Part shown: positions 1 to 64,000 of the stretch, piece by piece | Layout of the letters: each line of letters starts with the position of its first letter | How positions within the stretch are numbered: position 1 is the first letter of the stretch | From: Congregibacter litoralis KT71 | GTDB lineage: Bacteria > Pseudomonadota > Gammaproteobacteria > Pseudomonadales > Halieaceae | Direction of reading: 5' to 3' | Assembly (NCBI RefSeq): GCF_000153125.2 | Contig: NZ_CM002299.1 | Span: forward strand, 3,050,928 to 3,114,927 | DNA length: 64,000 nt | The notes under the pieces: model-generated | What the model saw: the letters and a program-made list of their open reading frames with translations, nothing else | Told to the model about the DNA's origin: nothing | The model's database searches: none | Made by a program: the position numbers and the translations under genes

Positions 1-746
1 TCAGGAGCCCAACCAGAGTAGCGTCGGGCACAAAGTACGGGGATGCGATGAGTATCTGCTCCTGGGCCACGCAGACCAGGGCACGCAGGAGGCTTGCCGC
101 CTTGGTCCAGTCCACCGTCGAGTTGGACTTTACGACCTGCACAGCGAGTCCGTCATCCCAAGACCTGAACTGAGCTTTCGGGTGTTCGATTTCCCAGTCG
201 CCGGCCTCGTTCCAGTTGTCGAGGAAGGCCGCATAGAGACCGGCCACAGCGGGCCCCTCGAGGGAAAAATGCGTTTCACGCCATTCCCCGGGGTTTTCTG
301 CGTTGCCCGTCCACTCATCGGCAATGCCGACACCGCCCGTAAAGGCGACCTCATGATCGATGCAGAGGACCTTTCTGTGGGTGCGTTTGTCGATGCGCCA
401 GGGGCGAAAGCTGCTCATGGGTCGAAACCAGCGCAGCTCTATGGGCGAATCCTCCAGCATCTTCAGGCAATCCCTGCATATATCCTTGGCGCCGAAGCAT
501 CCAGCAAGACTCTTACGCGGACGCCCTCGCGGGCTTTCTGAGCCAAGGCGTCAGCAAACTCCCTGGCAATAGCCCCCGACCAGTAAACGTGTGTGAGAAT
601 TCCAGATGCGATGAAGCCGCGCGGATCGCCGCCAGCATCGCGGGAAAGATCTCATCGCCATTTTTCAGCGGCACGACTCTGTTACCGTCAGTAAACGGTA
701 CGCCAATGGCAAACTCCAGATGGGTTCGATAGTCGTCTAAGGTCAT
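1..746 (-). pseudogene. Cardiolipin synthase / phospholipase D family protein, frameshifted, 3' end outside the window
   Basis: Read leftward from an ATG at 746, the translation gives the start of a bacterial cardiolipin synthase-like protein (GNRVVPLKNGDEIFPAMLAAIR). The similarity then jumps frame near 604 to THVYWSGAIAREFADAL and again near 497 to FGAKDICRDCLKMLEDS. After that it stays open to the window edge and contains the HxKxxxxD catalytic motif (HRKVLCID, about 355-385). The family makes or transfers phosphatidyl groups at the inner membrane. Each frame change fits loss of a single base, so this is either a decaying gene or two sequencing errors. It belongs to the chromosomal flank, not to the island. 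The family assignment is firm; whether the gene is truly broken is less certain. Confidence 0.75.
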
Positions 747-967
747 GGAAGGCGGTCGTCGAGGTCGGATACCGCAATTGTATTGAGGTTGACCGGCGCG
801 AGGAACCGTAAATACCCATTTACTGGCGCGCCCGGCACGATTGACTCAAACAGCCCAGGGGCTGTTTTCGCCCTCCGGGCGGTGTCGCAAGCGACCCCGT
901 CTAAAACGCTCCTATTCGTCGCGTTTTATCGAACGAGCACGTTCTTCGGCAGGAACACCCCGGATAC

Positions 968-1000
968 AAAAAAGCCCCACCCGATGGGTGAGGCTTTTTT
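968..1000 (-). terminator. Rho-independent terminator in the first 182-bp unit
   Basis: A near-perfect stem of GCCCCACC and GGTGAGGC around a short loop is flanked by A6 and T6, so it could act in both directions. On the minus strand it lies downstream of the tRNA end copy. Confidence 0.8.
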
Positions 1001-1149
1001 GTATATGGCGCGCCCGGCACGATTGATGATTACGCCCTTTGGGGCGCAATCACCCTTCGGGCGGTGTCGCAAGCGACCCCGTCTAAAACGCTCCTATTCG
1101 TCGCGTTTTATCGAACGAGCACGTTCTTCGGCAGGAACACCCCGGATAC

Positions 1150-1182
1150 AAAAAAGCCCCACCCGATGGGTGAGGCTTTTTT
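1150..1182 (-). terminator. Rho-independent terminator next to the left att
   Basis: Identical to the terminator of the neighbouring unit and 6 bp from the tRNA 3' end copy. It is probably the native terminator of tRNA-Arg, now separated from the intact tRNA gene by the islands. Confidence 0.8.
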
Positions 1183-1187
1183 GTATA

Positions 1188-1232
1188 TGGCGCGCCCGGC
1201 ACGATTCGAACGTGCGACCGCCTGGTTCGTAG
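1188..1232 (-). repeat. Left att site: 45-bp copy of the tRNA-Arg 3' part
   Basis: This 45-bp sequence is identical to 50195-50239 and to 60431-60475 inside the intact tRNA. It runs from CCA to the anticodon loop, which is the usual crossover region of tyrosine integrases that use tRNA genes. The sequence to the right differs from the tRNA, marking the outer end of island A. Confidence 0.9.
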
Positions 1233-1324
1233 ACGCTTTTCACTTGTAACCTATTGATTTTATTGGCCTAAAAACGGCGCCCGTTGTCGTGTTTGCAGGA
1301 CAAAGCACTACTTTGCAGCACTGA

Positions 1325-1543
1325 TGTCGGAAATTTGTCGGAAAGAAAAGCGGTCGTTCTACGCTGGGAGGTTGGGCGCCGGGCGGTCTGGTGTTTTTGT
1401 CGGAAAAAACCCTAACTTCAAACTCAAATGAACCAAGAAACAAGCAAGTACGACAAGACGAAGTATACGTTTGTCGTCAAAAACATGTGTGCCTGCGCAG
1501 TCGTCGCAAAACTGCAGCGCCGTTGTCGGAAAAAAGTCGGAAA
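1325..1543 (+). repeat. Non-coding island end with five GTCGGAAA-type repeats
   Basis: The stretch 1233-1672 shows no convincing gene. It contains TGTCGGAAA at 1325-1333, 1336-1344, 1398-1406 and 1524-1532, and AGTCGGAAA at 1535-1543. All are in the same orientation and lie just inside the left att. Such iterated short motifs next to an att site could be arm-type binding sites for an integrase or excisionase, but this is inference. Confidence 0.45.
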
Positions 1544-1672
1544 GCGCTCAGCGCAGGCCGAGTTTCTCAGCTACGGCTTTTCCTTCTCGCTGGTGTCTCA
1601 CGCCCCACCCGAATTTTGGCCATGGGACGCTACAATGCCTCCAGCACCGGCTCCCACAGCGCAGTAGTACAG

Positions 1673-2185
1673 TTAGTCCCTCTGCAACAAATCTGCATGA
1701 ATTTCTTGCACTGCCGTATCGATCCCCGATTTTAAGACGGCAGCGAGGTCACGCAGAAGCGCGTCTATAGCAGCGATACGCTCTTTTTGATGATCTAAAG
1801 CGATACTTGCCTTTCGCCAGCTTTCCGGGGACTCTACTTCAACCTTATCCATAAAATGGTGGACAAGTTCATTTCGCTCGCAGACAAGCGCTTCAATTTC
1901 TTCGCGGGTCTCTGGTTCGAACGCAAATGAGCTAACCAGAGCCCAAGTTTGCGAAGAAACGTCCTTTTCGGCATCAGTGAACAATTCGCCTGTATTCATT
2001 CCCATGGTTTGCTTTGAGGCGGAAGACTGACGTTTTGCGAAGTTGTCCTTCAATTCTGCGGCGTTGGCACCTGACACTTCTAAACGCGGCACAATCCACT
2101 TAAGGGTTCGCTCTAGTTGCTGGAAAAGAAGCACATTCCGACCGAGCTTAAAGACTACTTCATCTCTGCAAGCATCTAGGTCCAA
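1673..2185 (-). CDS. HEPN-motif hypothetical protein
   Basis: A 170-residue, mostly helical protein with RNELVHHF near residue 105. This matches the R-polar-x(3)-H signature of HEPN domains, which are usually metal-independent RNases in toxin-antitoxin and defence systems. I chose a TTG start at 2185 because AAAGGAG lies 7 nt upstream; the nearby ATG runs into a stop after four codons. No nucleotidyltransferase or other classical antitoxin lies next to it. The next gene downstream is the att end of the island, and upstream is an exported protein. The HEPN call rests on one motif and fold impression, so function is tentative. Confidence 0.6.
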   Translation of the reverse strand: MDLDACRDEVVFKLGRNVLLFQQLERTLKWIVPRLEVSGANAAELKDNFAKRQSSASKQTMGMNTGELFTDAEKDVSSQTWALVSSFAFEPETREEIEALVCERNELVHHFMDKVEVESPESWRKASIALDHQKERIAAIDALLRDLAAVLKSGIDTAVQEIHADLLQRD

Positions 2186-2260
2186 ACCATAACTCCTTTA
2201 CCACTCGTTCGACGCTGATTATCTCGACTCACGGATACCGCACCAGTTGGTGCGGGCAGA

Positions 2261-2902
2261 TCAATACAGCCCCTCGAGCGCGCCTTTCTCCGCGTGCATT
2301 AATCGAAGCATCGTGGTCATCTGGTTTATTGTTCCAACGGAACCGCCCCTTTGATCCCATACAGCTGAAAAAAGCGCCGCATACGCTTGCCGCGCTGTCT
2401 TCATGGAGCTGGCAAAATTGTTTGTTTGATAGCCCAAGTTGCGTCGTGTCCCCAAATCCCGGATCAGGTAGCTGATGTCCGCTGACACGTAGCGATATGT
2501 TTCCGAATAGCATTGCGCAATACCCATTGTCGAACCGTTAGCTTCGAGGCAACGATCTTCCACCGAGTCAATCGGATCATGTTCGTCAGAGAAGAACACT
2601 TTGTAGAACTTGGCGTCTGCCACACGAAAAACTCCGCTGCCTCTTGTCGGATCTATGCCTAATTTGAGTGTTTCGCCGCGCTCCCATGTCAATACGTCCT
2701 CGTAAGGTATGAATTCATAGTGAAACCACAACTTAAAGGCTTCGCCACTATCCTGCTCGACCAAGAGGTAACCGGGATCATGGAAGTCTTTAAAAGCGAC
2801 CGTCTGCGTTGATGTAAACGTCTCCGAGGCGTGTGTTGCAAAGGGCAACAAAATCGACACCTGCAAAATTTGTCGCAGTAATCTAGAAAGTCGTTCAATC
2901 AT
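2261..2902 (-). CDS. Exported hypothetical protein
   Basis: About 213 residues from the ATG at 2902. The N-terminus (MIERLSRLLRQILQVSILLP followed by FATHA-SE) has a basic start, a hydrophobic stretch and an Ala-rich cleavage-like site, so export to the periplasm is likely. The mature part is rich in aromatic and acidic residues and has two cysteines close together. I recognise no family. An upstream extension to a TTG at 2917 is possible. It lies between the HEPN-motif gene and the DUF2130 gene on the same strand, with gaps that do not force an operon. Confidence 0.55.
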   Translation of the reverse strand: MIERLSRLLRQILQVSILLPFATHASETFTSTQTVAFKDFHDPGYLLVEQDSGEAFKLWFHYEFIPYEDVLTWERGETLKLGIDPTRGSGVFRVADAKFYKVFFSDEHDPIDSVEDRCLEANGSTMGIAQCYSETYRYVSADISYLIRDLGTRRNLGYQTNNFASSMKTARQAYAALFSAVWDQRGGSVGTINQMTTMLRLMHAEKGALEGLY

Positions 2903-2962
2903 AGTCACGATACTCAACGTTCGTACGCTTGAAAGAATGTGAGTTCAATGCAGTTGAGCACC

Positions 2963-4375
2963 CTACGGCTCTTCCCGTGACTGAAGATCCTTGACAACAT
3001 TTTCAAACTCGGCCGCCATTGTGGGGTTGTTCTTCGTCAACCGCTTGATGGTCACATCCTGTGCCTTGTTGTTAGCAAGTCGTAGATTATTCGCTGACTT
3101 CAGAAGTGCCTCCTTGGTCTTCTGCAGATGGTTCATTGACTTGTCTATCTCGTCGATCGCTGTTTCAAACTGCCGCGATGCCAGGTCGTAGTTCCTCGCG
3201 AAACCAGCTTTGAAGCTCTCGAGTTCTGTCTCAAAATTTGTAATGTCGATGTTTTGGGCTTTCACGATCGCCAGCTCTGTTTTGAATTCCAGCGCACCCA
3301 TCGCTGCATTGCGTAGCAGGGTAATGATTGGAATAAAGAACTGCGGTCGGATCACATACATCTTTGGATAACGGTGGGACACGTCCACGATACCGCTGTT
3401 GTATAGCTCGTTATCAGACTCAAGCAATGACACTAATATGGCGTACTCGCAGCCCTTCTCGGTACGGTCCTTGTCTAACTCCTTGAGAAAATCCTCATTC
3501 CTTTTTTTGGTCGCCGTGGCATCGAGCTCATTTTTCATCTCGAACATGATCGACACGATCTCTGTGTCATTTTCATCTTTGTCCCGGAAGATGTAATCGC
3601 CCTTGCTACCGCCGCGCGCATCGTTATCTTTCTCAAAGTACGCCCGGGGAAACGCTGTCGCGCGAATGCGGTTGAACTCGATCTCGCAATGCTGTTCCAA
3701 AGTCTCTCCGACCATTTTTGTGGACATGCGCGCCTTGAGGTCGCGCAGGCGCTCGATCGCCTCGTCCCGATCCTTAATTTGAGTCTCGTATTTGTCTTTC
3801 AGGGACTTTTCTGCCAGCTGTTTTTCGAGCTCGGCCTTCGCGAGGTGGTTTTTGAGATCGTCTCGCTCTTTTTCTACCGCACCCACCGCGGTTGAGATAG
3901 CGAGATTCTGCTCGACCTCACGCGCACTTAATTTCGCGGTCAAGCCCTGAATCTCGGCATCCTTTTGCGCAGCAATATCCCGCAATTCGGCGAGACGCTT
4001 GGCCTCTGCCAGCTCAGACGCAGCATGCCTCTCGCGCTTGAGTCGCTCAAGCTCATTTCGGATCTCGTCACGTTCCTTCTCGACGGAGCTTAACGCTTCG
4101 GTTACCGCGAGCTTCTGCGCGACATCGACCGCATCAAGCTTTGCCATGAGGTCCTGAATCTGCGCGTCTTTTGTGGCAGCTGCCGCCTGGAGTTCACTGC
4201 TAGCCTGGCTCTTAGCCAGCTCTATAGCGCTCTGCTTTTCGCGCTCAGCGATTTCTAGGCGCTCATGCAACTGAGATTCAAATTCGCTATCGCACACCTG
4301 CTTGAGAATATCCGCATAGCCGGCTTCGTCGATCGTAAAAGCCTTGCGACAGTGCGGGCACACGACTTCATTCAT
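2963..4375 (-). CDS. DUF2130 family protein (coiled coil plus nuclease-like domain)
   Basis: 470 residues. The N-terminus has a CPHC motif (residues 6-9), followed by a long charged coiled coil to about residue 220. The C-terminal half is typical of DUF2130, with GSKGDYIFRD near residue 255 and FEMKNE near residue 280. These give the D...ExK pattern of the PD-(D/E)XK nuclease fold. DUF2130 proteins are common in accessory regions and their substrate is not established to my knowledge. The gene stands alone on the minus strand. Family assignment is good; nuclease activity is inferred from the motif only. Confidence 0.8.
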   Translation of the reverse strand: MNEVVCPHCRKAFTIDEAGYADILKQVCDSEFESQLHERLEIAEREKQSAIELAKSQASSELQAAAATKDAQIQDLMAKLDAVDVAQKLAVTEALSSVEKERDEIRNELERLKRERHAASELAEAKRLAELRDIAAQKDAEIQGLTAKLSAREVEQNLAISTAVGAVEKERDDLKNHLAKAELEKQLAEKSLKDKYETQIKDRDEAIERLRDLKARMSTKMVGETLEQHCEIEFNRIRATAFPRAYFEKDNDARGGSKGDYIFRDKDENDTEIVSIMFEMKNELDATATKKRNEDFLKELDKDRTEKGCEYAILVSLLESDNELYNSGIVDVSHRYPKMYVIRPQFFIPIITLLRNAAMGALEFKTELAIVKAQNIDITNFETELESFKAGFARNYDLASRQFETAIDEIDKSMNHLQKTKEALLKSANNLRLANNKAQDVTIKRLTKNNPTMAAEFENVVKDLQSREEP

Positions 4376-4495
4376 CTCTTATCTCTCCTTACCTCAATAT
4401 CAAAATACGAGCTGGCCCAAGTACTTATTTTCATAGCCGCCAAGCTCAAAAGCATCGCGTGGGACGCTAAAGTAAATGGATTGTCATTAACTCGC

Positions 4496-4804
4496 TTACT
4501 CGTCACTGACGCGTAGCCTGATGGGTGGTACCTGCATGTCACCAACGACCATCTCATCATCTTCAGCAGGCTTAATCAGCTTGATGGAAAAAGCTGCGCA
4601 GGCATTCTCCGCGACGACGGACGCCAGATCGTCCAGGGTATCGCACAGATAGACGCGCCTTTCACAGGAATCACAGTACTTCTCGACAGGGCTATCTGTC
4701 GTAATCAAAGTGTCCCAGGTCTGTTCGCATCGATATCCCCACGAGCAGTTCCTGATCTCGTACTGTTTGTGTTTACTCATCTTGTTGCCTTTGTCATCTT
4801 TCAT
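4496..4804 (-). CDS. Small cysteine-rich conserved hypothetical protein
   Basis: 102 residues with cysteines at CSWGYRCEQTW and YCDSCERRVYLCDT, a pattern suggesting a zinc-binding knuckle. Short proteins with a similar 'C..TWD.L..T......FC..C...V..C' layout are widespread in bacteria without a known role. The start may be the ATG at 4804 or an internal ATG (MSKHKQYE) preceded by AAAGG. The acidic C-terminus ends in RLRVSDE. Confidence 0.6.
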   Translation of the reverse strand: MKDDKGNKMSKHKQYEIRNCSWGYRCEQTWDTLITTDSPVEKYCDSCERRVYLCDTLDDLASVVAENACAAFSIKLIKPAEDDEMVVGDMQVPPIRLRVSDE

Positions 4805-4856
4805 TACTCTGGGCCTTCATTTACTCGAAGACCCCATCCAGTAATGCCACTGCGCC

Positions 4857-5318
4857 TCACTGGTCTCCGATTATCTTAAGCCCCTGACCAAATGGGTTAT
4901 TGGGACTGTCGGTTGCATATGGGCTGCCTGCCCCGTAGGGATTATTTATAGAATCTACTGAGTTTGGATTGCCATATCGACCATAAGGATTACTCACTGA
5001 CTCGGGATCGTAAGGGTTCGCGCTAAGCTTGCCCCGGTAGTTTCCCTGGCTGTCGTAAAGCTTGGGAGCCTGTGTCGCGTATGGGTTGGTGGCCGACTGA
5101 TTGCTGTATGGGCTGCCATACCTCCCATAAGCGTTGTTTATGCTGTTGCTTTCGAACGGACTGCCAGCGCCGAGGGGATTGCTCACCGAATCCGAATCAA
5201 AAGGATTAGTGCTCAGGTTGCCGATATCAACCTGCGCATTCGATGCTACCGCATTTGTCAGTACGGTGAATGCGAGAATATTGAGAGCTCGCTTTTTTAT
5301 CTGAAGATTGATCGCCAT
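4857..5318 (-). CDS. Exported Asn-Pro-Tyr-Gly repeat protein
   Basis: Start at the ATG at 5318, preceded by GGGAGAG at a 7-nt spacing. The first 26 residues form a signal peptide ending in AVASNA. The mature protein consists almost entirely of degenerate repeats of about 11-13 residues with the core [S/N]-x-N-P-[F/Y]-G followed by a short polar link (for example SVSNPYGRYGNPNS, SINNPYGAGSPY). There are no cysteines. Similar low-complexity periplasmic repeat proteins exist in Proteobacteria, function unknown. A longer start at 5387 is possible but less well supported. Confidence 0.65.
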   Translation of the reverse strand: MAINLQIKKRALNILAFTVLTNAVASNAQVDIGNLSTNPFDSDSVSNPLGAGSPFESNSINNAYGRYGSPYSNQSATNPYATQAPKLYDSQGNYRGKLSANPYDPESVSNPYGRYGNPNSVDSINNPYGAGSPYATDSPNNPFGQGLKIIGDQ

Positions 5319-5700
5319 AGCCGGCTCTCCCTGTGTATGAATTGATGCCATGAAGCTTCTTGCTCCGCGCGTTTGTATAGAGGACACATCCTAGGCAACC
5401 GACCAACAAACGCCATCGTGTATAGATTTACATGTCGCCTCAATAAGCAGGTTTTGGACAAACCCCGTCAAAAACAGGACTTACATCATGAAAGCCCGCG
5501 CCGATTCAGCTCATATTCGTGATTAAGCGTATCGCTGACGTTAGTCCATGATGATTTGTACACCCGCTTCAAGTCGATTCAGACGGTGCTGTAACAGGCT
5601 GACATCCAGTGCCGTCGGCAACTCAACACCTTTGTAGTCGTTGCCCGGGCATGGTCCATTGATAAACTGGGGTCGGTCGGTTTTCGTAGAGTCCACCGGC

Positions 5701-6576
5701 TCAATATGCCACCTGACTGTGGCGGTGCTGCGTAGCGTACTGTACCGGGGATAGGTAACCGAGGCGCGCTTGTTTCCGAGTCCGGTTGTAGAAGATCTCA
5801 ATATACTCCCGGATCGCTGCTCTCGCCTGCGCACGCGTCTCAAAGCGTTCATGGTGAATGAGCTCCGACTTCAGGATTCCCCAAACGCTCTCCATCGGCG
5901 CGTTGTCCCAACAGTTTCCTTTGCGGCTCATGGACGACAGCATCTGGTGCTGCCGTAGCAGCTGCTGATAGCTCCTCGCACAGTACTGACTGCCGCGATC
6001 GGAATGATGAAGAAGCCCAGGACCTGGTTGCCTGACATCGATCGCACGGCGCAGTGCCGTCTCCGTCAGGTTAACCGTCATCCGTTCCGACATCGCGTAT
6101 CCGACAAGCTCCCCGTTGAACAGGTCTTTGATGCCTGCCAGGTACAGCCAGCCCTCGGCGGTGTCGACGTAGGTGAGATCCGTCAGCCACACCTTGTTCG
6201 GCACATCGACGGAGAACTGTCTGGCAAGCCGGTTCGGCGCCACAGGCAGCCTGTGCTTCGAGTCCGTGGTCACACGGAACCGCCGCTTCTGCTTGCAGCG
6301 AAGGCCCTGCTCGCGGCGAATACGCTTGATGCGGTGTACGCCGACACGAATACCGTTGTCGGCAAGATCGGACTGAAGTCGCTCGGGACCATACGTCCTG
6401 CGCGTGCGCTCGTGAGCCGCCTTGATCTCCAGCGTCAAACGCGCGTTCGCCTTCGACCGTGGTGACGGCGGCCGCTTGCGCCAGGCGTAGTAGCCGCTCT
6501 CGGATACGTCCAGCAGACGGCACATCGCGGCGACAGAGTGCTCGTGCCGTAGCCGGTGAATCTGCGCGTACCTCAC
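5701..6576 (-). CDS. IS3-family transposase OrfB, type 1 copy 1
   Basis: 291-residue integrase-core (DDE) transposase. An HTH_21-like N-terminal region is followed by the catalytic core: Asp in WLTDLTY, Asp in HHSDRGSQY and Glu in NAPMESVWG. It starts with GTG overlapping the orfA stop (GTGA). The active form is probably an OrfAB fusion made by -1 frameshifting at AAAAAAG (6606-6612), since orfB lies exactly in the -1 frame. The protein is the same in all four copies. Confidence 0.9.
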   Translation of the reverse strand: MRYAQIHRLRHEHSVAAMCRLLDVSESGYYAWRKRPPSPRSKANARLTLEIKAAHERTRRTYGPERLQSDLADNGIRVGVHRIKRIRREQGLRCKQKRRFRVTTDSKHRLPVAPNRLARQFSVDVPNKVWLTDLTYVDTAEGWLYLAGIKDLFNGELVGYAMSERMTVNLTETALRRAIDVRQPGPGLLHHSDRGSQYCARSYQQLLRQHQMLSSMSRKGNCWDNAPMESVWGILKSELIHHERFETRAQARAAIREYIEIFYNRTRKQARLGYLSPVQYATQHRHSQVAY

Positions 6577-6875
6577 CGGGATTCCTTCGCGAAGTACGCC
6601 GCAAACTTTTTTAGCAGATCGCGCTCCTGCTTGACCTCAGCGAGCTCACGCCGGGCACGGGCCAGCTCCATCTCAAGCTCTGTGGGTGCGCGCTGATGCT
6701 CACCCACCTGCTTCAGCTTTCCTGCCCGGGCTGCACGCACCCAGTTACTGAGACTGCTCTTGGGGATCGACAGCCGCTCTGCCGCCTTCGCCACCGACAT
6801 GCCGGTCGACTCAACCAGCTTCACGGCCTCAGCCCGGAACTCCGGCGTGTAAGATGCCTTGGGGATTCTTTCCAT
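6573..6875 (-). CDS. IS3-family OrfA (HTH DNA-binding), type 1 copy 1
   Basis: 100 residues from the ATG at 6875, preceded by GGAGG. The N-terminal helix-turn-helix (YTPEFRAEAVKLV...SVAKAAERL...SLSNWV) binds the IS ends. A C-terminal leucine-rich helix (ELAEVKQERDLLKKFAAYF) follows. It overlaps orfB by 4 nt and contains the A6G slippery sequence near its end. Confidence 0.88.
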   Translation of the reverse strand: MERIPKASYTPEFRAEAVKLVESTGMSVAKAAERLSIPKSSLSNWVRAARAGKLKQVGEHQRAPTELEMELARARRELAEVKQERDLLKKFAAYFAKESR

Positions 6876-7369
6876 CGTTGTCCTCCAGATCGTAAAGATA
6901 AACGATCCGATGGACTCCACGAATTCCGACCGACCTCAAAACCTCACCTCTCCTACCGGTGAATCGGCTGACGAGTTGGGCCCCAGATCCAGATCACACA
7001 GCAGCTCATACGCACGGACATTAGGACTGTCGTGCAGACACCAAGCGTCGCAAACGGTAGACCAATCCAGCGTGTCATCGGGCTCGATGCCAGTCTCAGC
7101 CCATTCCGCCAACGCCTCTTCAACCGGCTCAAAAGAATAGCGCTCGACAAACTGCCGTAGCGTCATTTCCGGCGGCTCCTCTGATGGGTCACCGAGATAC
7201 AGCGTAAAGCTGTCTGTGATTTCACGTGACGCGATGACGGTCGTATGGGCTGACTTAGGTGCCTGAAGAAGCGCCTCACCATGATTGTCAAAGAAGTTAA
7301 CTGCTCGCTCATAAAATCGTGGCAATACAAATCCTGTAGCGGCACCGAGGAGGAACTGCCGTCGGGAGA

Positions 7370-8080
7370 TCATGAATTCTCGTCCTCACGGCCTTGGGCC
7401 ACCATCGTGGGTGGTGCTCCTCCTTGTCTCCTATCGCCAACAAAAGCACGCAGTTCGTCTTCTCCACCCTTTCGACGACAGTAGCCACAACCAAAGGTAT
7501 TGGAGTCAGTGCTTATGTACAGCGAATGGTTTGTCTCAGAGCAGCGGGCCCGCCAGGCACTTGGGGATGTACCTGTGGGCTCCGGCTGCAGGCGTAACTC
7601 TCGGGCTGTACGAACCACGGAGGTTTCAATAGCAGACGCCTGGGAGGCCATCAGATCGCCCTCGCGAGCAATCCCGGTAAGAGTCTTCTGATAGACCTGC
7701 TCTGACAGAACACCTGGCACATAGAATCTTCCGGGCCACGCGTGCCCCCAGCGTGCACGTATCAACGCAATGAAAAGACTCTGCGCATCGGTATTGGTAT
7801 CACCAGAACGATTCGCCAGAACTGCTCGAGCCTGTTTATCTGAAAAAGCCAACGAGGATGGTGATGCAGCGTTGTCGAGATCGTGTGATCTAGGGTGCGC
7901 GAACCAGAGCTCTACATGTTCATTGAAGATGCGCAGATACAGCGCCTCAGTAATCGAGTCCGGGCCCAAATTGAGCCCGTAAATACACACCAGCGAGGCA
8001 TTTTTGGGAACGAGGCCCCCATTATTCTTGCCCCATGGATCAACATCCACCAGCTCAAACGTCTCATTTTTCGCAGTCAT
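7370..8080 (-). CDS. Hypothetical protein with C-terminal Cys/His zinc-binding motif
   Basis: 236 residues, ATG at 8080 with AGGAG 7 nt upstream. Most of the protein has no recognised family. Near residue 190 it has C-x(4)-H...FGCGYC followed by a basic segment, which looks like a small treble-clef or zinc-ribbon. The tail is Gly/Arg-rich. Its stop overlaps the start of the Tat-signal gene by 4 nt, suggesting translational coupling and a shared role with that exported partner. A hairpin and a 27-codon ORF lie directly upstream. Confidence 0.6.
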   Translation of the reverse strand: MTAKNETFELVDVDPWGKNNGGLVPKNASLVCIYGLNLGPDSITEALYLRIFNEHVELWFAHPRSHDLDNAASPSSLAFSDKQARAVLANRSGDTNTDAQSLFIALIRARWGHAWPGRFYVPGVLSEQVYQKTLTGIAREGDLMASQASAIETSVVRTARELRLQPEPTGTSPSAWRARCSETNHSLYISTDSNTFGCGYCRRKGGEDELRAFVGDRRQGGAPPTMVAQGREDENS

Positions 8081-8095
8081 GTTGTAACTCCTAAT

Positions 8096-8128
8096 CCCCG
8101 AGAATAGTCGGCGTTAATCAGCTCGGGG
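8096..8128 (-). promoter_or_regulatory. Hairpin just upstream of the ribosome binding site of the 236-aa gene
   Basis: CCCCGAG (8096-8102) pairs with CTCGGGG (8122-8128), with the AGGAG site immediately after it in the transcript. A 27-codon ORF (ATG at 8160, stop overlapping the next ATG as ATGA) spans the same segment. This could be a leader that couples translation to folding. The assignment is structural inference only. Confidence 0.3.
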
Positions 8129-8267
8129 AACAGAAGCCAGATCAGCCGCTTTAGCTGCATTTTTATCCCGCCCGCAAGTTGGTACTTAAATCGGCGGCGT
8201 ACCTGTTCTGTTAAGTATCGCTATGTACTGTGCTGTTGAACGCAGCTCATTACCGGTAGCTTCGGAA

Positions 8268-8480
8268 TCATAGAGAAGAATACAAGGCGTCGAGTACAGT
8301 CTTCGTAGCCTGAAAGGCGGTTCTATCCTGCGCCCTGTGTCGAGCCACCAGTGGCCATGGATTAGGTAATCGCTTGCTGATAGAGCTCGCCTGTTCGCCC
8401 GCGTAGAACGCTTTTAAAGACAGGAGCTCAACGTCACTGAATAGTGCAGAAGCCGGAGTTAAAAATTGAGGGTCGCGCAC
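8268..8480 (-). CDS. Small hypothetical protein
   Basis: 70 residues with a GTG start at 8480 and a strong ribosome binding site (AAGGAGAT, 6-7 nt upstream), which is the main reason to believe it. The translation (RDPQFLTPASALFSDVELL and onward) is compositionally normal and predicted helical. No family recognised. It lies upstream of the two-gene operon at 5541-8080 on the same strand and could be its first member. Confidence 0.5.
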   Translation of the reverse strand: MRDPQFLTPASALFSDVELLSLKAFYAGEQASSISKRLPNPWPLVARHRAQDRTAFQATKTVLDALYSSL

Positions 8481-9007
8481 GGAATATCTCCTTTTTGTTC
8501 CATACCTGCGCAGCAGGGCCTATGGCGCATCGATTAACCACCGTTCCCGGAGTGGGCGGTTGGTGGGGACGAACCCCTCTTGATGCCCCTTTATCATCTC
8601 ATAGCCAAGATCAAATGGCTTGTTCATCAGGCAAAACGTTATCGACTACGTGACAACCGTCACGTTTTGCAACCCCCAAAAGAGCTATCTGTAAGACGCA
8701 TCTTGAACAATACCCACCACAGCAGCGATTGTTGTACTCGATGAATGAACTGATACTTTGAGGTTTCACACTGGACACCCAGAAAACCCGGGATACCTTG
8801 TAGGCGAGATAATTTAGGTGCAACCGATACGATCTCCGGAGGCAAACCGAAATTCGCCTAATTTGTCCGGTCCAAATGGCTGATCTAAGTCAATAAGCGA
8901 CCGGCCGTTCGAAGTACCATATGCTAGAGGATGGATTGGTCTCGCATTAATAAGGCGAATGTCACAATCGAAGTGGACCGCCATAGAATGCCGAAAAGGA
9001 GAAAAAA
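8481..9007. other. Intergenic region between divergent transcription units
   Basis: About 520 bp with no ORF that has both a ribosome binding site and protein-like composition. It must hold the promoters for the leftward small gene and for the rightward GTPase operon starting at 9008. I see no clear operator. Confidence 0.5.
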
Positions 9008-9505
9008 GTGTCGCAGGTAATGACCCAGACTGATGCTCTTGTAGAGCTGAGACTGCTTACACCAAAAGTAACACTAGACGATCGGGACGATTTCTTCGTC
9101 ACGTTGATCAATAGTGATCTTCCAATGGAAATTGTCACAAGACTCACAGCGTTGTGGGACGTAACAAGGGAGGTTGGTGGAGAAATTGTGTACGTTGGCA
9201 AGCTCATTGTTTACGAAATAATGGAATTCATTGCAAAGTTTCCTCACCTAACCATTGGATTGGCAATTGGCGCAGTGCTGCATACTCTCCTAGCAGCCGT
9301 GCCTATAATCGGCCCGATTCTCACCCCGATAGCTGCTGCAGTGAGTGCCAGCATAGGATTTAGATTGGACAGCGGAAAACCGTTATCTGGCAGTTTAGAG
9401 GGAACATTAATCAACACGTTCGCTGATATTGTAGCGATGGCAAAATCCTTCCTGCAGTGGTTTCTCAACGTGCTCAAGCTGGCATTTGCAGATGCGACCA
9501 ACTGA
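9008..9505 (+). CDS. Membrane-hairpin hypothetical protein, first gene of a GTPase operon
   Basis: 165 residues, GTG start with AAGGAG 8 nt upstream. An N-terminal helical part is followed by one long hydrophobic stretch (residues 81-115, with a central Pro-Ile-Ile-Gly-Pro turn) that can form a membrane hairpin as in colicin-like or glycine-zipper proteins. A second weakly hydrophobic helix is near the C-terminus. No family recognised. Its 3' end overlaps the start of the first GTPase gene, so the two are translated together and may act on the same membrane. Confidence 0.65.
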   Translation: MSQVMTQTDALVELRLLTPKVTLDDRDDFFVTLINSDLPMEIVTRLTALWDVTREVGGEIVYVGKLIVYEIMEFIAKFPHLTIGLAIGAVLHTLLAAVPIIGPILTPIAAAVSASIGFRLDSGKPLSGSLEGTLINTFADIVAMAKSFLQWFLNVLKLAFADATN

Positions 9506-11234
9506 CAGATCAGACAGCCAGTCGCGCAAGGAGTTGCTATCGGCACTTAAGCGCCTGGAGAAGGCTCGACCAGACAAAATCGGACTAGCTGGGGACTTGA
9601 TCAGCACAAGTCTCGGCGTGACTGGGGGCGTTGCCGCGTCCGGATCCGTTGCTGCCGCGGTTGGCGCAACCACAATACTCGGATCCAGTACTCTTGGCGG
9701 CGCTTTAGGCGGTATCTTTATTGCCACCACCCCAATCGGCTGGGTGGTTGGAGCCGGGCTCGCTGGCGGCGCACTTGGCTATGGTGCCACACGACTAATT
9801 CGAAACGGTGAAGTCCAAGACCGAGCCAAGAAATCAATCTACGAGAGGCTCAAAAAGCGCCTCGCAAGTGCAGAAACTAGCAGTGGCTACGAGGCCATCG
9901 ATGTACCCATCCAACAATTTGAAATAGACAACAAGGACTCTTACTACGACTTTGTAAAACAGCTTAGAAAGGCCGTCAGCTCACGGACGATATCATCTGA
10001 ACCCGCGGAGCGTCTGCTTGGGTCCGTCACGTCTGGCGCAATGGGGATACAAGAAGCAAAAAGTATTTTGGGTAACACCCAATCGGAAACAACTTCCGAA
10101 CCGTCGAAACCCTCTCAGAATCAATGGCTTTCGTTGGACACATATCGCGACTTACTCCAACGCAGCGTGCTAGCGGACGTTGATCCAGAACTGGATCAAC
10201 TCGAAACGTACCTGCATCAACACGTCCCCCGGATCTGGCTTCTCGGTAAAACCGGTGCAGGAAAAAGCTCACTTATCTCCGAGATCACCGGCCAAAGCGA
10301 TATCGAGATTGGCAACGGTTTTGAGCCATGTACCGGGGAGATCACACGATACCTATATCCCACTGAACAGCCAATTATGGAGTTCTTGGATACCCGAGGA
10401 CTGAGCGAAGCTGGCTATGTCGCGACCGATGATGTTAGCGAAGCTTCAAATAATACGCACGCGATTCTGGTGGTCATCAAGATAGACGATCCAGAGCAGT
10501 CGGCAGTAATAGAGACACTCTCGAAACTACAAAAACAGTCACTCGAACGCGTTCTTGTGATCTACACCACTCCGCACGGCATAAATGATCCAGCGGAATC
10601 GAAAAGAGCTGTCAACCACCTGCATAATCTCCTCAAAAGGCAGCTAAAAATGAACTTGCCGTTCGTTGTTGTCGATTTTTCGACCAAAACGAACGTCGAA
10701 GCACTTCGAGAGCGCTTGTCAGAGATGATGCCATCGGCAGCAGTGTTCTTGCGCCAAAACGTGGCAACAACGCATGAGGAAAAGATTTATCTGAATCAGC
10801 GAGAAAAGATCCTCTGGCACAGCGGTGCTGCAGCGTCCGCAGATCTGGTACCTGGAGTAGGCTTGATAGCCGTACCATCAGTACAGATCAAAATGCTGTA
10901 CCAACTTGCAGAGGCTTATGGTCTTGCGTGGCACAAGCAAGAAATACTTGAGTTTATCGGCTGCCTTGGCGCCGGCTTTGCCACGTCTTACGGCTCACGG
11001 GCATTGGTAACGCAGGTCGGTCGCTTTATCCCGGTCTGGGGACAAACTATCGGGCAAGCCACTGCTATGGCCCTGTCGTTTGGACTGACTTTTGCGTTAG
11101 GCCGAGGCGCCTGCTACTACATGTATCAAAAACGGAATGGGCAGGAGGTTGATATCGATGAGCTTAAGTCAGTGTATGAGCAAGCGTTAAACCGAGGAAA
11201 CTGGGACATTCAATCCGGCGAAAAAAGTGCGTAA
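9492..11234 (+). CDS. Era/dynamin-like GTPase with glycine-zipper and DUF697-like membrane region
   Basis: About 580 residues. Residues 30-95 form a Gly/Ala-rich hydrophobic zone. The GTPase domain has Walker A GKTGAGKSS near residue 254 and G3 DTRGL near residue 300. A DUF697-like region follows near residues 441-475 (SADLVPGVGLIAVPSVQIKM) with further hydrophobic helices. Such proteins are membrane-associated GTPases. I use the ATG at 9492; a TTG at 9486 is also possible. It overlaps the upstream gene by 14 nt and the second GTPase by 8 nt. GTPase class is firm; the biological role is unknown. Confidence 0.8.
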   Translation: MRPTDRSDSQSRKELLSALKRLEKARPDKIGLAGDLISTSLGVTGGVAASGSVAAAVGATTILGSSTLGGALGGIFIATTPIGWVVGAGLAGGALGYGATRLIRNGEVQDRAKKSIYERLKKRLASAETSSGYEAIDVPIQQFEIDNKDSYYDFVKQLRKAVSSRTISSEPAERLLGSVTSGAMGIQEAKSILGNTQSETTSEPSKPSQNQWLSLDTYRDLLQRSVLADVDPELDQLETYLHQHVPRIWLLGKTGAGKSSLISEITGQSDIEIGNGFEPCTGEITRYLYPTEQPIMEFLDTRGLSEAGYVATDDVSEASNNTHAILVVIKIDDPEQSAVIETLSKLQKQSLERVLVIYTTPHGINDPAESKRAVNHLHNLLKRQLKMNLPFVVVDFSTKTNVEALRERLSEMMPSAAVFLRQNVATTHEEKIYLNQREKILWHSGAAASADLVPGVGLIAVPSVQIKMLYQLAEAYGLAWHKQEILEFIGCLGAGFATSYGSRALVTQVGRFIPVWGQTIGQATAMALSFGLTFALGRGACYYMYQKRNGQEVDIDELKSVYEQALNRGNWDIQSGEKSA

Positions 11235-12644
11235 CCTAATTTTCAAGTGGCCAGCACTACTCCTAATAAGCACCCTTCCCGTGCTGACCTTGCTAATTGT
11301 GCAAGGTGCGCTAAGCATCTATCGAAATACATTTTATAGCTGGAGCCTGATTTCTGCCATTGGCGTAATAGCCGTCATATCGGGGCTATCTGGCTGGCTA
11401 ATTTGGCGAAACCGCACATCACCCACTACCGACAGCCAGGCCACAGATATGGTACAGGCGAATCCCACTTGGGGTACGTTTCAACAAAGCGTTTGGGACG
11501 AAACGAGTGCCGTCATTACGGATCTATTAAAGAAAGATAGCCGGCTAGACGCGATCCCACACCACTCAATGAGTGTTCTTCGGAAGATTTCAGCAAGCTG
11601 GAACAAAACCCAAACGCACTCTGAGTATGCAGCAACAGTTCCAGAGGCCCTACTTGCAGCGGAAGTTCTTGCCACTCGGTATCGTAAGGTGCTGATTGAG
11701 AACGTACCTTTTTCGGGAGACATAAAGGTGTCAACGGTTTTGCAGGCCTGGGACATCTATCAGTCACATGGAACCAAACTTCAAAACGCCTACAAAGCTT
11801 ATCGCGTTTACTCCGCATTTAGTATACCCGGCGTATTGAAGGAGCTCGCGTCGGCCTTGCTAGGCCCACTTAGTGACCAGGCATTGGAAAACCTAATCTA
11901 CAACCTGAAAAGAGCCTATCTGCTAGAGGTAGCGAGCGTCGCGATCGACCTCTACTCAGGGATGTTTAAAAGAGCGAATGATGAGCTGGACTTTGCTCAA
12001 GACATTCAGAAAGACCGTGATATCGCGGCGAGAGAGGTCGGACCAATCAGGATTATGGTTATTGGTCAGACAAGTTCTGGGAAGTCTTCGTTGATCAACG
12101 CGATTCTCGATCAATTTAAGGCGGAGTCAGGCCTAACCCCCACGACTGAGACTGACTCCGCATACGAATTCTCTCTCTCCGATGGCTTTGATACATACAT
12201 CATAGATACTCCAGGCATTGATCGAGGAGCCAAGTCAGTAGATGAAACTGTTTCAAAGATCGCCAATGCCGACCTACTGATATGGGTAATGCGGTCTAAT
12301 CAACCAGGGCGAAGCATAGATAGCGATGTAAACATCGAGTTGAATGACTACTTTGGAAACAATACCAATCAGCAAAGACCCATAGTTATAGTCGCAGCAA
12401 CACACATTGATTGTATCCCCGCATTTACCAGTGCGAGCGAGAATACTCTCATGCAAGTCACGCGACCTTTAGCTGAAGCTTGCAGCAAAGTGGTAGATTT
12501 TGATGAGTTCTGTCCGCTATCCCTCGTGGAGCCATGCTTAGGAGTCTCTGAGCTACGGAATGTAATTGCGAACTCTTATGAAAAGGCGCTGAACACTAGA
12601 TTGAATCGGATCCGCACACTAAAACCTGAATCGCCACCAGTTTG

Positions 12645-13517
12645 CTAGACACCTTTCAGCTGTTTTTCGTGATGCTGTTCGTAGTCTACAGGTGACAGCA
12701 GGCTGTTCGAGCCATGCCGGCGTCTGACGTTGTAGAACATCTCGATATAGTCAAAGATATCGGCCCGGGCATCCTGCCGGGTCGGATATATCTTGCGCTT
12801 CACGCGCTCGCGTTTCAGAAGCTGGAAGAAGCTTTCAGCGACTGCGTTGTCATGGCAGTTGCCGCGTCTGCTCATACTGCCCTCAAGGCCGTTTGCGCGT
12901 AGAAACGCGCTCCAGTCATAGCTTGTGTATTGACTGCCCTGGTCCGAATGAACAAGTACCTTGCTCACCGGCTTGCGACGCCACACCGACATCAACAAGG
13001 CATCTAGAACCAGATCGCTCGTGATCCGTGATTGCATCGACCAGCCAATCACCCGGCGCGAGAATAAGTCGATGACCACGGCCAGGTACAACCAGCCTTC
13101 GTGGGTCCGAATATGGGTGATGTCGGTCGCCCATCGCTCGTTCGGCGCAGCCGGATTAAACTGTCTCTGCAGTACGTTAGGCGTCACATCATGCGCTTTG
13201 CCAACCTTATGCCGTGGCTTGCGATATCCAACCTGCGCCCTGATTCCAGCGTCTTTCATGAGACGGTGGACACGGTTGGGGCCGCAACACTCGCCTATTT
13301 CATGCAAATCACGATGGATCTTCCGATAGCCATACACAGCACCGGACTCGAGCCAGAACTGCTTGATCAGGCCAGAGAGCCGCTTGTCCTCACAACCGCG
13401 AGCCGATAGCGGCTGTCGACGCCACGCATAGAAACCGCTGGGGTGAACGTTAAGCAAAGAACACAGATGCCGCACCGGCAACTGGTGGCGATGGGATTGA
13501 ATAAAAGCGTACCTCAC
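12645..13517 (-). CDS. IS3-family transposase OrfB, type 2 copy A
   Basis: 290 residues. DDE core: Asp in WATDITHI, Asp in VHSDQGSQY and Glu in NAVAESFFQ. It begins with GTG overlapping the orfA stop and lies in the -1 frame relative to orfA. An A7 run in the orfA end is the likely slippage site for an OrfAB fusion. Confidence 0.9.
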   Translation of the reverse strand: MRYAFIQSHRHQLPVRHLCSLLNVHPSGFYAWRRQPLSARGCEDKRLSGLIKQFWLESGAVYGYRKIHRDLHEIGECCGPNRVHRLMKDAGIRAQVGYRKPRHKVGKAHDVTPNVLQRQFNPAAPNERWATDITHIRTHEGWLYLAVVIDLFSRRVIGWSMQSRITSDLVLDALLMSVWRRKPVSKVLVHSDQGSQYTSYDWSAFLRANGLEGSMSRRGNCHDNAVAESFFQLLKRERVKRKIYPTRQDARADIFDYIEMFYNVRRRHGSNSLLSPVDYEQHHEKQLKGV

Positions 13518-13792
13518 TCGGATTGGCTCGCGAAGTACGCCGCGGCTTTTTTTAGAATGTCACGCTCCTCCGTGACACGCTTAAGCTCTTTTTGTAGCCG
13601 ACGAATCTCGGCCTGATCATCAGCCTCCACTCGATGTTGCTCAGCAGCCGGCCCGTACTTCTTCACCCAGGCATACAGACTGTGCGTCGTCACGCCCAGC
13701 CGACTGGCCACGTCCGCCACGCTGTAGCCGCGATCCGTGATCTGGCGAACGGCTTCTCTCTTGAATTCTTCGGGGTAACGCTTGTTGCTCAT
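13514..13792 (-). CDS. IS3-family OrfA, type 2 copy A
   Basis: About 92 residues from the ATG at 13792, with GAGAGG upstream. Helix-turn-helix YPEEFKREAVRQI...SVADVASRLGV, then a charged leucine-zipper-like helix. It overlaps orfB by 4 nt. Confidence 0.86.
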   Translation of the reverse strand: MSNKRYPEEFKREAVRQITDRGYSVADVASRLGVTTHSLYAWVKKYGPAAEQHRVEADDQAEIRRLQKELKRVTEERDILKKAAAYFASQSE

Positions 13793-14095
13793 AAACACCT
13801 CTCTGATAGCCATTTTGTATGGCTGAAAGGTGTCTAGCAAACTGGTGGCGATTCAACCCGCATTTTCGCAAAGTGCCTGGAAGGAATTAGACCGTTTAAA
13901 AAATGGAACCATCCAAGGGCTTAAACTTGCAGCAAAGACAAAGGATTGAGTTAGCAAACCAAAGTAATCCCTTAGGCACGTCTTTTCTATTTTGATCGCT
14001 TGCCGACATCATAGAACCCAGCTGCCAGGGTAATTCGAAGACTGGTTCTCCGCCAATACTACTTATAGGCATAGAGGGCATAAACAATTTTTAAA

Positions 14096-14899
14096 GTGTT
14101 TCTTTTCCTAATCGGCTTGATAATGCTTACCGCTGTGTTTCGGCTGGCATATCGCGTGGTAACTCACTTAATCCGCATTTTTCGTCCTGTTTGCCGGTTT
14201 ATTCAGCCCGTTCTCCGCTTCATAGCACTCTCTCCCCGATTCGCATTAGACTCAATCGAATATCTTCTCCGCTCTGCTTTCTCTCCTATTCTCGTGATCC
14301 CAATAATTGTCTCAGGATCAACAATTACTAGTGAAACACTACTATCCTCTACGGCATTTTTTTTGGGGATCATAGGAGGCATGTATTTTCTGCAGCTTAG
14401 GTACCGCCATAAATTAGAAAGTCTGATCGATGAAAAGAACAGCTCTCTGCAGAGAACGCTTTTATTGGCAACCCTGATTTTTTCCGGCTATGCACTTTAT
14501 AACAGTTTCGCACACATTTTTCTGAATCTATGGATTTTCAAGATCCCACTGACAGCCCAATCTATAAGCGACCAAGGTTTGGTTATCCCTTTAAGCGCCA
14601 CTCTACTCTTAGTCTCCGTGGCCGGAGCATTTTACTTTAGGCAGAAAAACGAGGCGGCGACGCCTCTATTCCTTGGGCTTATCTCTTTTCAAATGAATCT
14701 GATCGCAGTAGCGTGCCTGTACGTCATCAGGGATTTCAATGACAGTCACAAATACTTTAGCTTAGAGGTAGGCCGCGGTTTTTTCGCGCTTCTAGTAAGT
14801 GGGCTTTGTCTTTCGCTCTATATTGCAATACAAAGGCTCACAGTCTCGAGCATAAATGAGAAGTCATCCAGCGATAGCAAAACACGCACTGCCGCTTAA
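14096..14899 (+). CDS. Polytopic membrane protein, unknown function
   Basis: Up to 267 residues with about six or seven hydrophobic segments, basic loops after the first helix and a hydrophilic C-terminal tail (SSINEKSSSDSKTRTAA). The GTG at 14096 has no good ribosome binding site; the ATG at 14120 is an alternative. No family recognised. It sits between the IS-interrupted GTPase gene and another IS3 element, on the same strand as the GTPases, so it may be a fourth member of that group. Confidence 0.6.
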   Translation: MFLFLIGLIMLTAVFRLAYRVVTHLIRIFRPVCRFIQPVLRFIALSPRFALDSIEYLLRSAFSPILVIPIIVSGSTITSETLLSSTAFFLGIIGGMYFLQLRYRHKLESLIDEKNSSLQRTLLLATLIFSGYALYNSFAHIFLNLWIFKIPLTAQSISDQGLVIPLSATLLLVSVAGAFYFRQKNEAATPLFLGLISFQMNLIAVACLYVIRDFNDSHKYFSLEVGRGFFALLVSGLCLSLYIAIQRLTVSSINEKSSSDSKTRTAA

Positions 14900-14969
14900 A
14901 CGCAGAAGGGTTCTACCCCGATTTTACGGACACTTCAAAGAAGCCCGATAATGGGCAAAAGGAGTGTTT

Positions 14970-15257
14970 ATGTCCAAGAGAAGGAAGTACAGCCCAGAGT
15001 TTAAGCGCGGTGCTGTGCAGCAAGTTCAACAGCCTGGCGTAAGCTGCGCACAGGTGGCTCGGGAGTTGGGCATCGGGCCCAACTTGCTGACCCGCTGGAA
15101 GCGTGAGGCCGAATTGGAGGGTGCCAGGGCCTTCGGTGGCACGGGCAATGCGCGCGATGAAGAAGTTGCACAACTGAGGCGCGAGCTGGCCCGGGTGAAG
15201 AAGGAACGCGATTTTTTGCGCGAAGCGGCAACGTTCTTTGCAAAGGGATCGTCCTGA
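14970..15257 (+). CDS. IS3-family OrfA, type 3
   Basis: About 95 residues from the ATG at 14970, preceded by AAAGGAG. Helix-turn-helix [13 protein letters not shown]...[11 protein letters not shown] and a C-terminal coiled helix. A TTTTTTG run near the end (codons GAT TTT TTG) fits a -1 slippery site. Confidence 0.85.
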
Positions 15258-15301
15258 GGTACCAGGCGATTCAGCGTTGTCGCAGTGAATTCCCCCTCCG
15301 C

Positions 15302-16126
15302 ATGATGTGCCGGTGCCTAAAGGTGTCGCCTAGCGGCTATTACGACTGGGAGAGGCGTTTACCCAGTGATCGGCATGTCGACAACGAGCGGTTGCTTAGG
15401 CGTATCCGCGAGATCCACGAAGACAGTCGAGGTGCCATTGGCGCCCCGCGCATGCATGAGGACCTAAGCGATGCCGGTGAGACTGCCAGCAAGAATCGCA
15501 TTGCTCGCCTTATGGCACGCGATGGCCTACAAGGCTGGCCTCGTAAGAAGAAGCGAGGTCAGCGCGGCAGACCGGGCTTACCGCCGCCAGGCGTGCGTAA
15601 TCTTTTGGAGCGAGATTTCAACGCATTGGAACCGGAGACCAAGTGGGTCACCGACATTACCGAGTTCAAGACGGATGAGGGCAAGCTGTTTTTGTGCGTT
15701 GTCGTCGACCTCTTTAACAAGATCGTAGTGGGTTGGTCGATGCATCATCGTCAGGATCGCCAAATGGTTCTTAGAGCGATTGAGATGGCCTTATGGCAAC
15801 GCCAAGGCGGGTGGTCTGTCATTCTGCATTCTGATCGCGGTACGCAATTTCGCAGCGGCGATTACCAGCGGTTTCTCAAGCAAAATGCACTGGTCTGCTC
15901 AATGAGCGCCGTGGGTCATTGCGGTGACAACGCGGCTTGCGAAGGCTTCTTTGGTCTTCTGAAACGGGAGCGCACTCACCATACAAAATATCGGACTTTG
16001 GATATCGCTAAAGCAGATATATTTGACTACATCGAGCGATTCCATAATCCTCGCATGAGACGAAGAGTGGCAAGGCAAGACCTGAAGTTTTCAGGCGTTT
16101 TAAAACCGTCCGTGGAATCGGGGTAG
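15302..16126 (+). CDS. IS3-family transposase OrfB, type 3
   Basis: 274 residues from the first ATG. The frame is open upstream to the orfA slippery run, so the natural product is probably an OrfAB fusion. DDE core: Asp in WVTDITEF, Asp in LHSDRGTQF and Glu in NAACEGFFG. The C-terminus departs from the common IS3 'YLSP' ending ([14 protein letters not shown] and onward). That ending is compatible with some IS3 relatives, so I do not call it truncated. Confidence 0.85.
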
Positions 16127-16131
16127 AACCC

Positions 16132-16567
16132 GAACGAGGCAATTAGCATTAACCCCAAATGTACGGCCGCTCGACTAAAGGCCATCCATACCAGGGAAAC
16201 GCACAGCAGCACTGTAAAACTTCTGCTCGATAATCAGTGTGTGTTCCAGCCTTTTTGGGATGCGCACCACGGCGACGAATCGGAGTCTGACTGGGAGACG
16301 CGCTTTGCTGAAACTAAATCAGGCGCGCATAGAGCCCTAGCGCGAAGCGATACCACAACCGTGTTGAGTATCGTTTTGACACGTCTCTACACGCTGCGCA
16401 ATCAATTGATTCACGGCGGGGCAACCTGGAGCGGTAGCGTCAACAGAGGTCAACTGCGCGACTGTTCAAAGTTCTTGGGCGAACTGGTGCCCACGTTAAT
16501 ACAAGTAATGATGGATCATCCCAATACGCTCTGGGGTGAGGCTTGCTATCCCGTAGTTGAGGTCTAG
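16132..16567 (+). pseudogene. C-terminal fragment of a HEPN (Apea-like) protein
   Basis: The frame is open from the IS border. It reads AISINPKCTAARLKAIHTRE, then QPFWDAHHG, then TLRNQLIHGGATWSGSVNR. The RNQLIH segment is the HEPN Rx4H motif, and the block up to YPVVEV is typical of the C-terminus of a family of about 250-residue HEPN hypotheticals found near defence genes. The N-terminal half is missing: left of the IS lies an unrelated membrane-protein gene, so insertion was probably accompanied by a deletion. Confidence 0.65.
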
Positions 16568-17022
16568 CACCGCACAGAATCCACAGATACCCGCGTTTTC
16601 GATCAGGCGAGCTGCCTCGTGCCTCTGCACCTCGGAAAATTTGTACATCCAAGAAACTGCTGCCCAGCGTTCACGCCTTTCTTCGCAACCCTTACAGTCA
16701 TCTGAGAGCCACACACCGGGCACAGTGGATTAGCCGCAGCTTTGGTGAGCGAAAGTCGGTGAGCACGATCTGTCTCCGCGGAGCGTTCGTGACGGGCATC
16801 TTCGATCGCCTGCACCGCCGCATATACCTCGGCGTCAGAGTGCCGGGGCACCTCAAATTTGCGTATATATGATGCCAATTCACGCCGAAGGACCAAGTTG
16901 CGAGGCTTTTCTTTCTTGAACGTCGCCGTGCCCGTCAGGACCACCAGTGATTCCAGTTCATCTTCGGCCAATCCTGTGACGGTAGCCACTGGGGTCGGTC
17001 GGTTTTCGTAGAGTCCACCGGC

Positions 17023-17898
17023 TCAATATGCCACCTGACTGTGGCGGTGCTGCGTAGCGTACTGTACCGGGGATAGGTAACCGAGGCGCGCTTGTTTCCG
17101 AGTCCGGTTGTAGAAGATCTCAATATACTCCCGGATCGCTGCTCTCGCCTGCGCACGCGTCTCAAAGCGTTCATGGTGAATGAGCTCCGACTTCAGGATT
17201 CCCCAAACGCTCTCCATCGGCGCGTTGTCCCAACAGTTTCCTTTGCGGCTCATGGACGACAGCATCTGGTGCTGCCGTAGCAGCTGCTGATAGCTCCTCG
17301 CACAGTACTGACTGCCGCGATCGGAATGATGAAGAAGCCCAGGACCTGGTTGCCTGACATCGATCGCACGGCGCAGTGCCGTCTCCGTCAGGTTAACCGT
17401 CATCCGTTCCGACATCGCGTATCCGACAAGCTCCCCGTTGAACAGGTCTTTGATGCCTGCCAGGTACAGCCAGCCCTCGGCGGTGTCGACGTAGGTGAGA
17501 TCCGTCAGCCACACCTTGTTCGGCACATCGACGGAGAACTGTCTGGCAAGCCGGTTCGGCGCCACAGGCAGCCTGTGCTTCGAGTCCGTGGTCACACGGA
17601 ACCGCCGCTTCTGCTTGCAGCGAAGGCCCTGCTCGCGGCGAATACGCTTGATGCGGTGTACGCCGACACGAATACCGTTGTCGGCAAGATCGGACTGAAG
17701 TCGCTCGGGACCATACGTCCTGCGCGTGCGCTCGTGAGCCGCCTTGATCTCCAGCGTCAAACGCGCGTTCGCCTTCGACCGTGGTGACGGCGGCCGCTTG
17801 CGCCAGGCGTAGTAGCCGCTCTCGGATACGTCCAGCAGACGGCACATCGCGGCGACAGAGTGCTCGTGCCGTAGCCGGTGAATCTGCGCGTACCTCAC
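17023..17898 (-). CDS. IS3-family transposase OrfB, type 1 copy 2
   Basis: Same 291-residue DDE transposase as in copy 1, with GTG start overlapping the orfA stop. Probably expressed as an OrfAB fusion by -1 frameshifting. Confidence 0.9.
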   Translation of the reverse strand: MRYAQIHRLRHEHSVAAMCRLLDVSESGYYAWRKRPPSPRSKANARLTLEIKAAHERTRRTYGPERLQSDLADNGIRVGVHRIKRIRREQGLRCKQKRRFRVTTDSKHRLPVAPNRLARQFSVDVPNKVWLTDLTYVDTAEGWLYLAGIKDLFNGELVGYAMSERMTVNLTETALRRAIDVRQPGPGLLHHSDRGSQYCARSYQQLLRQHQMLSSMSRKGNCWDNAPMESVWGILKSELIHHERFETRAQARAAIREYIEIFYNRTRKQARLGYLSPVQYATQHRHSQVAY

Positions 17899-18197
17899 CG
17901 GGATTCCTTCGCGAAGTACGCCGCAAACTTTTTTAGCAGATCGCGCTCCTGCTTGACCTCAGCGAGCTCACGCCGGGCACGGGCCAGCTCCATCTCAAGC
18001 TCTGTGGGTGCGCGCTGATGCTCACCCACCTGCTTCAGCTTTCCTGCCCGGGCTGCACGCACCCAGTTACTGAGACTGCTCTTGGGGATCGACAGCCGCT
18101 CTGCCGCCTTCGCCACCGACATGCCGGTCGACTCAACCAGCTTCACGGCCTCAGCCCGGAACTCCGGCGTGTAAGATGCCTTGGGGATTCTTTCCAT
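17895..18197 (-). CDS. IS3-family OrfA, type 1 copy 2
   Basis: Same as the OrfA of copy 1, from the ATG at 18197 after GGAGG. Confidence 0.88.
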   Translation of the reverse strand: MERIPKASYTPEFRAEAVKLVESTGMSVAKAAERLSIPKSSLSNWVRAARAGKLKQVGEHQRAPTELEMELARARRELAEVKQERDLLKKFAAYFAKESR

Positions 18198-18814
18198 CGT
18201 TGTCCTCCAGATCGTAAAGATAAACGATCCGATGGACTCCACGAATTCCGACCGACCTCACCACGGCCTTCACATGCGCATAGTTCTGGCGAAACGGATT
18301 TTGAACGCTGACCTTCTTGCCTCGGCCAAAGGCTTGAGTCCACTTTGCCTGATCAAGACTCCCATAGAGCGCCCCACTCCAGTTCTTGGTCTCAATGACA
18401 AAAATACCGAAGGGCGATAACACTATGTGGTCTATCTGCGTCGTACCTCGTGCCGTCGGCAGGGTCACATCCTGGAGTACCGTATAGGTAGACGAGTCCA
18501 GGCCAGCGCCCAGCTTACTTTGAACGGCCCACTCACCCACGCGACCTTTTGTCCTGGCGGAATTGAGCCACCAAAAGAATACGCCAATAAAGGGTGCCCA
18601 CCAAAAGTCAGAGAAGCCCTGCAAAAATAAATCAAGGATTTGGACCGTCTCCACCATTACCTCTAATTAGCCATGAGACCAAGAAAAATTGAACGTTATC
18701 AGAAAGGCCGATCGTTGTTGGAAAAGCGTCGGAAACGCACCAAAGCCTTGCAGGACTGATTGAAACATTTTTGACGGCGTTTCATGCGTTTATCGGCATC
18801 ATGGCTTTGCAGAT

Positions 18815-18837
18815 CCGCCTGGCGTCAACCCAGGCGG
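18815..18837. other. Perfect 8-bp hairpin in a 300-bp gap without genes
   Basis: CCGCCTGG and CCAGGCGG flank a 7-nt loop. The surrounding 18658-18958 segment has no supported gene. No T-run follows on either strand, so it is not a clear terminator for the PIN gene, which is transcribed towards it. Confidence 0.4.
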
Positions 18838-18958
18838 TTTGAAGCGCGACTGAAGTAAATCAACGATCCATGATCTGCCGGTGTCTGGCGAAGCATCACA
18901 CCAAAGATGTGGCGCACTTGCTCACAGGAATACTGCTTAAAGATCCTGAACGAAGTTT

Positions 18959-19474
18959 TCAGTCATAAAGGCGACGCTCAAGCGCCTTGATCCGGCGTCG
19001 CAGCTCGGCGGCAGGGAGCCAAACCATGGGATCTTTTTCATAAAGCTGCAATGCATCAAGAAGCACCCTCACCGAAATTTCTGTGTGGGCTTCCATCTGG
19101 TCAACTGCCCAGAGAACGCCGTGCGTTTCGACGTCGTGACCCTCGGCGACCTTACGAAGGTTGCCGTCGCCCGTCAGCAGCATCGAATTGTCATTCACTT
19201 CGGCCAGCACGAGAGCAAAGCAGTCGTAAACGGCAAGTGGCAAGAACCTGTTCGCATAATCCTGTGCCCGCTGAGTCTCCTCGCCCGTCAATCTCTGCAC
19301 CTGCATTCCTCGAGCGACCATCATCTCTCGCTCCCGGGGCGGAATGGAAAGCAGCTCCCGATCGTAAAGCGGCTGAGGTACCACGAAGGTAAATGGTAGC
19401 GTAAGGACATCCAGATGGAGACGCGCCTTATGCAGATCAATCAGGCACGAGCTGTCGCTAACGATAATTCGCAT
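18959..19474 (-). CDS. PIN-domain-like protein, partner of the Xre-IrrE gene
   Basis: 171 residues from the ATG at 19474 (MRIIVSDSSCLIDL). Acidic residues in SDSS near the start, in YDCFALVLAE and in TGDGNLRK fit the PIN RNase active site. PIN proteins are usually toxins that cut RNA. The start lies 17 nt inside the upstream Xre-IrrE gene, so the two are translationally coupled; the pair matches the known layout of an Xre/ImmA-type regulator followed by a PIN/DUF3368-like protein. A longer start at 19513 exists but would overlap more and add an unlikely Cys-rich N-terminus. Confidence 0.75.
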   Translation of the reverse strand: MRIIVSDSSCLIDLHKARLHLDVLTLPFTFVVPQPLYDRELLSIPPREREMMVARGMQVQRLTGEETQRAQDYANRFLPLAVYDCFALVLAEVNDNSMLLTGDGNLRKVAEGHDVETHGVLWAVDQMEAHTEISVRVLLDALQLYEKDPMVWLPAAELRRRIKALERRLYD

Positions 19475-20543
19475 GGTGGCCAGGACGCCCTTGCAGCATG
19501 TTCTCGAGTTCATAGTAAGGAAGCTGTAGGAGCTCGGAAGCCTTGCTCGGAGAAATCAGCCTTTCAGACAGTGCCCAATAGCAAAGTCGTTCGTAGCGGC
19601 GGGGTCGCTCCAATTTTCCTGCGTGCTGCTCTTCGAGGGGCTCTGGCTCCGCACGACGCCAAGAGCGCGCAAAAGTCTGAAACGCATACGCAACCGCAGA
19701 CTCGGTGAGGACGTCGATCTGCTTTAAGCGCATGAGCATTGCGGCTGCCGAGACGCGGTAGATCCGTTTCAGCGCATATATCTCGGGCGCGCTTACCTGC
19801 CGGCGATGCACCCCAACTTCGGCCCTCAAGTGATCGCCGTGAATAAGGAAGGCTCCCGCAAAACGATCCGACGCTTTTTCGTGATCTACCGGGGACTGCT
19901 CATCTATTAACCGGTGACCCAGCTCATGAGCAAGGGTGAAGCGGCGGCGTTCTAACGGAAAGAATCCATTCACGACAATAACTGGCACAGGAAGCTGGGC
20001 CTCACCGCGCTCTACGAGACAAGTGAGTCCAGAAACACGTTCGGGCAAATCAATGACAAGTACCTTAATGCCTTTCTCTTCAAGCAACTCGGTAAGATTG
20101 GGGATCGGGTCTAACCCTAGGCCCCAGGCCTCCCTAAGATTTGCGGCTAGCTCCTCAGCTTCGTCCAGGGATGCCAAAGGGCGCGGCTCGAACGGTCGAT
20201 GCCATTCCGCACTATCGAGCTCCAAGAGATCCTCAATAACCAGATAGCGCTCCACGCGCTCTATAACAGTCGCCTCGACACGAGAACGGTCTTTGACAGA
20301 GGTCCCGGATTTCTTCCGAAATTCGACCCCACTAAGCTGCTTTACACGGTTACTTAGGAGGTACTCAAGGCTAACGTCAAGAGCGCCACTCATTGCGGTA
20401 AGCACGTCAGAAGGCGGCATGACCTCATCCCGTTCGTACTTCCCTATCGACTGAGCACTTACCTTCCGATCAATCGCATCGGAGAGCGCGCGCAGGGACA
20501 ACCCGGCTTTTTTCCTGGCCAGCCTAAGCCTTTCACCAATCAT
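19458..20543 (-). CDS. Xre-family regulator with ImmA/IrrE metallopeptidase domain
   Basis: 361 residues from the ATG at 20543, preceded by GGGAAGGAG. Residues 1-65 are an Xre helix-turn-helix (RLRLARKKAGLSLRALSDAI...IGKYERDE). The C-terminal half is a COG2856 IrrE/ImmA peptidase with the zinc motif HELGH near residue 206. Family members act as repressors or antitoxin-like proteins that can be inactivated or can cleave partners. The downstream overlapping PIN gene is the likely partner. The palindrome at 20561-20598 just upstream is the likely operator for autoregulation. Confidence 0.85.
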   Translation of the reverse strand: MIGERLRLARKKAGLSLRALSDAIDRKVSAQSIGKYERDEVMPPSDVLTAMSGALDVSLEYLLSNRVKQLSGVEFRKKSGTSVKDRSRVEATVIERVERYLVIEDLLELDSAEWHRPFEPRPLASLDEAEELAANLREAWGLGLDPIPNLTELLEEKGIKVLVIDLPERVSGLTCLVERGEAQLPVPVIVVNGFFPLERRRFTLAHELGHRLIDEQSPVDHEKASDRFAGAFLIHGDHLRAEVGVHRRQVSAPEIYALKRIYRVSAAAMLMRLKQIDVLTESAVAYAFQTFARSWRRAEPEPLEEQHAGKLERPRRYERLCYWALSERLISPSKASELLQLPYYELENMLQGRPGHHANYR

Positions 20544-20560
20544 GATCGCTCCTTCCCAGC

Positions 20561-20598
20561 GGTTTACATTTTTTATTTTATTGCATTTAATGTAAACC
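20561..20598. promoter_or_regulatory. Perfect inverted repeat, probable operator of the Xre-IrrE gene
   Basis: GGTTTACATT (20561-20570) and AATGTAAACC (20589-20598) are perfect inverted copies around an AT-rich 18-bp centre, beginning 17 bp upstream of the start codon. This is the position and form expected for a dimeric Xre-type repressor. The divergent DUF2188 pseudogene starts 50 bp further on. Confidence 0.6.
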
Positions 20599-20647
20599 TT
20601 GCGATATATTCTGTCAACGTCAATCCAAGCACAAGCAGGAGGCCAGC

Positions 20648-20875
20648 ATGGCCGGGAATGATCGTTACGCAACGCGGCACAAGGATGGCTGAAAGGTCAT
20701 CTGAACGGGAAGCCAGCACGCAAGCAGCGTTCACCGCACTCAGCGCGAGGCCGAATCTCGGGCGAAGTAGATCGTCAGCAATCTGGGAGGCAGCGAAGTT
20801 CGGATCCAAAATCGGCAGGGCCTCTGGCGGAATTCGGATACCGTTCCTCACGGCAACGACCTGCACCCTTCATAG
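20648..20875 (+). pseudogene. DUF2188-family gene with three in-frame stop codons
   Basis: ATG at 20648 follows AGGAGG. In one constant frame the sequence reads MAGNDRYATRHKDG, stop, KVI, stop, TGSQHASSVHRTQREAESRAK, stop, IVSNLGGSEVRIQNRQG, then NSDTVPHGNDLHPS and a final stop. This matches the layout of DUF2188 proteins (RHVVPNPDGGW...SSVHDTQAEA...EIARNQGGGEV.IHGRDGRIRD.DTI), with stops where Trp and charged residues are expected. The ribosome binding site is intact, so decay is recent. Confidence 0.7.
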
Positions 20876-20941
20876 GATCGGAAGTACAAACATAGGGTCT
20901 GTAACTGCGGCGTCTCAAGCGGTTGGGGCCCTTAGGCCGGA

Positions 20942-21607
20942 ATGAGCACATGCTCAAGATGTGGCAAGCCCGTGGAGTTCCGTTACGTAAACGGACGCTG
21001 TATTCCTCTGCATGTTGATGGTGGGTGTTCCGAATACGCTGCTTCCCCTGTCAACGATTACTCAGGCACCAACCGTACACAGGAGTACACCTGCTTTCCG
21101 ACCAAATGCCCGGAATGTGGCGATAACGTGTTTTTCCTTCGTCACAACGGCGGGAGCGTATGGGTTGATCCGCCACTTGGTTGGCCATGGTACAAGCACA
21201 GCTGCTTCAACACAGAAGCCACAGAGGGGCAAGACACTCTAGCGCTCGACTACGCAATCGATGCTACAGAACCTACCAACGTCAATGACGCGCAACTTGT
21301 GATCGGCGTTGTCAAATCCACCGAAGTGCGTCCCAACAAACGGATGACTGATGCAATTGTGGACACAGGAGGAGCCTCGCGGCTCGGCTTGAAGGTGAAG
21401 AACAACGCAGGCTATCTGTTTGGCAAGCTGGTCGTGGTGGAAAACCATCGTGACATAGTCTTTCCTGTTAGACACCCAGACCATCGATTCGAAATTATAA
21501 GCAAGCGGCAGTTAGCGCCAGAATATGTCAACTGCACTGTTTGCGGCGTGATCCTTAATTTCAAAAACGTACGAAGACACATGAAGCTTCACGATACAAA
21601 GATGTAG
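20942..21607 (+). CDS. Zinc-finger hypothetical protein
   Basis: 221 residues. Three Cys clusters: CSRCGKPVEF at the start, CPECGDNVFFLRHNGG in the middle and a C2H2-like end CTVCGVILNFKNVRRHMKLH. These suggest a small nucleic-acid or protein-binding protein. The central part (LVIGVVKSTEVRPNKRMTDA) has no recognised family. It stands alone on the plus strand downstream of the DUF2188 pseudogene. A short gap without genes follows (21608-21886). Confidence 0.65.
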   Translation: MSTCSRCGKPVEFRYVNGRCIPLHVDGGCSEYAASPVNDYSGTNRTQEYTCFPTKCPECGDNVFFLRHNGGSVWVDPPLGWPWYKHSCFNTEATEGQDTLALDYAIDATEPTNVNDAQLVIGVVKSTEVRPNKRMTDAIVDTGGASRLGLKVKNNAGYLFGKLVVVENHRDIVFPVRHPDHRFEIISKRQLAPEYVNCTVCGVILNFKNVRRHMKLHDTKM

Positions 21608-21886
21608 TCGAGGGGAGGTAACCTTAACTTTATCGGCCCGGTATTAGTACTGATTACACCGGCTTCCCAGCAAATTCTCATGTCGGAAGTCAGTCGGAAG
21701 CGAGGCTTTGGCGCGACAAACTGAGCTGCAGAGAAACCTGAAAAACAAGTGTCTTTGCGTAGAGATTCCAGCTCGATCAGCTGGTGGTCTACCTTGTGGT
21801 TGCAACAGTAGGCGACAAAACTTCATCAACGGAAGGCGCAACTAACAATACATCTACTTGAGGCTGTTGATGTCGAACTGTGCTAT

Positions 21887-22678
21887 TCACTCAGGGGAAG
21901 TTTTCAACTGAGCATCCAATTGTCGAATGGTGTTAACGATTCCATCTTCGCCCATTGCTATTTCAATGAGTCGTTTGTCCTCTTCAAATACGGGAGGCTC
22001 ATAGTCAGAAGGAATCTGGAATGACGACTCGAGCTCCGCTACACGTATTGCGCGGAAACACTTGATCCCCATTGAGCTGTGATATGCCAATTCGTCCAGG
22101 TTATCAGGCGAAATCCTTATTGCGTAGATTACGCCGCACGTATACTGCGCCCTCAACGCTGCAACGCGCTCTACAAGAGGCTTGAGCTTAGCAAGGGCCG
22201 TTGCTACAAAGTCTACCGTGGGCAACATCTCGCGCGGCAAGCGAGACATACCGGGTCTTCTTTCACACCTCTCATAATGTTTTTCCCGCAGCACGTCATC
22301 AGAGACATATCGCTCAAGATCTGCCAGGCAATAACTGAGAGCTCGGCAAACCTCTCCGCCAGCGAAGTCCGCCGTTGCAAAGGTCGCCGCTCGAAGAGCT
22401 GACTCAGCGAGAAAAATGGGCTGTCCGCGTCGCTGTGAAAAATCATGGCCGATCGAAAATGGCTTCAGCACTGCATACCCACCCGGATGCTCTCCCGACC
22501 ACGATAATGCTTCGAAGATATCAGCTACGGCCGTTAGTTGATCAATCGAAAATACCGGCTTTCGTGCTCTTAAACCCTCCTTTCGAACGCGAGACTCAAA
22601 CAAGTTTGAGGTTCCGTGAAACAAGAGCCATGGATCTTGCTGCGCATCAACTGGTACATGAGGGTCTAAGCTCGACAT
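21887..22678 (-). CDS. ADP-ribosyltransferase-fold (HGT motif) hypothetical protein
   Basis: About 263 residues from the ATG at 22678, which has AGGAG 8 nt upstream. The N-terminus reads WLLFHGTSNLFESRVRKEGL, followed later by IFLAESALRAATFATADF, and a strand-rich end with YAIRISPDNLDEL. This order (H-G-T/S, GL, then an 'IYLA...A..A' helix) is the signature of the PARP/Tpt1/DarT-like ADP-ribosyltransferase fold. Such proteins can be toxins or effectors that modify DNA, RNA or protein. It is the last gene of the long leftward defence series, 72-80 nt after the DUF3883 gene. The activity is inferred from motif order only. Confidence 0.55.
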   Translation of the reverse strand: MSSLDPHVPVDAQQDPWLLFHGTSNLFESRVRKEGLRARKPVFSIDQLTAVADIFEALSWSGEHPGGYAVLKPFSIGHDFSQRRGQPIFLAESALRAATFATADFAGGEVCRALSYCLADLERYVSDDVLREKHYERCERRPGMSRLPREMLPTVDFVATALAKLKPLVERVAALRAQYTCGVIYAIRISPDNLDELAYHSSMGIKCFRAIRVAELESSFQIPSDYEPPVFEEDKRLIEIAMGEDGIVNTIRQLDAQLKTSPE

Positions 22679-22759
22679 AGAATTCACTCCTCACCTAGCA
22701 ATAGCGCAACACCGACCAGATTGATCAGCTCAATCAAACCCCACAGACGGAAAGCCCAT

Positions 22760-24058
22760 TTATTCAAATCGGGCCCTAAACACCGTAGGTTCCAGATGAA
22801 CATGCCGATCAATCGCTCCTTTTAACTCAAACAACCGTGCATTGGCGCTGAAGTCGAATACGCGATACAGCGCATACTCGGCTGATCGCTCCTGTGAGAA
22901 TGTGAGCTCGTTGGCCGACACGAAAAATGGGAGATACTTCCCGCTATTCGTGGTTTTCACTTCGATGAACCGTTCGTTCTCGGTCTCAGAATCGAATGAA
23001 CGAATGTCAAATCCTAGCCCATCCCCAAGGACTTTACTGCTCCATTCCACACGATCTGCCAGATCCGCCCTCAGACTCGCACCCAGTCGATAGCGCTCAT
23101 ACTCCAAGGCAAACTCTTCTCCGCGCTCGCCCAAACGTCTATTCGCCGACTCTTTCGCAGCGTAGTTCACCTTCCTAGCGGTATAAGTTCGGCAAACCTC
23201 TCGAACCTCACTACCGCGCTTTGGTAGCTCCGGATCCAATACTCGCGCCCAATCTATTTCATAGGGCCCGGGCAAATGATCAGCAAGCGATTCAAATTGA
23301 CGCTCCATCTCCTCGCCTCTGGCGGCCAAATGCGCCTTTACCACAGCCACCAGCTGGTCCTGATAGTTGAACCGGGGCTTATATCCCTTGATGTACGGCT
23401 GCCCCAGATCGACTAGGACGGCGCTCACATTTTGATGCTTGAACTCGACAGAGCCCTTCGATCTGCTGGGAAGAAGCTTTAACAACACATCCCGGTGCTT
23501 GGTCTTGTTATAGCTGTCGCCGATGAGTTCGGCTGTAAGCATCTTGAAGTAATCTGCTACGAGGACCTCGCACTCAAACCAGGACCAGCCGTTCACGTCG
23601 ATCAACTGGTCCACGTCCGACCTTGATAGATTCCTCAACAATGACTCGCGAAGAAGCTTTCGAGGCACTTCGAATGCCAATATCTCGAACAGTTCATCGT
23701 CTAGATAGGCGAAGGAAATAGTCTTTCCGATTACGCCTGCGCTTGTGGCTGTTGTCAGACTCTCATATTCCTCAGCAGCACTTGGTCTTACTTGGTGATG
23801 CCAAAATTCAGCGCTCCTCAAATGGAAGAACGGCAGAAACGGATTATTGGTATCGTTGCCTTGCGCAAGTGCGTTGAAATTCCTCGAAAAAGCGGCAACA
23901 AGTTCGTCGTCATAGTAAATCCGATTGTCGTCTAAATAGCCTTCAGCTATAAGGTCAATCACCGCTAGTAGCATCGCCACTTTATGCGGACGCGGACGCC
24001 CGCCAGCCACACTAAGTCGTAACGTCGCAAATTCATTTTGATAGGCAATAAGACTCAT
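22760..24058 (-). CDS. DUF3883-domain protein with McrA-like N-terminal domain
   Basis: 432 residues. The N-terminus (PHKVAMLLAVIDLI...NPFLPFFHLRS.EFW) resembles the domain found at the start of many ScoMcrA-like and HNH restriction proteins. The C-terminus is DUF3883, with GFDIRSF and FIEVKTT near residue 360, which is a D...ExK nuclease-like core preceded by GERGEEFALEYER. It probably recognises and cuts or marks DNA. The start follows the HIT gene stop by 3 nt (TAGCTGATG), so it is part of the same transcript as DISARM. DUF3883 proteins are common in restriction and defence loci. Confidence 0.75.
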   Translation of the reverse strand: MSLIAYQNEFATLRLSVAGGRPRPHKVAMLLAVIDLIAEGYLDDNRIYYDDELVAAFSRNFNALAQGNDTNNPFLPFFHLRSAEFWHHQVRPSAAEEYESLTTATSAGVIGKTISFAYLDDELFEILAFEVPRKLLRESLLRNLSRSDVDQLIDVNGWSWFECEVLVADYFKMLTAELIGDSYNKTKHRDVLLKLLPSRSKGSVEFKHQNVSAVLVDLGQPYIKGYKPRFNYQDQLVAVVKAHLAARGEEMERQFESLADHLPGPYEIDWARVLDPELPKRGSEVREVCRTYTARKVNYAAKESANRRLGERGEEFALEYERYRLGASLRADLADRVEWSSKVLGDGLGFDIRSFDSETENERFIEVKTTNSGKYLPFFVSANELTFSQERSAEYALYRVFDFSANARLFELKGAIDRHVHLEPTVFRARFE

Positions 24059-24061
24059 CAG

Positions 24062-24460
24062 CTAATCCCAGTAATTTGCCTTTTCAGGAATAGTCCAGCG
24101 AACGCCACCGCGTGGGTCGAACACGTCGCCCTCATATCGAGGAATCAAGTGTATGTGAACGTGCGGGATGGTCTGCCCTGCTATAGCTCCATCATTGATA
24201 CCGATATTGTAGGCATCCGGCGCATACTGCCTATCGAGCCATCTTTTTGCGCTCTCTAAAAGCCCTAATAGGCTCTTGCGCTCCAGTTTAGTGAGCTCAA
24301 AGAATGACGATACATGCCTGTTAGATACAACCAATCCATGTCCCTGACTGACTGGATAAGCATCCAAGAGAAAGAAGCCCTGATCGTCTTGCAGAATTAG
24401 GCGATGCGGGCCATTGCTCAGCACATCACAGAAGGCGCAATTCGAAAACGATTCGCTCAT
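24062..24460 (-). CDS. HIT-family nucleotide hydrolase/transferase
   Basis: 132 residues with the histidine triad HVHIHL near residue 101 (QTIPHVHIHLIPR), a CAFC pair at the N-terminus and the family's NIGINDG strand. HIT enzymes hydrolyse nucleoside phosphoramidates or dinucleotides such as ApnA or AMP-lysine. The gene overlaps the stop of the helicase-nuclease gene by 4 nt (ATGA) and is followed after 3 nt by the DUF3883 gene. It is therefore embedded in the defence operon, which suggests handling of a nucleotide signal or by-product, for example from the ART or TIR proteins. That link is inference. Confidence 0.85.
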   Translation of the reverse strand: MSESFSNCAFCDVLSNGPHRLILQDDQGFFLLDAYPVSQGHGLVVSNRHVSSFFELTKLERKSLLGLLESAKRWLDRQYAPDAYNIGINDGAIAGQTIPHVHIHLIPRYEGDVFDPRGGVRWTIPEKANYWD

Positions 24461-27400
24461 TTGATGCGGTCGATGATTGCTTGAATGGCTTCACTGTTGA
24501 GGCCCTGGCCCTCATGTTCCTCGGTTGTTATCAATGCTCCTCGGTCCCCGCCGCCATCTTCGACAGGAAGGATACCTTCAGCGATGTAGTCTTCATATTT
24601 TCTGCTCCAACGCTCCCGATATTGCGGGTCCGACATCATCCCCAAGTGTTCCCAATAGTAGGTTTCACCCGAGTCATCGTCTTCGATCACAAAGTCGGGG
24701 TACCTTTCTCTCCCATTAATCACTACCGGGGGTTCATAAGAATAATCAATACCAGTCGAGTGAAGCTGGTTTGCAATAATGACCTCGGATTTCGATCTCA
24801 CACGCTCACCACGTGCCGTTCGGTGTATCCGGTTCGCGTCCAAGAAGACGTGTCTACTCTTGATCTCGATGTCCACTGGATCAGGATCAACAAAGATATT
24901 GGTTAGTCGCCGAGCGATCTCAGAATAATCGGGTGAGCTGAATCGCGCGATATCGCGCAAGTCGCCCTGGTGGAAAACGACCACCCTGTCCTTATGGCGA
25001 GTGAGCGCTGTGTAGAGCATCTCTCGGCTTAGCAATCTACATGGATTCGGGATGATCAAAAATGTCGTGCCAAACTCGCTGCCTTGCGTCTTGTGTACAG
25101 TAAGAGCGTAAGCAAGCTCCAATGGTGGATTCGCATCTTCGCCAGAAAACTCGGAAGCAAAATACTTGTATTGCGGGCTGCCCGCTGAATACTGCGGCCC
25201 GGTTTGCGCGGTCAACTCGACTTCTAAATGCTTCGGGACGCCCTTACCCTTTTGATATTTACCAACGACAACGCCGATATCGCCGTTAGCGACGTAGGGG
25301 CTATCTATATCCGGCCACACCTTTCGCTTGGAGCTATTGCGAACATTGATGACCTTGTCTCCCCACAAAATTCGTTGAGGCCCCATCGGCTTTGGGATCT
25401 TTGGCCATCGCTGTGCCGCCATGTGCTGCGCGCGCTCGCGAAATCGACTCTGTAACAGCCGGTTTATCGCCTCTACGCCGACTTCGGAAGCACGCAGCGG
25501 CGAGAGTATTTGCCAGTCTTCAGCACTCTCCGCTGCGCCTCGACGATCTTTCCAGCGGTTGTTGAAGAAAACCCGGTCGGGATCTTTATCCCACCGTACC
25601 CCACCAATACTAACCTCGAAGCCGGCTTCGTCTTCTTCTGAATCCAAGCCCAACTCATCTACAAGCTGTCCCACGAGCTTGGCTTGCAGATCATCCGGAG
25701 TGGACCAGCTGACGACTTTCAATCCATCGATTGATCCAGAGCTTATACGAGTCCACACCTCGTCCGCTGCTGGGTCCAGAGGGCCCCCACTGAAGTAGTC
25801 CGCGAACAGTAGGTCCTCCCTGGGCTTGTCTCCATCAGATAGTTGTCTTCGGGGTATCGACAGAGAAGCATATCCCGCGTCTACGCGCGGGAAATAGTTG
25901 GACTCACCGTCAGGCCGTAGCCGTTCGACGATGTCGACAAACGGACGACCCGCACCAATGGGAGGCAACTGCTGAGGATCCCCGACCAGGATGAGGCGCT
26001 CGACGTTCTTGATGCCAGACAGCAACGCAGCCAACTGATCCTCAGTCAACATCGAACACTCGTCGACGATTACGGTTTTGCGGTCTCTACAGGGATCGGC
26101 GGCGCTCACCCATAGGTATCGTCCGGTCTCACCGTCATAGCGGCCATACTTTAAAAGGAACTGGGCTATCGTCTGACCTTGCTTGAACATACCCGTCGCC
26201 TGTTCGAGCCTGACTCTCGCTTTTCCCGTAGGAGCAAGCAGCAGTAACCCGGATTCCTCGACACCTGGAATACGACAAAGCGCCTTCAATAAAGTGCTTT
26301 TCCCTGTTCCTGCAGATCCGGTCAGCACGGATATGCCAGACTGGTAAATCTCTTCGAGAGCTGCGGCCTTTTCCTGCCTGGCCTTGTTCTCCGAGGCCGC
26401 CAATACCGGGTCACTGGGCACACCCTCGCCTATCGCATCTGCTACTAGCGAATCCCAATCGAAATCGCCCGCGGTCCGCTTACGTTTAAGCCGCTTCTCG
26501 ACGGTGCGTGCGATTAACTGCTTCGTAGAGGCATATTCGGCCAGCTGTAGCGCTGGCGCGCCATTCTTCAGTTGGACCGCGTCGATGAAACCAGTAAACG
26601 ATTCGATAACAACCGCGAGTAGATCGTGATCAATCTTGCACTCGGGCTTTAGCGGTCGACTACGAATTCGCTGAATCACCCAATCTACAGGCAGGAGTGT
26701 GTGTCCCTCCTCAATCGCTTCGCTGAGCGTGAGAATACAAAGTGGCCTGACTCTCCTGGGGTCAACTGGTTCGCTGACTAACGTTGGCGCAGAGAGTGGA
26801 AACCGCTCCCTGACATGCTTCTCAGGAAATACGCCGCGATCGACCGCTCCAAACAAAATCGGGTCTAAGTTTTGACGGTCGGCTTCGTAAAGCAGGTAAG
26901 GGTTCGCGAGAAGGTCGCTATCTGAAATGGCACCAGAAGCGAGGTCCGGTCGTAAATCTTTTTGGTAGAACCGTTCCGCCTGCGCAGCACTGATGCCGCA
27001 TCGACTCAGCAAATCCAGGAGACTCTTACGATGCTCTGGCAACTTCTCCCATTTCTTGGACATCGTCGGCCCGATCTCGTTGCTCAGATAGTCTGGCAAG
27101 CTACTAGGATCATCGATTATCGATTCAAAGAAATCCCAAGGATTGTGGCTTGCGCCTGCGCTCTCCTCTTCCGCACGACTTGAGATGTACCACGCCAACA
27201 ATGTTCCATGATTGAAGCCAAATGCCGACAATGCTGATCCGAACCCAGGAAACGGACCACGAATCTCCCACAGCCGATTCAACTCGCGATCGATCCACCT
27301 CAGGATCTGGGCCCATGGTCCGTCCATCGACCCGCGAAAGACCTTTACGGCCCTCTCGCACTCTAGGAGCGAAGCAATGGCGCCGTCGTGGGGCAGTAGT

Positions 27401-28275
27401 TCAGAACCATAGGAGTATTCTGAAAAGAAATCATGCGGAGCAAAAGCTACGTGAGCTTCCAAATCAATGGATTCGTCTTCAAGCGATAATTCCATCAATT
27501 CTTGGTAAGGAAGGATGAAGCCATTCTCGAAGTCATCTCTTATTGAGTGACCTACGTTCCGCTCCCACAGGAAGCCCTTGATATCGTCTGAATCAAGCTC
27601 ACGTGAATACTTGTACTCCGTGGCATCACCCACCGATTTGACTCGCCCCGCACCCACGATAACTCTGCGATGGTCGTCACTAAGTGGAGTGCGTTTCGCA
27701 TAAAAGAAGACCAACGAAGTCTCTGGCTTTATCGCACTAAAGAAAGTCTCCAGCATGATTCGCTGGTTGGTGCCCTCCTGCACCCAACTCGACTTAAAAC
27801 TCAACTCGGGTTCGCGCCGTGGCTCCCAATCAAGCGCTAGTTCGTCAGCTTTTCCCTGAATCTGCTTCTTCGCATCGCCCTCCACTTCGGTTCGAAGCAT
27901 CCAACGAAACGGAACGGCTGCAGCAGATCTGGCCTTGTAGGTGAATGGTGTGGGGGCAAAGTGCCCGTGAGTATCAGGGCTGCTCCCGACATAAGGCTGG
28001 TTTTTCTCACTGTCGATATCGAAATCGGCCATGAATGTCGCGTGCTCGGCGACACAGGGTGGCCTGTGCTTTACATCCAATAACTCAATCGATTGACCGG
28101 CGTGCTTTTCTTCCCAGCCATCATCTTTGGCTTCGGCCACTCTGGGGAGAATCAGACATGAGGTGTTACTACATGGCGACTGACAAACAGTGCCTCGCCA
28201 CCCATCATCGTGCCAAGGTACGCGTATCGTGAGGTGGTGCAGCGGCAGCTGCCTCGCGCCAGGATACATCGCCAT
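24457..28275 (-). CDS. RecD-like SF1 helicase with C-terminal PD-(D/E)XK nuclease domain
   Basis: 1272 residues. The N-terminal 600 residues have no firm family; they start with a Cys-bearing domain (WRGTVCQSPCSNTSCLIL). The helicase core has Walker A GSAGTGKSTLLK near residue 650, Walker B VIVDECSML near residue 738 and a UvrD_C_2 motif TVHKTQGSEF near residue 1062. Residues 1140-1260 look like a nuclease: RSKSEVIIANQLH, then RYPDFVIE, then YYWEHLGM. The gene starts 3 nt after the NERD-helicase stop and overlaps the HIT gene by 4 nt. It probably unwinds and degrades DNA and appears to extend the DISARM operon; it is not a canonical DISARM gene. Confidence 0.8.
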   Translation of the reverse strand: MAMYPGARQLPLHHLTIRVPWHDDGWRGTVCQSPCSNTSCLILPRVAEAKDDGWEEKHAGQSIELLDVKHRPPCVAEHATFMADFDIDSEKNQPYVGSSPDTHGHFAPTPFTYKARSAAAVPFRWMLRTEVEGDAKKQIQGKADELALDWEPRREPELSFKSSWVQEGTNQRIMLETFFSAIKPETSLVFFYAKRTPLSDDHRRVIVGAGRVKSVGDATEYKYSRELDSDDIKGFLWERNVGHSIRDDFENGFILPYQELMELSLEDESIDLEAHVAFAPHDFFSEYSYGSELLPHDGAIASLLECERAVKVFRGSMDGPWAQILRWIDRELNRLWEIRGPFPGFGSALSAFGFNHGTLLAWYISSRAEEESAGASHNPWDFFESIIDDPSSLPDYLSNEIGPTMSKKWEKLPEHRKSLLDLLSRCGISAAQAERFYQKDLRPDLASGAISDSDLLANPYLLYEADRQNLDPILFGAVDRGVFPEKHVRERFPLSAPTLVSEPVDPRRVRPLCILTLSEAIEEGHTLLPVDWVIQRIRSRPLKPECKIDHDLLAVVIESFTGFIDAVQLKNGAPALQLAEYASTKQLIARTVEKRLKRKRTAGDFDWDSLVADAIGEGVPSDPVLAASENKARQEKAAALEEIYQSGISVLTGSAGTGKSTLLKALCRIPGVEESGLLLLAPTGKARVRLEQATGMFKQGQTIAQFLLKYGRYDGETGRYLWVSAADPCRDRKTVIVDECSMLTEDQLAALLSGIKNVERLILVGDPQQLPPIGAGRPFVDIVERLRPDGESNYFPRVDAGYASLSIPRRQLSDGDKPREDLLFADYFSGGPLDPAADEVWTRISSGSIDGLKVVSWSTPDDLQAKLVGQLVDELGLDSEEDEAGFEVSIGGVRWDKDPDRVFFNNRWKDRRGAAESAEDWQILSPLRASEVGVEAINRLLQSRFRERAQHMAAQRWPKIPKPMGPQRILWGDKVINVRNSSKRKVWPDIDSPYVANGDIGVVVGKYQKGKGVPKHLEVELTAQTGPQYSAGSPQYKYFASEFSGEDANPPLELAYALTVHKTQGSEFGTTFLIIPNPCRLLSREMLYTALTRHKDRVVVFHQGDLRDIARFSSPDYSEIARRLTNIFVDPDPVDIEIKSRHVFLDANRIHRTARGERVRSKSEVIIANQLHSTGIDYSYEPPVVINGRERYPDFVIEDDDSGETYYWEHLGMMSDPQYRERWSRKYEDYIAEGILPVEDGGGDRGALITTEEHEGQGLNSEAIQAIIDRIK

Positions 28276-28278
28276 ACT

Positions 28279-29958
28279 TCAATCTCCTTCGTTTTCGATT
28301 ACCACCAACAGGTGCTTCGCCCGCGAGCAAGCCACGTAGTAGTCCGAGGCAGTGAAATGCGAACCCTGGGTCTCTTGCGGCACATCTATCAGTATCACCG
28401 CATCCGCCTCCAAACCCTTGAAACCTTTTACCGTAGAGAATAAGACGCCATTGTTTTCCTTCCATTGAGTCAGATCATCTGTAACTAAAATACCCATTAT
28501 AGAAGTGAGGCTTTTAAGAGAACTACGCGCCTTGGTATTTGGCGACAATATCGCTACCTGCCTCGGCTCCAACTTGCCGTCCTTTATCCATGTCCGCAGA
28601 TATCGCTCCACCCGCTTCTTCACGTCATAGCCGAGCTCGACAGAAACTAAGATAGGCTCCTCGCCCAGCGGTGCGTCATCCCTAGTCGGCACATCGACCG
28701 AGAGAATTTCTGCACACCTCCGTGCAATCAAGCGGGTATTTCGACAATTAGTAGGAAGCTCGAAAGGCTCACCGAGCGCTGGTAACGACCCCACTTGATC
28801 CAAATAGAGGTTTTGACGAGGATCATAGAAGACGTACATTGAGCCCTCCTCCCCATTCGCATTGATCATCTCAAGCGGCATCCACCAGTTTGGGTAAAAG
28901 TCTTGACCTTCGTCGACGATAACCGCGTCGAATCGCTCCGGAAGCATGTCGATGGCGTCCATCAGTTCGTCTGCGGCTTTTTCTCGCCAAAATTGCTCTG
29001 CGCCGTTTTTCGGCGGCGAGAATGACATGCCGGCTTTTCGCACCCACTCGGAGCATAGTGCGTGAAAGTGGCGGACGACTATGAGGTCACTGTAGCAATC
29101 AGGAATTGACTCTCGTATCCACGCGGCGAGGTTCTTGTTGTAGCAAACGAAAAGCGTCGTTTTTCCCGCCTCTGCAAATTTCTCTGCTTGTGCCTGCGCG
29201 AGCATCGTCTTCCCTGACCCTGCGACGCCCTCAATGCAAGCTCGCTTTCTCGAGCCAAGAAAGTTCAGAAGGTTTCGCTGCTCAGTTGTAAGCCGAAACA
29301 GCTTCTCTTCCTGCTCCTCCAGCTTTCGAAAAAGCACGGGTAGCAGATCAAAAGCCGGAGATATCGCTTTGGTTATCTTTCTGATGTCATCCGGTGACAA
29401 CGGACTGACTTTCTCGCGCCGAGACCATTGACCTAGTGCCGACATGATTCTTCGATCAATAAATGGCAAGTCCGACGCTGAGAATATGACCGACGCTTCA
29501 GAACCAGGGGGCGCGGGGCCACGATACTCGCAGTCCGGAAATACCACTGCATAACCGTAGGTGAACGGGAGATTAGTTGCGCCCTGATATCCTCGACGCT
29601 TGATCGCATCCTCGAGGTAATGCATGTTGCGCCTGACCTGCTCAAAAGGGTCCTGTATTGGTTTCAAACGACCACTATCGAGAATCCGACTCCACTGCCT
29701 CGTCTCATCGTCGTAAGTAATTTCGCCACCTTTGACCTCCAAGACGAGCATTCCGTGGGTTGGCAAGATGATTACGAAGTCAGTCTCACCTTCGCGAAGC
29801 GTTGTATTGCCACGATCATTGCGATCAGTTTTTAGCCAGGGGTAGCTATGGTAAACAATGCAATCGTTCGGTAGCAGGTCCACAAGATACTTCGCCGTGT
29901 CCCGTTCGGACTTAACACCAATCTCTTGTATTGCCACTTTCGGTATAAGACGCGCCAT
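28279..29958 (-). CDS. NERD-domain SF1 (UvrD-like) helicase
   Basis: 559 residues, ATG with AAGGA upstream. Residues 15-120 form a NERD domain (ERDTAKYLVDLLP...GETDFVIILPTHGMLVLEVKG). The helicase domain has GVAGSGKTMLA near residue 246, VDEGQDF near residue 347 and a C-terminal FSTVKGFKGLEAD motif. It follows drmC by 22 nt and precedes the RecD-like helicase-nuclease by 3 nt. NERD-helicases occur in several defence loci. Together with the next gene it looks like a two-helicase module added to DISARM. Confidence 0.85.
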   Translation of the reverse strand: MARLIPKVAIQEIGVKSERDTAKYLVDLLPNDCIVYHSYPWLKTDRNDRGNTTLREGETDFVIILPTHGMLVLEVKGGEITYDDETRQWSRILDSGRLKPIQDPFEQVRRNMHYLEDAIKRRGYQGATNLPFTYGYAVVFPDCEYRGPAPPGSEASVIFSASDLPFIDRRIMSALGQWSRREKVSPLSPDDIRKITKAISPAFDLLPVLFRKLEEQEEKLFRLTTEQRNLLNFLGSRKRACIEGVAGSGKTMLAQAQAEKFAEAGKTTLFVCYNKNLAAWIRESIPDCYSDLIVVRHFHALCSEWVRKAGMSFSPPKNGAEQFWREKAADELMDAIDMLPERFDAVIVDEGQDFYPNWWMPLEMINANGEEGSMYVFYDPRQNLYLDQVGSLPALGEPFELPTNCRNTRLIARRCAEILSVDVPTRDDAPLGEEPILVSVELGYDVKKRVERYLRTWIKDGKLEPRQVAILSPNTKARSSLKSLTSIMGILVTDDLTQWKENNGVLFSTVKGFKGLEADAVILIDVPQETQGSHFTASDYYVACSRAKHLLVVIENEGD

Positions 29959-29980
29959 CCAAAGTCCTTGATTTACTTTA

Positions 29981-31150
29981 TCAACTAACGTCTACTGCGA
30001 AAGGCCGAAACATCGGCCAATTGATCTCTTCTACCTCGATCGCATTATGACTGCCCTGACCTCGCATGGTGACCGAATAGTATGTTCGCTCTCCGTTCAT
30101 GCTTTGCTGTTTTTGCCATAGGTAGCGGCCAACCAGCGGCTTGTCGCCTAGGATGATGACAAGCGCACCCTTTGGCGGTAACTCATCGTCTTCAGCTAGA
30201 ACTCTAAATGTGCGAGTTTCATCTACTTCAAGCTTCTCGTTTCGATATCCGATCAGAAGAGAGCCAGAGTACTGCCGATTCTGATCTAGCTCTTTGATAT
30301 CGATCACTTTGGGCCCACTGTCTGCGGCAGGCGGAGCATATGCGGCCTGTGAGTAGGCCTGAATATCGCCTTGGGTAATCATGTTGAGCAGCTGACGAGA
30401 GAGCATGCCTGGAACAATGCCACCGTAGGCTAAGACACCTGTCTCGATATTCTTGTCCATAGCGGCTGAGGTTAGATTAGCGCTCGTCAAAAATGCCCTT
30501 TCACCATCAGCAACTACGCATTTGGCGTGCATGCTAGGGAATCCCCCCGCACCAGAATCGCGATTTTCTAAAGGCCATACATAAATCGTTGCCCCAACCA
30601 ACTCCTTGGCGACACGCTTGACGGTGTCTCGAAAGAAAGTGCCACCATCTTTATCAGATGACTCAAGCAACATCCGTACGTCAACGCCTCGCTCAATCGC
30701 GTCGCGAATAGCAGTCTCAATCTTTGGGATATTCACCCACACGTACGACCCAATGAACAAAGATTCCGCTGCAGACTCGATCAGCTCGATATAGACCTGC
30801 TCAGATCGCCTAACGGGGACATGGTGTGTGTCAGGGCCACTCCATACCAACTCAATGTTTTCCCGCGCTTTCTCACTCATGTGCCCGTGAGAAGCGCCCA
30901 CCAATAGGCCGGCAAACTCAGCACCACTGCAGGCTGCCTGCCTCCACTCTTCGACTACTTCGGACAACACATGATTTGCCGCCTGCGAATTAAAAAAACC
31001 TGCTAATCTTCCTGCGTCGGTCGATGAAAGTGTGCGTGCCTTGTTTGCCAGCGCACGGATTTGATTAGGGTGCTGATTGGACACCAGCCGACAAATCGCA
31101 TCCAGCAGCTTATCCACCCGCAACACCACCGAAAAATGCAGCGGCCGCAT
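29981..31150 (-). CDS. drmC: DISARM protein DrmC, phospholipase D-like
   Basis: 389 residues. A single PLD motif HAKCVVAD is near residue 210 within SMHAKCVVADGERAFLTSANLT. One motif per chain is usual for nuclease-type PLD proteins, which act as dimers. A C-terminal extension of about 130 residues (from KVIDIKELDQ) forms a strand-rich domain I do not recognise. The ATG at 31150 overlaps drmB by 41 nt; a GTG at 31117, overlapping the drmB stop by 8 nt, may be the true start. In DISARM, drmC is reported as not essential for phage restriction in one studied system. Confidence 0.85.
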   Translation of the reverse strand: MRPLHFSVVLRVDKLLDAICRLVSNQHPNQIRALANKARTLSSTDAGRLAGFFNSQAANHVLSEVVEEWRQAACSGAEFAGLLVGASHGHMSEKARENIELVWSGPDTHHVPVRRSEQVYIELIESAAESLFIGSYVWVNIPKIETAIRDAIERGVDVRMLLESSDKDGGTFFRDTVKRVAKELVGATIYVWPLENRDSGAGGFPSMHAKCVVADGERAFLTSANLTSAAMDKNIETGVLAYGGIVPGMLSRQLLNMITQGDIQAYSQAAYAPPAADSGPKVIDIKELDQNRQYSGSLLIGYRNEKLEVDETRTFRVLAEDDELPPKGALVIILGDKPLVGRYLWQKQQSMNGERTYYSVTMRGQGSHNAIEVEEINWPMFRPFAVDVS

Positions 31151-32975
31151 TTTCGAATGTTGGCACCACCAGCGCCCGATCTAGATATCTGTTGCCACAC
31201 TCACACGAGGTCTCCGCTGCAAATGTACAGGCGTGACAAGCTGCCAAGTGCAAGGTGCCGTCTTTGTCGGGACTATGTTCTGAGCATAGCGGGTCAGATG
31301 AGCAGATTTTTGCGCGATTGAAGGCTTGCGATAGCAAACGACCTAAGTTCTCGGGTTTACCCAGCTCTACGAGACCGCCCAAAGTACCATCTGAGTCGGG
31401 GGCGGCTGTGTAGATCAGCACGCCGGCCTGCGGACTATCTCCGCTAGTATCAGCGTATATTCGCTCGCGAATACTTGCCGCGTTGTACCCGCACTCAAGC
31501 GCTAACTCGCGAATCAATAGATGGGCGACGGTATGTAATAGCGCATAACGAATGCCGGGGTAACCATTCATCGGTTCTAGCTTGCGAGAGTTTCGCCAAG
31601 CTTTGTGGCCCTTGAACAGCTTTTCATTAAGAGCTACCACCTCGGCCTTCGTCTCCCAATCGGCAAGAGCCTTCTCATCAAACCGAATGAAGATACCCTC
31701 GCCATGCACCTGGCTCGCAGGTATCCAGCTAGGGCTGTCGTTACAGAGCGCGGCCATTGGAGGCTGCTCATCTGGGTCGTTGCTGGCCTCTGGCGCCTCT
31801 ACTCTCGTAAATCCAATTAGAGCATTAACCTCTCTTAGCCTTTTTAATAGCAAAACATCAGCTATTTGGTTCTTGAAAGCAGCCGGCACCTGAACGGCCT
31901 CACTGAGAAAGTGCGGCCAATCCTTCGGCGGATTTGGCTCACTGAACACCTGCCATTCAGGCGCCTTTAAATCATCCTGCGTGACACCCGCGGTCACTTC
32001 GCCCTTCTGGATTCCTTCGACTACCGCCCAAACTTCTTCGGGTGAGTACTGATCGATACCAGGCAAGATGGCATTCTTCACTAAGATTTTGATAATCGCT
32101 TTAACTTCGAGCACAGATTCTACGTCGACGAAGTTGTCCCACCCATCCTGAACGAGCTGCACAATAGGGTCTTTGGTGAGCGGGATCGCCAAAGCAGACA
32201 AGGTCATTGCAAACCAACTGTTGGTCGCACCAAGCAAAACAGCTCGCGGCTCCTCAGTACAATTGGCATCGTATCTATCAAGGTGCGGATGGCGTCCACG
32301 GCAGGCGGGCAAGCTCTCTTTGCCGGCCTTACCGAACGCCTGAGCTAAGTTGCGTTTAGCACCGCAGCTATCACATTTCACCCACAGGTTTTCGGTCTGA
32401 AGCGAAGCCCCCGCCTCGAAGAATCGCAATCCACCGGTACATCCTGAATTCTGACCACCGTGCACGTAGTAGCGCCAAGGAAAATCGTCTAAATGGCCAT
32501 TGCGGCACGCCAAAAGAAAACGGGCAGGAACCGCATCCGCGTCACGAGCAGGTTTATCACCGTCTGACCCACGACACGACTCATGCACAAACCTCGTATT
32601 CTCCGGCCGGTACCGACTCTCTTTGACTTTGAATAGCCCTGAATCGTACTCCGCCAACATTCCACATTTCACACAACGCAACCAGCGCGGAAATGGCCTT
32701 ACAGGCACACCCACTTTCGCTTCAGGCGACCAAGGATCAATTTTGTCTGCCTTAACATAAGGAGGCATTCGCATGCTCTCGACCTGTTGGCCAAGAATGC
32801 GCCTAACAGCAGCAAGCAGCCTTGCCTCGACGATCGGCGGGCATCGATCTTTATCCCAGCGATCGATACCCAGCGTCAGAACTGACAAACTAGGCATATC
32901 TACCAACGCACCGGGGCCGTAGGTCCATAAAAGCTGGCTAGGACGAACCTCCCCGACTGGGGTCACTTCGCTCAT
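31110..32975 (-). CDS. drmB: DISARM protein DrmB (DUF1998)
   Basis: 621 residues. The N-terminal third has paired cysteines (LRCVKCGMLAEYDSGLF and VKCDSCGAKRN) for zinc binding. The C-terminus is DUF1998: YALLHTVAHLLIRELALECG near residue 480, then C-rich CSSDPLCSEH and ACHACTFAAETSCECGN. DrmB forms a complex with DrmA that loads on DNA. Its start overlaps the drmA stop by 4 nt (ATGA). Length and motif order match the family. Confidence 0.9.
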   Translation of the reverse strand: MSEVTPVGEVRPSQLLWTYGPGALVDMPSLSVLTLGIDRWDKDRCPPIVEARLLAAVRRILGQQVESMRMPPYVKADKIDPWSPEAKVGVPVRPFPRWLRCVKCGMLAEYDSGLFKVKESRYRPENTRFVHESCRGSDGDKPARDADAVPARFLLACRNGHLDDFPWRYYVHGGQNSGCTGGLRFFEAGASLQTENLWVKCDSCGAKRNLAQAFGKAGKESLPACRGRHPHLDRYDANCTEEPRAVLLGATNSWFAMTLSALAIPLTKDPIVQLVQDGWDNFVDVESVLEVKAIIKILVKNAILPGIDQYSPEEVWAVVEGIQKGEVTAGVTQDDLKAPEWQVFSEPNPPKDWPHFLSEAVQVPAAFKNQIADVLLLKRLREVNALIGFTRVEAPEASNDPDEQPPMAALCNDSPSWIPASQVHGEGIFIRFDEKALADWETKAEVVALNEKLFKGHKAWRNSRKLEPMNGYPGIRYALLHTVAHLLIRELALECGYNAASIRERIYADTSGDSPQAGVLIYTAAPDSDGTLGGLVELGKPENLGRLLSQAFNRAKICSSDPLCSEHSPDKDGTLHLAACHACTFAAETSCECGNRYLDRALVVPTFENAAAAFFGGVAGG

Positions 32976-35900
32976 TCCTCACCCCCGCCATCTTTTTTGA
33001 CTTGCGCCTTCCACTCGGGTCCGGGATCCAGCTTTTTGAGATGCATCTGCAACTTAACGCCGGGCTCTACTTCTCGCATCGACATAGGCACGGTGAATCC
33101 GTCCCATTCCTTGATGCCAGGCGAACGAATGAGTGCCACCTTGGAGTCGACGTTAGCCCCTCTCTTCTCGTAAGCAACCGTTCTTCCGGGGACGCCATTC
33201 TCTTTCACCCAGTCATCAATACGCTGCTTTATAGCTCCTCGAGCGAGCGATTCAGCGTCAGCACTCTCCTCCACCATCAACACTCTGTCGGTAACAGTCT
33301 TGATTATGTTTGTCACCGCAGGCGCCGCAGTGGATTTCAAGGTAAAGGCACCATCATTGGGGCTTAGCTCATCATCACCCAAACGCATCAAACTCAGCAT
33401 GGCTCCGGTTAAGCCACGATCCATCGCACGGGGAGAGAATGGTGTAACTGACTGTGCTTCTACATGCATGTAGAACGTCGCATGGTAATGCTCGAAGCTC
33501 TCGTAATGAGATAGGTCTCTAGGCCTTGACCAGGTCAGTACTGTGCAAACAAGCCCTGGAAAACTACGCCCGACTCGGCTTGTCGCCTGTATATATTCGG
33601 CTGTTGTCTTGGGCTGCCCGTTAACAGCCATGATGCCAAGTCGATTAACGTCTACACCAACTGACAACATATTCGTCGCCAGCACGACATCTACCGCCCT
33701 GTCCTCTTTTTCTTGCCACTTCGTTACGTATTTACCGGCGGCGGCATCCCACTCGGCTTTAAACGGCACCTCTAATAGGTCCAGATACTTCGGTATATCT
33801 TGACTAGAAACTCGAGACGTAAGCTCCTTAATATTGTTGACGCTACGCTGTGCCAAACCGGGTCGATCGACTTTACTCATCTGGACTCGATAAGAACGGG
33901 TTTGAACGTCGTCTTCGGCCAGGCGCTTCATACCGCCTAATTCTCGGAGTGAATTGAAGTAGCCCACGCTAGTCATATATGGGTCGGCCACTTTGCCGAA
34001 TCGATCAAACAGCGCCTGAGAGGCCGTGAGAAGCGATGTGTACAAGCGAATGAGCACCGCTGGCCTGGCACTACCAGGCGAGCATATACCGAGATAACGT
34101 CGGCCATAGTGCTGCTCAATAGGCCGTTGCACCGAAAAGAAATTGTCTTCTACATCCAGGCCGCTAGGAGGAAAAACAGCCACCTTGCGCATAAACACGC
34201 CACTGACCTGCTCTTTCGCCTTTCGTACGGTCGCCGTGGATGCAATCACCTTTGGCCGAATCGCTTTTTCATCCAAATGCCAGGTAGCGAGCTCATCGAC
34301 AGCCGTCTCATAGAGTCCGATCATCGTGCCGAGCGGACCACTGATCAGGTGAAACTCATCTTGAATAATCAAATCAGGCGGTCGAATTGGCCTTATGGCC
34401 TGCGCTTGCGATTTCGGCATCGTAGCTGTCTTGGGATGATTACCGCTGCACGGTGCATCCGCCCATAAAAGACCATGGCGCTGACATTCCAATTCGGCCT
34501 TGCCAAACAACGTACGCGTCTCGCCGCGCCAAGCCATCATGGCGAACTTATCCACCGTCGCGATCATCATTGATGGAGGCCTGTGATAAATCTCTTCATC
34601 GACTACCAGCGCAGGCAAGCCCGGATGTGGATGGCCAGAAGATCTTCCTTTAGAAAACTCACAACGCGCTTTTTTATCGCCGCAGTAAATCGCGGTTTGT
34701 AGTTTGTGAGTATTGACCTCGATGTCTCTGCCCGGATCGATGTCGGTGCCGCACCAAGGACAACTCGTCAACTGTGCGGGCGAGGTGCCCCCAGCGCTGA
34801 AGGTGTTAGGGTCTCGAACATCACTGATAGCCTTATGACTCGCCTTGGTTGTACCGGGCGTAACCTTGTTACCCACCCAGAGACCAATCGTAAATGGATA
34901 CTCTCCTAGACTCTTATCGCCTTCAGCATTCCATTGCCGACGAAGGACCTCCATTGCACACATTAGTGCTGTCGCCCTTTGGAACTGTTGAAGAGTAAGC
35001 AATCGCAACGTGTAGCGCATGATTACGGAAAGGCCTCGGCTGGCATCGTAACCGCCCAAATTGCCCTGAAAGCGGCGAATAGCCATCGTAAATGCCGCCA
35101 CACCCAAATAGGCCTCGGTCTTACCACCACCGGTAGGAAACCAGAGCAGATCAGCGAAGGCTTCGGCGGGATCTGTTCTGTCGTTGTGCTTTGGGTCCGC
35201 CAGCGCGGGAAGGGAGAGCAGCAAAAAAGCCAACTGAAACGAACGCCAAGAATAATTCTTAGGGTCCTTGGCAACTTCGTCCACCGTAACGATCTTGTCG
35301 CCACGGCGTCGCTTGAGGGCATAGATACTCTGTATACGTTGCTTTGCCATTGCCTTATTGGCAAAACGAAAGGCTTTCAAAGCGTTTTCGTTGGAGGTGT
35401 CAGCTAGTACGGCGATACCTTCTTTCAGGCGGGCATTAATCTCGTCACAGCGATCCATCGCGATTTCGGCCGCTGCTTTGTGCTCCGCGAATTCCGAATC
35501 GATACGACCTGACTGCTCTTTAATCCAGGCCGTGTAGTCGTCTGCCATCATGTTCAATACAGCCACTAAATCTGACCGTTCCATTGCGGCAAGACGAAGC
35601 ATACTAAGATAGCCATCTCGGACTATCGTCTTCTGCACGGGCCGATCGTTATCCCCGCCCTTACCGCCAGGGACATCTGTTATTGGCACTTCGTACTCAG
35701 GCATCACGACCGTTCGAATTTCGGTGGCTAGCTCAAGGCTTTCAGTTGCCGCCGTCGCATGAACAGCAACACCATGGCCTACCGCAAACTCGACTTGCTT
35801 CCGATAGATCATTTCAAGCGATTTTCTTTCCTGCTCGCTATCATCGGTGCTCAGAACAGGTCGACGCCGAAAGATTGGCGCGTCACCTTCAATCGCACGA

Positions 35901-36973
35901 GTAATGATTTCCGGCTGGAAGATCCAAGCGGTATCTTTGTTGGTGTCAGGCTCAGCTTGAGTATTGACTAAAAAGAGGGTGATAAGTCGGTCGCCCTTTT
36001 CGTTCGGTTCTCTCACAGCACCCTGCACAACGACCGACGGATTTTCTTTATCAGGCGAAATTGGCGCAATAACACCCTCTTTGAGCGTTAGGGAGACGGA
36101 TCCACCACAGGGGACACGCTGCCATATCTTTACCTTTGCTCCCTGTTTCTCCTCGCCTGTCTCAGGGTCCTTGATGATCTTGTATTCGTCGTGGTCGTAG
36201 AAGCGCTCGTATCGACCCCAAAGCGCCTCAATCTCGATCTCATCGATATCACCCGCAACACAAAAAGTTAGTCCGAAACTTGAGGGAATGAGTGATTGAT
36301 TGTTGCCCGTGTCCACCTCCTCAGAGGTTTCGGCGTCAGGCACGGCGTTATTGGACGGAGAGTCTGGCTTCTGGGCTTGCGCCTTTACTACGAGATCATC
36401 AGGATCCTCATCATCCTCGCCAGAACCGTCTACTCCTAAACCATCACCCTTAGCCGCAGCATCAAGCGGCGCCAGTCGACCAACAAGGTAACGATCGCGC
36501 ACACTCATATCGCTTATCTGCTCCATTGGGCCATTCGCTGGCCCCAGGAGGTCGTCCATTACGGAGATTTGCAGAAGGTCGCGGACATACTCCACATCTT
36601 CGATCAGTGGAACCTCAGGCAAGGTCCTATTCGTCAGCCTAGGAATGGCCTCCGCGAACAAAGTCCACTCGAGTCGTGATATCTGACTAGTTGTGGGAAT
36701 ATTCAACCCAGAAGCGCTTAAAGACGCTGGCTCATCTGCGATTAGCTGCTTATCGAACAGAAGAGTCGTACGGTCCAACTTATTCCTAATTCGATAAACT
36801 CTACCTACAGAATAGAATTCCCCGCGTTCATTGGCACAGATGACCCAGTCACCGCTGCTGATTGAGCTGAACAATTCCTTATGGCCAGTTAAATCGATTC
36901 CGTATTCGACACCATCTTTCCGCTTTATGACAATGTATGCACTGGGATTAACATTGCTTACCAACACACTCAT
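32972..36973 (-). CDS. drmA: DISARM helicase DrmA
   Basis: 1333 residues. SF2 helicase core: LLWFPTGGGKTEAY near residue 616 (Walker A), DLIIQDEFHLISGPLG near residue 873 (DEFH box) and EYIQATSRVGRS near residue 1133. A zinc-type CPWCGTDIDPG insertion lies between. Residues about 185-225 are an acidic, low-complexity linker. DrmA with DrmB recognises invading unmethylated DNA, and unwinding may feed the other components. It starts 76 nt after the GHKL-TIR gene and overlaps drmB by 4 nt. The gene is intact. Confidence 0.92.
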   Translation of the reverse strand: MSVLVSNVNPSAYIVIKRKDGVEYGIDLTGHKELFSSISSGDWVICANERGEFYSVGRVYRIRNKLDRTTLLFDKQLIADEPASLSASGLNIPTTSQISRLEWTLFAEAIPRLTNRTLPEVPLIEDVEYVRDLLQISVMDDLLGPANGPMEQISDMSVRDRYLVGRLAPLDAAAKGDGLGVDGSGEDDEDPDDLVVKAQAQKPDSPSNNAVPDAETSEEVDTGNNQSLIPSSFGLTFCVAGDIDEIEIEALWGRYERFYDHDEYKIIKDPETGEEKQGAKVKIWQRVPCGGSVSLTLKEGVIAPISPDKENPSVVVQGAVREPNEKGDRLITLFLVNTQAEPDTNKDTAWIFQPEIITRAIEGDAPIFRRRPVLSTDDSEQERKSLEMIYRKQVEFAVGHGVAVHATAATESLELATEIRTVVMPEYEVPITDVPGGKGGDNDRPVQKTIVRDGYLSMLRLAAMERSDLVAVLNMMADDYTAWIKEQSGRIDSEFAEHKAAAEIAMDRCDEINARLKEGIAVLADTSNENALKAFRFANKAMAKQRIQSIYALKRRRGDKIVTVDEVAKDPKNYSWRSFQLAFLLLSLPALADPKHNDRTDPAEAFADLLWFPTGGGKTEAYLGVAAFTMAIRRFQGNLGGYDASRGLSVIMRYTLRLLTLQQFQRATALMCAMEVLRRQWNAEGDKSLGEYPFTIGLWVGNKVTPGTTKASHKAISDVRDPNTFSAGGTSPAQLTSCPWCGTDIDPGRDIEVNTHKLQTAIYCGDKKARCEFSKGRSSGHPHPGLPALVVDEEIYHRPPSMMIATVDKFAMMAWRGETRTLFGKAELECQRHGLLWADAPCSGNHPKTATMPKSQAQAIRPIRPPDLIIQDEFHLISGPLGTMIGLYETAVDELATWHLDEKAIRPKVIASTATVRKAKEQVSGVFMRKVAVFPPSGLDVEDNFFSVQRPIEQHYGRRYLGICSPGSARPAVLIRLYTSLLTASQALFDRFGKVADPYMTSVGYFNSLRELGGMKRLAEDDVQTRSYRVQMSKVDRPGLAQRSVNNIKELTSRVSSQDIPKYLDLLEVPFKAEWDAAAGKYVTKWQEKEDRAVDVVLATNMLSVGVDVNRLGIMAVNGQPKTTAEYIQATSRVGRSFPGLVCTVLTWSRPRDLSHYESFEHYHATFYMHVEAQSVTPFSPRAMDRGLTGAMLSLMRLGDDELSPNDGAFTLKSTAAPAVTNIIKTVTDRVLMVEESADAESLARGAIKQRIDDWVKENGVPGRTVAYEKRGANVDSKVALIRSPGIKEWDGFTVPMSMREVEPGVKLQMHLKKLDPGPEWKAQVKKDGGGEE

Positions 36974-37912
36974 TCTCTACCTCTGTCGGAAAATCCATTT
37001 CCAGCACCATGAAGCCCTTTTTTCAAAGCGACACACTTCTTATAAGCCATTAACTTTCGCGGACCGAAACGAGTGTCTGCAAATGCGCGTGGTTATCTGC
37101 CCTGCTAGCCTTGCCATAGCCGATTTCGCCACACACGGCCTCTATTTTCTCGCAAAGAATATCGGCATCAAGTGGCGTAACCCATAACTCTCCACGAGTT
37201 GGTTCTTCCCGGTTGGTAGTTTGCCAAACGGCATTGTTGTCAAGTGGGTGCTCGGGCCTGAAGGGATGAATGTTAAATATTTTGTGATCAACTTGAGTGA
37301 TCCAGGCTGCCCCAACCTCAGTAATTGCACCCCACGAACGCTTGGTATTTTCACTTGTGATAAAGATAACTAGAATTTTTTGAGTTGAAATACTATCTAC
37401 AAAAAAAGCTCGAAGATAATCGTACAAATGAAAACCATCCGGGACTCTGCTCCTTTGGTCATCACAATTAGTGTAAATGATGTCTTCGGCGGGTGCGCCA
37501 TTCATCAACAGCATCTGATAAATGATGTCGGCAAAGGGCTTGTCGGCACGTGTCTGACTAATAAGAATTTTCTTCTTTTGCGTATCTATTAGGCTTTTAA
37601 GTCCGAGATCTGGGCTGTTATCACTAATGGCTTTAGCAACTATATTCTCAATTGCTTCCCTTGATAGATTCTCACCAAGCTGCAGAACCTCTTGGGCAGC
37701 ACTCTCACTGGACTTCTGTCGAAATGCATCAACATTTCGCTTAAGCTCCTCCTCTCTTTCTTGCTGCTCGTCAATCTTTCGTTGCTCTACTTTGCGCTTC
37801 CTCAGATCGGTGAACTTGTCTCTCATCTTCAAAATATCATTCAGAAGACTGAGGTCGGTCGGAATTCGTGGAGTCCATCGGATCGTTTATCTTTACGATC
37901 TGGAGGACAACG

Positions 37913-38215
37913 ATGGAAAGAATCCCCAAGGCATCTTACACGCCGGAGTTCCGGGCTGAGGCCGTGAAGCTGGTTGAGTCGACCGGCATGTCGGTGGCGA
38001 AGGCGGCAGAGCGGCTGTCGATCCCCAAGAGCAGTCTCAGTAACTGGGTGCGTGCAGCCCGGGCAGGAAAGCTGAAGCAGGTGGGTGAGCATCAGCGCGC
38101 ACCCACAGAGCTTGAGATGGAGCTGGCCCGTGCCCGGCGTGAGCTCGCTGAGGTCAAGCAGGAGCGCGATCTGCTAAAAAAGTTTGCGGCGTACTTCGCG
38201 AAGGAATCCCGGTGA
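37913..38215 (+). CDS. IS3-family OrfA, type 1 copy 3
   Basis: Same protein as in copy 1, ATG after GGAGG, ending 4 nt into orfB. Confidence 0.88.
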   Translation: MERIPKASYTPEFRAEAVKLVESTGMSVAKAAERLSIPKSSLSNWVRAARAGKLKQVGEHQRAPTELEMELARARRELAEVKQERDLLKKFAAYFAKESR

Positions 38216-39087
38216 GGTACGCGCAGATTCACCGGCTACGGCACGAGCACTCTGTCGCCGCGATGTGCCGTCTGCTGGACGTATCCGAGAGCGGCTACTA
38301 CGCCTGGCGCAAGCGGCCGCCGTCACCACGGTCGAAGGCGAACGCGCGTTTGACGCTGGAGATCAAGGCGGCTCACGAGCGCACGCGCAGGACGTATGGT
38401 CCCGAGCGACTTCAGTCCGATCTTGCCGACAACGGTATTCGTGTCGGCGTACACCGCATCAAGCGTATTCGCCGCGAGCAGGGCCTTCGCTGCAAGCAGA
38501 AGCGGCGGTTCCGTGTGACCACGGACTCGAAGCACAGGCTGCCTGTGGCGCCGAACCGGCTTGCCAGACAGTTCTCCGTCGATGTGCCGAACAAGGTGTG
38601 GCTGACGGATCTCACCTACGTCGACACCGCCGAGGGCTGGCTGTACCTGGCAGGCATCAAAGACCTGTTCAACGGGGAGCTTGTCGGATACGCGATGTCG
38701 GAACGGATGACGGTTAACCTGACGGAGACGGCACTGCGCCGTGCGATCGATGTCAGGCAACCAGGTCCTGGGCTTCTTCATCATTCCGATCGCGGCAGTC
38801 AGTACTGTGCGAGGAGCTATCAGCAGCTGCTACGGCAGCACCAGATGCTGTCGTCCATGAGCCGCAAAGGAAACTGTTGGGACAACGCGCCGATGGAGAG
38901 CGTTTGGGGAATCCTGAAGTCGGAGCTCATTCACCATGAACGCTTTGAGACGCGTGCGCAGGCGAGAGCAGCGATCCGGGAGTATATTGAGATCTTCTAC
39001 AACCGGACTCGGAAACAAGCGCGCCTCGGTTACCTATCCCCGGTACAGTACGCTACGCAGCACCGCCACAGTCAGGTGGCATATTGA
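38212..39087 (+). CDS. IS3-family transposase OrfB, type 1 copy 3
   Basis: Same 291-residue DDE transposase as in the other copies. GTG start overlapping the orfA stop; -1 frameshift fusion likely. Confidence 0.9.
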   Translation: MRYAQIHRLRHEHSVAAMCRLLDVSESGYYAWRKRPPSPRSKANARLTLEIKAAHERTRRTYGPERLQSDLADNGIRVGVHRIKRIRREQGLRCKQKRRFRVTTDSKHRLPVAPNRLARQFSVDVPNKVWLTDLTYVDTAEGWLYLAGIKDLFNGELVGYAMSERMTVNLTETALRRAIDVRQPGPGLLHHSDRGSQYCARSYQQLLRQHQMLSSMSRKGNCWDNAPMESVWGILKSELIHHERFETRAQARAAIREYIEIFYNRTRKQARLGYLSPVQYATQHRHSQVAY

Positions 39088-40203
39088 GCCGGTGGACTCT
39101 ACGAAAACCGACCGACCCCAGACTTCTTACGAGCTCAAGCATTGCTACATAGCGTGGATCGTCAGACTTGTAGCCTTGGCGATTGCTAAGGGCCATATCA
39201 GGCAATTCAGATAATTCGAAAAGGTCGATATGCAGCTGACCAATAACATAGGCCTCACCCATTTTGTTCTGACCAACTGCTGGGAGAACATTAAACTCGC
39301 CCATCTTCTTGTTTGCATAAATCGAAATGAAGTTATCAGGAAAATCGGTAATCTCAGCTTTGCGGCCTCGCGTGGTTCTGTATGCTCCTATCCATCCCTC
39401 AATCGTCATATGGTATTCATGTTCATGGCCCTGTTGATCACGCATGATCAATGGAATAGATAGACTATCCGTCGCATCAACTAGATCCGACCTAGAGTCT
39501 GGATACAAATTTGGAACCAGATCACATAGAGGAGCATACTCATTACCTAATGTAATCAAGGCTCCCAGTTCCTGGATTATGTTTTGGTCAAAGTCTTCGA
39601 CCACTTCAACCTCATTGTCTCGAACAATGTGGATACGAAAATTCGCGTCAACGAGAGGAAATATCTTGAGAAGATTTCGCTTAATCGCGCTTAATGTCTT
39701 ATGTAGCCTGTACTGCGGGTTACGCATAACAATTGCAGAGCCATGATCTTCAATGTACTCAAACACTACTTCGTTATCATCAATGGCCCTAAGCATGCTA
39801 TCCGGGTCAGGATATCGCGTGAGAACAAACCCCGATTTTTCACCATCAGCGACAGTCAAAACATCGACGTTCTCAGAGACGGATAAAGCGGCTAGCTTTC
39901 CAACGCCTTTTCGGCCCATTTTTAGCCGTCGGCCCGATCGCGTTAATGAATCGTTATCATTTGTTCGCGAAACGCCAGCAACATTGAGATATTTTTCTAT
40001 GTCGCCGTTCTCGTACGACATTCCATGGCCGTCATCCTCTACTCGGATGTCGTCTCTATTTGAAATTATGTAGACATTGTTAGCATCTGCATCGTATGCA
40101 TTGGCTATCAATTCAGCCAAGACGTAGTAGACATTGGTATATAGGTTTGGCCCCAAGAGCTCCAATATTCTCGGGTCGACTTTGAGCTCAAATTCCTTTG
40201 TCA

Positions 40204-43200
40204 TTATTTATCTTTTCCGAATATGTCCATTTGAGGCCTTGGCTCCGCCACTTTGTCCAATTCGAGCTCGGTGTCAGTGGGGGCTCGATATTCTTTTCTA
40301 TCCATTGAAGCAGCATTAACTCCTATGCCACCATTTTCTGTTTGGTAGATCTGCTTGTTTAGATCCACTAATCGGCCCAGTATTATCGACCTCATATCAT
40401 CAGTAAGCGCCCATCGCCATGCGTCGTTTGATGAGCCACCAGGAAAAATTCGAAAGTCGTAACTAATACTTAAATCAGGCCATCCGTATGCAGCTGCAAC
40501 CTCTGTGTCCAGTAAAATAAATAGTTTGCGGATATCGTTGATGACAGGCTCGCTGTTGGTTGGATCATTCACTGAATTCATAACGTCAGTGAGACCACAA
40601 TCATTCTCTTCACTAAACTTCACGGCCAGATCATTGAATTGGACAGCAGTCTCTATACATAAGTCTGATGCAATTACTGCTGGAAATGGGAACTTTCCAA
40701 CTGACTCTGTAATTGACAAAGTCAAACGCCCCTCCAGCTTCCCGCCTGAAAACACCTGCAACCATGTTCTGAAAAAACCACTCAGGCATATCGCAAAAAG
40801 GTCTGTTCTAGAGCTTTCTATCAATAAAACTTTGTTGGTGTATATCCACTCTGTAGGTGCAAGCATACATATTGGATGTTTAGTGACTTTAGAAAACGCG
40901 ACAAACTCACTCCTTTGACGAAGTCTTTTCATCTGGTCAGCTCGATGGTTCCAAAACTGCCACCAACGCTCATAGAGCCCCTTGTAACTCTTGAGTGCTT
41001 CTGGGGTACGAGTAGGTTGAACCTCTTCAACTAGAAAACGGTAAGCTAGCGGCCACTTATTTTCTAACTCTTCTAGAGTCAGATCAGCTATATCCAATGC
41101 CCAGCGGTCATACTTTTGCAACGCATAACTGGTGATATCATCGCCAGTGATATAAGGCCTCAACAAGCTGTTTTTTTCATCCCTCAAACCATCAAACCAA
41201 GGGTTATCCGGTTTGATAACGAAGGCCAAGCCTTTACTGTTGTCCACACCCGCAAAGGCAAAAGGTGACTCAGCTAGCGCCTGGGGCTTCCACGCGTCCA
41301 GCTCTTCGGGCTCAAGTCTCGGACCTATCCGAGCACACTTACGACCATCAGCGTCGCAATCAGAAAGCCACTCCCCTTTGATGAAGCCAACGATCGCAAC
41401 TACTACAGCTGCTGTGCCAGGCCAGGGCATACTTCTTTTAGAAAAATAGATGTTCCCTTGCTTAACAACCTCGCCGAGCCCCACCCCGACAGCACTGCCC
41501 TCTGCAATATTGCTCGTCGCTAAAAGGCCATAACAACCATCGCTACCCAGAAGCGTCACGGCACGCCGATGGAAGACGACGCACAAATCGATTTTACCCG
41601 GAGAGGCTCCAAGCACCATTTGGCACAGCCATTGCGACTTTTGACCCAGTGAAGTCTTCCACAGCCGGTTTCCAAGAAATGGAGGGTTCCCAATCAACGC
41701 ATCGAAACCATTTTTATCCCTTAGAAAGACTTCTGGAAACTCTATGGGCCAATGAAACGGCCTCCTTCTTTCTTTTCCCGGCGGCAAATCCAAGGAGAGA
41801 TTGGAATTCGCTCGCTTAGTGATTTCACTAATTGCATCCTGATCACCATCAACGGCCTGGCCGGCTTCAACAGCTAGAGAGGAAATCGCATTTTCTAGGG
41901 CGGACTCATTTCCATTGCAAGAAAATACCTCGGCTACAAATGCATCCGCGATTTTCTCTGGCACTTCCAGTTTCTGACGTGCATCAGAATCCAAAAGAGC
42001 CATAGCTTCAACGTCATGTATGTCACGAATTGGCATATCTCGCAGAAGTGTTCGCAACTCCATTGCACTTCGAGCTGCTTTCTCAATGTTCTGACCAAAT
42101 AGTCGTTGCTGAGTTTTCTCACCTGGCGACATACCCAGATTGATCAGCTGGTCAAGCTTGTGTATACCTAGCAGGCTATCTCCACTGCGTAGGTTGTGAT
42201 CGAGAAAACCAAAAGGACGTGACTTTGCGAGCGTTACTAGCCAGATAGACAATTTAGCGAGTTCTACCGCTAGAGGATTAAGATCCACACCATAGAGACA
42301 ACGCTCCGCAATGAGACGCCGCGCTACCACCATTCGCTCTTCTGCATCTAGAGGTAGCAGCTCGCTTTCGTCCACGGTCTCCAAAACTTCCCCTTTTACG
42401 CTCACGACTTTACCCGCGGCCTCGGCTTGAGACCAAGCTTCGCAGAGACGTTCGCCCAGCCAGCGGCAAGCTTGTACTAGAAAAGCGCCCGAACCCATTG
42501 CCGGATCGCAGATCTTCAAATCAAGCAGCTCGGCGGCTGACTTAAGCATCCATTGCTCGCGTGGTTGCCCCTCGGTAGAACCCACGAAAGTAATCGGGGT
42601 CAATGTATCGTTAACAATAGATTCGGTAAGTGATTTCGGAGTGTAATGGCTGCCCGTCCCGCGGCGGTCAGTGCCGGCACCAACTATAAAGGCGCCTTTA
42701 GTATAGATGAGCGGATTATCCCAAGCGTCTTTCTTCAAGAAATGCGTGTAGGCCTTAACTCGATCACGAAGAGATACATCATTTGAACATGATAGTAGCA
42801 GTGCCTCAGAATCTGCTTCACTGATTGCCTTCGAGAGATCATTTTTGACCCGAGAGGGCGAACTTCCTGTCCGCTCGACCAACAGTTTTCTAACGGCGGC
42901 CTCGCCATCACTTTCTGCCGAAGCAAGTTCAGAGAGCAATACCCAAGGTTTCTTGGACTTTTGAGTTGCTTCAAGTTCGAGTGTCACGTCCTTTGCCCTG
43001 ATTACTGTCTTCTCAAGCAGGCCTTCGTATACGTAACCAATTTGTTCCACGTCGAGCGCACGATAGGACAGCGTTCTACCCTGATACAGCTGAATAGCGT
43101 CCAGAAAAAGCAGCACGGTACGATTATCAATCGGCAGTGGGCGTGCCTCCTGGCTCTTCCAGATCGAATCCTTCGACCTTCCCTCCAAAAATGGGAAACG

Positions 43201-44322
43201 ATCTGGATCGAAAAGCGACCCGCCAAGGGCAGGCATACGCAGCGATTTATGATCTATTCCACCATATACAGCTCTAAACAGCGCCAAGAGCCGCGACCAG
43301 GCATTCGTTCTGTAGGAAAGCACCTCCTCGCCATGCAAGCCCGCTTCCTTACGCAGCTTCATCCTCAAGGTCGATAAAGCGTAATTTTCTGTGTACGTCT
43401 CATCGTCTAGGAGCAGCAACCCTCGCTTTTCTGCACAGAGCAAAAATACCAGGCGCATCATGAATGTGAGCCCGGCCTCGTAAAGCTCAGGTGGCTCGAT
43501 ACACTCCAACAACTCGCCGCTGGAATCGTTGTTGATTCGATCCAATGATTGCACCAATACCTCGACAGCACGCTGAACTTGAGCCCCCAAAGTCTCGGTC
43601 ACTTCGTCCTGGTGCTTGATCGACTCATCAAGCAGACCAGTGAGTTTTACTGCATTGAGCCCAAAGCCATTGAACACGGTTCGGATGTTGAGCAACTCAT
43701 GAAAGGCGATTAGCGTAATCGGCTCCTGACTCCAAAGCCGCGCATACCAACTGGCGTAGCTGGTTATCCCACCTTCTGGAGCATCCACGAACATCCATTG
43801 TTCACCGTTGGTGACCAGACCAAGCCGAGCGCCTACTTTTCGACAGAGGTGGCTCATACGCTCAGCTGGGGAGGTGGACCAACCGTCACCTGCGAACACG
43901 TCGTTCAAATTGGTGTCAGCCGAATAGTGGCTCACCAACAGATAGGGGGCTTCCTTGTCTGATCCGTAGAGCACATAACTCGGCTTGATAGACAGCTGAT
44001 ATTCAGGCAGATCCAGTTGTATATCGGCGGGTACTTGGTCGGCTGCCTTTAGCTCTTCTCCCTCGTTGTCCTCATCCCACTCGAGCCCTTGCTTAAGCAC
44101 CCAGTCGATCCACTGCTGGTGGAGTTCGCTTTGTAACTCATCATCTGAATCAACCGACTCACGCCATTCTTCATAGGTTTGACGGAACTGCTTCTTCTTT
44201 GTCGAATCCAGCTTCTGTAGCCCGGCTGGAAAAGCATCCCTCAAGACAGGCTCGGCCAGAAACGGGCCAGAGACCTCAATGAGGGACAACCATTCGCCAT
44301 GTTGCGACATCACTTCATCCAT
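40204..44322 (-). CDS. drmMI: DISARM class 1 adenine methyltransferase DrmMI-like
   Basis: 1372 residues. Motif I LKICDPAMGSGAFLVQ near residue 609 and the catalytic motif DALIGNPPFLGN near residue 879 (NPPF) identify an N6-adenine methyltransferase of the Eco57I/type IIG kind. The N-terminal 550 residues and the C-terminal specificity-like part (PYITGDDITSYAL, then KFPFPAVIASD) surround it. DrmMI is thought to mark host DNA so that DISARM attacks only unmodified DNA. The start follows the drmD stop directly (TAAATG) and its own stop overlaps the next ATG. The gene is intact. Confidence 0.88.
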   Translation of the reverse strand: MDEVMSQHGEWLSLIEVSGPFLAEPVLRDAFPAGLQKLDSTKKKQFRQTYEEWRESVDSDDELQSELHQQWIDWVLKQGLEWDEDNEGEELKAADQVPADIQLDLPEYQLSIKPSYVLYGSDKEAPYLLVSHYSADTNLNDVFAGDGWSTSPAERMSHLCRKVGARLGLVTNGEQWMFVDAPEGGITSYASWYARLWSQEPITLIAFHELLNIRTVFNGFGLNAVKLTGLLDESIKHQDEVTETLGAQVQRAVEVLVQSLDRINNDSSGELLECIEPPELYEAGLTFMMRLVFLLCAEKRGLLLLDDETYTENYALSTLRMKLRKEAGLHGEEVLSYRTNAWSRLLALFRAVYGGIDHKSLRMPALGGSLFDPDRFPFLEGRSKDSIWKSQEARPLPIDNRTVLLFLDAIQLYQGRTLSYRALDVEQIGYVYEGLLEKTVIRAKDVTLELEATQKSKKPWVLLSELASAESDGEAAVRKLLVERTGSSPSRVKNDLSKAISEADSEALLLSCSNDVSLRDRVKAYTHFLKKDAWDNPLIYTKGAFIVGAGTDRRGTGSHYTPKSLTESIVNDTLTPITFVGSTEGQPREQWMLKSAAELLDLKICDPAMGSGAFLVQACRWLGERLCEAWSQAEAAGKVVSVKGEVLETVDESELLPLDAEERMVVARRLIAERCLYGVDLNPLAVELAKLSIWLVTLAKSRPFGFLDHNLRSGDSLLGIHKLDQLINLGMSPGEKTQQRLFGQNIEKAARSAMELRTLLRDMPIRDIHDVEAMALLDSDARQKLEVPEKIADAFVAEVFSCNGNESALENAISSLAVEAGQAVDGDQDAISEITKRANSNLSLDLPPGKERRRPFHWPIEFPEVFLRDKNGFDALIGNPPFLGNRLWKTSLGQKSQWLCQMVLGASPGKIDLCVVFHRRAVTLLGSDGCYGLLATSNIAEGSAVGVGLGEVVKQGNIYFSKRSMPWPGTAAVVVAIVGFIKGEWLSDCDADGRKCARIGPRLEPEELDAWKPQALAESPFAFAGVDNSKGLAFVIKPDNPWFDGLRDEKNSLLRPYITGDDITSYALQKYDRWALDIADLTLEELENKWPLAYRFLVEEVQPTRTPEALKSYKGLYERWWQFWNHRADQMKRLRQRSEFVAFSKVTKHPICMLAPTEWIYTNKVLLIESSRTDLFAICLSGFFRTWLQVFSGGKLEGRLTLSITESVGKFPFPAVIASDLCIETAVQFNDLAVKFSEENDCGLTDVMNSVNDPTNSEPVINDIRKLFILLDTEVAAAYGWPDLSISYDFRIFPGGSSNDAWRWALTDDMRSIILGRLVDLNKQIYQTENGGIGVNAASMDRKEYRAPTDTELELDKVAEPRPQMDIFGKDK

Positions 44323-45469
44323 TTAACTTTCCCCTACCATCGACTGTGGCACGAGAAAGACGACCGCCACTGGAAATGTTCGGGCCACGTAGTCACCGTA
44401 ACGATATTCGATAGCTTGTATCTCTTGCTCCCTTTCTTCCGGTATGCGCGACAACCTAGCTTTTAATGCATCAAGGTCGCGCCGAACCTGGGTGCGCTCA
44501 TCCTCCGTAAAAAGCGATAACTGCTCTGGATCCTCAGCACTCTTTAACTCCGCTTTAATCGACGCCTCCAACTCATCTAACACGGTCGATATATCTCTGA
44601 TCTCAGTGTCTTTTCTCCTCTGCAGCGTGCCCTCGAGGTCCTTAAGTCGCTCTTTGGACCGGGCATCAATGGTCTTTTGAACCGAGTCGAGATTGCGATC
44701 GAATCGAAGTTTCAGTGCATCGCACAAAGAGTCGTTTGCGTCTGCCGGCTTAGCAGTGGCAAGCAGGTCATCTAGCTTCTTGACGCCCGTCTCGCGGCTA
44801 TAGGTTTTGTCCTTTAGATAACCGCCGGAGTAAGTGATTTCCTCATGCAAGCGATGATGGTTACCGCCTGTAACAACCAGACGGGATACGATGACAGCCG
44901 CGACTCCTTCGATTCGGTCATCAGGCAGTGATCTCAGGGTGACCCGATGCATCCTTTTCACATCGGATAGCGCCCAGACTTCTGCACGTAAAAGCCGCAA
45001 ACACATCTGCACCAGACGATGATTGAGATGCACCAATACGACGTCGTCCCGGCCTTTTGCTACTTCATGATCAAAGGTAATGGGCCTGATGACGTGAGTG
45101 TAGGGATGACGCAAGCCCTTGGTACAAGCTGCCCAGTTCCCGGTGAGTTCTGGCATCTTGAAGACGCTACCGTCCGGCGCATCAGCTAATGCTGCCGGCT
45201 TGAGCGCTGGTTTTTCGGCAATGGAGAGCCCAGTTTGTACTGCAGCGAGTATATGTTCTGGTGTTAGATGAAAGTCTTGTCGCGTCTGCGCCAATTGCTC
45301 ATGTAGTTTGGCAATCTTTTCATTGAGCTGACGCTCGGCCTTGACGAACTTTTTGGCCTTTTGGGTTCTCGCCTCCGCCTCACGAGTATTGAGTTCCTTT
45401 TGTCTGCCTTCTATCAATCCTGACATTTGGGGTGCGATCACTGGATTTACATGAATCGCCACCAGTTCT

Positions 45470-46342
45470 CTAGACACTTTCCAGCTGTTTTTCGTGATGC
45501 TGTTCGTAGTCTACAGGTGACAGCAGGCTGTTCGAGCCATGCCGGCGTCTGACGTTGTAGAACATCTCGATATAGTCAAAGATATCGGCCCGGGCATCCT
45601 GCCGGGTCGGATATATCTTGCGCTTCACGCGCTCGCGTTTCAGTAGCTGGAAGAAGCTTTCAGCGACTGCGTTGTCATGGCAGTTGCCGCGTCTGCTCAT
45701 ACTGCCCTCAAGGCCGTTTGCGCGTAGAAACGCGCTCCAGTCATAGCTTGTGTATTGACTGCCCTGGTCCGAATGAACAAGTACCTTGCTCACCGGCTTG
45801 CGACGCCACACCGACATCAACAAGGCATCTAGAACCAGATCGCTCGTGATCCGTGATTGCATCGACCAGCCAATCACCCGGCGCGAGAATAAGTCGATGA
45901 CCACGGCCAGGTACAACCAGCCTTCGTGGGTCCGAATATGGGTGATGTCGGTCGCCCATCGCTCGTTCGGCGCAGCCGGATTAAACTGTCTCTGCAGTAC
46001 GTTAGGCGTCACATCATGCGCTTTGCCAACCTTATGCCGTGGCTTGCGATATCCAACCTGCGCCCTGATTCCAGCGTCTTTCATGAGACGGTGGACACGG
46101 TTGGGGCCGCAACACTCGCCTATTTCATGCAAATCACGATGGATCTTCCGATAGCCATACACAGCACCGGACTCGAGCCAGAACTGCTTGATCAGGCCAG
46201 AGAGCCGCTTGTCCTCACAACCGCGAGCCGATAGCGGCTGTCGACGCCACGCATAGAAACCGCTGGGGTGAACGTTAAGCAAAGAACACAGATGCCGCAC
46301 CGGCAACTGGTGGCGATGGGATTGAATAAAAGCGTACCTCAC
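45470..46342 (-). CDS. IS3-family transposase OrfB, type 2 copy B
   Basis: 290-residue DDE transposase, differing from copy A only in the last residues as far as can be seen. GTG start overlapping orfA. Confidence 0.9.
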   Translation of the reverse strand: MRYAFIQSHRHQLPVRHLCSLLNVHPSGFYAWRRQPLSARGCEDKRLSGLIKQFWLESGAVYGYRKIHRDLHEIGECCGPNRVHRLMKDAGIRAQVGYRKPRHKVGKAHDVTPNVLQRQFNPAAPNERWATDITHIRTHEGWLYLAVVIDLFSRRVIGWSMQSRITSDLVLDALLMSVWRRKPVSKVLVHSDQGSQYTSYDWSAFLRANGLEGSMSRRGNCHDNAVAESFFQLLKRERVKRKIYPTRQDARADIFDYIEMFYNVRRRHGSNSLLSPVDYEQHHEKQLESV

Positions 46343-46617
46343 TCGGATTGGCTCGCGAAGTACGCCGCGGCTTTTTTTAGAATGTCACGCTCCTCCGTGA
46401 CACGCTTAAGCTCTTTTTGTAGCCGACGAATCTCGGCCTGATCATCAGCCTCCACTCGATGTTGCTCAGCAGCCGGCCCGTACTTCTTCACCCAGGCATA
46501 CAGACTGTGCGTCGTCACGCCCAGCCGACTGGCCACGTCCGCCACGCTGTAGCCGCGATCCGTGATCTGGCGAACGGCTTCTCTCTTGAATTCTTCGGGG
46601 TAACGCTTGTTGCTCAT
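46339..46617 (-). CDS. IS3-family OrfA, type 2 copy B
   Basis: Same as the OrfA of copy A, from the ATG at 46617. Confidence 0.86.
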   Translation of the reverse strand: MSNKRYPEEFKREAVRQITDRGYSVADVASRLGVTTHSLYAWVKKYGPAAEQHRVEADDQAEIRRLQKELKRVTEERDILKKAAAYFASQSE

Positions 46618-48743
46618 AAACACCTCTCTGATAGCCATTTTGTATGGCTGAAAGGTGTCTAGCAAACTGGTGGCGATTCAACACTACCCATATCTTCACG
46701 CATTGATTCCAGCTTTCTAAGGGCGCGAATGATGTCCTCTTTATGCCCCCCTACTGCTTTACCATCGGAGTCACCCGCATCTACCGGGTGCCAGATCAGT
46801 ACCTCACTTTCCTTTTGTCCATGGCGGTCGATACGGCCATTACGCTGTTCCATAACATTAGGGTTGTAAGGAATCTCCAAATGCATGAGGCAATTACAGT
46901 AGTTCTGCAGATCAATACCTTCTGATGCCGCATCTGTGGCCAATAGGATTCTTACGTCTGCATCCTTTGGGTTTGTTTGGAATGCGGCCTTTACGTCTTC
47001 ACGCTCCTCTTGGTCCATACCTCCATGAATGATGGCCAATCGATCACCACCATAGCCCGCTTCAGTGAGGATTTTTTGTAACCATTGCTGTGTTGTTCGG
47101 TATTCCGTGAACAATATGACGCGACGATGATTCCAGTCGCTATCCGTCTTGAGGTTCGCCTCAATCCAAGTGCATATCGCATCAGCCTTGGAGTCGCTTT
47201 GATGCTGTGCGGACTGGGCCCAATCTCTTAATTGGCTAATCAGTCGCTTTTGATCGCCCGTCAGGGGCGCGCTGCGCTTGGTGGCTTCCTCTACGGCCTC
47301 TTCCTGCGCCGCCTCGTAATCCTCGTCCCTAGCGTAGTCCTCTTCGGCCTTAAGCAGCGCCTTTCTGAGGATCCGCTCCTCAATAACCGTCGCCTTGGCA
47401 GGCTTACCCCCTTGGTTGACCGTATTCACATGCTTTTCGAGAGTAGAAGCGAAAGCCGCCGGAGACGAAAACAACCGTTTCTTCATAAGACTGTTTACAA
47501 AGTGGGTGCCGATATATTTTCTGTCTTGATCTGCCGTCTCTTCTCTACTTTGGCAGTAATCATCAAGTAGCTGATGGACTCGCCGCTCTTCGTTAGAATA
47601 ATTGACCTCAAGTGCCTGAAGCTTTCGCTCTGGATACAGAGGATTACCCTTGGCATCGACCAGGTCAGTCTTCAAGCGTCGAACCATAGCCTGCTGCAGC
47701 TGTTTTTCGTCGGGGAGTATGTTGCGCGCAAAGCGTTGATCGTCTAACAACTCTAAAAGCGACGTAAATGATTCTGTATAACCGTTGTGAGGGGTCGCTG
47801 TTAGAAACAGCTTGTGTTGAAAGTGCGGCGCTATCTCTCGTATCAATCGCGTGCGCTGACTTTCTAAGACATAGTTCGCAGAGCCGGATGGTGCGATGTT
47901 GTGCGCCTCGTCCACCACCAAAATATCGAATTTTCGAGGGTAACGCTTGGCTCCAGATAAGGTGTCTCGCATCAATCGCAGTGCTTCACCCGATTTGAGC
48001 CAGTCTTGAGAGGTGATCAGACGAGGGAATGACGTCCAGGGGTTGGCATGAATACCAAGATCGCGCCTCATTTGACGGATATAGTCGGTATTGACGATCT
48101 TGAAATCCAAACCGAACTTCTCCTGCATCTCATCCTGCCACTTCTGTTGCAGAGACGCTGGGCAAATAACAAGGACGGAGCGCGCTCGATGTCGGAGCAG
48201 CAATTCCTGGATGACCAGACCCGCTTCGATGGTCTTGCCCAGCCCTACGTCATCTGCGATCAGTAGGTTCGCCCGAGCCATGTTGATGGCCCGAACTAAG
48301 GGGTCGAGCTGAAAGTCTTCTATCGATACGCCACTGCGAAAGGGCGCCTGGAGGAACCCTCTGTCTGCGTTAGTTGCTGCGCCCCAGCGCACGGCGTCCA
48401 AGAAAGCATCTAGCTTTTCGGCATAGTCGAAACCGGTGATTTCGGGGAGGCCCGCTTTCTCAATGATATGGGCGCCGGGCTCAATCTCCCAAACGACCTG
48501 CAGTTCCTCGCCTAACCCATCCTCATCAATTGAGGACAGCGTGACTAAGTGTTGAGTGGCGCGACCAGCGACGCTCGACTCGGAAGCCACAATATCTGCA
48601 ACAACCCATTGGCGTCGTCTCACTTCAACGAGTTGACCTGGTTCTGGGACCGCAATGATTCGACTTGCTTCAACTGCTTGCTGTTGTTGCTCCAACTCTA
48701 ATGAACTCCTTTCATGAGCCTGAGGTAGTCCGCATGTGGGCTC

Positions 48744-49799
48744 TTAACCTCGACTAATCCCAACCTCTTTCACATGTAGCTTGATACTCACTGCAACTGC
48801 TCGAGCCAGCTCGACGGGGACAGCATTACCAATCAACCTACCTAGCGCCTTAAATTGCACCTTTTTTCGGGACTCGACGAACTTATAGCTTTTGGGGAAA
48901 CTCTGGAGAATTGCCGCCTCCCTGAGGGAGATCGCTCTATCTTGATCTGGATGACCGAAGCGACCGTTACCGAAGCCAAAACACTGTGTTGTCATGGTGG
49001 GTGACGGCTTATCCCACTCCATGCGGCCATACACGCCAGGGAAAGTCTTACCACTGCTACGCTTATGACAATCGGCGACCAAGTGCTGGGGCCAATCACG
49101 CCAGGTACCGCCAGGCTTTGACGCCTTCATACGCTTCATATTCAGATCACTAAGTGTAGCTGTCACGTGCAACGGATCTCGTGGAGCACCCTCGCCCGCA
49201 GCGAGCGGCCTCAGCCTACCGATGGCTTGCTTCACAGTCCTTGGTTTTGGGGTTGTAGGGGGCACTAATTCGATATCCCCGTGCAGCGAAGCTAGCAAAA
49301 CCAACCGCTTGCGACTCTGCGGTACGCCGTAATCACAACTATCAACCACCTTGAACCAAGTTCGGTAGTTCAGACGCTGTAGCGTATCGACAAAATCTAA
49401 AAATACGGGATGCTTCGCGAGCTTGGGAACATTTTCCATCGTTATGACATCGGGTTTGGTAGCTTTGGCCAGCCGGGCGAACTCATACAACAAGGACCAT
49501 TTATGGTCACGGAGCTCGTCATATCGCTGAGCGTAGGTGGAAAAAGGCTGGCAAGGAGCGCAACCAGCGAGGATCTTGACCCGCGCATTGCCAAACAATG
49601 CCGTCAGTTCGCTGGCAGTAAACTCAGCTACATCTTTCTCTACAAATACGGCTTCGTTGTTTGCTTCATACGGATATCTACAGGCCGAATCCAAATCAAC
49701 TCCCGCGGCCACGCGCAGGCCCTCAATACCAAAGCCGTGGGTTAATCCGCCCGCTCCACAAAACAAATCTACACACGCGACGCGATCATCCCTTTCCAC
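48744..49799 (-). CDS. DNA (cytosine-5) methyltransferase, DrmMII-like
   Basis: 351 residues with GTG start at 49799 and AGAGG upstream. Motif I DLFCGAGGLTHGFG, catalytic motif IV GCAPCQPFSTYAQ (Cys near residue 81), ENVPK near residue 122, motif VIII QSRKRLVLLAS and motif X GNAVPVELARA are all present, so it should be active. It is the first gene of the leftward series, 48 nt before drmD. A 5mC methylase (DrmMII) is typical of class 2 DISARM, while drmD and drmMI mark class 1, so its presence here makes the locus a hybrid. It could instead be an unrelated orphan methylase that happens to share the promoter. Confidence 0.85.
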   Translation of the reverse strand: MERDDRVACVDLFCGAGGLTHGFGIEGLRVAAGVDLDSACRYPYEANNEAVFVEKDVAEFTASELTALFGNARVKILAGCAPCQPFSTYAQRYDELRDHKWSLLYEFARLAKATKPDVITMENVPKLAKHPVFLDFVDTLQRLNYRTWFKVVDSCDYGVPQSRKRLVLLASLHGDIELVPPTTPKPRTVKQAIGRLRPLAAGEGAPRDPLHVTATLSDLNMKRMKASKPGGTWRDWPQHLVADCHKRSSGKTFPGVYGRMEWDKPSPTMTTQCFGFGNGRFGHPDQDRAISLREAAILQSFPKSYKFVESRKKVQFKALGRLIGNAVPVELARAVAVSIKLHVKEVGISRG

Positions 49800-49812
49800 A
49801 AACTGACCTCTT

Positions 49813-49849
49813 CTGATTGTTTCAAACTGATTGTATCCGTACGAATCAG
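49813..49849. promoter_or_regulatory. CTGATTGT repeats upstream of the DISARM operon
   Basis: CTGATTGT occurs at 49813-49820 and 49827-49834. The second copy also forms an inverted repeat with AATCAG at 49844-49849. A TACAAT sequence on the minus strand inside the palindrome could serve as a -10 element. The position, 14-50 bp upstream of the first start codon, suits an operator. No -35 match is convincing. Confidence 0.35.
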
Positions 49850-50012
49850 TCGCTGCATTTGTTTTACACCACGGTAGGAGTCGCGCCGTTAAAGCTAGTC
49901 GTCGACGAAGGGTTCCTGGTTCTTGCTAAACGTTCAGTCCGCAACACCATGGTTCTGCGTAACACTCGCTCCTCTTCTGTAGAAAACTGAAAAAAGGCCA
50001 GAAAGATAGGTA

Positions 50013-50194
50013 GGAGCAGGGCACGATTGGCTCAAACAGCCTAGGGGCTGTTTTCGGGTCTGCGACCCGCCGTCGCTGCGCTCCTGCGCCCAAACTGCTC
50101 CTATTCGTCGCAGTTTGTCGAACGAGCACGTTCTTCGGCAGGAACACTCCGGATACAAAAAAGCCCCACCCGATGGGTGAGGCTTTTTTGTATA
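50013..50194 (-). repeat. Diverged 182-bp rtT-like unit at the island A/B junction
   Basis: Ends at the central att with the same terminator and linker as the left repeats, but its hairpins differ. The TAAAACGC/GCGTTTTA stem is here CAAACTGC/GCAGTTTG (50091-50117) around the identical 11-nt loop. The tRNA-end copy at its left is degenerate (GGCACGATT retained). It was probably carried in from another genome's tRNA-Arg locus with island A. Confidence 0.75.
50157..50189 (-). terminator. Rho-independent terminator in the diverged unit
   Basis: Same A6-stem-T6 terminator as at 968-1000 and 1150-1182. Confidence 0.8.
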
Positions 50195-50239
50195 TGGCGC
50201 GCCCGGCACGATTCGAACGTGCGACCGCCTGGTTCGTAG
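50195..50239 (-). repeat. Central att site (45-bp tRNA-Arg copy)
   Basis: Identical to 1188-1232 and to the 3' part of the tRNA at 60431-60475. It forms the right end of island A and the left end of island B. Confidence 0.92.
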
Positions 50240-50367
50240 TTAAGTTCGCAAGCATCCAACCAAACCTCAGAACATCCAGAATATTCAAAAAATACAGCAA
50301 ATTATAGGCATATTTAGAAACCCATTGTTCTAACTAGTCCAGCATGATCCAATACAATCTCATAAAT

Positions 50368-50392
50368 TTGTGGGTGCAGTGTGGGTGCAGGA
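50368..50392 (+). repeat. Left copy of a 25-bp terminal repeat (two GTGGGTGCAG units)
   Basis: Two tandem TGTGGGTGCAG units, identical to 60342-60366 at the other end of island B and in the same orientation. Position near both att sites suggests arm-type integrase binding sites. Confidence 0.6.
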
Positions 50393-50422
50393 GCAGCACA
50401 CGAGCAATCAAGGTATACGAAC

Positions 50423-51772
50423 ATGGCTCTCAACCTGTTAACTACTGCCAGGTTAAAAGCGGTCGCTGAGGAGGATATCGGGACTATTCTCAATGATGGT
50501 GGTGGCCTCCGAGGTAGGGTGCGAAAAAATCGTGCTGGGGATTTAACAGTGCAGTTCGAGTACAAGTATCGAGATGGCAAAAAGTACAGGACCAGTAAAG
50601 TAGAGCAGTGGCCTAAGCGATCGCTTGCCGAGATCAGGGAGATATACCGGTCGATAAAAACAGGCCTCGCCAAAGGCGAAGATCCGATAGAGCTTCGTAA
50701 AGCCGAAAGACTAGAGGCTCAACTCGATCAAGCTAACCGCCTAGAAACGCAAAGACGCGAACTCGAGCGCCTTGCATTTGAAGCCGCTAACACTCGAACA
50801 CTCACAGACGCTATTTACCAGTGGGAGAAGCTAGAGCTCTCGCGGCGTAAGCGTGGCGGCGCTGAGGCTATAAGAGCCATCAAGAAAGACATAATCCCGG
50901 CACTAGGTGGAATGCCGCTCGCAGACATTAAGCGCGCTATGCTCATCGATCAGCTCGACCGTGTCGTGGAGCGTGGATCGCTGGTAATGGCCAACCACCT
51001 CTTTGGCGACCTCAAGCAGTTTTTCACTTATGCGGTAGCTAGGGATTGGATCGACGTTCATCCGCTTGCGGGCCTTACCAAGGAGAGAATTGGTGGTCGT
51101 CAGAAGGAGCGCGACAGATACCTGTCTGATGAGGAAATCACTGAGCTTACTGAGCGACTTCAATCGGCCAACTTATTGATCACAACTGAACAGTCAATCT
51201 GGATTATGCTATCGACTTGCTGTCGCGTAGGCGAACTCTCGCAGGCGCGGTGGGAAGATATAGAGCTGGAACAAGGTGAGTGGCGCATCCCCGCTCGCAA
51301 TAGCAAGAACGCTAGAAGCCATATCATCTACCTATCAGAATTTGCCAAGATTCAATTTGAAGAATTACATCGGATTACTGCGGGCTCAAATTGGTGTATT
51401 CCGTCGCGCAGCAGAGAAGCGCATATCGATCAAAAATCGATATCCAAGCAGATCAGAGACCGTGTCCGCAAAACCTCTCTCAAAGGCCGTAGCAATTCGT
51501 CAGGGACCCTTTTGCTAAGCGGCGGACCTTGGACACCGCATGACCTACGGCGAACTGGAGCCACCATGATGGGCGAACTCGGTGTGATGGGGGAGGTAAT
51601 AGAACGTTGCCTGAACCATGTGGAGATAAATAAACTGAAGCGTACTTACCAACGTCATGAGCTGAGGGCTGAGCAGCGCGAAGCCTGGCGATTGCTGGGT
51701 GATAGACTAGAGCTGCTTTCAACTGTTGATCCAACTGGAAATGTCACCGTGGGAAGTTTCAAGCGCGCCTAG
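50423..51772 (+). CDS. int: Tyrosine recombinase, P4-like integrase of island B
   Basis: About 449 residues from the ATG at 50423 (MALNLLTTARLKAV), with AAGG upstream; an earlier GTG at 50381 would read through the arm repeats. An N-terminal arm-binding DUF4102-like domain is followed by the catalytic domain: Arg in STCCRVGEL near residue 267, HDLRRTG near residue 372, His in CLNHVEINK and Tyr in TYQRH near residue 408. It should recombine the tRNA-Arg att sites. It is transcribed inward from the att, 183 bp away. Confidence 0.9.
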   Translation: MALNLLTTARLKAVAEEDIGTILNDGGGLRGRVRKNRAGDLTVQFEYKYRDGKKYRTSKVEQWPKRSLAEIREIYRSIKTGLAKGEDPIELRKAERLEAQLDQANRLETQRRELERLAFEAANTRTLTDAIYQWEKLELSRRKRGGAEAIRAIKKDIIPALGGMPLADIKRAMLIDQLDRVVERGSLVMANHLFGDLKQFFTYAVARDWIDVHPLAGLTKERIGGRQKERDRYLSDEEITELTERLQSANLLITTEQSIWIMLSTCCRVGELSQARWEDIELEQGEWRIPARNSKNARSHIIYLSEFAKIQFEELHRITAGSNWCIPSRSREAHIDQKSISKQIRDRVRKTSLKGRSNSSGTLLLSGGPWTPHDLRRTGATMMGELGVMGEVIERCLNHVEINKLKRTYQRHELRAEQREAWRLLGDRLELLSTVDPTGNVTVGSFKRA

Positions 51773-51926
51773 TCGCTCGAGTATCCTATCTCTTGAACGT
51801 CGCGCGATTTCCCAGTTTTGTTTTCGGCACACCACCACGCCCAGGCTTTTACTGACCGCTCACCGACACATAGAGTCGCAGGGAGTCGCATAACGCGTCG
51901 AATGGCCCAAAAAAGAGGAGAATTAC

Positions 51927-54359
51927 GTGCAAACTCTAGCCAAAGGACAAAAAGCTCTAAAAGAGCTCATAGACACCTTGAGCTCAGACTCGAACATGAA
52001 TGAAGCGCAGACAAGGTTCCACATAATCGACCGCGTACTATTTCATTGCCTAGGCTGGTCGAAAGACGTGGTGGAAGTCGAGAACCATGAAGAAAGAAAG
52101 TTCACAGACTACGAGTTAGGCTCGCCCAGAAGTGCAGTGCTCGAAGCAAAACGTGAAGGAACCTTTTTTGAAATCCCGGCCAGTTTATCAAAGAACCTAA
52201 CCATCGACTTAGATTCGATAATGAAGCTAAGTGCGGACGCCTCAGAAGCCATTAAGCAGGCGCAAGGGTACTGCAGCCAGAGAGGTATACCGATAGCAAT
52301 TGTAAGCAATGGACATCAATATATAGCGTTCCTCGCTTCCCGACAGGACGGGGTATCCGTCTACGAGGGCGACGCAGTTGTCTTTCACAGCCTGCAACAC
52401 ATGCTTAAAAACTTTAATTCAGCATGGCAACTCCTCTCTCAGGCCGGGATAGCAGATCGGAATATTGCGCGATACTTAATTTCAGGTGAGAGCGGGATAC
52501 CAAGCAAACTTTCCTCGAAACTAACAGATCATCCGTCGGCCAGATATCAGAGTGAGATGCAGGCAACGCTCAGCCAGCTATCAGAATTGTTTTTACAGGA
52601 TCTTATTGACAATAAAGAAGTAGAGAAGGCTTTTTTTGCAGAGTGCTATTGCGAAAGCGGCTCGCTATCCAAATATGCACTACTTAGCAAAAACATTCTC
52701 GAGGCACGGTACGCATCACTCTTTAGCGGCCACGAAGCCGCGCCGCATCTCACCCCAGTGAAAGACAAAAAAACTGACAATTTTTCACCAGGGGTGCTTA
52801 CAGAAGCTATCGCGAGGAGGCCCATTGTGCTGCTTGGGGATGTCGGTGTTGGTAAAACGTCGTTTGTAAAGAATCTCATCTACAACAGTGCATATGACGA
52901 ATTTCAGAGCGCCATTTACATTTACATTGATCTAGGTTCCACGGCCGCGCTCTCTGTGGATTTGAAAACCTTTGTGCTAAATGAGGTAGAGCGCCAGTTG
53001 TTCGAGAACTATGACATTGATGTTAGTGCACACAAATTTTTGAAAGCAATTTACGCCTCAGACATACATAAATTTGGAAACGGCATATGGGGAGCAAAAA
53101 AAACAAGCGATCCAGATCTGTACGATTCAAAATTACTTGAAATGCTTGAAGCCCTGACAAAAGAAAAGGACCAACACCTCAAAAGGTCCATAAATGGCCA
53201 TGCAAACTCAACTAAAAGACAAATCATAATCTCGCTTGATAATGCGGATCAGAGGGATTTTGAGATACAGCAAAGCGCATTTATTATTGCTCAAGAGTTC
53301 GCGAAAGACTGGAACTCCACTGTCTTCGTCTCTGTAAGACCTCAAACTTTTTTCAAATCCAAACGATCAGGCGCATTAGCTGCTTATCCACACAAAGTAT
53401 TCACAATCTCTCCGCCCCGAATTGATGTCGTTGTAAAAAAGAGACTTTCATTTGCATTGAATATGGCAGAGGGAAAAGTTTCGATAGAAACAATTGACTA
53501 CGTTCGGCTCAACGCTGGAAATCTAGCTCAGTTCTTGAAAGCACTAATTACATCGTTATCGAGCAACTACGAGTTGTATGAGTTCTTATCGAACATCACC
53601 GGCGGCAACATTCGAGCGGCGATCGAGTTCGTAACTAACTTCATTGGTAGCCCAAACGTCGATGCTGAGAAGATAATTCGAATAATGAATGAAGAAGAGA
53701 GCTATCAGATACCGCTTCACGAATTCACGAAGTCAGCACTGCTGGGCAATTACTCCCATTATAACGCAGATACATCGATAGCCATGAACGTCTACGACAT
53801 TGCGTCAACAGACCCAAAGGAGCATTTTCTCAAGCCAATTCTGCTAGCCCTACTTGAGAGCGCCCAGGAGCTCCACGACAATGATGGCTTTTGCAAAACA
53901 AAGGAGCTAACAAGTGAACTGCAAGGGCTGGGATTTACTCTAGATCAAATCACCAGAGCATTCAGGGACTGCACTAATAAAAAACTGATCGAAACGTCTC
54001 AGCGAGTTACATTCGAGGAAGACATCAACGGTGTGTTAGTTGGAAAAATACCCGATTCATTCAGGGTCACCTCTATCGGTGCATACCACCTCAAGCGGTG
54101 GATGTCTGTGTTCACCTACTTTGACGCCATGGTTTTTGATACCCCGATCTTAGACAAAGATGCTCGCGAAAAGTTGTCCGAAGACCTAAACTCTTTCAAT
54201 ATCAATGCCAGATACTGCAGAGCCGTCGCCTTCAAAAGTTACTTAATGGACGTATGGGACAACATGGCTAACAAACCGCATTTTTTCGACTTCAATCAGT
54301 ATTGCGACGCTGGAGAAAATACATTTTTTGCGGTTAAACGAGCGATCGAAAGACATTGA
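51927..54359 (+). CDS. Nuclease-P-loop NTPase, candidate defence protein
   Basis: 810 residues, GTG start with AGAGGAG 6 nt upstream. Residues 20-150 resemble the N-terminal nuclease domain of type I restriction HsdR proteins (NEAQTRFHIIDRVLF, LGSPRSAVLEAKREG with the ExK motif near residue 74). A P-loop follows near residue 303 (LLGDVGVGKTSFVKNLI), with a Walker B-like IIISLDNAD near residue 434. The remaining 350 residues are helical, like the sensor part of STAND-type ATPases. Single large proteins of this build are often stand-alone phage-defence genes carried by satellites. It occupies the cargo position directly after the integrase. The exact family is not recognised. Confidence 0.6.
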   Translation: MQTLAKGQKALKELIDTLSSDSNMNEAQTRFHIIDRVLFHCLGWSKDVVEVENHEERKFTDYELGSPRSAVLEAKREGTFFEIPASLSKNLTIDLDSIMKLSADASEAIKQAQGYCSQRGIPIAIVSNGHQYIAFLASRQDGVSVYEGDAVVFHSLQHMLKNFNSAWQLLSQAGIADRNIARYLISGESGIPSKLSSKLTDHPSARYQSEMQATLSQLSELFLQDLIDNKEVEKAFFAECYCESGSLSKYALLSKNILEARYASLFSGHEAAPHLTPVKDKKTDNFSPGVLTEAIARRPIVLLGDVGVGKTSFVKNLIYNSAYDEFQSAIYIYIDLGSTAALSVDLKTFVLNEVERQLFENYDIDVSAHKFLKAIYASDIHKFGNGIWGAKKTSDPDLYDSKLLEMLEALTKEKDQHLKRSINGHANSTKRQIIISLDNADQRDFEIQQSAFIIAQEFAKDWNSTVFVSVRPQTFFKSKRSGALAAYPHKVFTISPPRIDVVVKKRLSFALNMAEGKVSIETIDYVRLNAGNLAQFLKALITSLSSNYELYEFLSNITGGNIRAAIEFVTNFIGSPNVDAEKIIRIMNEEESYQIPLHEFTKSALLGNYSHYNADTSIAMNVYDIASTDPKEHFLKPILLALLESAQELHDNDGFCKTKELTSELQGLGFTLDQITRAFRDCTNKKLIETSQRVTFEEDINGVLVGKIPDSFRVTSIGAYHLKRWMSVFTYFDAMVFDTPILDKDAREKLSEDLNSFNINARYCRAVAFKSYLMDVWDNMANKPHFFDFNQYCDAGENTFFAVKRAIERH

Positions 54360-54606
54360 TACTTAACTTCTTGGAAGTTCAAGTTCACCGCAAAATGATG
54401 AAGGCTAATTGCAATGGTGCAGACATGACCCGAAAGGGATCGCACGGCTGCTGGATCGAGCATGCCATTAGCAGTCACTCATAATCACGACCAACGATCC
54501 CCGCCTTCGGCCAGCAGAAAACGTTTATGCTCCCCTAGACGAGTATCTCTCGAGGTAGATGGTGCCGTTGTTTGGAACCTTGCTTCACCAAATTGATATT
54601 TTTTTG

Positions 54607-55242
54607 CTAAAAGTACTCGAAATAAAGATCATCAAGGCGATCCAACGTATCGCTCACTGTAAATCCAGTGGTTTCGGGGCAATAGGACTCCAGGTCAACC
54701 GTTCTCGCCCTAGAACTTGCTCGTTCGTACTTTTTTTTCAGACCATCTAAATATTGAGCGTCGCTTCCGTCAGCAGCATCAAAGAGTGCTTCGATCATCC
54801 TCTCTATCGGGCCGGCCACGGAAAGCAAACATCTGACATCTTTTAATTGAGTCTCATTGCTTTCTGCATCTTCCGTCATTAAATATTCAAGTCGATCAAT
54901 TCGCTCATTAAAGTCACCTTTACCGTCGCACCGCTGAAGATTTTTCGTGAGCGTCAGGAGCTCTCCTATCAGCCGTCTTTGCTGCTCCAATTCAGCTTCC
55001 AGATATCGAATATTTTGATTAACCGTAAAATCGAACTCATCTATCGCAGCGTCGAAGTTGTAGTCATAAAACCCAAAAGCATCACGCTCCGCGTCCGATA
55101 CGGTTTTCGATTGCTCGATATTCTTCCCTATCAACAGCTGAGCTTGCGCCCAGTCCGCGCTACAGTCACTCATAGCATCCATTGAAAACCCAACGAGCAC
55201 GCTCAACAAAAAGGTCCTAAGGTAAATACACTGCCTCGGCAT
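54607..55242 (-). CDS. Exported hypothetical protein
   Basis: About 211 residues from the ATG at 55242, which has AGGAGG upstream. The N-terminus (MPRQCIYLRTFLLSVLVGFS) is a signal peptide. The mature part is acidic and helical, with four cysteines (CSADW, QRCDGKG, VRCLLS, SYCPET) that could form disulfides in the periplasm. No family recognised. It lies just downstream of the exported HEYGHH protein on the same strand, so the two probably form an operon. A start at 55272 would overlap that gene. Confidence 0.6.
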   Translation of the reverse strand: MPRQCIYLRTFLLSVLVGFSMDAMSDCSADWAQAQLLIGKNIEQSKTVSDAERDAFGFYDYNFDAAIDEFDFTVNQNIRYLEAELEQQRRLIGELLTLTKNLQRCDGKGDFNERIDRLEYLMTEDAESNETQLKDVRCLLSVAGPIERMIEALFDAADGSDAQYLDGLKKKYERASSRARTVDLESYCPETTGFTVSDTLDRLDDLYFEYF

Positions 55243-55258
55243 TACAGGGAGCCTCCTC

Positions 55259-55699
55259 TTACAGTTCTGCACAAGCCGAGATCACCTGCGCTCGTTGATA
55301 GCCAGTGGGATGATACCAACTAGGTCGCGTGGGGCCTTGTAACGATACAAAAAACGATATTGCCGCAAGCGAAATTTTTGGGTGCGTGTTTGCCGCCGCC
55401 CAGCAATCAGCCTCTTTCTCATACCCCCGGCGCAACCACGTTCGGTTGTATTGGTTTGCTTCGAAGTATTCACGCTTCAAGTGTCCGCGATAATGGTGGC
55501 CGTACTCATGAGCTCGAAAGAATTCGCACACTAACGGTCCGACATCAAAGCAGATATCAGGGTTGTAATAAATTACAGGCCCGTATCGATTGTAAGATGC
55601 CATGGCGATATCGGTTAGAGATAAATCTGCTATCTCCTGGACTCTCGAGTTTGCCGCACTGGCCGCAACGAGAAGAACACATACAAAACAAAGCCTCAT
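55259..55699 (-). CDS. Exported zinc-metallopeptidase-like protein (HEYGHH)
   Basis: 146 residues from the ATG at 55699, preceded by AAGGAG. Signal peptide MRLCFVCVLLVAASAANS. The mature protein contains RAHEYGHHYRGH near residue 66, an HExxH zinc site, followed about 25 residues later by EKEADCWAA, where Glu/Asp would complete the site as in small M48-like or gluzincin peptidases. It ends in SACAEL. The frame is open further upstream to 55963, but that part is Arg-rich and unlikely to be coding. Neighbour of the exported protein at 54607-55242. Confidence 0.65.
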   Translation of the reverse strand: MRLCFVCVLLVAASAANSRVQEIADLSLTDIAMASYNRYGPVIYYNPDICFDVGPLVCEFFRAHEYGHHYRGHLKREYFEANQYNRTWLRRGYEKEADCWAAANTHPKISLAAISFFVSLQGPTRPSWYHPTGYQRAQVISACAEL

Positions 55700-56010
55700 T
55701 GATTCAGCTCCTTGATAAACGTTATGTTGAAGTTGCTGTAAGAAAAACGAGCTACGAAGCAAATGCTGTCCATACTCTTTCAGCCTGGGACCGGTAAGTG
55801 TAGTTATCAATGCGAGGGTTAGTGATCTCGATTCATTTATAACACGCCGACGCTTGGCATAGTCGGAACTGGTGCCCGCCCCGGATCGACTGTGGCGGCC
55901 ACGGGTCCCTTTAGATTTCCGTGGGCTCTTATTGGGTCTATTAAAAAATATCAAGACATGCAATCGCGGCAGCTGGAGAGGAAGACCATGCAGCGATCAA
56001 CCAATCACCT

Positions 56011-56358
56011 TTAGAAGCCTATGCGCGAGACTGGGGCTGCGCTGCTAATCACTCCCGAGCTTCGCCAGCAGTCGAATGTTTTCCTGCCACTCCAGTTCAT
56101 CACATCAGTGTAGCGAACCTCCGCACCTCTCAAGCCCAAGGAGCGAAACAGCCTCTTGTTTTCGTCAACCTGAGCCAGCACATTAACTTTGCTGCCCTCT
56201 AACACGCATTCCAGGCGACGAAGAATCGCAAAGGGCAATATCACCCTCCCGTACTGAGATTGCCTGAAATCGCCGCGCAGTAGGTCTGCGAGCGCCCATA
56301 TGTCGGCGGCTAGGTTATTGTCGTTTTGGGGCAACTGCCTGCAGTCCTTATCTTTCAA
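56011..56358 (-). pseudogene. N-terminal remnant of a type I restriction HsdM protein
   Basis: The sequence [20 protein letters not shown] followed by [20 protein letters not shown] is the very conserved N-terminus of the HsdM adenine methyltransferase subunit. After about 60 residues the similarity ends and the frame runs into unrelated sequence with a stop at 56011. No methyltransferase motifs, HsdS or HsdR follow, so this is a leftover fragment of a lost restriction system. Confidence 0.7.
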
Positions 56359-56614
56359 ATCCTATTACCTAGCTCAATTCAAAGACGGCCTTATACAGCC
56401 AACGGATTCGAGCGTAGGCGTAGTGTCCATTAAAAGCCCAGAAATCACCATTACATCCGATATAATCCTGGTGTAGATTTCGAATGTAAAGGTTCTCATA
56501 ACTCTGGAAATGCAACCACGGGGTACTCAACTGATGACCGCTTCGCAATTTGAAATCAGCTCCTGACGTCCTAGCTCTCCCTGGCTGGCTTCCTCGCCCG
56601 CCTCACGGCTGTGT

Positions 56615-57160
56615 TTGCCAATGAGCATGCAACCACACAGCCTCTTCTTTAGGGCTTACCGGGCAGCCCTCAAGGGTGATGCGAAAGCCGCAAGATTCTT
56701 GGTGTTAGCGGCACGGGAACAGCTATTGCGCCGTAATTCACTTCCCGGCGGCCTTGCCCGGTTTTTGGTGCGCCAAATAGATGACCCCACCAAATTCGCA
56801 AGACTAATGACCAAGCCGGTCAAGAAGAAAAAAGGACGCCCTTCGATAGACGACGGCGCGCTTTACAAAAATTTCGATAGCTTTGTGAGACAGGTCTTCT
56901 TTGGGCAAAAAAAGTCCGAGCAGAACGCAATCATGCTTGCTTACCTTTCATCCGTGGGACATCCGATAAACGAAGCTGGGACCAAAAAGGAGTCTGCTAG
57001 TGAAATCGTGGCGAAACTGACTGATCGCAGCGTGCGGTCGGTTCAAAACGACTACTACCAGCATAGGCCCCGACTCAGCGGATCAGAATCAGAGCTTGAA
57101 CTTGGAAGAACATACATTGAGTTCAAGAAAGAAATGAAGGCGCTGAGGAAGAAAAACTAG
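56615..57160 (+). CDS. Hypothetical protein of the island B regulatory/replication block
   Basis: Up to 181 residues; starts at TTG 56615, ATG 56621 or ATG 56627 (MQPHSLFFRAY). Basic protein with a central KKKKGRPSIDDGALYKNF segment and a C-terminal helical part containing RSVRSVQNDYYQHRP, which reads like a helix-turn-helix. No family recognised. It is the first of a series of plus-strand genes leading to the AlpA and winged-helix genes, a common position for satellite-element regulators. Confidence 0.6.
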   Translation: MPMSMQPHSLFFRAYRAALKGDAKAARFLVLAAREQLLRRNSLPGGLARFLVRQIDDPTKFARLMTKPVKKKKGRPSIDDGALYKNFDSFVRQVFFGQKKSEQNAIMLAYLSSVGHPINEAGTKKESASEIVAKLTDRSVRSVQNDYYQHRPRLSGSESELELGRTYIEFKKEMKALRKKN

Positions 57161-57275
57161 GAGCTCGGCTTTGTCGCAGTAAATATCGATTGTGCTGCTA
57201 TTTATTGCGATGCGGTAGAAAAACATCGCACTCATCATTGTAGCCATGTTCAACAAGCCGCAAGGAGGCACGAGC

Positions 57276-57494
57276 ATGGTCAACAAGGTCCTCAGACTAC
57301 CCGCTGTCAAAGCCCGAACAGGTTTATCCCGATCCACCCTATACCTTCGCATTTCCAATCACGCGTTTCCGCGGCCAATATCGCTCGGCGGAAGATCAGT
57401 GGGCTGGTTAGAGCACGAAGTCGAGTCATGGATTGAGGCTCAGAAAAATTTAACCCGCCGTCAGTCTGAAGTCCGAGCGGAGGCCAAAAAGTGA
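57276..57494 (+). CDS. alpA: AlpA-family regulator/excisionase
   Basis: 72 residues from the ATG at 57276, with AAGGAGG 7 nt upstream. MerR-like winged helix-turn-helix typical of AlpA: LRLPAVKARTGLSRSTLYLR followed by FPRPISLGGRSVGWLEHEV and WIEAQ. AlpA proteins activate excision or expression of P4-like elements. It overlaps the next small gene by 4 nt. Confidence 0.85.
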   Translation: MVNKVLRLPAVKARTGLSRSTLYLRISNHAFPRPISLGGRSVGWLEHEVESWIEAQKNLTRRQSEVRAEAKK

Positions 57495-57715
57495 ACCATT
57501 TAGAAGCTGTTGCGTTATGCAACACATGGTGCGCTCAGGCCGCCAAGACGCCCGACACGCCACTTATAGAGGACCGAGCTAACCATCAGCGGCTGAATCT
57601 GAAGACAGGAGGAGAGGCACTGCGCTTGCTTGAAAGATCAATCACGGGAGAGCCGACTGCAGATATAGAACCGCAGGATGAAACAGGCCTCAACGACAGA
57701 ACCTGCAATGCGTAG
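57491..57715 (+). CDS. Small hypothetical protein between AlpA and the winged-helix gene
   Basis: 74 residues with a GTG start overlapping the alpA stop (GTGA), and an end that overlaps the next gene by about 38 nt. The nested arrangement is the main support. Composition is acidic and no family is recognised. Confidence 0.5.
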   Translation: MNHLEAVALCNTWCAQAAKTPDTPLIEDRANHQRLNLKTGGEALRLLERSITGEPTADIEPQDETGLNDRTCNA

Positions 57716-58208
57716 AAGAAAACGCAAAGAGGATTTTCCACCTGGAGGCTTCGGAGGCCTGCCCAAAGTCGTTTGGAAGCACCCGGACTACCAGCAACTA
57801 AGTGGTAACGCGGTAAAGCTCCTCATGGACTTCGCTTGTCAATATGATGGGAGCAACAACGGTGATCTAAGCGCAGCGTATAGCGATTTGAAGAAGCGCG
57901 GTTGGCGCTCCAAGGGAACAATAGCAAAAGCCCTTGAGCAACTTATTGATGCAGAAATGGTTATTCGGACACGCGAAGGTAAATTCCTCAATCCTGGTGG
58001 AACGTGCGCGCTGTACGCTCTGACTTGGAAAAGCATAGATGATTGTGAGGGAAAGAACCTCGAAGTGAAATCAACGATAACTCCACGACGAAAATTTTCT
58101 GGTGACCAAAGCAAAAACCCCGGTCCAAAAGCTGGTCAAAGACCGGTCCAAACAGAGGGGCGAGTGAGGCCGCGTGACGCGATGGGACGATTCCTGTCGG
58201 ACCAATAA
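57678..58208 (+). CDS. Winged-helix, replication-type protein
   Basis: 176 residues. The central block PKVVWKHPDYQQLSGNAVKL followed by GDLSAAYSDLKKRGW and TIAKALEQLIDAEMVIRTREG reads as a winged helix, like those in phage and plasmid replication initiation proteins of AlpA-type islands. The basic C-terminal tail (RPVQTEGRVRPRDAMGRFL) may be disordered. A second possible start is MRRRKRKED at residue 11. It is followed by an IS insertion. Confidence 0.6.
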   Translation: MKQASTTEPAMRRRKRKEDFPPGGFGGLPKVVWKHPDYQQLSGNAVKLLMDFACQYDGSNNGDLSAAYSDLKKRGWRSKGTIAKALEQLIDAEMVIRTREGKFLNPGGTCALYALTWKSIDDCEGKNLEVKSTITPRRKFSGDQSKNPGPKAGQRPVQTEGRVRPRDAMGRFLSDQ

Positions 58209-58359
58209 GAGGGGCGATTATGGAGCCGCACTTAGTCCAAATATTGGTCACCTTACTAATTTACCATGTGTTAGTGCTTAATTTGGCGGCGGTTTAGTTC
58301 GTATCACCACCTTAATCAGGGCAGGTTGGGGTCGGTCGGTTTTCGTAGAGTCCACCGGC

Positions 58360-59235
58360 TCAATATGCCACCTGACTGTGGCGGTGCTGCGTAGCGTACT
58401 GTACCGGGGATAGGTAACCGAGGCGCGCTTGTTTCCGAGTCCGGTTGTAGAAGATCTCAATATACTCCCGGATCGCTGCTCTCGCCTGCGCACGCGTCTC
58501 AAAGCGTTCATGGTGAATGAGCTCCGACTTCAGGATTCCCCAAACGCTCTCCATCGGCGCGTTGTCCCAACAGTTTCCTTTGCGGCTCATGGACGACAGC
58601 ATCTGGTGCTGCCGTAGCAGCTGCTGATAGCTCCTCGCACAGTACTGACTGCCGCGATCGGAATGATGAAGAAGCCCAGGACCTGGTTGCCTGACATCGA
58701 TCGCACGGCGCAGTGCCGTCTCCGTCAGGTTAACCGTCATCCGTTCCGACATCGCGTATCCGACAAGCTCCCCGTTGAACAGGTCTTTGATGCCTGCCAG
58801 GTACAGCCAGCCCTCGGCGGTGTCGACGTAGGTGAGATCCGTCAGCCACACCTTGTTCGGCACATCGACGGAGAACTGTCTGGCAAGCCGGTTCGGCGCC
58901 ACAGGCAGCCTGTGCTTCGAGTCCGTGGTCACACGGAACCGCCGCTTCTGCTTGCAGCGAAGGCCCTGCTCGCGGCGAATACGCTTGATGCGGTGTACGC
59001 CGACACGAATACCGTTGTCGGCAAGATCGGACTGAAGTCGCTCGGGACCATACGTCCTGCGCGTGCGCTCGTGAGCCGCCTTGATCTCCAGCGTCAAACG
59101 CGCGTTCGCCTTCGACCGTGGTGACGGCGGCCGCTTGCGCCAGGCGTAGTAGCCGCTCTCGGATACGTCCAGCAGACGGCACATCGCGGCGACAGAGTGC
59201 TCGTGCCGTAGCCGGTGAATCTGCGCGTACCTCAC
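58360..59235 (-). CDS. IS3-family transposase OrfB, type 1 copy 4
   Basis: Same 291-residue DDE transposase as in the other three copies. Confidence 0.9.
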   Translation of the reverse strand: MRYAQIHRLRHEHSVAAMCRLLDVSESGYYAWRKRPPSPRSKANARLTLEIKAAHERTRRTYGPERLQSDLADNGIRVGVHRIKRIRREQGLRCKQKRRFRVTTDSKHRLPVAPNRLARQFSVDVPNKVWLTDLTYVDTAEGWLYLAGIKDLFNGELVGYAMSERMTVNLTETALRRAIDVRQPGPGLLHHSDRGSQYCARSYQQLLRQHQMLSSMSRKGNCWDNAPMESVWGILKSELIHHERFETRAQARAAIREYIEIFYNRTRKQARLGYLSPVQYATQHRHSQVAY

Positions 59236-59534
59236 CGGGATTCCTTCGCGAAGTACGCCGCAAACTTTTTTAGCAGATCGCGCTCCTGCTTGACCTCAGC
59301 GAGCTCACGCCGGGCACGGGCCAGCTCCATCTCAAGCTCTGTGGGTGCGCGCTGATGCTCACCCACCTGCTTCAGCTTTCCTGCCCGGGCTGCACGCACC
59401 CAGTTACTGAGACTGCTCTTGGGGATCGACAGCCGCTCTGCCGCCTTCGCCACCGACATGCCGGTCGACTCAACCAGCTTCACGGCCTCAGCCCGGAACT
59501 CCGGCGTGTAAGATGCCTTGGGGATTCTTTCCAT
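59232..59534 (-). CDS. IS3-family OrfA, type 1 copy 4
   Basis: Same OrfA as in the other copies, ATG at 59534 after GGAGG. Confidence 0.88.
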   Translation of the reverse strand: MERIPKASYTPEFRAEAVKLVESTGMSVAKAAERLSIPKSSLSNWVRAARAGKLKQVGEHQRAPTELEMELARARRELAEVKQERDLLKKFAAYFAKESR

Positions 59535-59660
59535 CGTTGTCCTCCAGATCGTAAAGATAAACGATCCGATGGACTCCACGAATTCCGACCGACCTCAGGT
59601 ATACGAGCAAACTAATCGTAGTCGAGCTGGCGACGTCGGCTGCTTCGTATAAGCTGCCAA

Positions 59661-60320
59661 ATGATTTCGGTAAAAATGGAGTGCAAATTTGTGGGTGGGC
59701 TAGGAAGCGGACGGAGATCTCACTGGCATGCAAAAGGCATAGTCGAAAACCACTTCTCAATTGACGTAAGACGATGGCGGAAGTTAGGACTGCTGCGAAG
59801 TGACCATTCCTTCGCTTGGCATTGGTTCGATAGTGACGCAGTCATTGCCTCAATCAACGTGCGCAAAGAGTTAGATCGCCTAGTGCTCAACTACCGATAC
59901 ACAGCTGCAGCAGAGACCTGCGGTGACGTCAGCTTACCAACTGATCTTTATTGGACAGACTGCAACCTAGGCGGGCAGCGGCCATGGTTCTTATGCCCGG
60001 CCGAGAACTGTGGTCAGCGTGTCGCTTTGCTCTATTTTGACGCCGGCTTCTTTGCCTGCCGCCATTGCCTCAAGTTGGTATATCGGAGTCAGAGAGAAGC
60101 CCCGCATCAACGCGCTATGCGCATGGCAAACCGTATTCGCGCACATCTTCAGTGGCCAACTGATATTCACTACAGGCCAGGGGGAAAGCCGCGCGGTATG
60201 CACTGGAGCACGTTCGCGCGTCTCAAAAAGCGACACGACTCGTTAGTGCTCATAAGCGAGCAGGGGTTTGCCTCAGATTTGACGCAACTGACGCAACTGA
60301 CGCAAGCGAGGCTAAGTTAA
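59661..60320 (+). CDS. Conserved island-associated zinc-ribbon protein
   Basis: 219 residues. The N-terminus has GGLGSGRRSHWHAKG and a winged-helix-like FSIDVRRWRKLGLLR. A zinc ribbon follows: FLCPAENCGQRVALLYFDAG and FACRHCLKLVYRSQRE. Proteins with this 'GLGSGR...CP..CG.RV..LY....FACR.C..L.Y.SQ.E' pattern are frequent on integrative elements; the role is unknown. The last codons contain a 9-bp tandem repeat. Internal ATG at 59676 is an alternative start. Confidence 0.7.
   Translation: MISVKMECKFVGGLGSGRRSHWHAKGIVENHFSIDVRRWRKLGLLRSDHSFAWHWFDSDAVIASINVRKELDRLVLNYRYTAAAETCGDVSLPTDLYWTDCNLGGQRPWFLCPAENCGQRVALLYFDAGFFACRHCLKLVYRSQREAPHQRAMRMANRIRAHLQWPTDIHYRPGGKPRGMHWSTFARLKKRHDSLVLISEQGFASDLTQLTQLTQARLS
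60281..60305 (+). repeat. 9-bp tandem repeat (GACGCAACT)
   Basis: Two full copies and most of a third inside the 3' end of the zinc-ribbon gene, encoding LTQLTQLTQ. Confidence 0.85.
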
Positions 60321-60341
60321 ACGCGGATGTACCGATCAGTA

Positions 60342-60366
60342 TTGTGGGTGCAGTGTGGGTGCAGGA
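60342..60366 (+). repeat. Right copy of the 25-bp terminal repeat of island B
   Basis: Same sequence and orientation as 50368-50392, 64 bp from the tRNA-Arg end. Candidate arm-type integrase site. Confidence 0.6.
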
Positions 60367-60430
60367 AGCACGCGCCTCTGAACTAGAGGCGGGATATTTG
60401 CGAGATGTGAAGGTAAGTCTTTGTTTTATA

Positions 60431-60507
60431 TGGCGCGCCCGGCACGATTCGAACGTGCGACCGCCTGGTTCGTAGCCAGGTACTCTATCCAGCTGAGCTA
60501 CGGGCGC
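60431..60507 (-). tRNA. tRNA-Arg (anticodon ACG)
   Basis: A full cloverleaf: acceptor stem GCGCCCG/CGGGCGC, D arm AGCTCAGCTGGATAGAGT, anticodon stem CCTGG/CCAGG with loop CTACGAA, T arm with GTTCGAATC, and encoded CCA. The anticodon is at 60471-60473. Its 3' part is the att site of both islands. The usual terminator is not next to it now; terminator copies lie at the far att sites, which shows the islands were inserted behind the tRNA. Confidence 0.97.
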
Positions 60508-60543
60508 GAGGGGGCGGAACTATAGGTATCTGAGGGATTTCTG

Positions 60544-60969
60544 TCAAGGCTGAACGCCACCATCAATACTGCCACCCTGGCCGTAGGATGAGAAAAACAG
60601 CCGGAAGGGGATTTTTTGGTCACTATTGAGTTTTATGAGCAAGCCATAGTGGTCGTTATCGTAGTCATCGACCCATTCTGACTCGAGTTCCGGCAGCAGG
60701 TCGGGCATCTCTCTTTTCTCCGGCGCCCGCGCAACCACCTTGACCTCTTCCATATCGGTTTCGCTCAAGAGCACCGCTTTTGGGACCTTGATCATGGCTG
60801 TCTGGTTACCGGTTACCGGATCTTTTTTAACATCCATCACCTGGGCACCCGACTTCACGTCTCTGTGACCCTTGACCAGCTCCAGCCAATCGCTCTCCAT
60901 ACCGAGAGATTGCGCCAGCCCCAGTGCGGGAATCATCGCTGCAATCGCCACTAAGCTTCGAAAAATCAT
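60544..60969 (-). CDS. Small exported hypothetical protein
   Basis: 141 residues from the ATG at 60969. Signal peptide MIFRSLVAIAAMIPALGLAQ. The mature part contains MDVKKDPVTGNQTAMIKVPK and an acidic ELESEWVDDYDNDHYG segment. No family recognised. It is the first chromosomal gene next to the tRNA. Extension to 61164 would run into the TauE-like gene on the same strand and is unlikely. Confidence 0.6.
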   Translation of the reverse strand: MIFRSLVAIAAMIPALGLAQSLGMESDWLELVKGHRDVKSGAQVMDVKKDPVTGNQTAMIKVPKAVLLSETDMEEVKVVARAPEKREMPDLLPELESEWVDDYDNDHYGLLIKLNSDQKIPFRLFFSSYGQGGSIDGGVQP

Positions 60970-61048
60970 GAACAATGCCTCTACCTGCCAAACCTCAAGG
61001 GTAGCGGGATTTGAACACGGCGTCAGCCTCCTCCCCCGTCGACGGCTT

Positions 61049-61834
61049 TTAGCCAGCGCTCCAGTCCATCCAAAATCGCGCCAGACCCGCAATACTGACC
61101 ATGAGCAGGGCGAACCCCAGGTAACGGAAAAACAACTGGGTATCCGCACGCAGACTGTAGGCATGGAACTTCAAACCCAGCACATGCCCCATAGCCGCAC
61201 AGGGCAATAGCCATAGGTGCTGCGCCCACTGTAGATCCACACCGGTGGCAATAAAGGCCAGGAGTTTGAGACCCACCAACACAAACCACAGTACAAACAG
61301 CGTGTCTCGCAGCTGCTCTTTGGACACACGACTGGCGGCCACGGGCACCACCAGGGGAGCTGCGATGAGAGACACACCGCTCACGTAACCCCCAATCATC
61401 AGAAAAATCGCATCAATGCGCGCGCTGTTACTTTTGAACGGCCGCCCGACTATGTAACTAATTGCATATAGCGTCACCGTGCAGAAGATAAACCCCGTAA
61501 CCAGAGATCCCGGCAGAGTAATCACCCCCGCCACGCCAATGAGCTTGGGCACGATCATCAGGGGCAGCGCATAGCGAAGAAAGTCCCAGTTGACCGTACT
61601 CACCGCCCTACCCTGCCGGGCATCCGCGCGATGCGCCTGCCATACCGTGAGACCCGAAAAAAACAGCAGATGCACAGAGATAATCGGCAAAAAGAGCAGG
61701 GGCTCGTCACGGATAAGGAGCAAAAACGGCAGGGTGAGCACGGCTCCGCCAAAACCCAGACCCGAGCGCACGAAGCCGCCCCATATAAACAGCAAAGCGA
61801 TGGCCCCGTACTCCCAGGGCAGCAACTCAGTCAT
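61049..61834 (-). CDS. TauE/SafE-family membrane exporter
   Basis: 261 residues with about eight hydrophobic segments in two similar halves. The first half has FIWGGFVRSGLGFGGAVLTLP and the second FLMIGGYVSGVSLIAAPLVV, the duplicated Gly-rich motifs of the TSUP family. These transporters move sulfite, sulfonates or similar anions. GTP or ATP sites are absent. Start ATG at 61834. Part of the chromosomal flank, 11 bp after the CbiM-like gene, with which it may be co-transcribed. Confidence 0.85.
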   Translation of the reverse strand: MTELLPWEYGAIALLFIWGGFVRSGLGFGGAVLTLPFLLLIRDEPLLFLPIISVHLLFFSGLTVWQAHRADARQGRAVSTVNWDFLRYALPLMIVPKLIGVAGVITLPGSLVTGFIFCTVTLYAISYIVGRPFKSNSARIDAIFLMIGGYVSGVSLIAAPLVVPVAASRVSKEQLRDTLFVLWFVLVGLKLLAFIATGVDLQWAQHLWLLPCAAMGHVLGLKFHAYSLRADTQLFFRYLGFALLMVSIAGLARFWMDWSAG

Positions 61835-61845
61835 GGAGGCAAGGC

Positions 61846-62520
61846 TTAGGGGCGGCGATCATCAAGGTAGAAGGTATCGTCAAAGGTTTTCAACCAGTCA
61901 GGATAGAAGACAGCCAGCGCCGAGACGCACATGCCGTTGATAAAGCCCTCAGAAAACATGATCAAAAACAGCAGGGGCCAAAACTCTTTTGCATTGTCCA
62001 GATAGCTTGTGAGGCCGCTCACCCAGAACAGCAGCACGCTCACGATCGCAAGGAGCAAAATGACCAGGCCTCCACCGGCAAATCCCGCGCCCAGGGTATA
62101 CACAAAGGGGTGGCGCAGCGCGGGTCGGTGCAAACTCTTACCCAATAACCAGGTGCTGCTTGCGGGCAGCACCACGCAAAGCATCACCGACAGGGGGTAA
62201 GCCGCCCAATCCAGCCCCTGAAGCACATAGAGCGCAATCATTACCAGAGACGCCCCGAGGATCGTAAAGGACCAGCCCACCACCAGGGTCAGGGTTGTGA
62301 TACCCAGAAAGTGCAGCACCAGACCATCTACCAGGTGAATGTTCAGCAGCCACAGGAGCAGACAGGCGACGGCACCACCGGCGACCAGATGCATGCGACC
62401 AGGCTCTTCGGTGAGCGACCGCCATCCCCCATAGCGCAGGGCGAGCACCACGCTCACCAGCATGGCGATGGAGGCCGTCACAAGAATCCCGTCGGCTAAC
62501 AAATGGGCAGGCACGTGCAC
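61846..62520 (-). CDS. CbiM-like energy-coupling-factor permease
   Basis: 224 residues, GTG start at 62520 (MHVPAHLLADGILV). Six or seven membrane helices, with His at the N-terminus and a C-terminal block FSEGFINGMCVSALAVFYPD that is characteristic of a CbiM-related family annotated as energy-coupling factor permease. Such proteins take part in cobalt or nickel uptake. No CbiO-type ATPase is nearby. The next gene, a TauE-type exporter, follows after 11 bp. The region 62521-62697 upstream shows no gene. Confidence 0.65.
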   Translation of the reverse strand: MHVPAHLLADGILVTASIAMLVSVVLALRYGGWRSLTEEPGRMHLVAGGAVACLLLWLLNIHLVDGLVLHFLGITTLTLVVGWSFTILGASLVMIALYVLQGLDWAAYPLSVMLCVVLPASSTWLLGKSLHRPALRHPFVYTLGAGFAGGGLVILLLAIVSVLLFWVSGLTSYLDNAKEFWPLLFLIMFSEGFINGMCVSALAVFYPDWLKTFDDTFYLDDRRP

Positions 62521-62697
62521 GTTTTAAACACTCAGCAAAAATTTCTGTTGGTGACGCGGCATAGGGATACCGCCGCCGTCGACAAGCGTCAAAGGCGCCG
62601 GCTGCTCAACCGGACCGGGCAGTCAGGCCGCGTCTCATACCGCTTCCCTTACCGCGCCTGTTGCCGCGCCTCTCACCGCGCAATAAAGCCCCTGAGA

Positions 62698-64000
62698 CTA
62701 CAGTGCCGCCGCCAGGCGACAGGCCTGGTCAATGGCGCGTTTGGCATCTATCTCTACGGCCAGGTCGGCACCACCGATCAAATGCACGCCCTCTCGCCTG
62801 TCTTTCAGGGCATCAAAGAGACTACGCTCTGATTCCTGTCCCGCGCAAACGACAATGGTATCCACGGGCAAGAGCTGCGGCTCTTCGTCGATGGTGACAT
62901 GAAGCCCGCGATCGTCGATGCCGTCGTAGCGCACACCTTTGAGCATGTGCACGCCGCGTCTCTTTAGCGCGAGCTTGTGGGTCCAGCCCGTGGTGGGGCC
63001 CAATCCTCGCCCGGGGGAGGTAGGTTTGCGTTGCAACAGGAAAATCTGCCGATCAGCAATCTCCACCTGGGGCTCGACACCGGCCACACCACCCCGGGGA
63101 TGATTGTCGAAATCGATGCCCCATTCCCGGGCAAACACATCTTTATCCAGGGCCGCCGATACGCCGGCATGGGAGGCAAGCTCCGCGACATCGAAGCCGA
63201 TGCCCCCGGCACCGATAATCGCCACGGCTTTACCCAGGGGACGGGTTCCACGAATCGCCTCGTCATAGCTCATCACCATCGGGTGATCGATACCGGGAAT
63301 CTCCGGATCCCGGGGATTGAGACCCGTCGCCACAATCACCTCATCCCAGTCCTCGGAAGACAGCTCCTCCGGGGAAACGCGATGTTCCATCCTGACCGTC
63401 ACGCCCGTGAGCTCAATCTGGCGCTCGAAGTAACGAATGGTTTCGGCGAACTCCTCTTTTCCGGGAATGCGCATGGCCAGATTGAAATGCCCACCCAGCT
63501 CATCACTCGCCTCGAACAGGGTCACGGCATGTCCCCGGGACGCTGCGGTCGTGGCAAACGCCAAGCCTGCAGGACCGGCCCCGACAACCGCAATGCGTTT
63601 GGGAGACGTCGTTGGCCGGTACTCCAACTCCGTTTCATGGCAGGCCCGGGGATTCACCAGGCAGGATACGGTCTTGCCCCGAAAGGCATGATCCAGGCAG
63701 GCCTGATTACAAGCGATGCAGGTATTGATTTCGTCGACGCGACCTTCAAAGGCTTTTTTGGCGAACTGCGAGTCGGCGAGCATGGGTCGTCCCATGGAGG
63801 TGATGTCCGCCAGACCATCGGCAAGCACCTGCTCCGCAACCGCCGGCATATTGATGCGGTTGCTGGTGATCATGGGGATCGACAGCTCTTTACGCAGGCG
63901 CCCCGTAACCCCGGCAAACGCTGCCCTGGGTACCCGCGTGCTGATCGTTGGCACCTGGGCCTGGTGCCACACAAAGTGCGTGCTCATGATGGAGGCGCCC
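62698..64000 (-). CDS. fadH: NADPH-dependent 2,4-dienoyl-CoA reductase-like protein, 5' part outside the window
   Basis: About 433 C-terminal residues; the frame is open at the right edge. The end of the FMN-binding TIM barrel (VPTISTRVPRAAFAGVTGRL and LADITSMGRPMLAD) is followed by the 4Fe-4S motif CIACNQAC with a fourth Cys in VSCLVNP. Then come two Rossmann folds (VVGAGPAGLAFA and IIGAGGIGFDVAE). This order is that of bacterial FadH, about 670 residues, which reduces 2,4-dienoyl-CoA in beta-oxidation of unsaturated fatty acids. Other Old Yellow Enzyme-type reductases share the layout. Confidence 0.88.
   Translation of the reverse strand, partial: GASIMSTHFVWHQAQVPTISTRVPRAAFAGVTGRLRKELSIPMITSNRINMPAVAEQVLADGLADITSMGRPMLADSQFAKKAFEGRVDEINTCIACNQACLDHAFRGKTVSCLVNPRACHETELEYRPTTSPKRIAVVGAGPAGLAFATTAASRGHAVTLFEASDELGGHFNLAMRIPGKEEFAETIRYFERQIELTGVTVRMEHRVSPEELSSEDWDEVIVATGLNPRDPEIPGIDHPMVMSYDEAIRGTRPLGKAVAIIGAGGIGFDVAELASHAGVSAALDKDVFAREWGIDFDNHPRGGVAGVEPQVEIADRQIFLLQRKPTSPGRGLGPTTGWTHKLALKRRGVHMLKGVRYDGIDDRGLHVTIDEEPQLLPVDTIVVCAGQESERSLFDALKDRREGVHLIGGADLAVEIDAKRAIDQACRLAAAL

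Follow-up and report, generated by a model that had tools for sequence, protein, structure and literature searches.

The window, a 64,000-nt stretch of the Congregibacter litoralis KT71 genome (NZ_CM002299.1, positions 3,050,928–3,114,927, forward strand), includes an operon of DISARM, a name coined after 2008. All genes of the operon are on the minus strand. At its head is a gene for a C5 cytosine methyltransferase (48744..49799) that matches PF00145 (189 bits) and the PADLOC models MTase_II (290 bits, the best match) and also DrmMII (267 bits). It is followed by the 5' part (46659..48695; PADLOC DrmD, 1380 bits) and the 3' part (44323..45477; DrmD, 557 bits) of drmD, by drmMI (40204..44322; DrmMI, 1644 bits), by an interrupted gene for a protein with GHKL ATPase and TIR domains, and by drmA (32972..36973; DrmA, 1550 bits), drmB (31110..32975; DrmB, 270 bits) and drmC (29981..31150; DrmC, 691 bits). 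The complete DISARM class 1 gene set is therefore present by PADLOC matches, with drmD split, and the drm genes are in the class 1 order. The operon differs from class 1 in the methyltransferase gene at its head and in the GHKL-TIR gene between drmMI and drmA.

The element that splits drmD is of the IS3 type (45452..46680, minus strand), with the repeat ACA and 13 copies at 98–100% identity. Neither this element nor the methyltransferase gene was mentioned in an earlier reading of the window made from its letters (the sequence-only reading).

The interrupted GHKL-TIR gene

The 5' part of the GHKL-TIR gene (39121..40204, minus strand) encodes the GHKL ATPase and the domain that follows it (PF13589, NF050001), and is contained in an ORF of 383 aa (39053–40204) with its 3' end inside an insertion sequence. 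The 3' part (37050..37849, minus strand), which encodes the TIR domain (PADLOC spbK, SpbK chain, alignment A4), includes an ORF of 260 aa (37050–37832). Between the two lies a 1,271-bp IS3-type element (37850..39120, plus strand), recognised by its inverted ends and genome copies, with transposase ORFs at 37868–38215 and 38212–39087 (plus strand). Seven copies are found in the genome, including this one, and all are 100% identical and define the ends as TG...CA. The target repeat GAC flanks the element on the left (37847..37849) and on the right (39121..39123). When the element is removed and a single GAC is kept, segments of 1084 and 797 nt give 1881 nt, or 627 codons including the stop, a length obtained by arithmetic from the coordinates, without joining of the sequence letters.

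The two ORFs are thus confirmed as halves of one gene broken by an IS3-type element, as the sequence-only reading had proposed for a protein of 626 residues. Uninterrupted relatives are common, as 111 of the 120 matches listed (of 2920) are 618–645 aa long, and GHKL and TIR are encoded by a single ORF in 57/57 TIR-bearing relatives. The possibility of two separate genes was rejected on the latter count; it is also opposed by the 132 own-size matches to the TIR part alone, which may include contig-end fragments, versus 2920 for the N-terminal half.

The drmMI stop and the GHKL-TIR start overlap by 1 nt (position 40204), and 76 nt separate the end of the GHKL-TIR gene at 37050 from the start of drmA, both as noted earlier. 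Given that the GHKL-TIR gene and drmD are both interrupted, the DISARM and GHKL-TIR genes of this genome are probably inactive, and neither arm is expected to work.

Domains of the GHKL-TIR protein

The N-terminal half matches HATPase_c_3 (Pfam PF13589, 63 bits) and retains E31, N35, D58 and RKGVGK, which bears out the HSP90/MORC-like ATPase seen in the sequence-only reading. This half also matches NF050001, the model for BbrUII/HgiDII-family restriction enzymes, with 203.7 bits over profile positions 1–348 of 659. A relative, P0002, gives 207.7 bits, and profile positions 393–659 are unmatched, with a TIR domain found there instead. Both scores fall below the curated cut-off of 550 bits. The PADLOC REase_II models match the window N-terminal half and 42/42 members of alignment A3, and in the window protein and P0002 these matches are confined to the N-terminal part. 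About 390 N-terminal residues thus match restriction enzymes of the BbrUII/HgiDII family, and an SpbK-like TIR domain appears to replace the remainder (profile positions 393–659). An adjoining C5 methyltransferase gene is a further common feature, seen likewise beside full-length members of that family (e.g. L089).

The C-terminal half matches the PADLOC spbK model (E=1.6e-17) and the SpbK chain (2.6e-4), and no Pfam family at 1e-3. Chance likeness to TIR was rejected, as the spbK model fits 42/42 members of A3. HMM alignment to SpbK (9phb) showed that the catalytic Glu and the TIR assembly residues are present. In the window, the codon for the catalytic Glu is at 37317–37319 and that for Trp of the EVGAAW stretch at 37302–37304. 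E538, G540 and W543 of P0002 align with E192, G194 and W197 of SpbK, assuming that the chain and native numberings are offset by 24, as deduced from the lengths 290 and 266. These columns are invariant in 42 sequences, which are a chosen set, and the residues are also present in the window protein. In the Bacillus subtilis TIR NADase SpbK, E192Q is reported to abolish NAD+ loss and defence, and the G194R and W197A variants to lack both defence and, with YonE, NADase activity (PMC12847820, PMC11984713). The TIR domain with the conserved Trp and Glu recognised in the sequence-only reading is thereby upheld, and the TIR half is predicted to be, probably, an NAD-destroying domain. SpbK differs in having no GHKL ATPase and in an N-terminal region that binds YonE, the portal of the phage (PMC12847820, PMC11984713).

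The GHKL-TIR fusion itself is already known, having been described in 2008 as paraMORC4 by Iyer, Abhiman and Aravind (PMC2292703), who found an N-terminal GHKL and a C-terminal TIR domain in restriction-modification neighbourhoods with DNA methylases and helicases, and suggested a nuclease or an allosteric/ligand-binding role. Neither NAD+ nor DISARM is named in the parts of that text covered. The window gene, though split, likewise encodes GHKL with intact motifs and a C-terminal TIR in one protein, in a neighbourhood of restriction-modification type (C5 methyltransferase and DISARM genes). The Hx[ST]xD motif given for the TIR loop of paraMORC4 is not found, the window protein having Q-T-R-A-D; by eye, the motif fits 7/32 aligned rows, and its last Asp is invariant. 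The window protein is called paraMORC4-like here, as set against the 2008 description and not its member sequences.

Other GHKL fusions have different effectors. Ymh-HEPN-paraMORC, proposed as analogous to PrrC and RloC, combines a paraMORC ATPase with an abortive-type executor beside restriction-modification genes, but in place of TIR this executor has a HEPN fold and is predicted to be an RNase (PMC3710099). VcSduA (GHKL-Shedu) also unites a GHKL ATPase and an effector in one defence protein; however, the effector is a PD-(D/E)xK nuclease, and no methyltransferase partner appears in the part of the text covered (PMC12137116). No publication joining DISARM with a TIR domain and GHKL was found in a search that did not cover the original 2018 DISARM paper, nor one linking TIR, HATPase, anti-phage and NAD+.

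Relatives and their association with DISARM

A search with GHKL-TIR found 217 relatives, and the counts of TIR-bearing loci and of those lacking TIR rest on the 80 that were read. GHKL and TIR are carried by 57, and 23 have no TIR match; the L058 contig ends inside the gene, leaving 22 counted as lacking TIR. Besides the window, 14/57 TIR-bearing loci from four phyla lie inside DISARM operons, in the slot between drmMI and drmA, so that the placement seen here recurs elsewhere. Intact examples of the two settings are the DISARM-borne gene of Alcanivorax limicola (L012) and a stand-alone pair with a methyltransferase in Gallionella sp. (L014). The contig of one of these (L056) starts inside the gene with drmMI outside the view, hence drmMI was seen in 13/14. 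The drmMI and GHKL-TIR genes overlap by 4 nt in 7/13. DISARM linkage was found for 14/57 TIR-bearing loci versus 0/22 lacking TIR (p=0.008, Fisher; the test ignores relatedness, and as the loci are related p is too small).

DISARM was not found in the fetched stretch at the other 43/57 TIR-bearing loci, and the DISARM label switches at least five times on the GHKL tree. GHKL-TIR is also absent from 16/16 DISARM loci that were retrieved by searching with DrmA or DrmMI (L120–L130, L132–L135 and L142, with L128 and L135 rearranged). L117 and L143 were set aside, since their contigs contain only part of the operon, and nine of the 65 plasmid records with DrmA were examined. Varied other genes occupy the drmMI-drmA slot in DISARM loci without GHKL-TIR; for L129 and L130 the slot was checked for GHKL and TIR only. 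This slot is a place to seek new effectors. Because none of the 16 carries it, GHKL-TIR looks like an optional cargo of DISARM and not a core member. The sequence-only reading was therefore right about one gene, a GHKL-TIR fusion and a DISARM slot that recurs, but its view of an integral member of the operon does not hold as regular membership, and the fusion had been in print since 2008.

The same counts bear on two alternatives. GHKL-TIR could be a true DISARM effector that is triggered by DrmAB or DrmMI and not by a methyl mark of its own, and that forms a second abortive layer, close to what the sequence-only reading envisaged. The 14 DISARM loci, the 4-nt overlaps and the GHKL distances, which track those of DrmA (r 0.69 across ten DISARM loci), are consistent with this, but the 43 TIR-bearing loci without DISARM, mostly with a methyltransferase, the 16 DISARM loci without GHKL-TIR and the label changes on the tree argue against it, and we consider it unlikely. 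Alternatively, GHKL-TIR may be a defence-island passenger, unlinked to the drm genes and hitch-hiking only, as its interruption here, its absence from the 16 loci and the varied contents of the slot might suggest; its occupation of the same slot with tight overlaps in DISARM loci of four phyla makes this very improbable.

The C5 methyltransferase and a possible methylation-gated mechanism

A C5 methyltransferase gene is found in the fetched stretch of 41/43 non-DISARM TIR-bearing loci; it lies within 100 nt in 36/43, and in 30/43 it is both that close and upstream in the same orientation. Versions with TIR and versions without it are partnered by methyltransferases that can be closely similar (up to 92%). 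The enzymes of L037 (TIR) and L085 (no TIR) are 92% identical and those of L014 (TIR) and L081 (no TIR) 82%, at GHKL-region identities of 29% and 27%, respectively. The methyltransferases of the DISARM loci L042 and L011 are each 78% identical to that of L081. L085 scores only 298 bits against BbrUII (cut-off 550), and the case for a swap with a named restriction enzyme thus depends on L081. M.HgiDII is reported to be a 5mC enzyme for GTCGAC (PMC5867850). In the comparison of methyltransferases, the second tree was made without L058 and L087. The target-recognition region was cut between motifs VIII and IX, which we take to be its bounds.

Inside DISARM, the methyltransferase as proof of a partnership with GHKL-TIR only is weakened by three loci headed by a C5 methyltransferase gene and lacking GHKL-TIR, namely L127 (no cargo), L187 (reverse transcriptase cargo) and L120 (another GHKL protein). 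Among the ten DISARM loci, methyltransferase distances correlate with those of DrmA at r 0.84 versus r 0.51 with those of GHKL. L053 has no methyltransferase gene in the operon, the one found being on another contig, and in L009 the gene comes after drmC and has the opposite orientation. Contig ends remove the operon head from L019, L043 and L056, and it is outside the view in L133, L135 and L142; L133 and L135 were excluded from the test counting methyltransferase absence.

Taken together, domains and neighbourhoods point to GHKL-TIR as a methylation-gated NADase that in class 1 DISARM occupies a cargo slot of variable content, a reading that, as a whole, we judge to have about an even chance of being correct. 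The C5 cytosine methyltransferase, as the putative partner, would mark host DNA. The GHKL ATPase clamp would close on DNA without the host 5mC mark and gather the TIR domains, and these would hydrolyse NAD+, such that growth of the infected cell would halt, either in place of DNA cutting or in addition to it. With GHKL-TIR in the slot, restriction and an abortive response could come from one operon. The sequence-only reading suggested that an abortive, NAD-depleting branch might act when DNA restriction fails; a methylation-gated trigger of its own would suit the neighbourhoods better.

It is tentatively proposed, with a confidence just short of even, that this is a restriction-modification system with cell suicide as the restriction step, in which the DNA-sensing GHKL part of a type II restriction enzyme drives a TIR NADase, one methyltransferase lineage serves both cutting and killing, and the module was acquired more than once by class 1 DISARM, where the drmMI-drmA slot would hold exchangeable effectors.

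That the TIR domain instead makes a signal molecule, as in Thoeris, read by another protein such as the product of a HIT-family gene (ThsC2 model), is highly unlikely, as the HIT gene further down on the same strand (24062–24460) is five genes from the TIR half, although genes annotated as TIR and HIT precede drmD in a Rhodococcus plasmid.

If the methylation-gated NADase is correct, it would join type II restriction, TIR-based abortive infection and DISARM, which are mostly treated apart. Prokaryotic MORC-like GHKL ATPases would gain a testable role, namely to detect DNA without the mark and activate an executor, and a single methyl mark would be able to license cleavage of DNA in one case and loss of NAD+ in another.

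Matches to GHKL-TIR among 369 genomes of the class are the window genome and two distant ones at 29%. The genomes of 58 relatives gave one further match, G387, which is not counted apart from L016. Plasmid records gave 17 matches, one of them covering 80% or more of the query, in a 2.9-Mb Listeria record, and one full-length relative (L137) was found among viral contigs.

The interrupted GHKL-TIR gene and its operon in KT71

The genome of Congregibacter litoralis KT71 is a single contig of 4.35 Mb. The DISARM operon, on the minus strand of the window, has the gene order C5 methyltransferase, drmD, drmMI, GHKL-TIR gene (37050-40204), drmA, drmB and drmC, and two IS3-type elements have inserted into it. 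The first (37850-39120, target repeat GAC) splits the GHKL-TIR gene and has seven copies in the genome, all reported as 100% identical. The second (45452-46680, target repeat ACA), with 13 genome copies of 98-100% identity, splits drmD, and hence the insertions disrupt the core of DISARM in addition to the GHKL-TIR gene. As the copies are near-identical, transposition of both elements was probably recent. By arithmetic, the two parts of the GHKL-TIR gene with one copy of GAC come to 627 codons including the stop, in agreement with the sequence-only reading that the two ORFs are halves of one gene.

Elsewhere in the window, these two elements are also represented at about 5667-6938, 12624-13857, 16989-18260 and 58327-59598. 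A phage-type integrase gene (50381-51772, plus strand) adjoins the head of the operon, tRNA-Arg is located at 60431-60507, and two genes next to each other at 9486-12648 (plus strand) match MMR_HSR1/dynamin-type GTPase. The operon strand continues immediately beyond drmC with a gene run (21887-29958, minus strand) for a NERD-UvrD helicase, a RecD2-like protein (PDC-S68 model, 1539 bits), a HIT-family protein (ThsC2 model), a NO VEIN protein (PDC-S36 model) and a 266-aa ORF without a match; this run is perhaps an additional defence cluster.

The N half encodes a GHKL ATPase with the expected motifs in place, and the spbK model of PADLOC gives a match to the C half. A profile built from 42 relatives matched the solved chain of SpbK, a TIR NADase of Bacillus subtilis (PMC12847820, PMC11984713), with E = 4.9e-17, and its N-terminal end matched HSP90-type chains at 6e-6. 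The window C half alone matched SpbK at 2.6e-4, consistent with the C-terminal TIR domain predicted earlier. According to the SpbK papers, E192Q abolishes both NAD+ loss and defence, while the G194R and W197A forms are without NADase activity in the presence of the SpbK trigger and without defence. The positions aligned to E192, G194 and W197 do not vary among the 42 sequences, and the window has the same residues there; the GHKL-TIR protein would, judging from the alignment, have equivalents of all three.

The GHKL+TIR architecture is that of paraMORC4, described in 2008 from restriction-modification neighbourhoods, where it was proposed to act as a nuclease or to bind a ligand (PMC2292703). 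In 2013, paraMORC fused to HEPN domains beside restriction-modification genes was described as a PrrC-like device (PMC3710099), and VcSduA joins GHKL to a nuclease (PMC12137116); the executors in the latter two cases are HEPN and a nuclease, respectively, rather than TIR. Both the GHKL+TIR fusion and paraMORC-executor fusions beside restriction-modification genes are therefore known in kind. A literature search, which did not reach most subscription papers (e.g. the 2018 DISARM paper), found no paper tying a GHKL-TIR protein to DISARM or NAD+.

Relatives and their genetic neighbourhoods

Relatives of full length are frequent: among the 120 listed (from 2920 matches), 111 are 618-645 aa long with at least 72% identity to the query region. 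The closest protein other than the window's own, among the matches listed, is from Haliea sp. (86%), and a match was found in one same-family genome (G387) among 58 relatives. In a contig scan covering the best 80 of 217 relatives, GHKL and TIR were found in one ORF in 57, providing the uninterrupted homologues sought in the sequence-only reading. The other 23 gave no TIR match; one (L058) ends at the contig end inside the gene, leaving 22 no-TIR loci. In L137, a contig from the IMG/VR viral collection, a GHKL-TIR gene (67% over residues 1-621) is followed downstream by one for a C5 methyltransferase.

Fourteen of the 57 TIR loci lie within DISARM operons, in Pseudomonadota, Verrucomicrobiota, Planctomycetota and Campylobacterota, whereas DrmA, DrmB and DrmC were not found within reach of any of the 22 no-TIR loci. 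drmA is downstream in all 14, and drmMI was seen upstream in 13, with a 4-nt overlap in 7; the proposed placement between these genes thus recurs elsewhere. At the 43 non-DISARM TIR loci, a C5 methyltransferase is present in the fetched stretch in 41 and within 100 nt in 36; in 30 it lies upstream, on the same strand and no more than 100 nt away. Among DISARM loci, a methyltransferase heads the operon in 10 of 12 with GHKL-TIR and a readable head (window and L010 included) versus 3 of 13 without GHKL-TIR (p=0.005, in a test that ignores relatedness).

The drmMI-drmA slot as a cargo site

The slot has varied contents. L125 has a DRT UG5-nitrilase-type reverse transcriptase (11439-14621, minus strand of that locus), L120 a GHKL protein with Methyltransf_35, and L053 a KAP/PifA-like ATPase followed by GHKL-TIR. 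One or two extra genes separate GHKL-TIR from drmA in L009, L016 and L043. They encode an AspBHI-type methyl-directed enzyme in L009 and, in L016 (Haliea sp. EAC94; 11872-16730), a second DrmD-type helicase (PDLC02623, 2030 bits) with a protein (565-571 aa in L016 and L043) for which, in L016, there is no Pfam, PADLOC or NCBIfam match at the thresholds used; L043 (6399-11223) has the same pair, as judged by similar sequence starts. No gene occupies the slot in L121, L124, L126, L127 and L132, and GHKL-TIR is absent from all 16 DISARM loci that searches with DrmA or DrmMI turned up. Given these contents and this absence, GHKL-TIR is an optional, recurrent cargo of DISARM, and its earlier description as an integral member is too strong for DISARM at large. 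In L132 (Rhodococcus ruber plasmid), a class 1 DISARM without GHKL-TIR, annotated TIR and HIT genes are directly upstream of drmD. In L121 (Deinococcus sp. AJ005 plasmid), drmC is immediately followed, beyond the operon itself, by genes for a C5 methyltransferase, a Vsr-type endonuclease and a GHKL protein.

The 15 DISARM members are scattered among stand-alone ones in the GHKL tree, the DISARM label needing 9 changes, of which well-supported branches force at least 5. In the methyltransferase tree, DISARM members fall into two groups, one proteobacterial and one of Verrucomicrobiota, and both groups include or adjoin stand-alone partners; L009 and L121 are placed elsewhere. This scatter in both trees indicates that the association was gained more than once or repeatedly undone. 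Spread of methyltransferase and GHKL-TIR as a simple package is disfavoured, because at ten DISARM loci methyltransferase distances track those of DrmA (r 0.84) better than those of GHKL (r 0.51; GHKL-DrmA, r 0.69), and because the DISARM operons L127, L187 and L120 (the last with the other GHKL protein) have the methyltransferase without GHKL-TIR. At 41 stand-alone loci the methyltransferase-GHKL correlation is r 0.43.

Relation to BbrUII/HgiDII restriction enzymes

The NCBIfam label for the N-terminal region is BbrUII/HgiDII family restriction enzyme. The two GHKL-TIR sequences scored share this region but do not reach the family cut-off of 550: the window N half scores 204 bits and the relative P0002 208 bits, over about 390 of 659 positions. 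When the model was tried on ten other GHKL proteins without TIR, seven (L065, L071, L072, L073, L080, L081 and the phage-borne L089) exceeded the cut-off along the family length. L085 and L088 fell below it, and the L120 slot protein gave no match.

The methyltransferases of L037 (TIR) and L085 (no TIR) are 92% identical along their length, with 96% identity across the target-recognition region, and the GHKL regions share 29%; for L014 and L081 the values are 82% for the methyltransferases and 27% for the GHKL regions. The methyltransferases of the DISARM loci L042 and L011 are each 78%, and that of the window 67%, identical to that of L081. As methyltransferases cross the TIR/no-TIR border while GHKL regions differ, the executor may have been exchanged with the methyl mark remaining shared. 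The site methylated by M.HgiDII is GTCGAC (PMC5867850). In L089 (Escherichia phage PhiR44_1), the BbrUII-family protein (751 bits), annotated as ParaMORC3, is encoded beside a Dcm-like methyltransferase.
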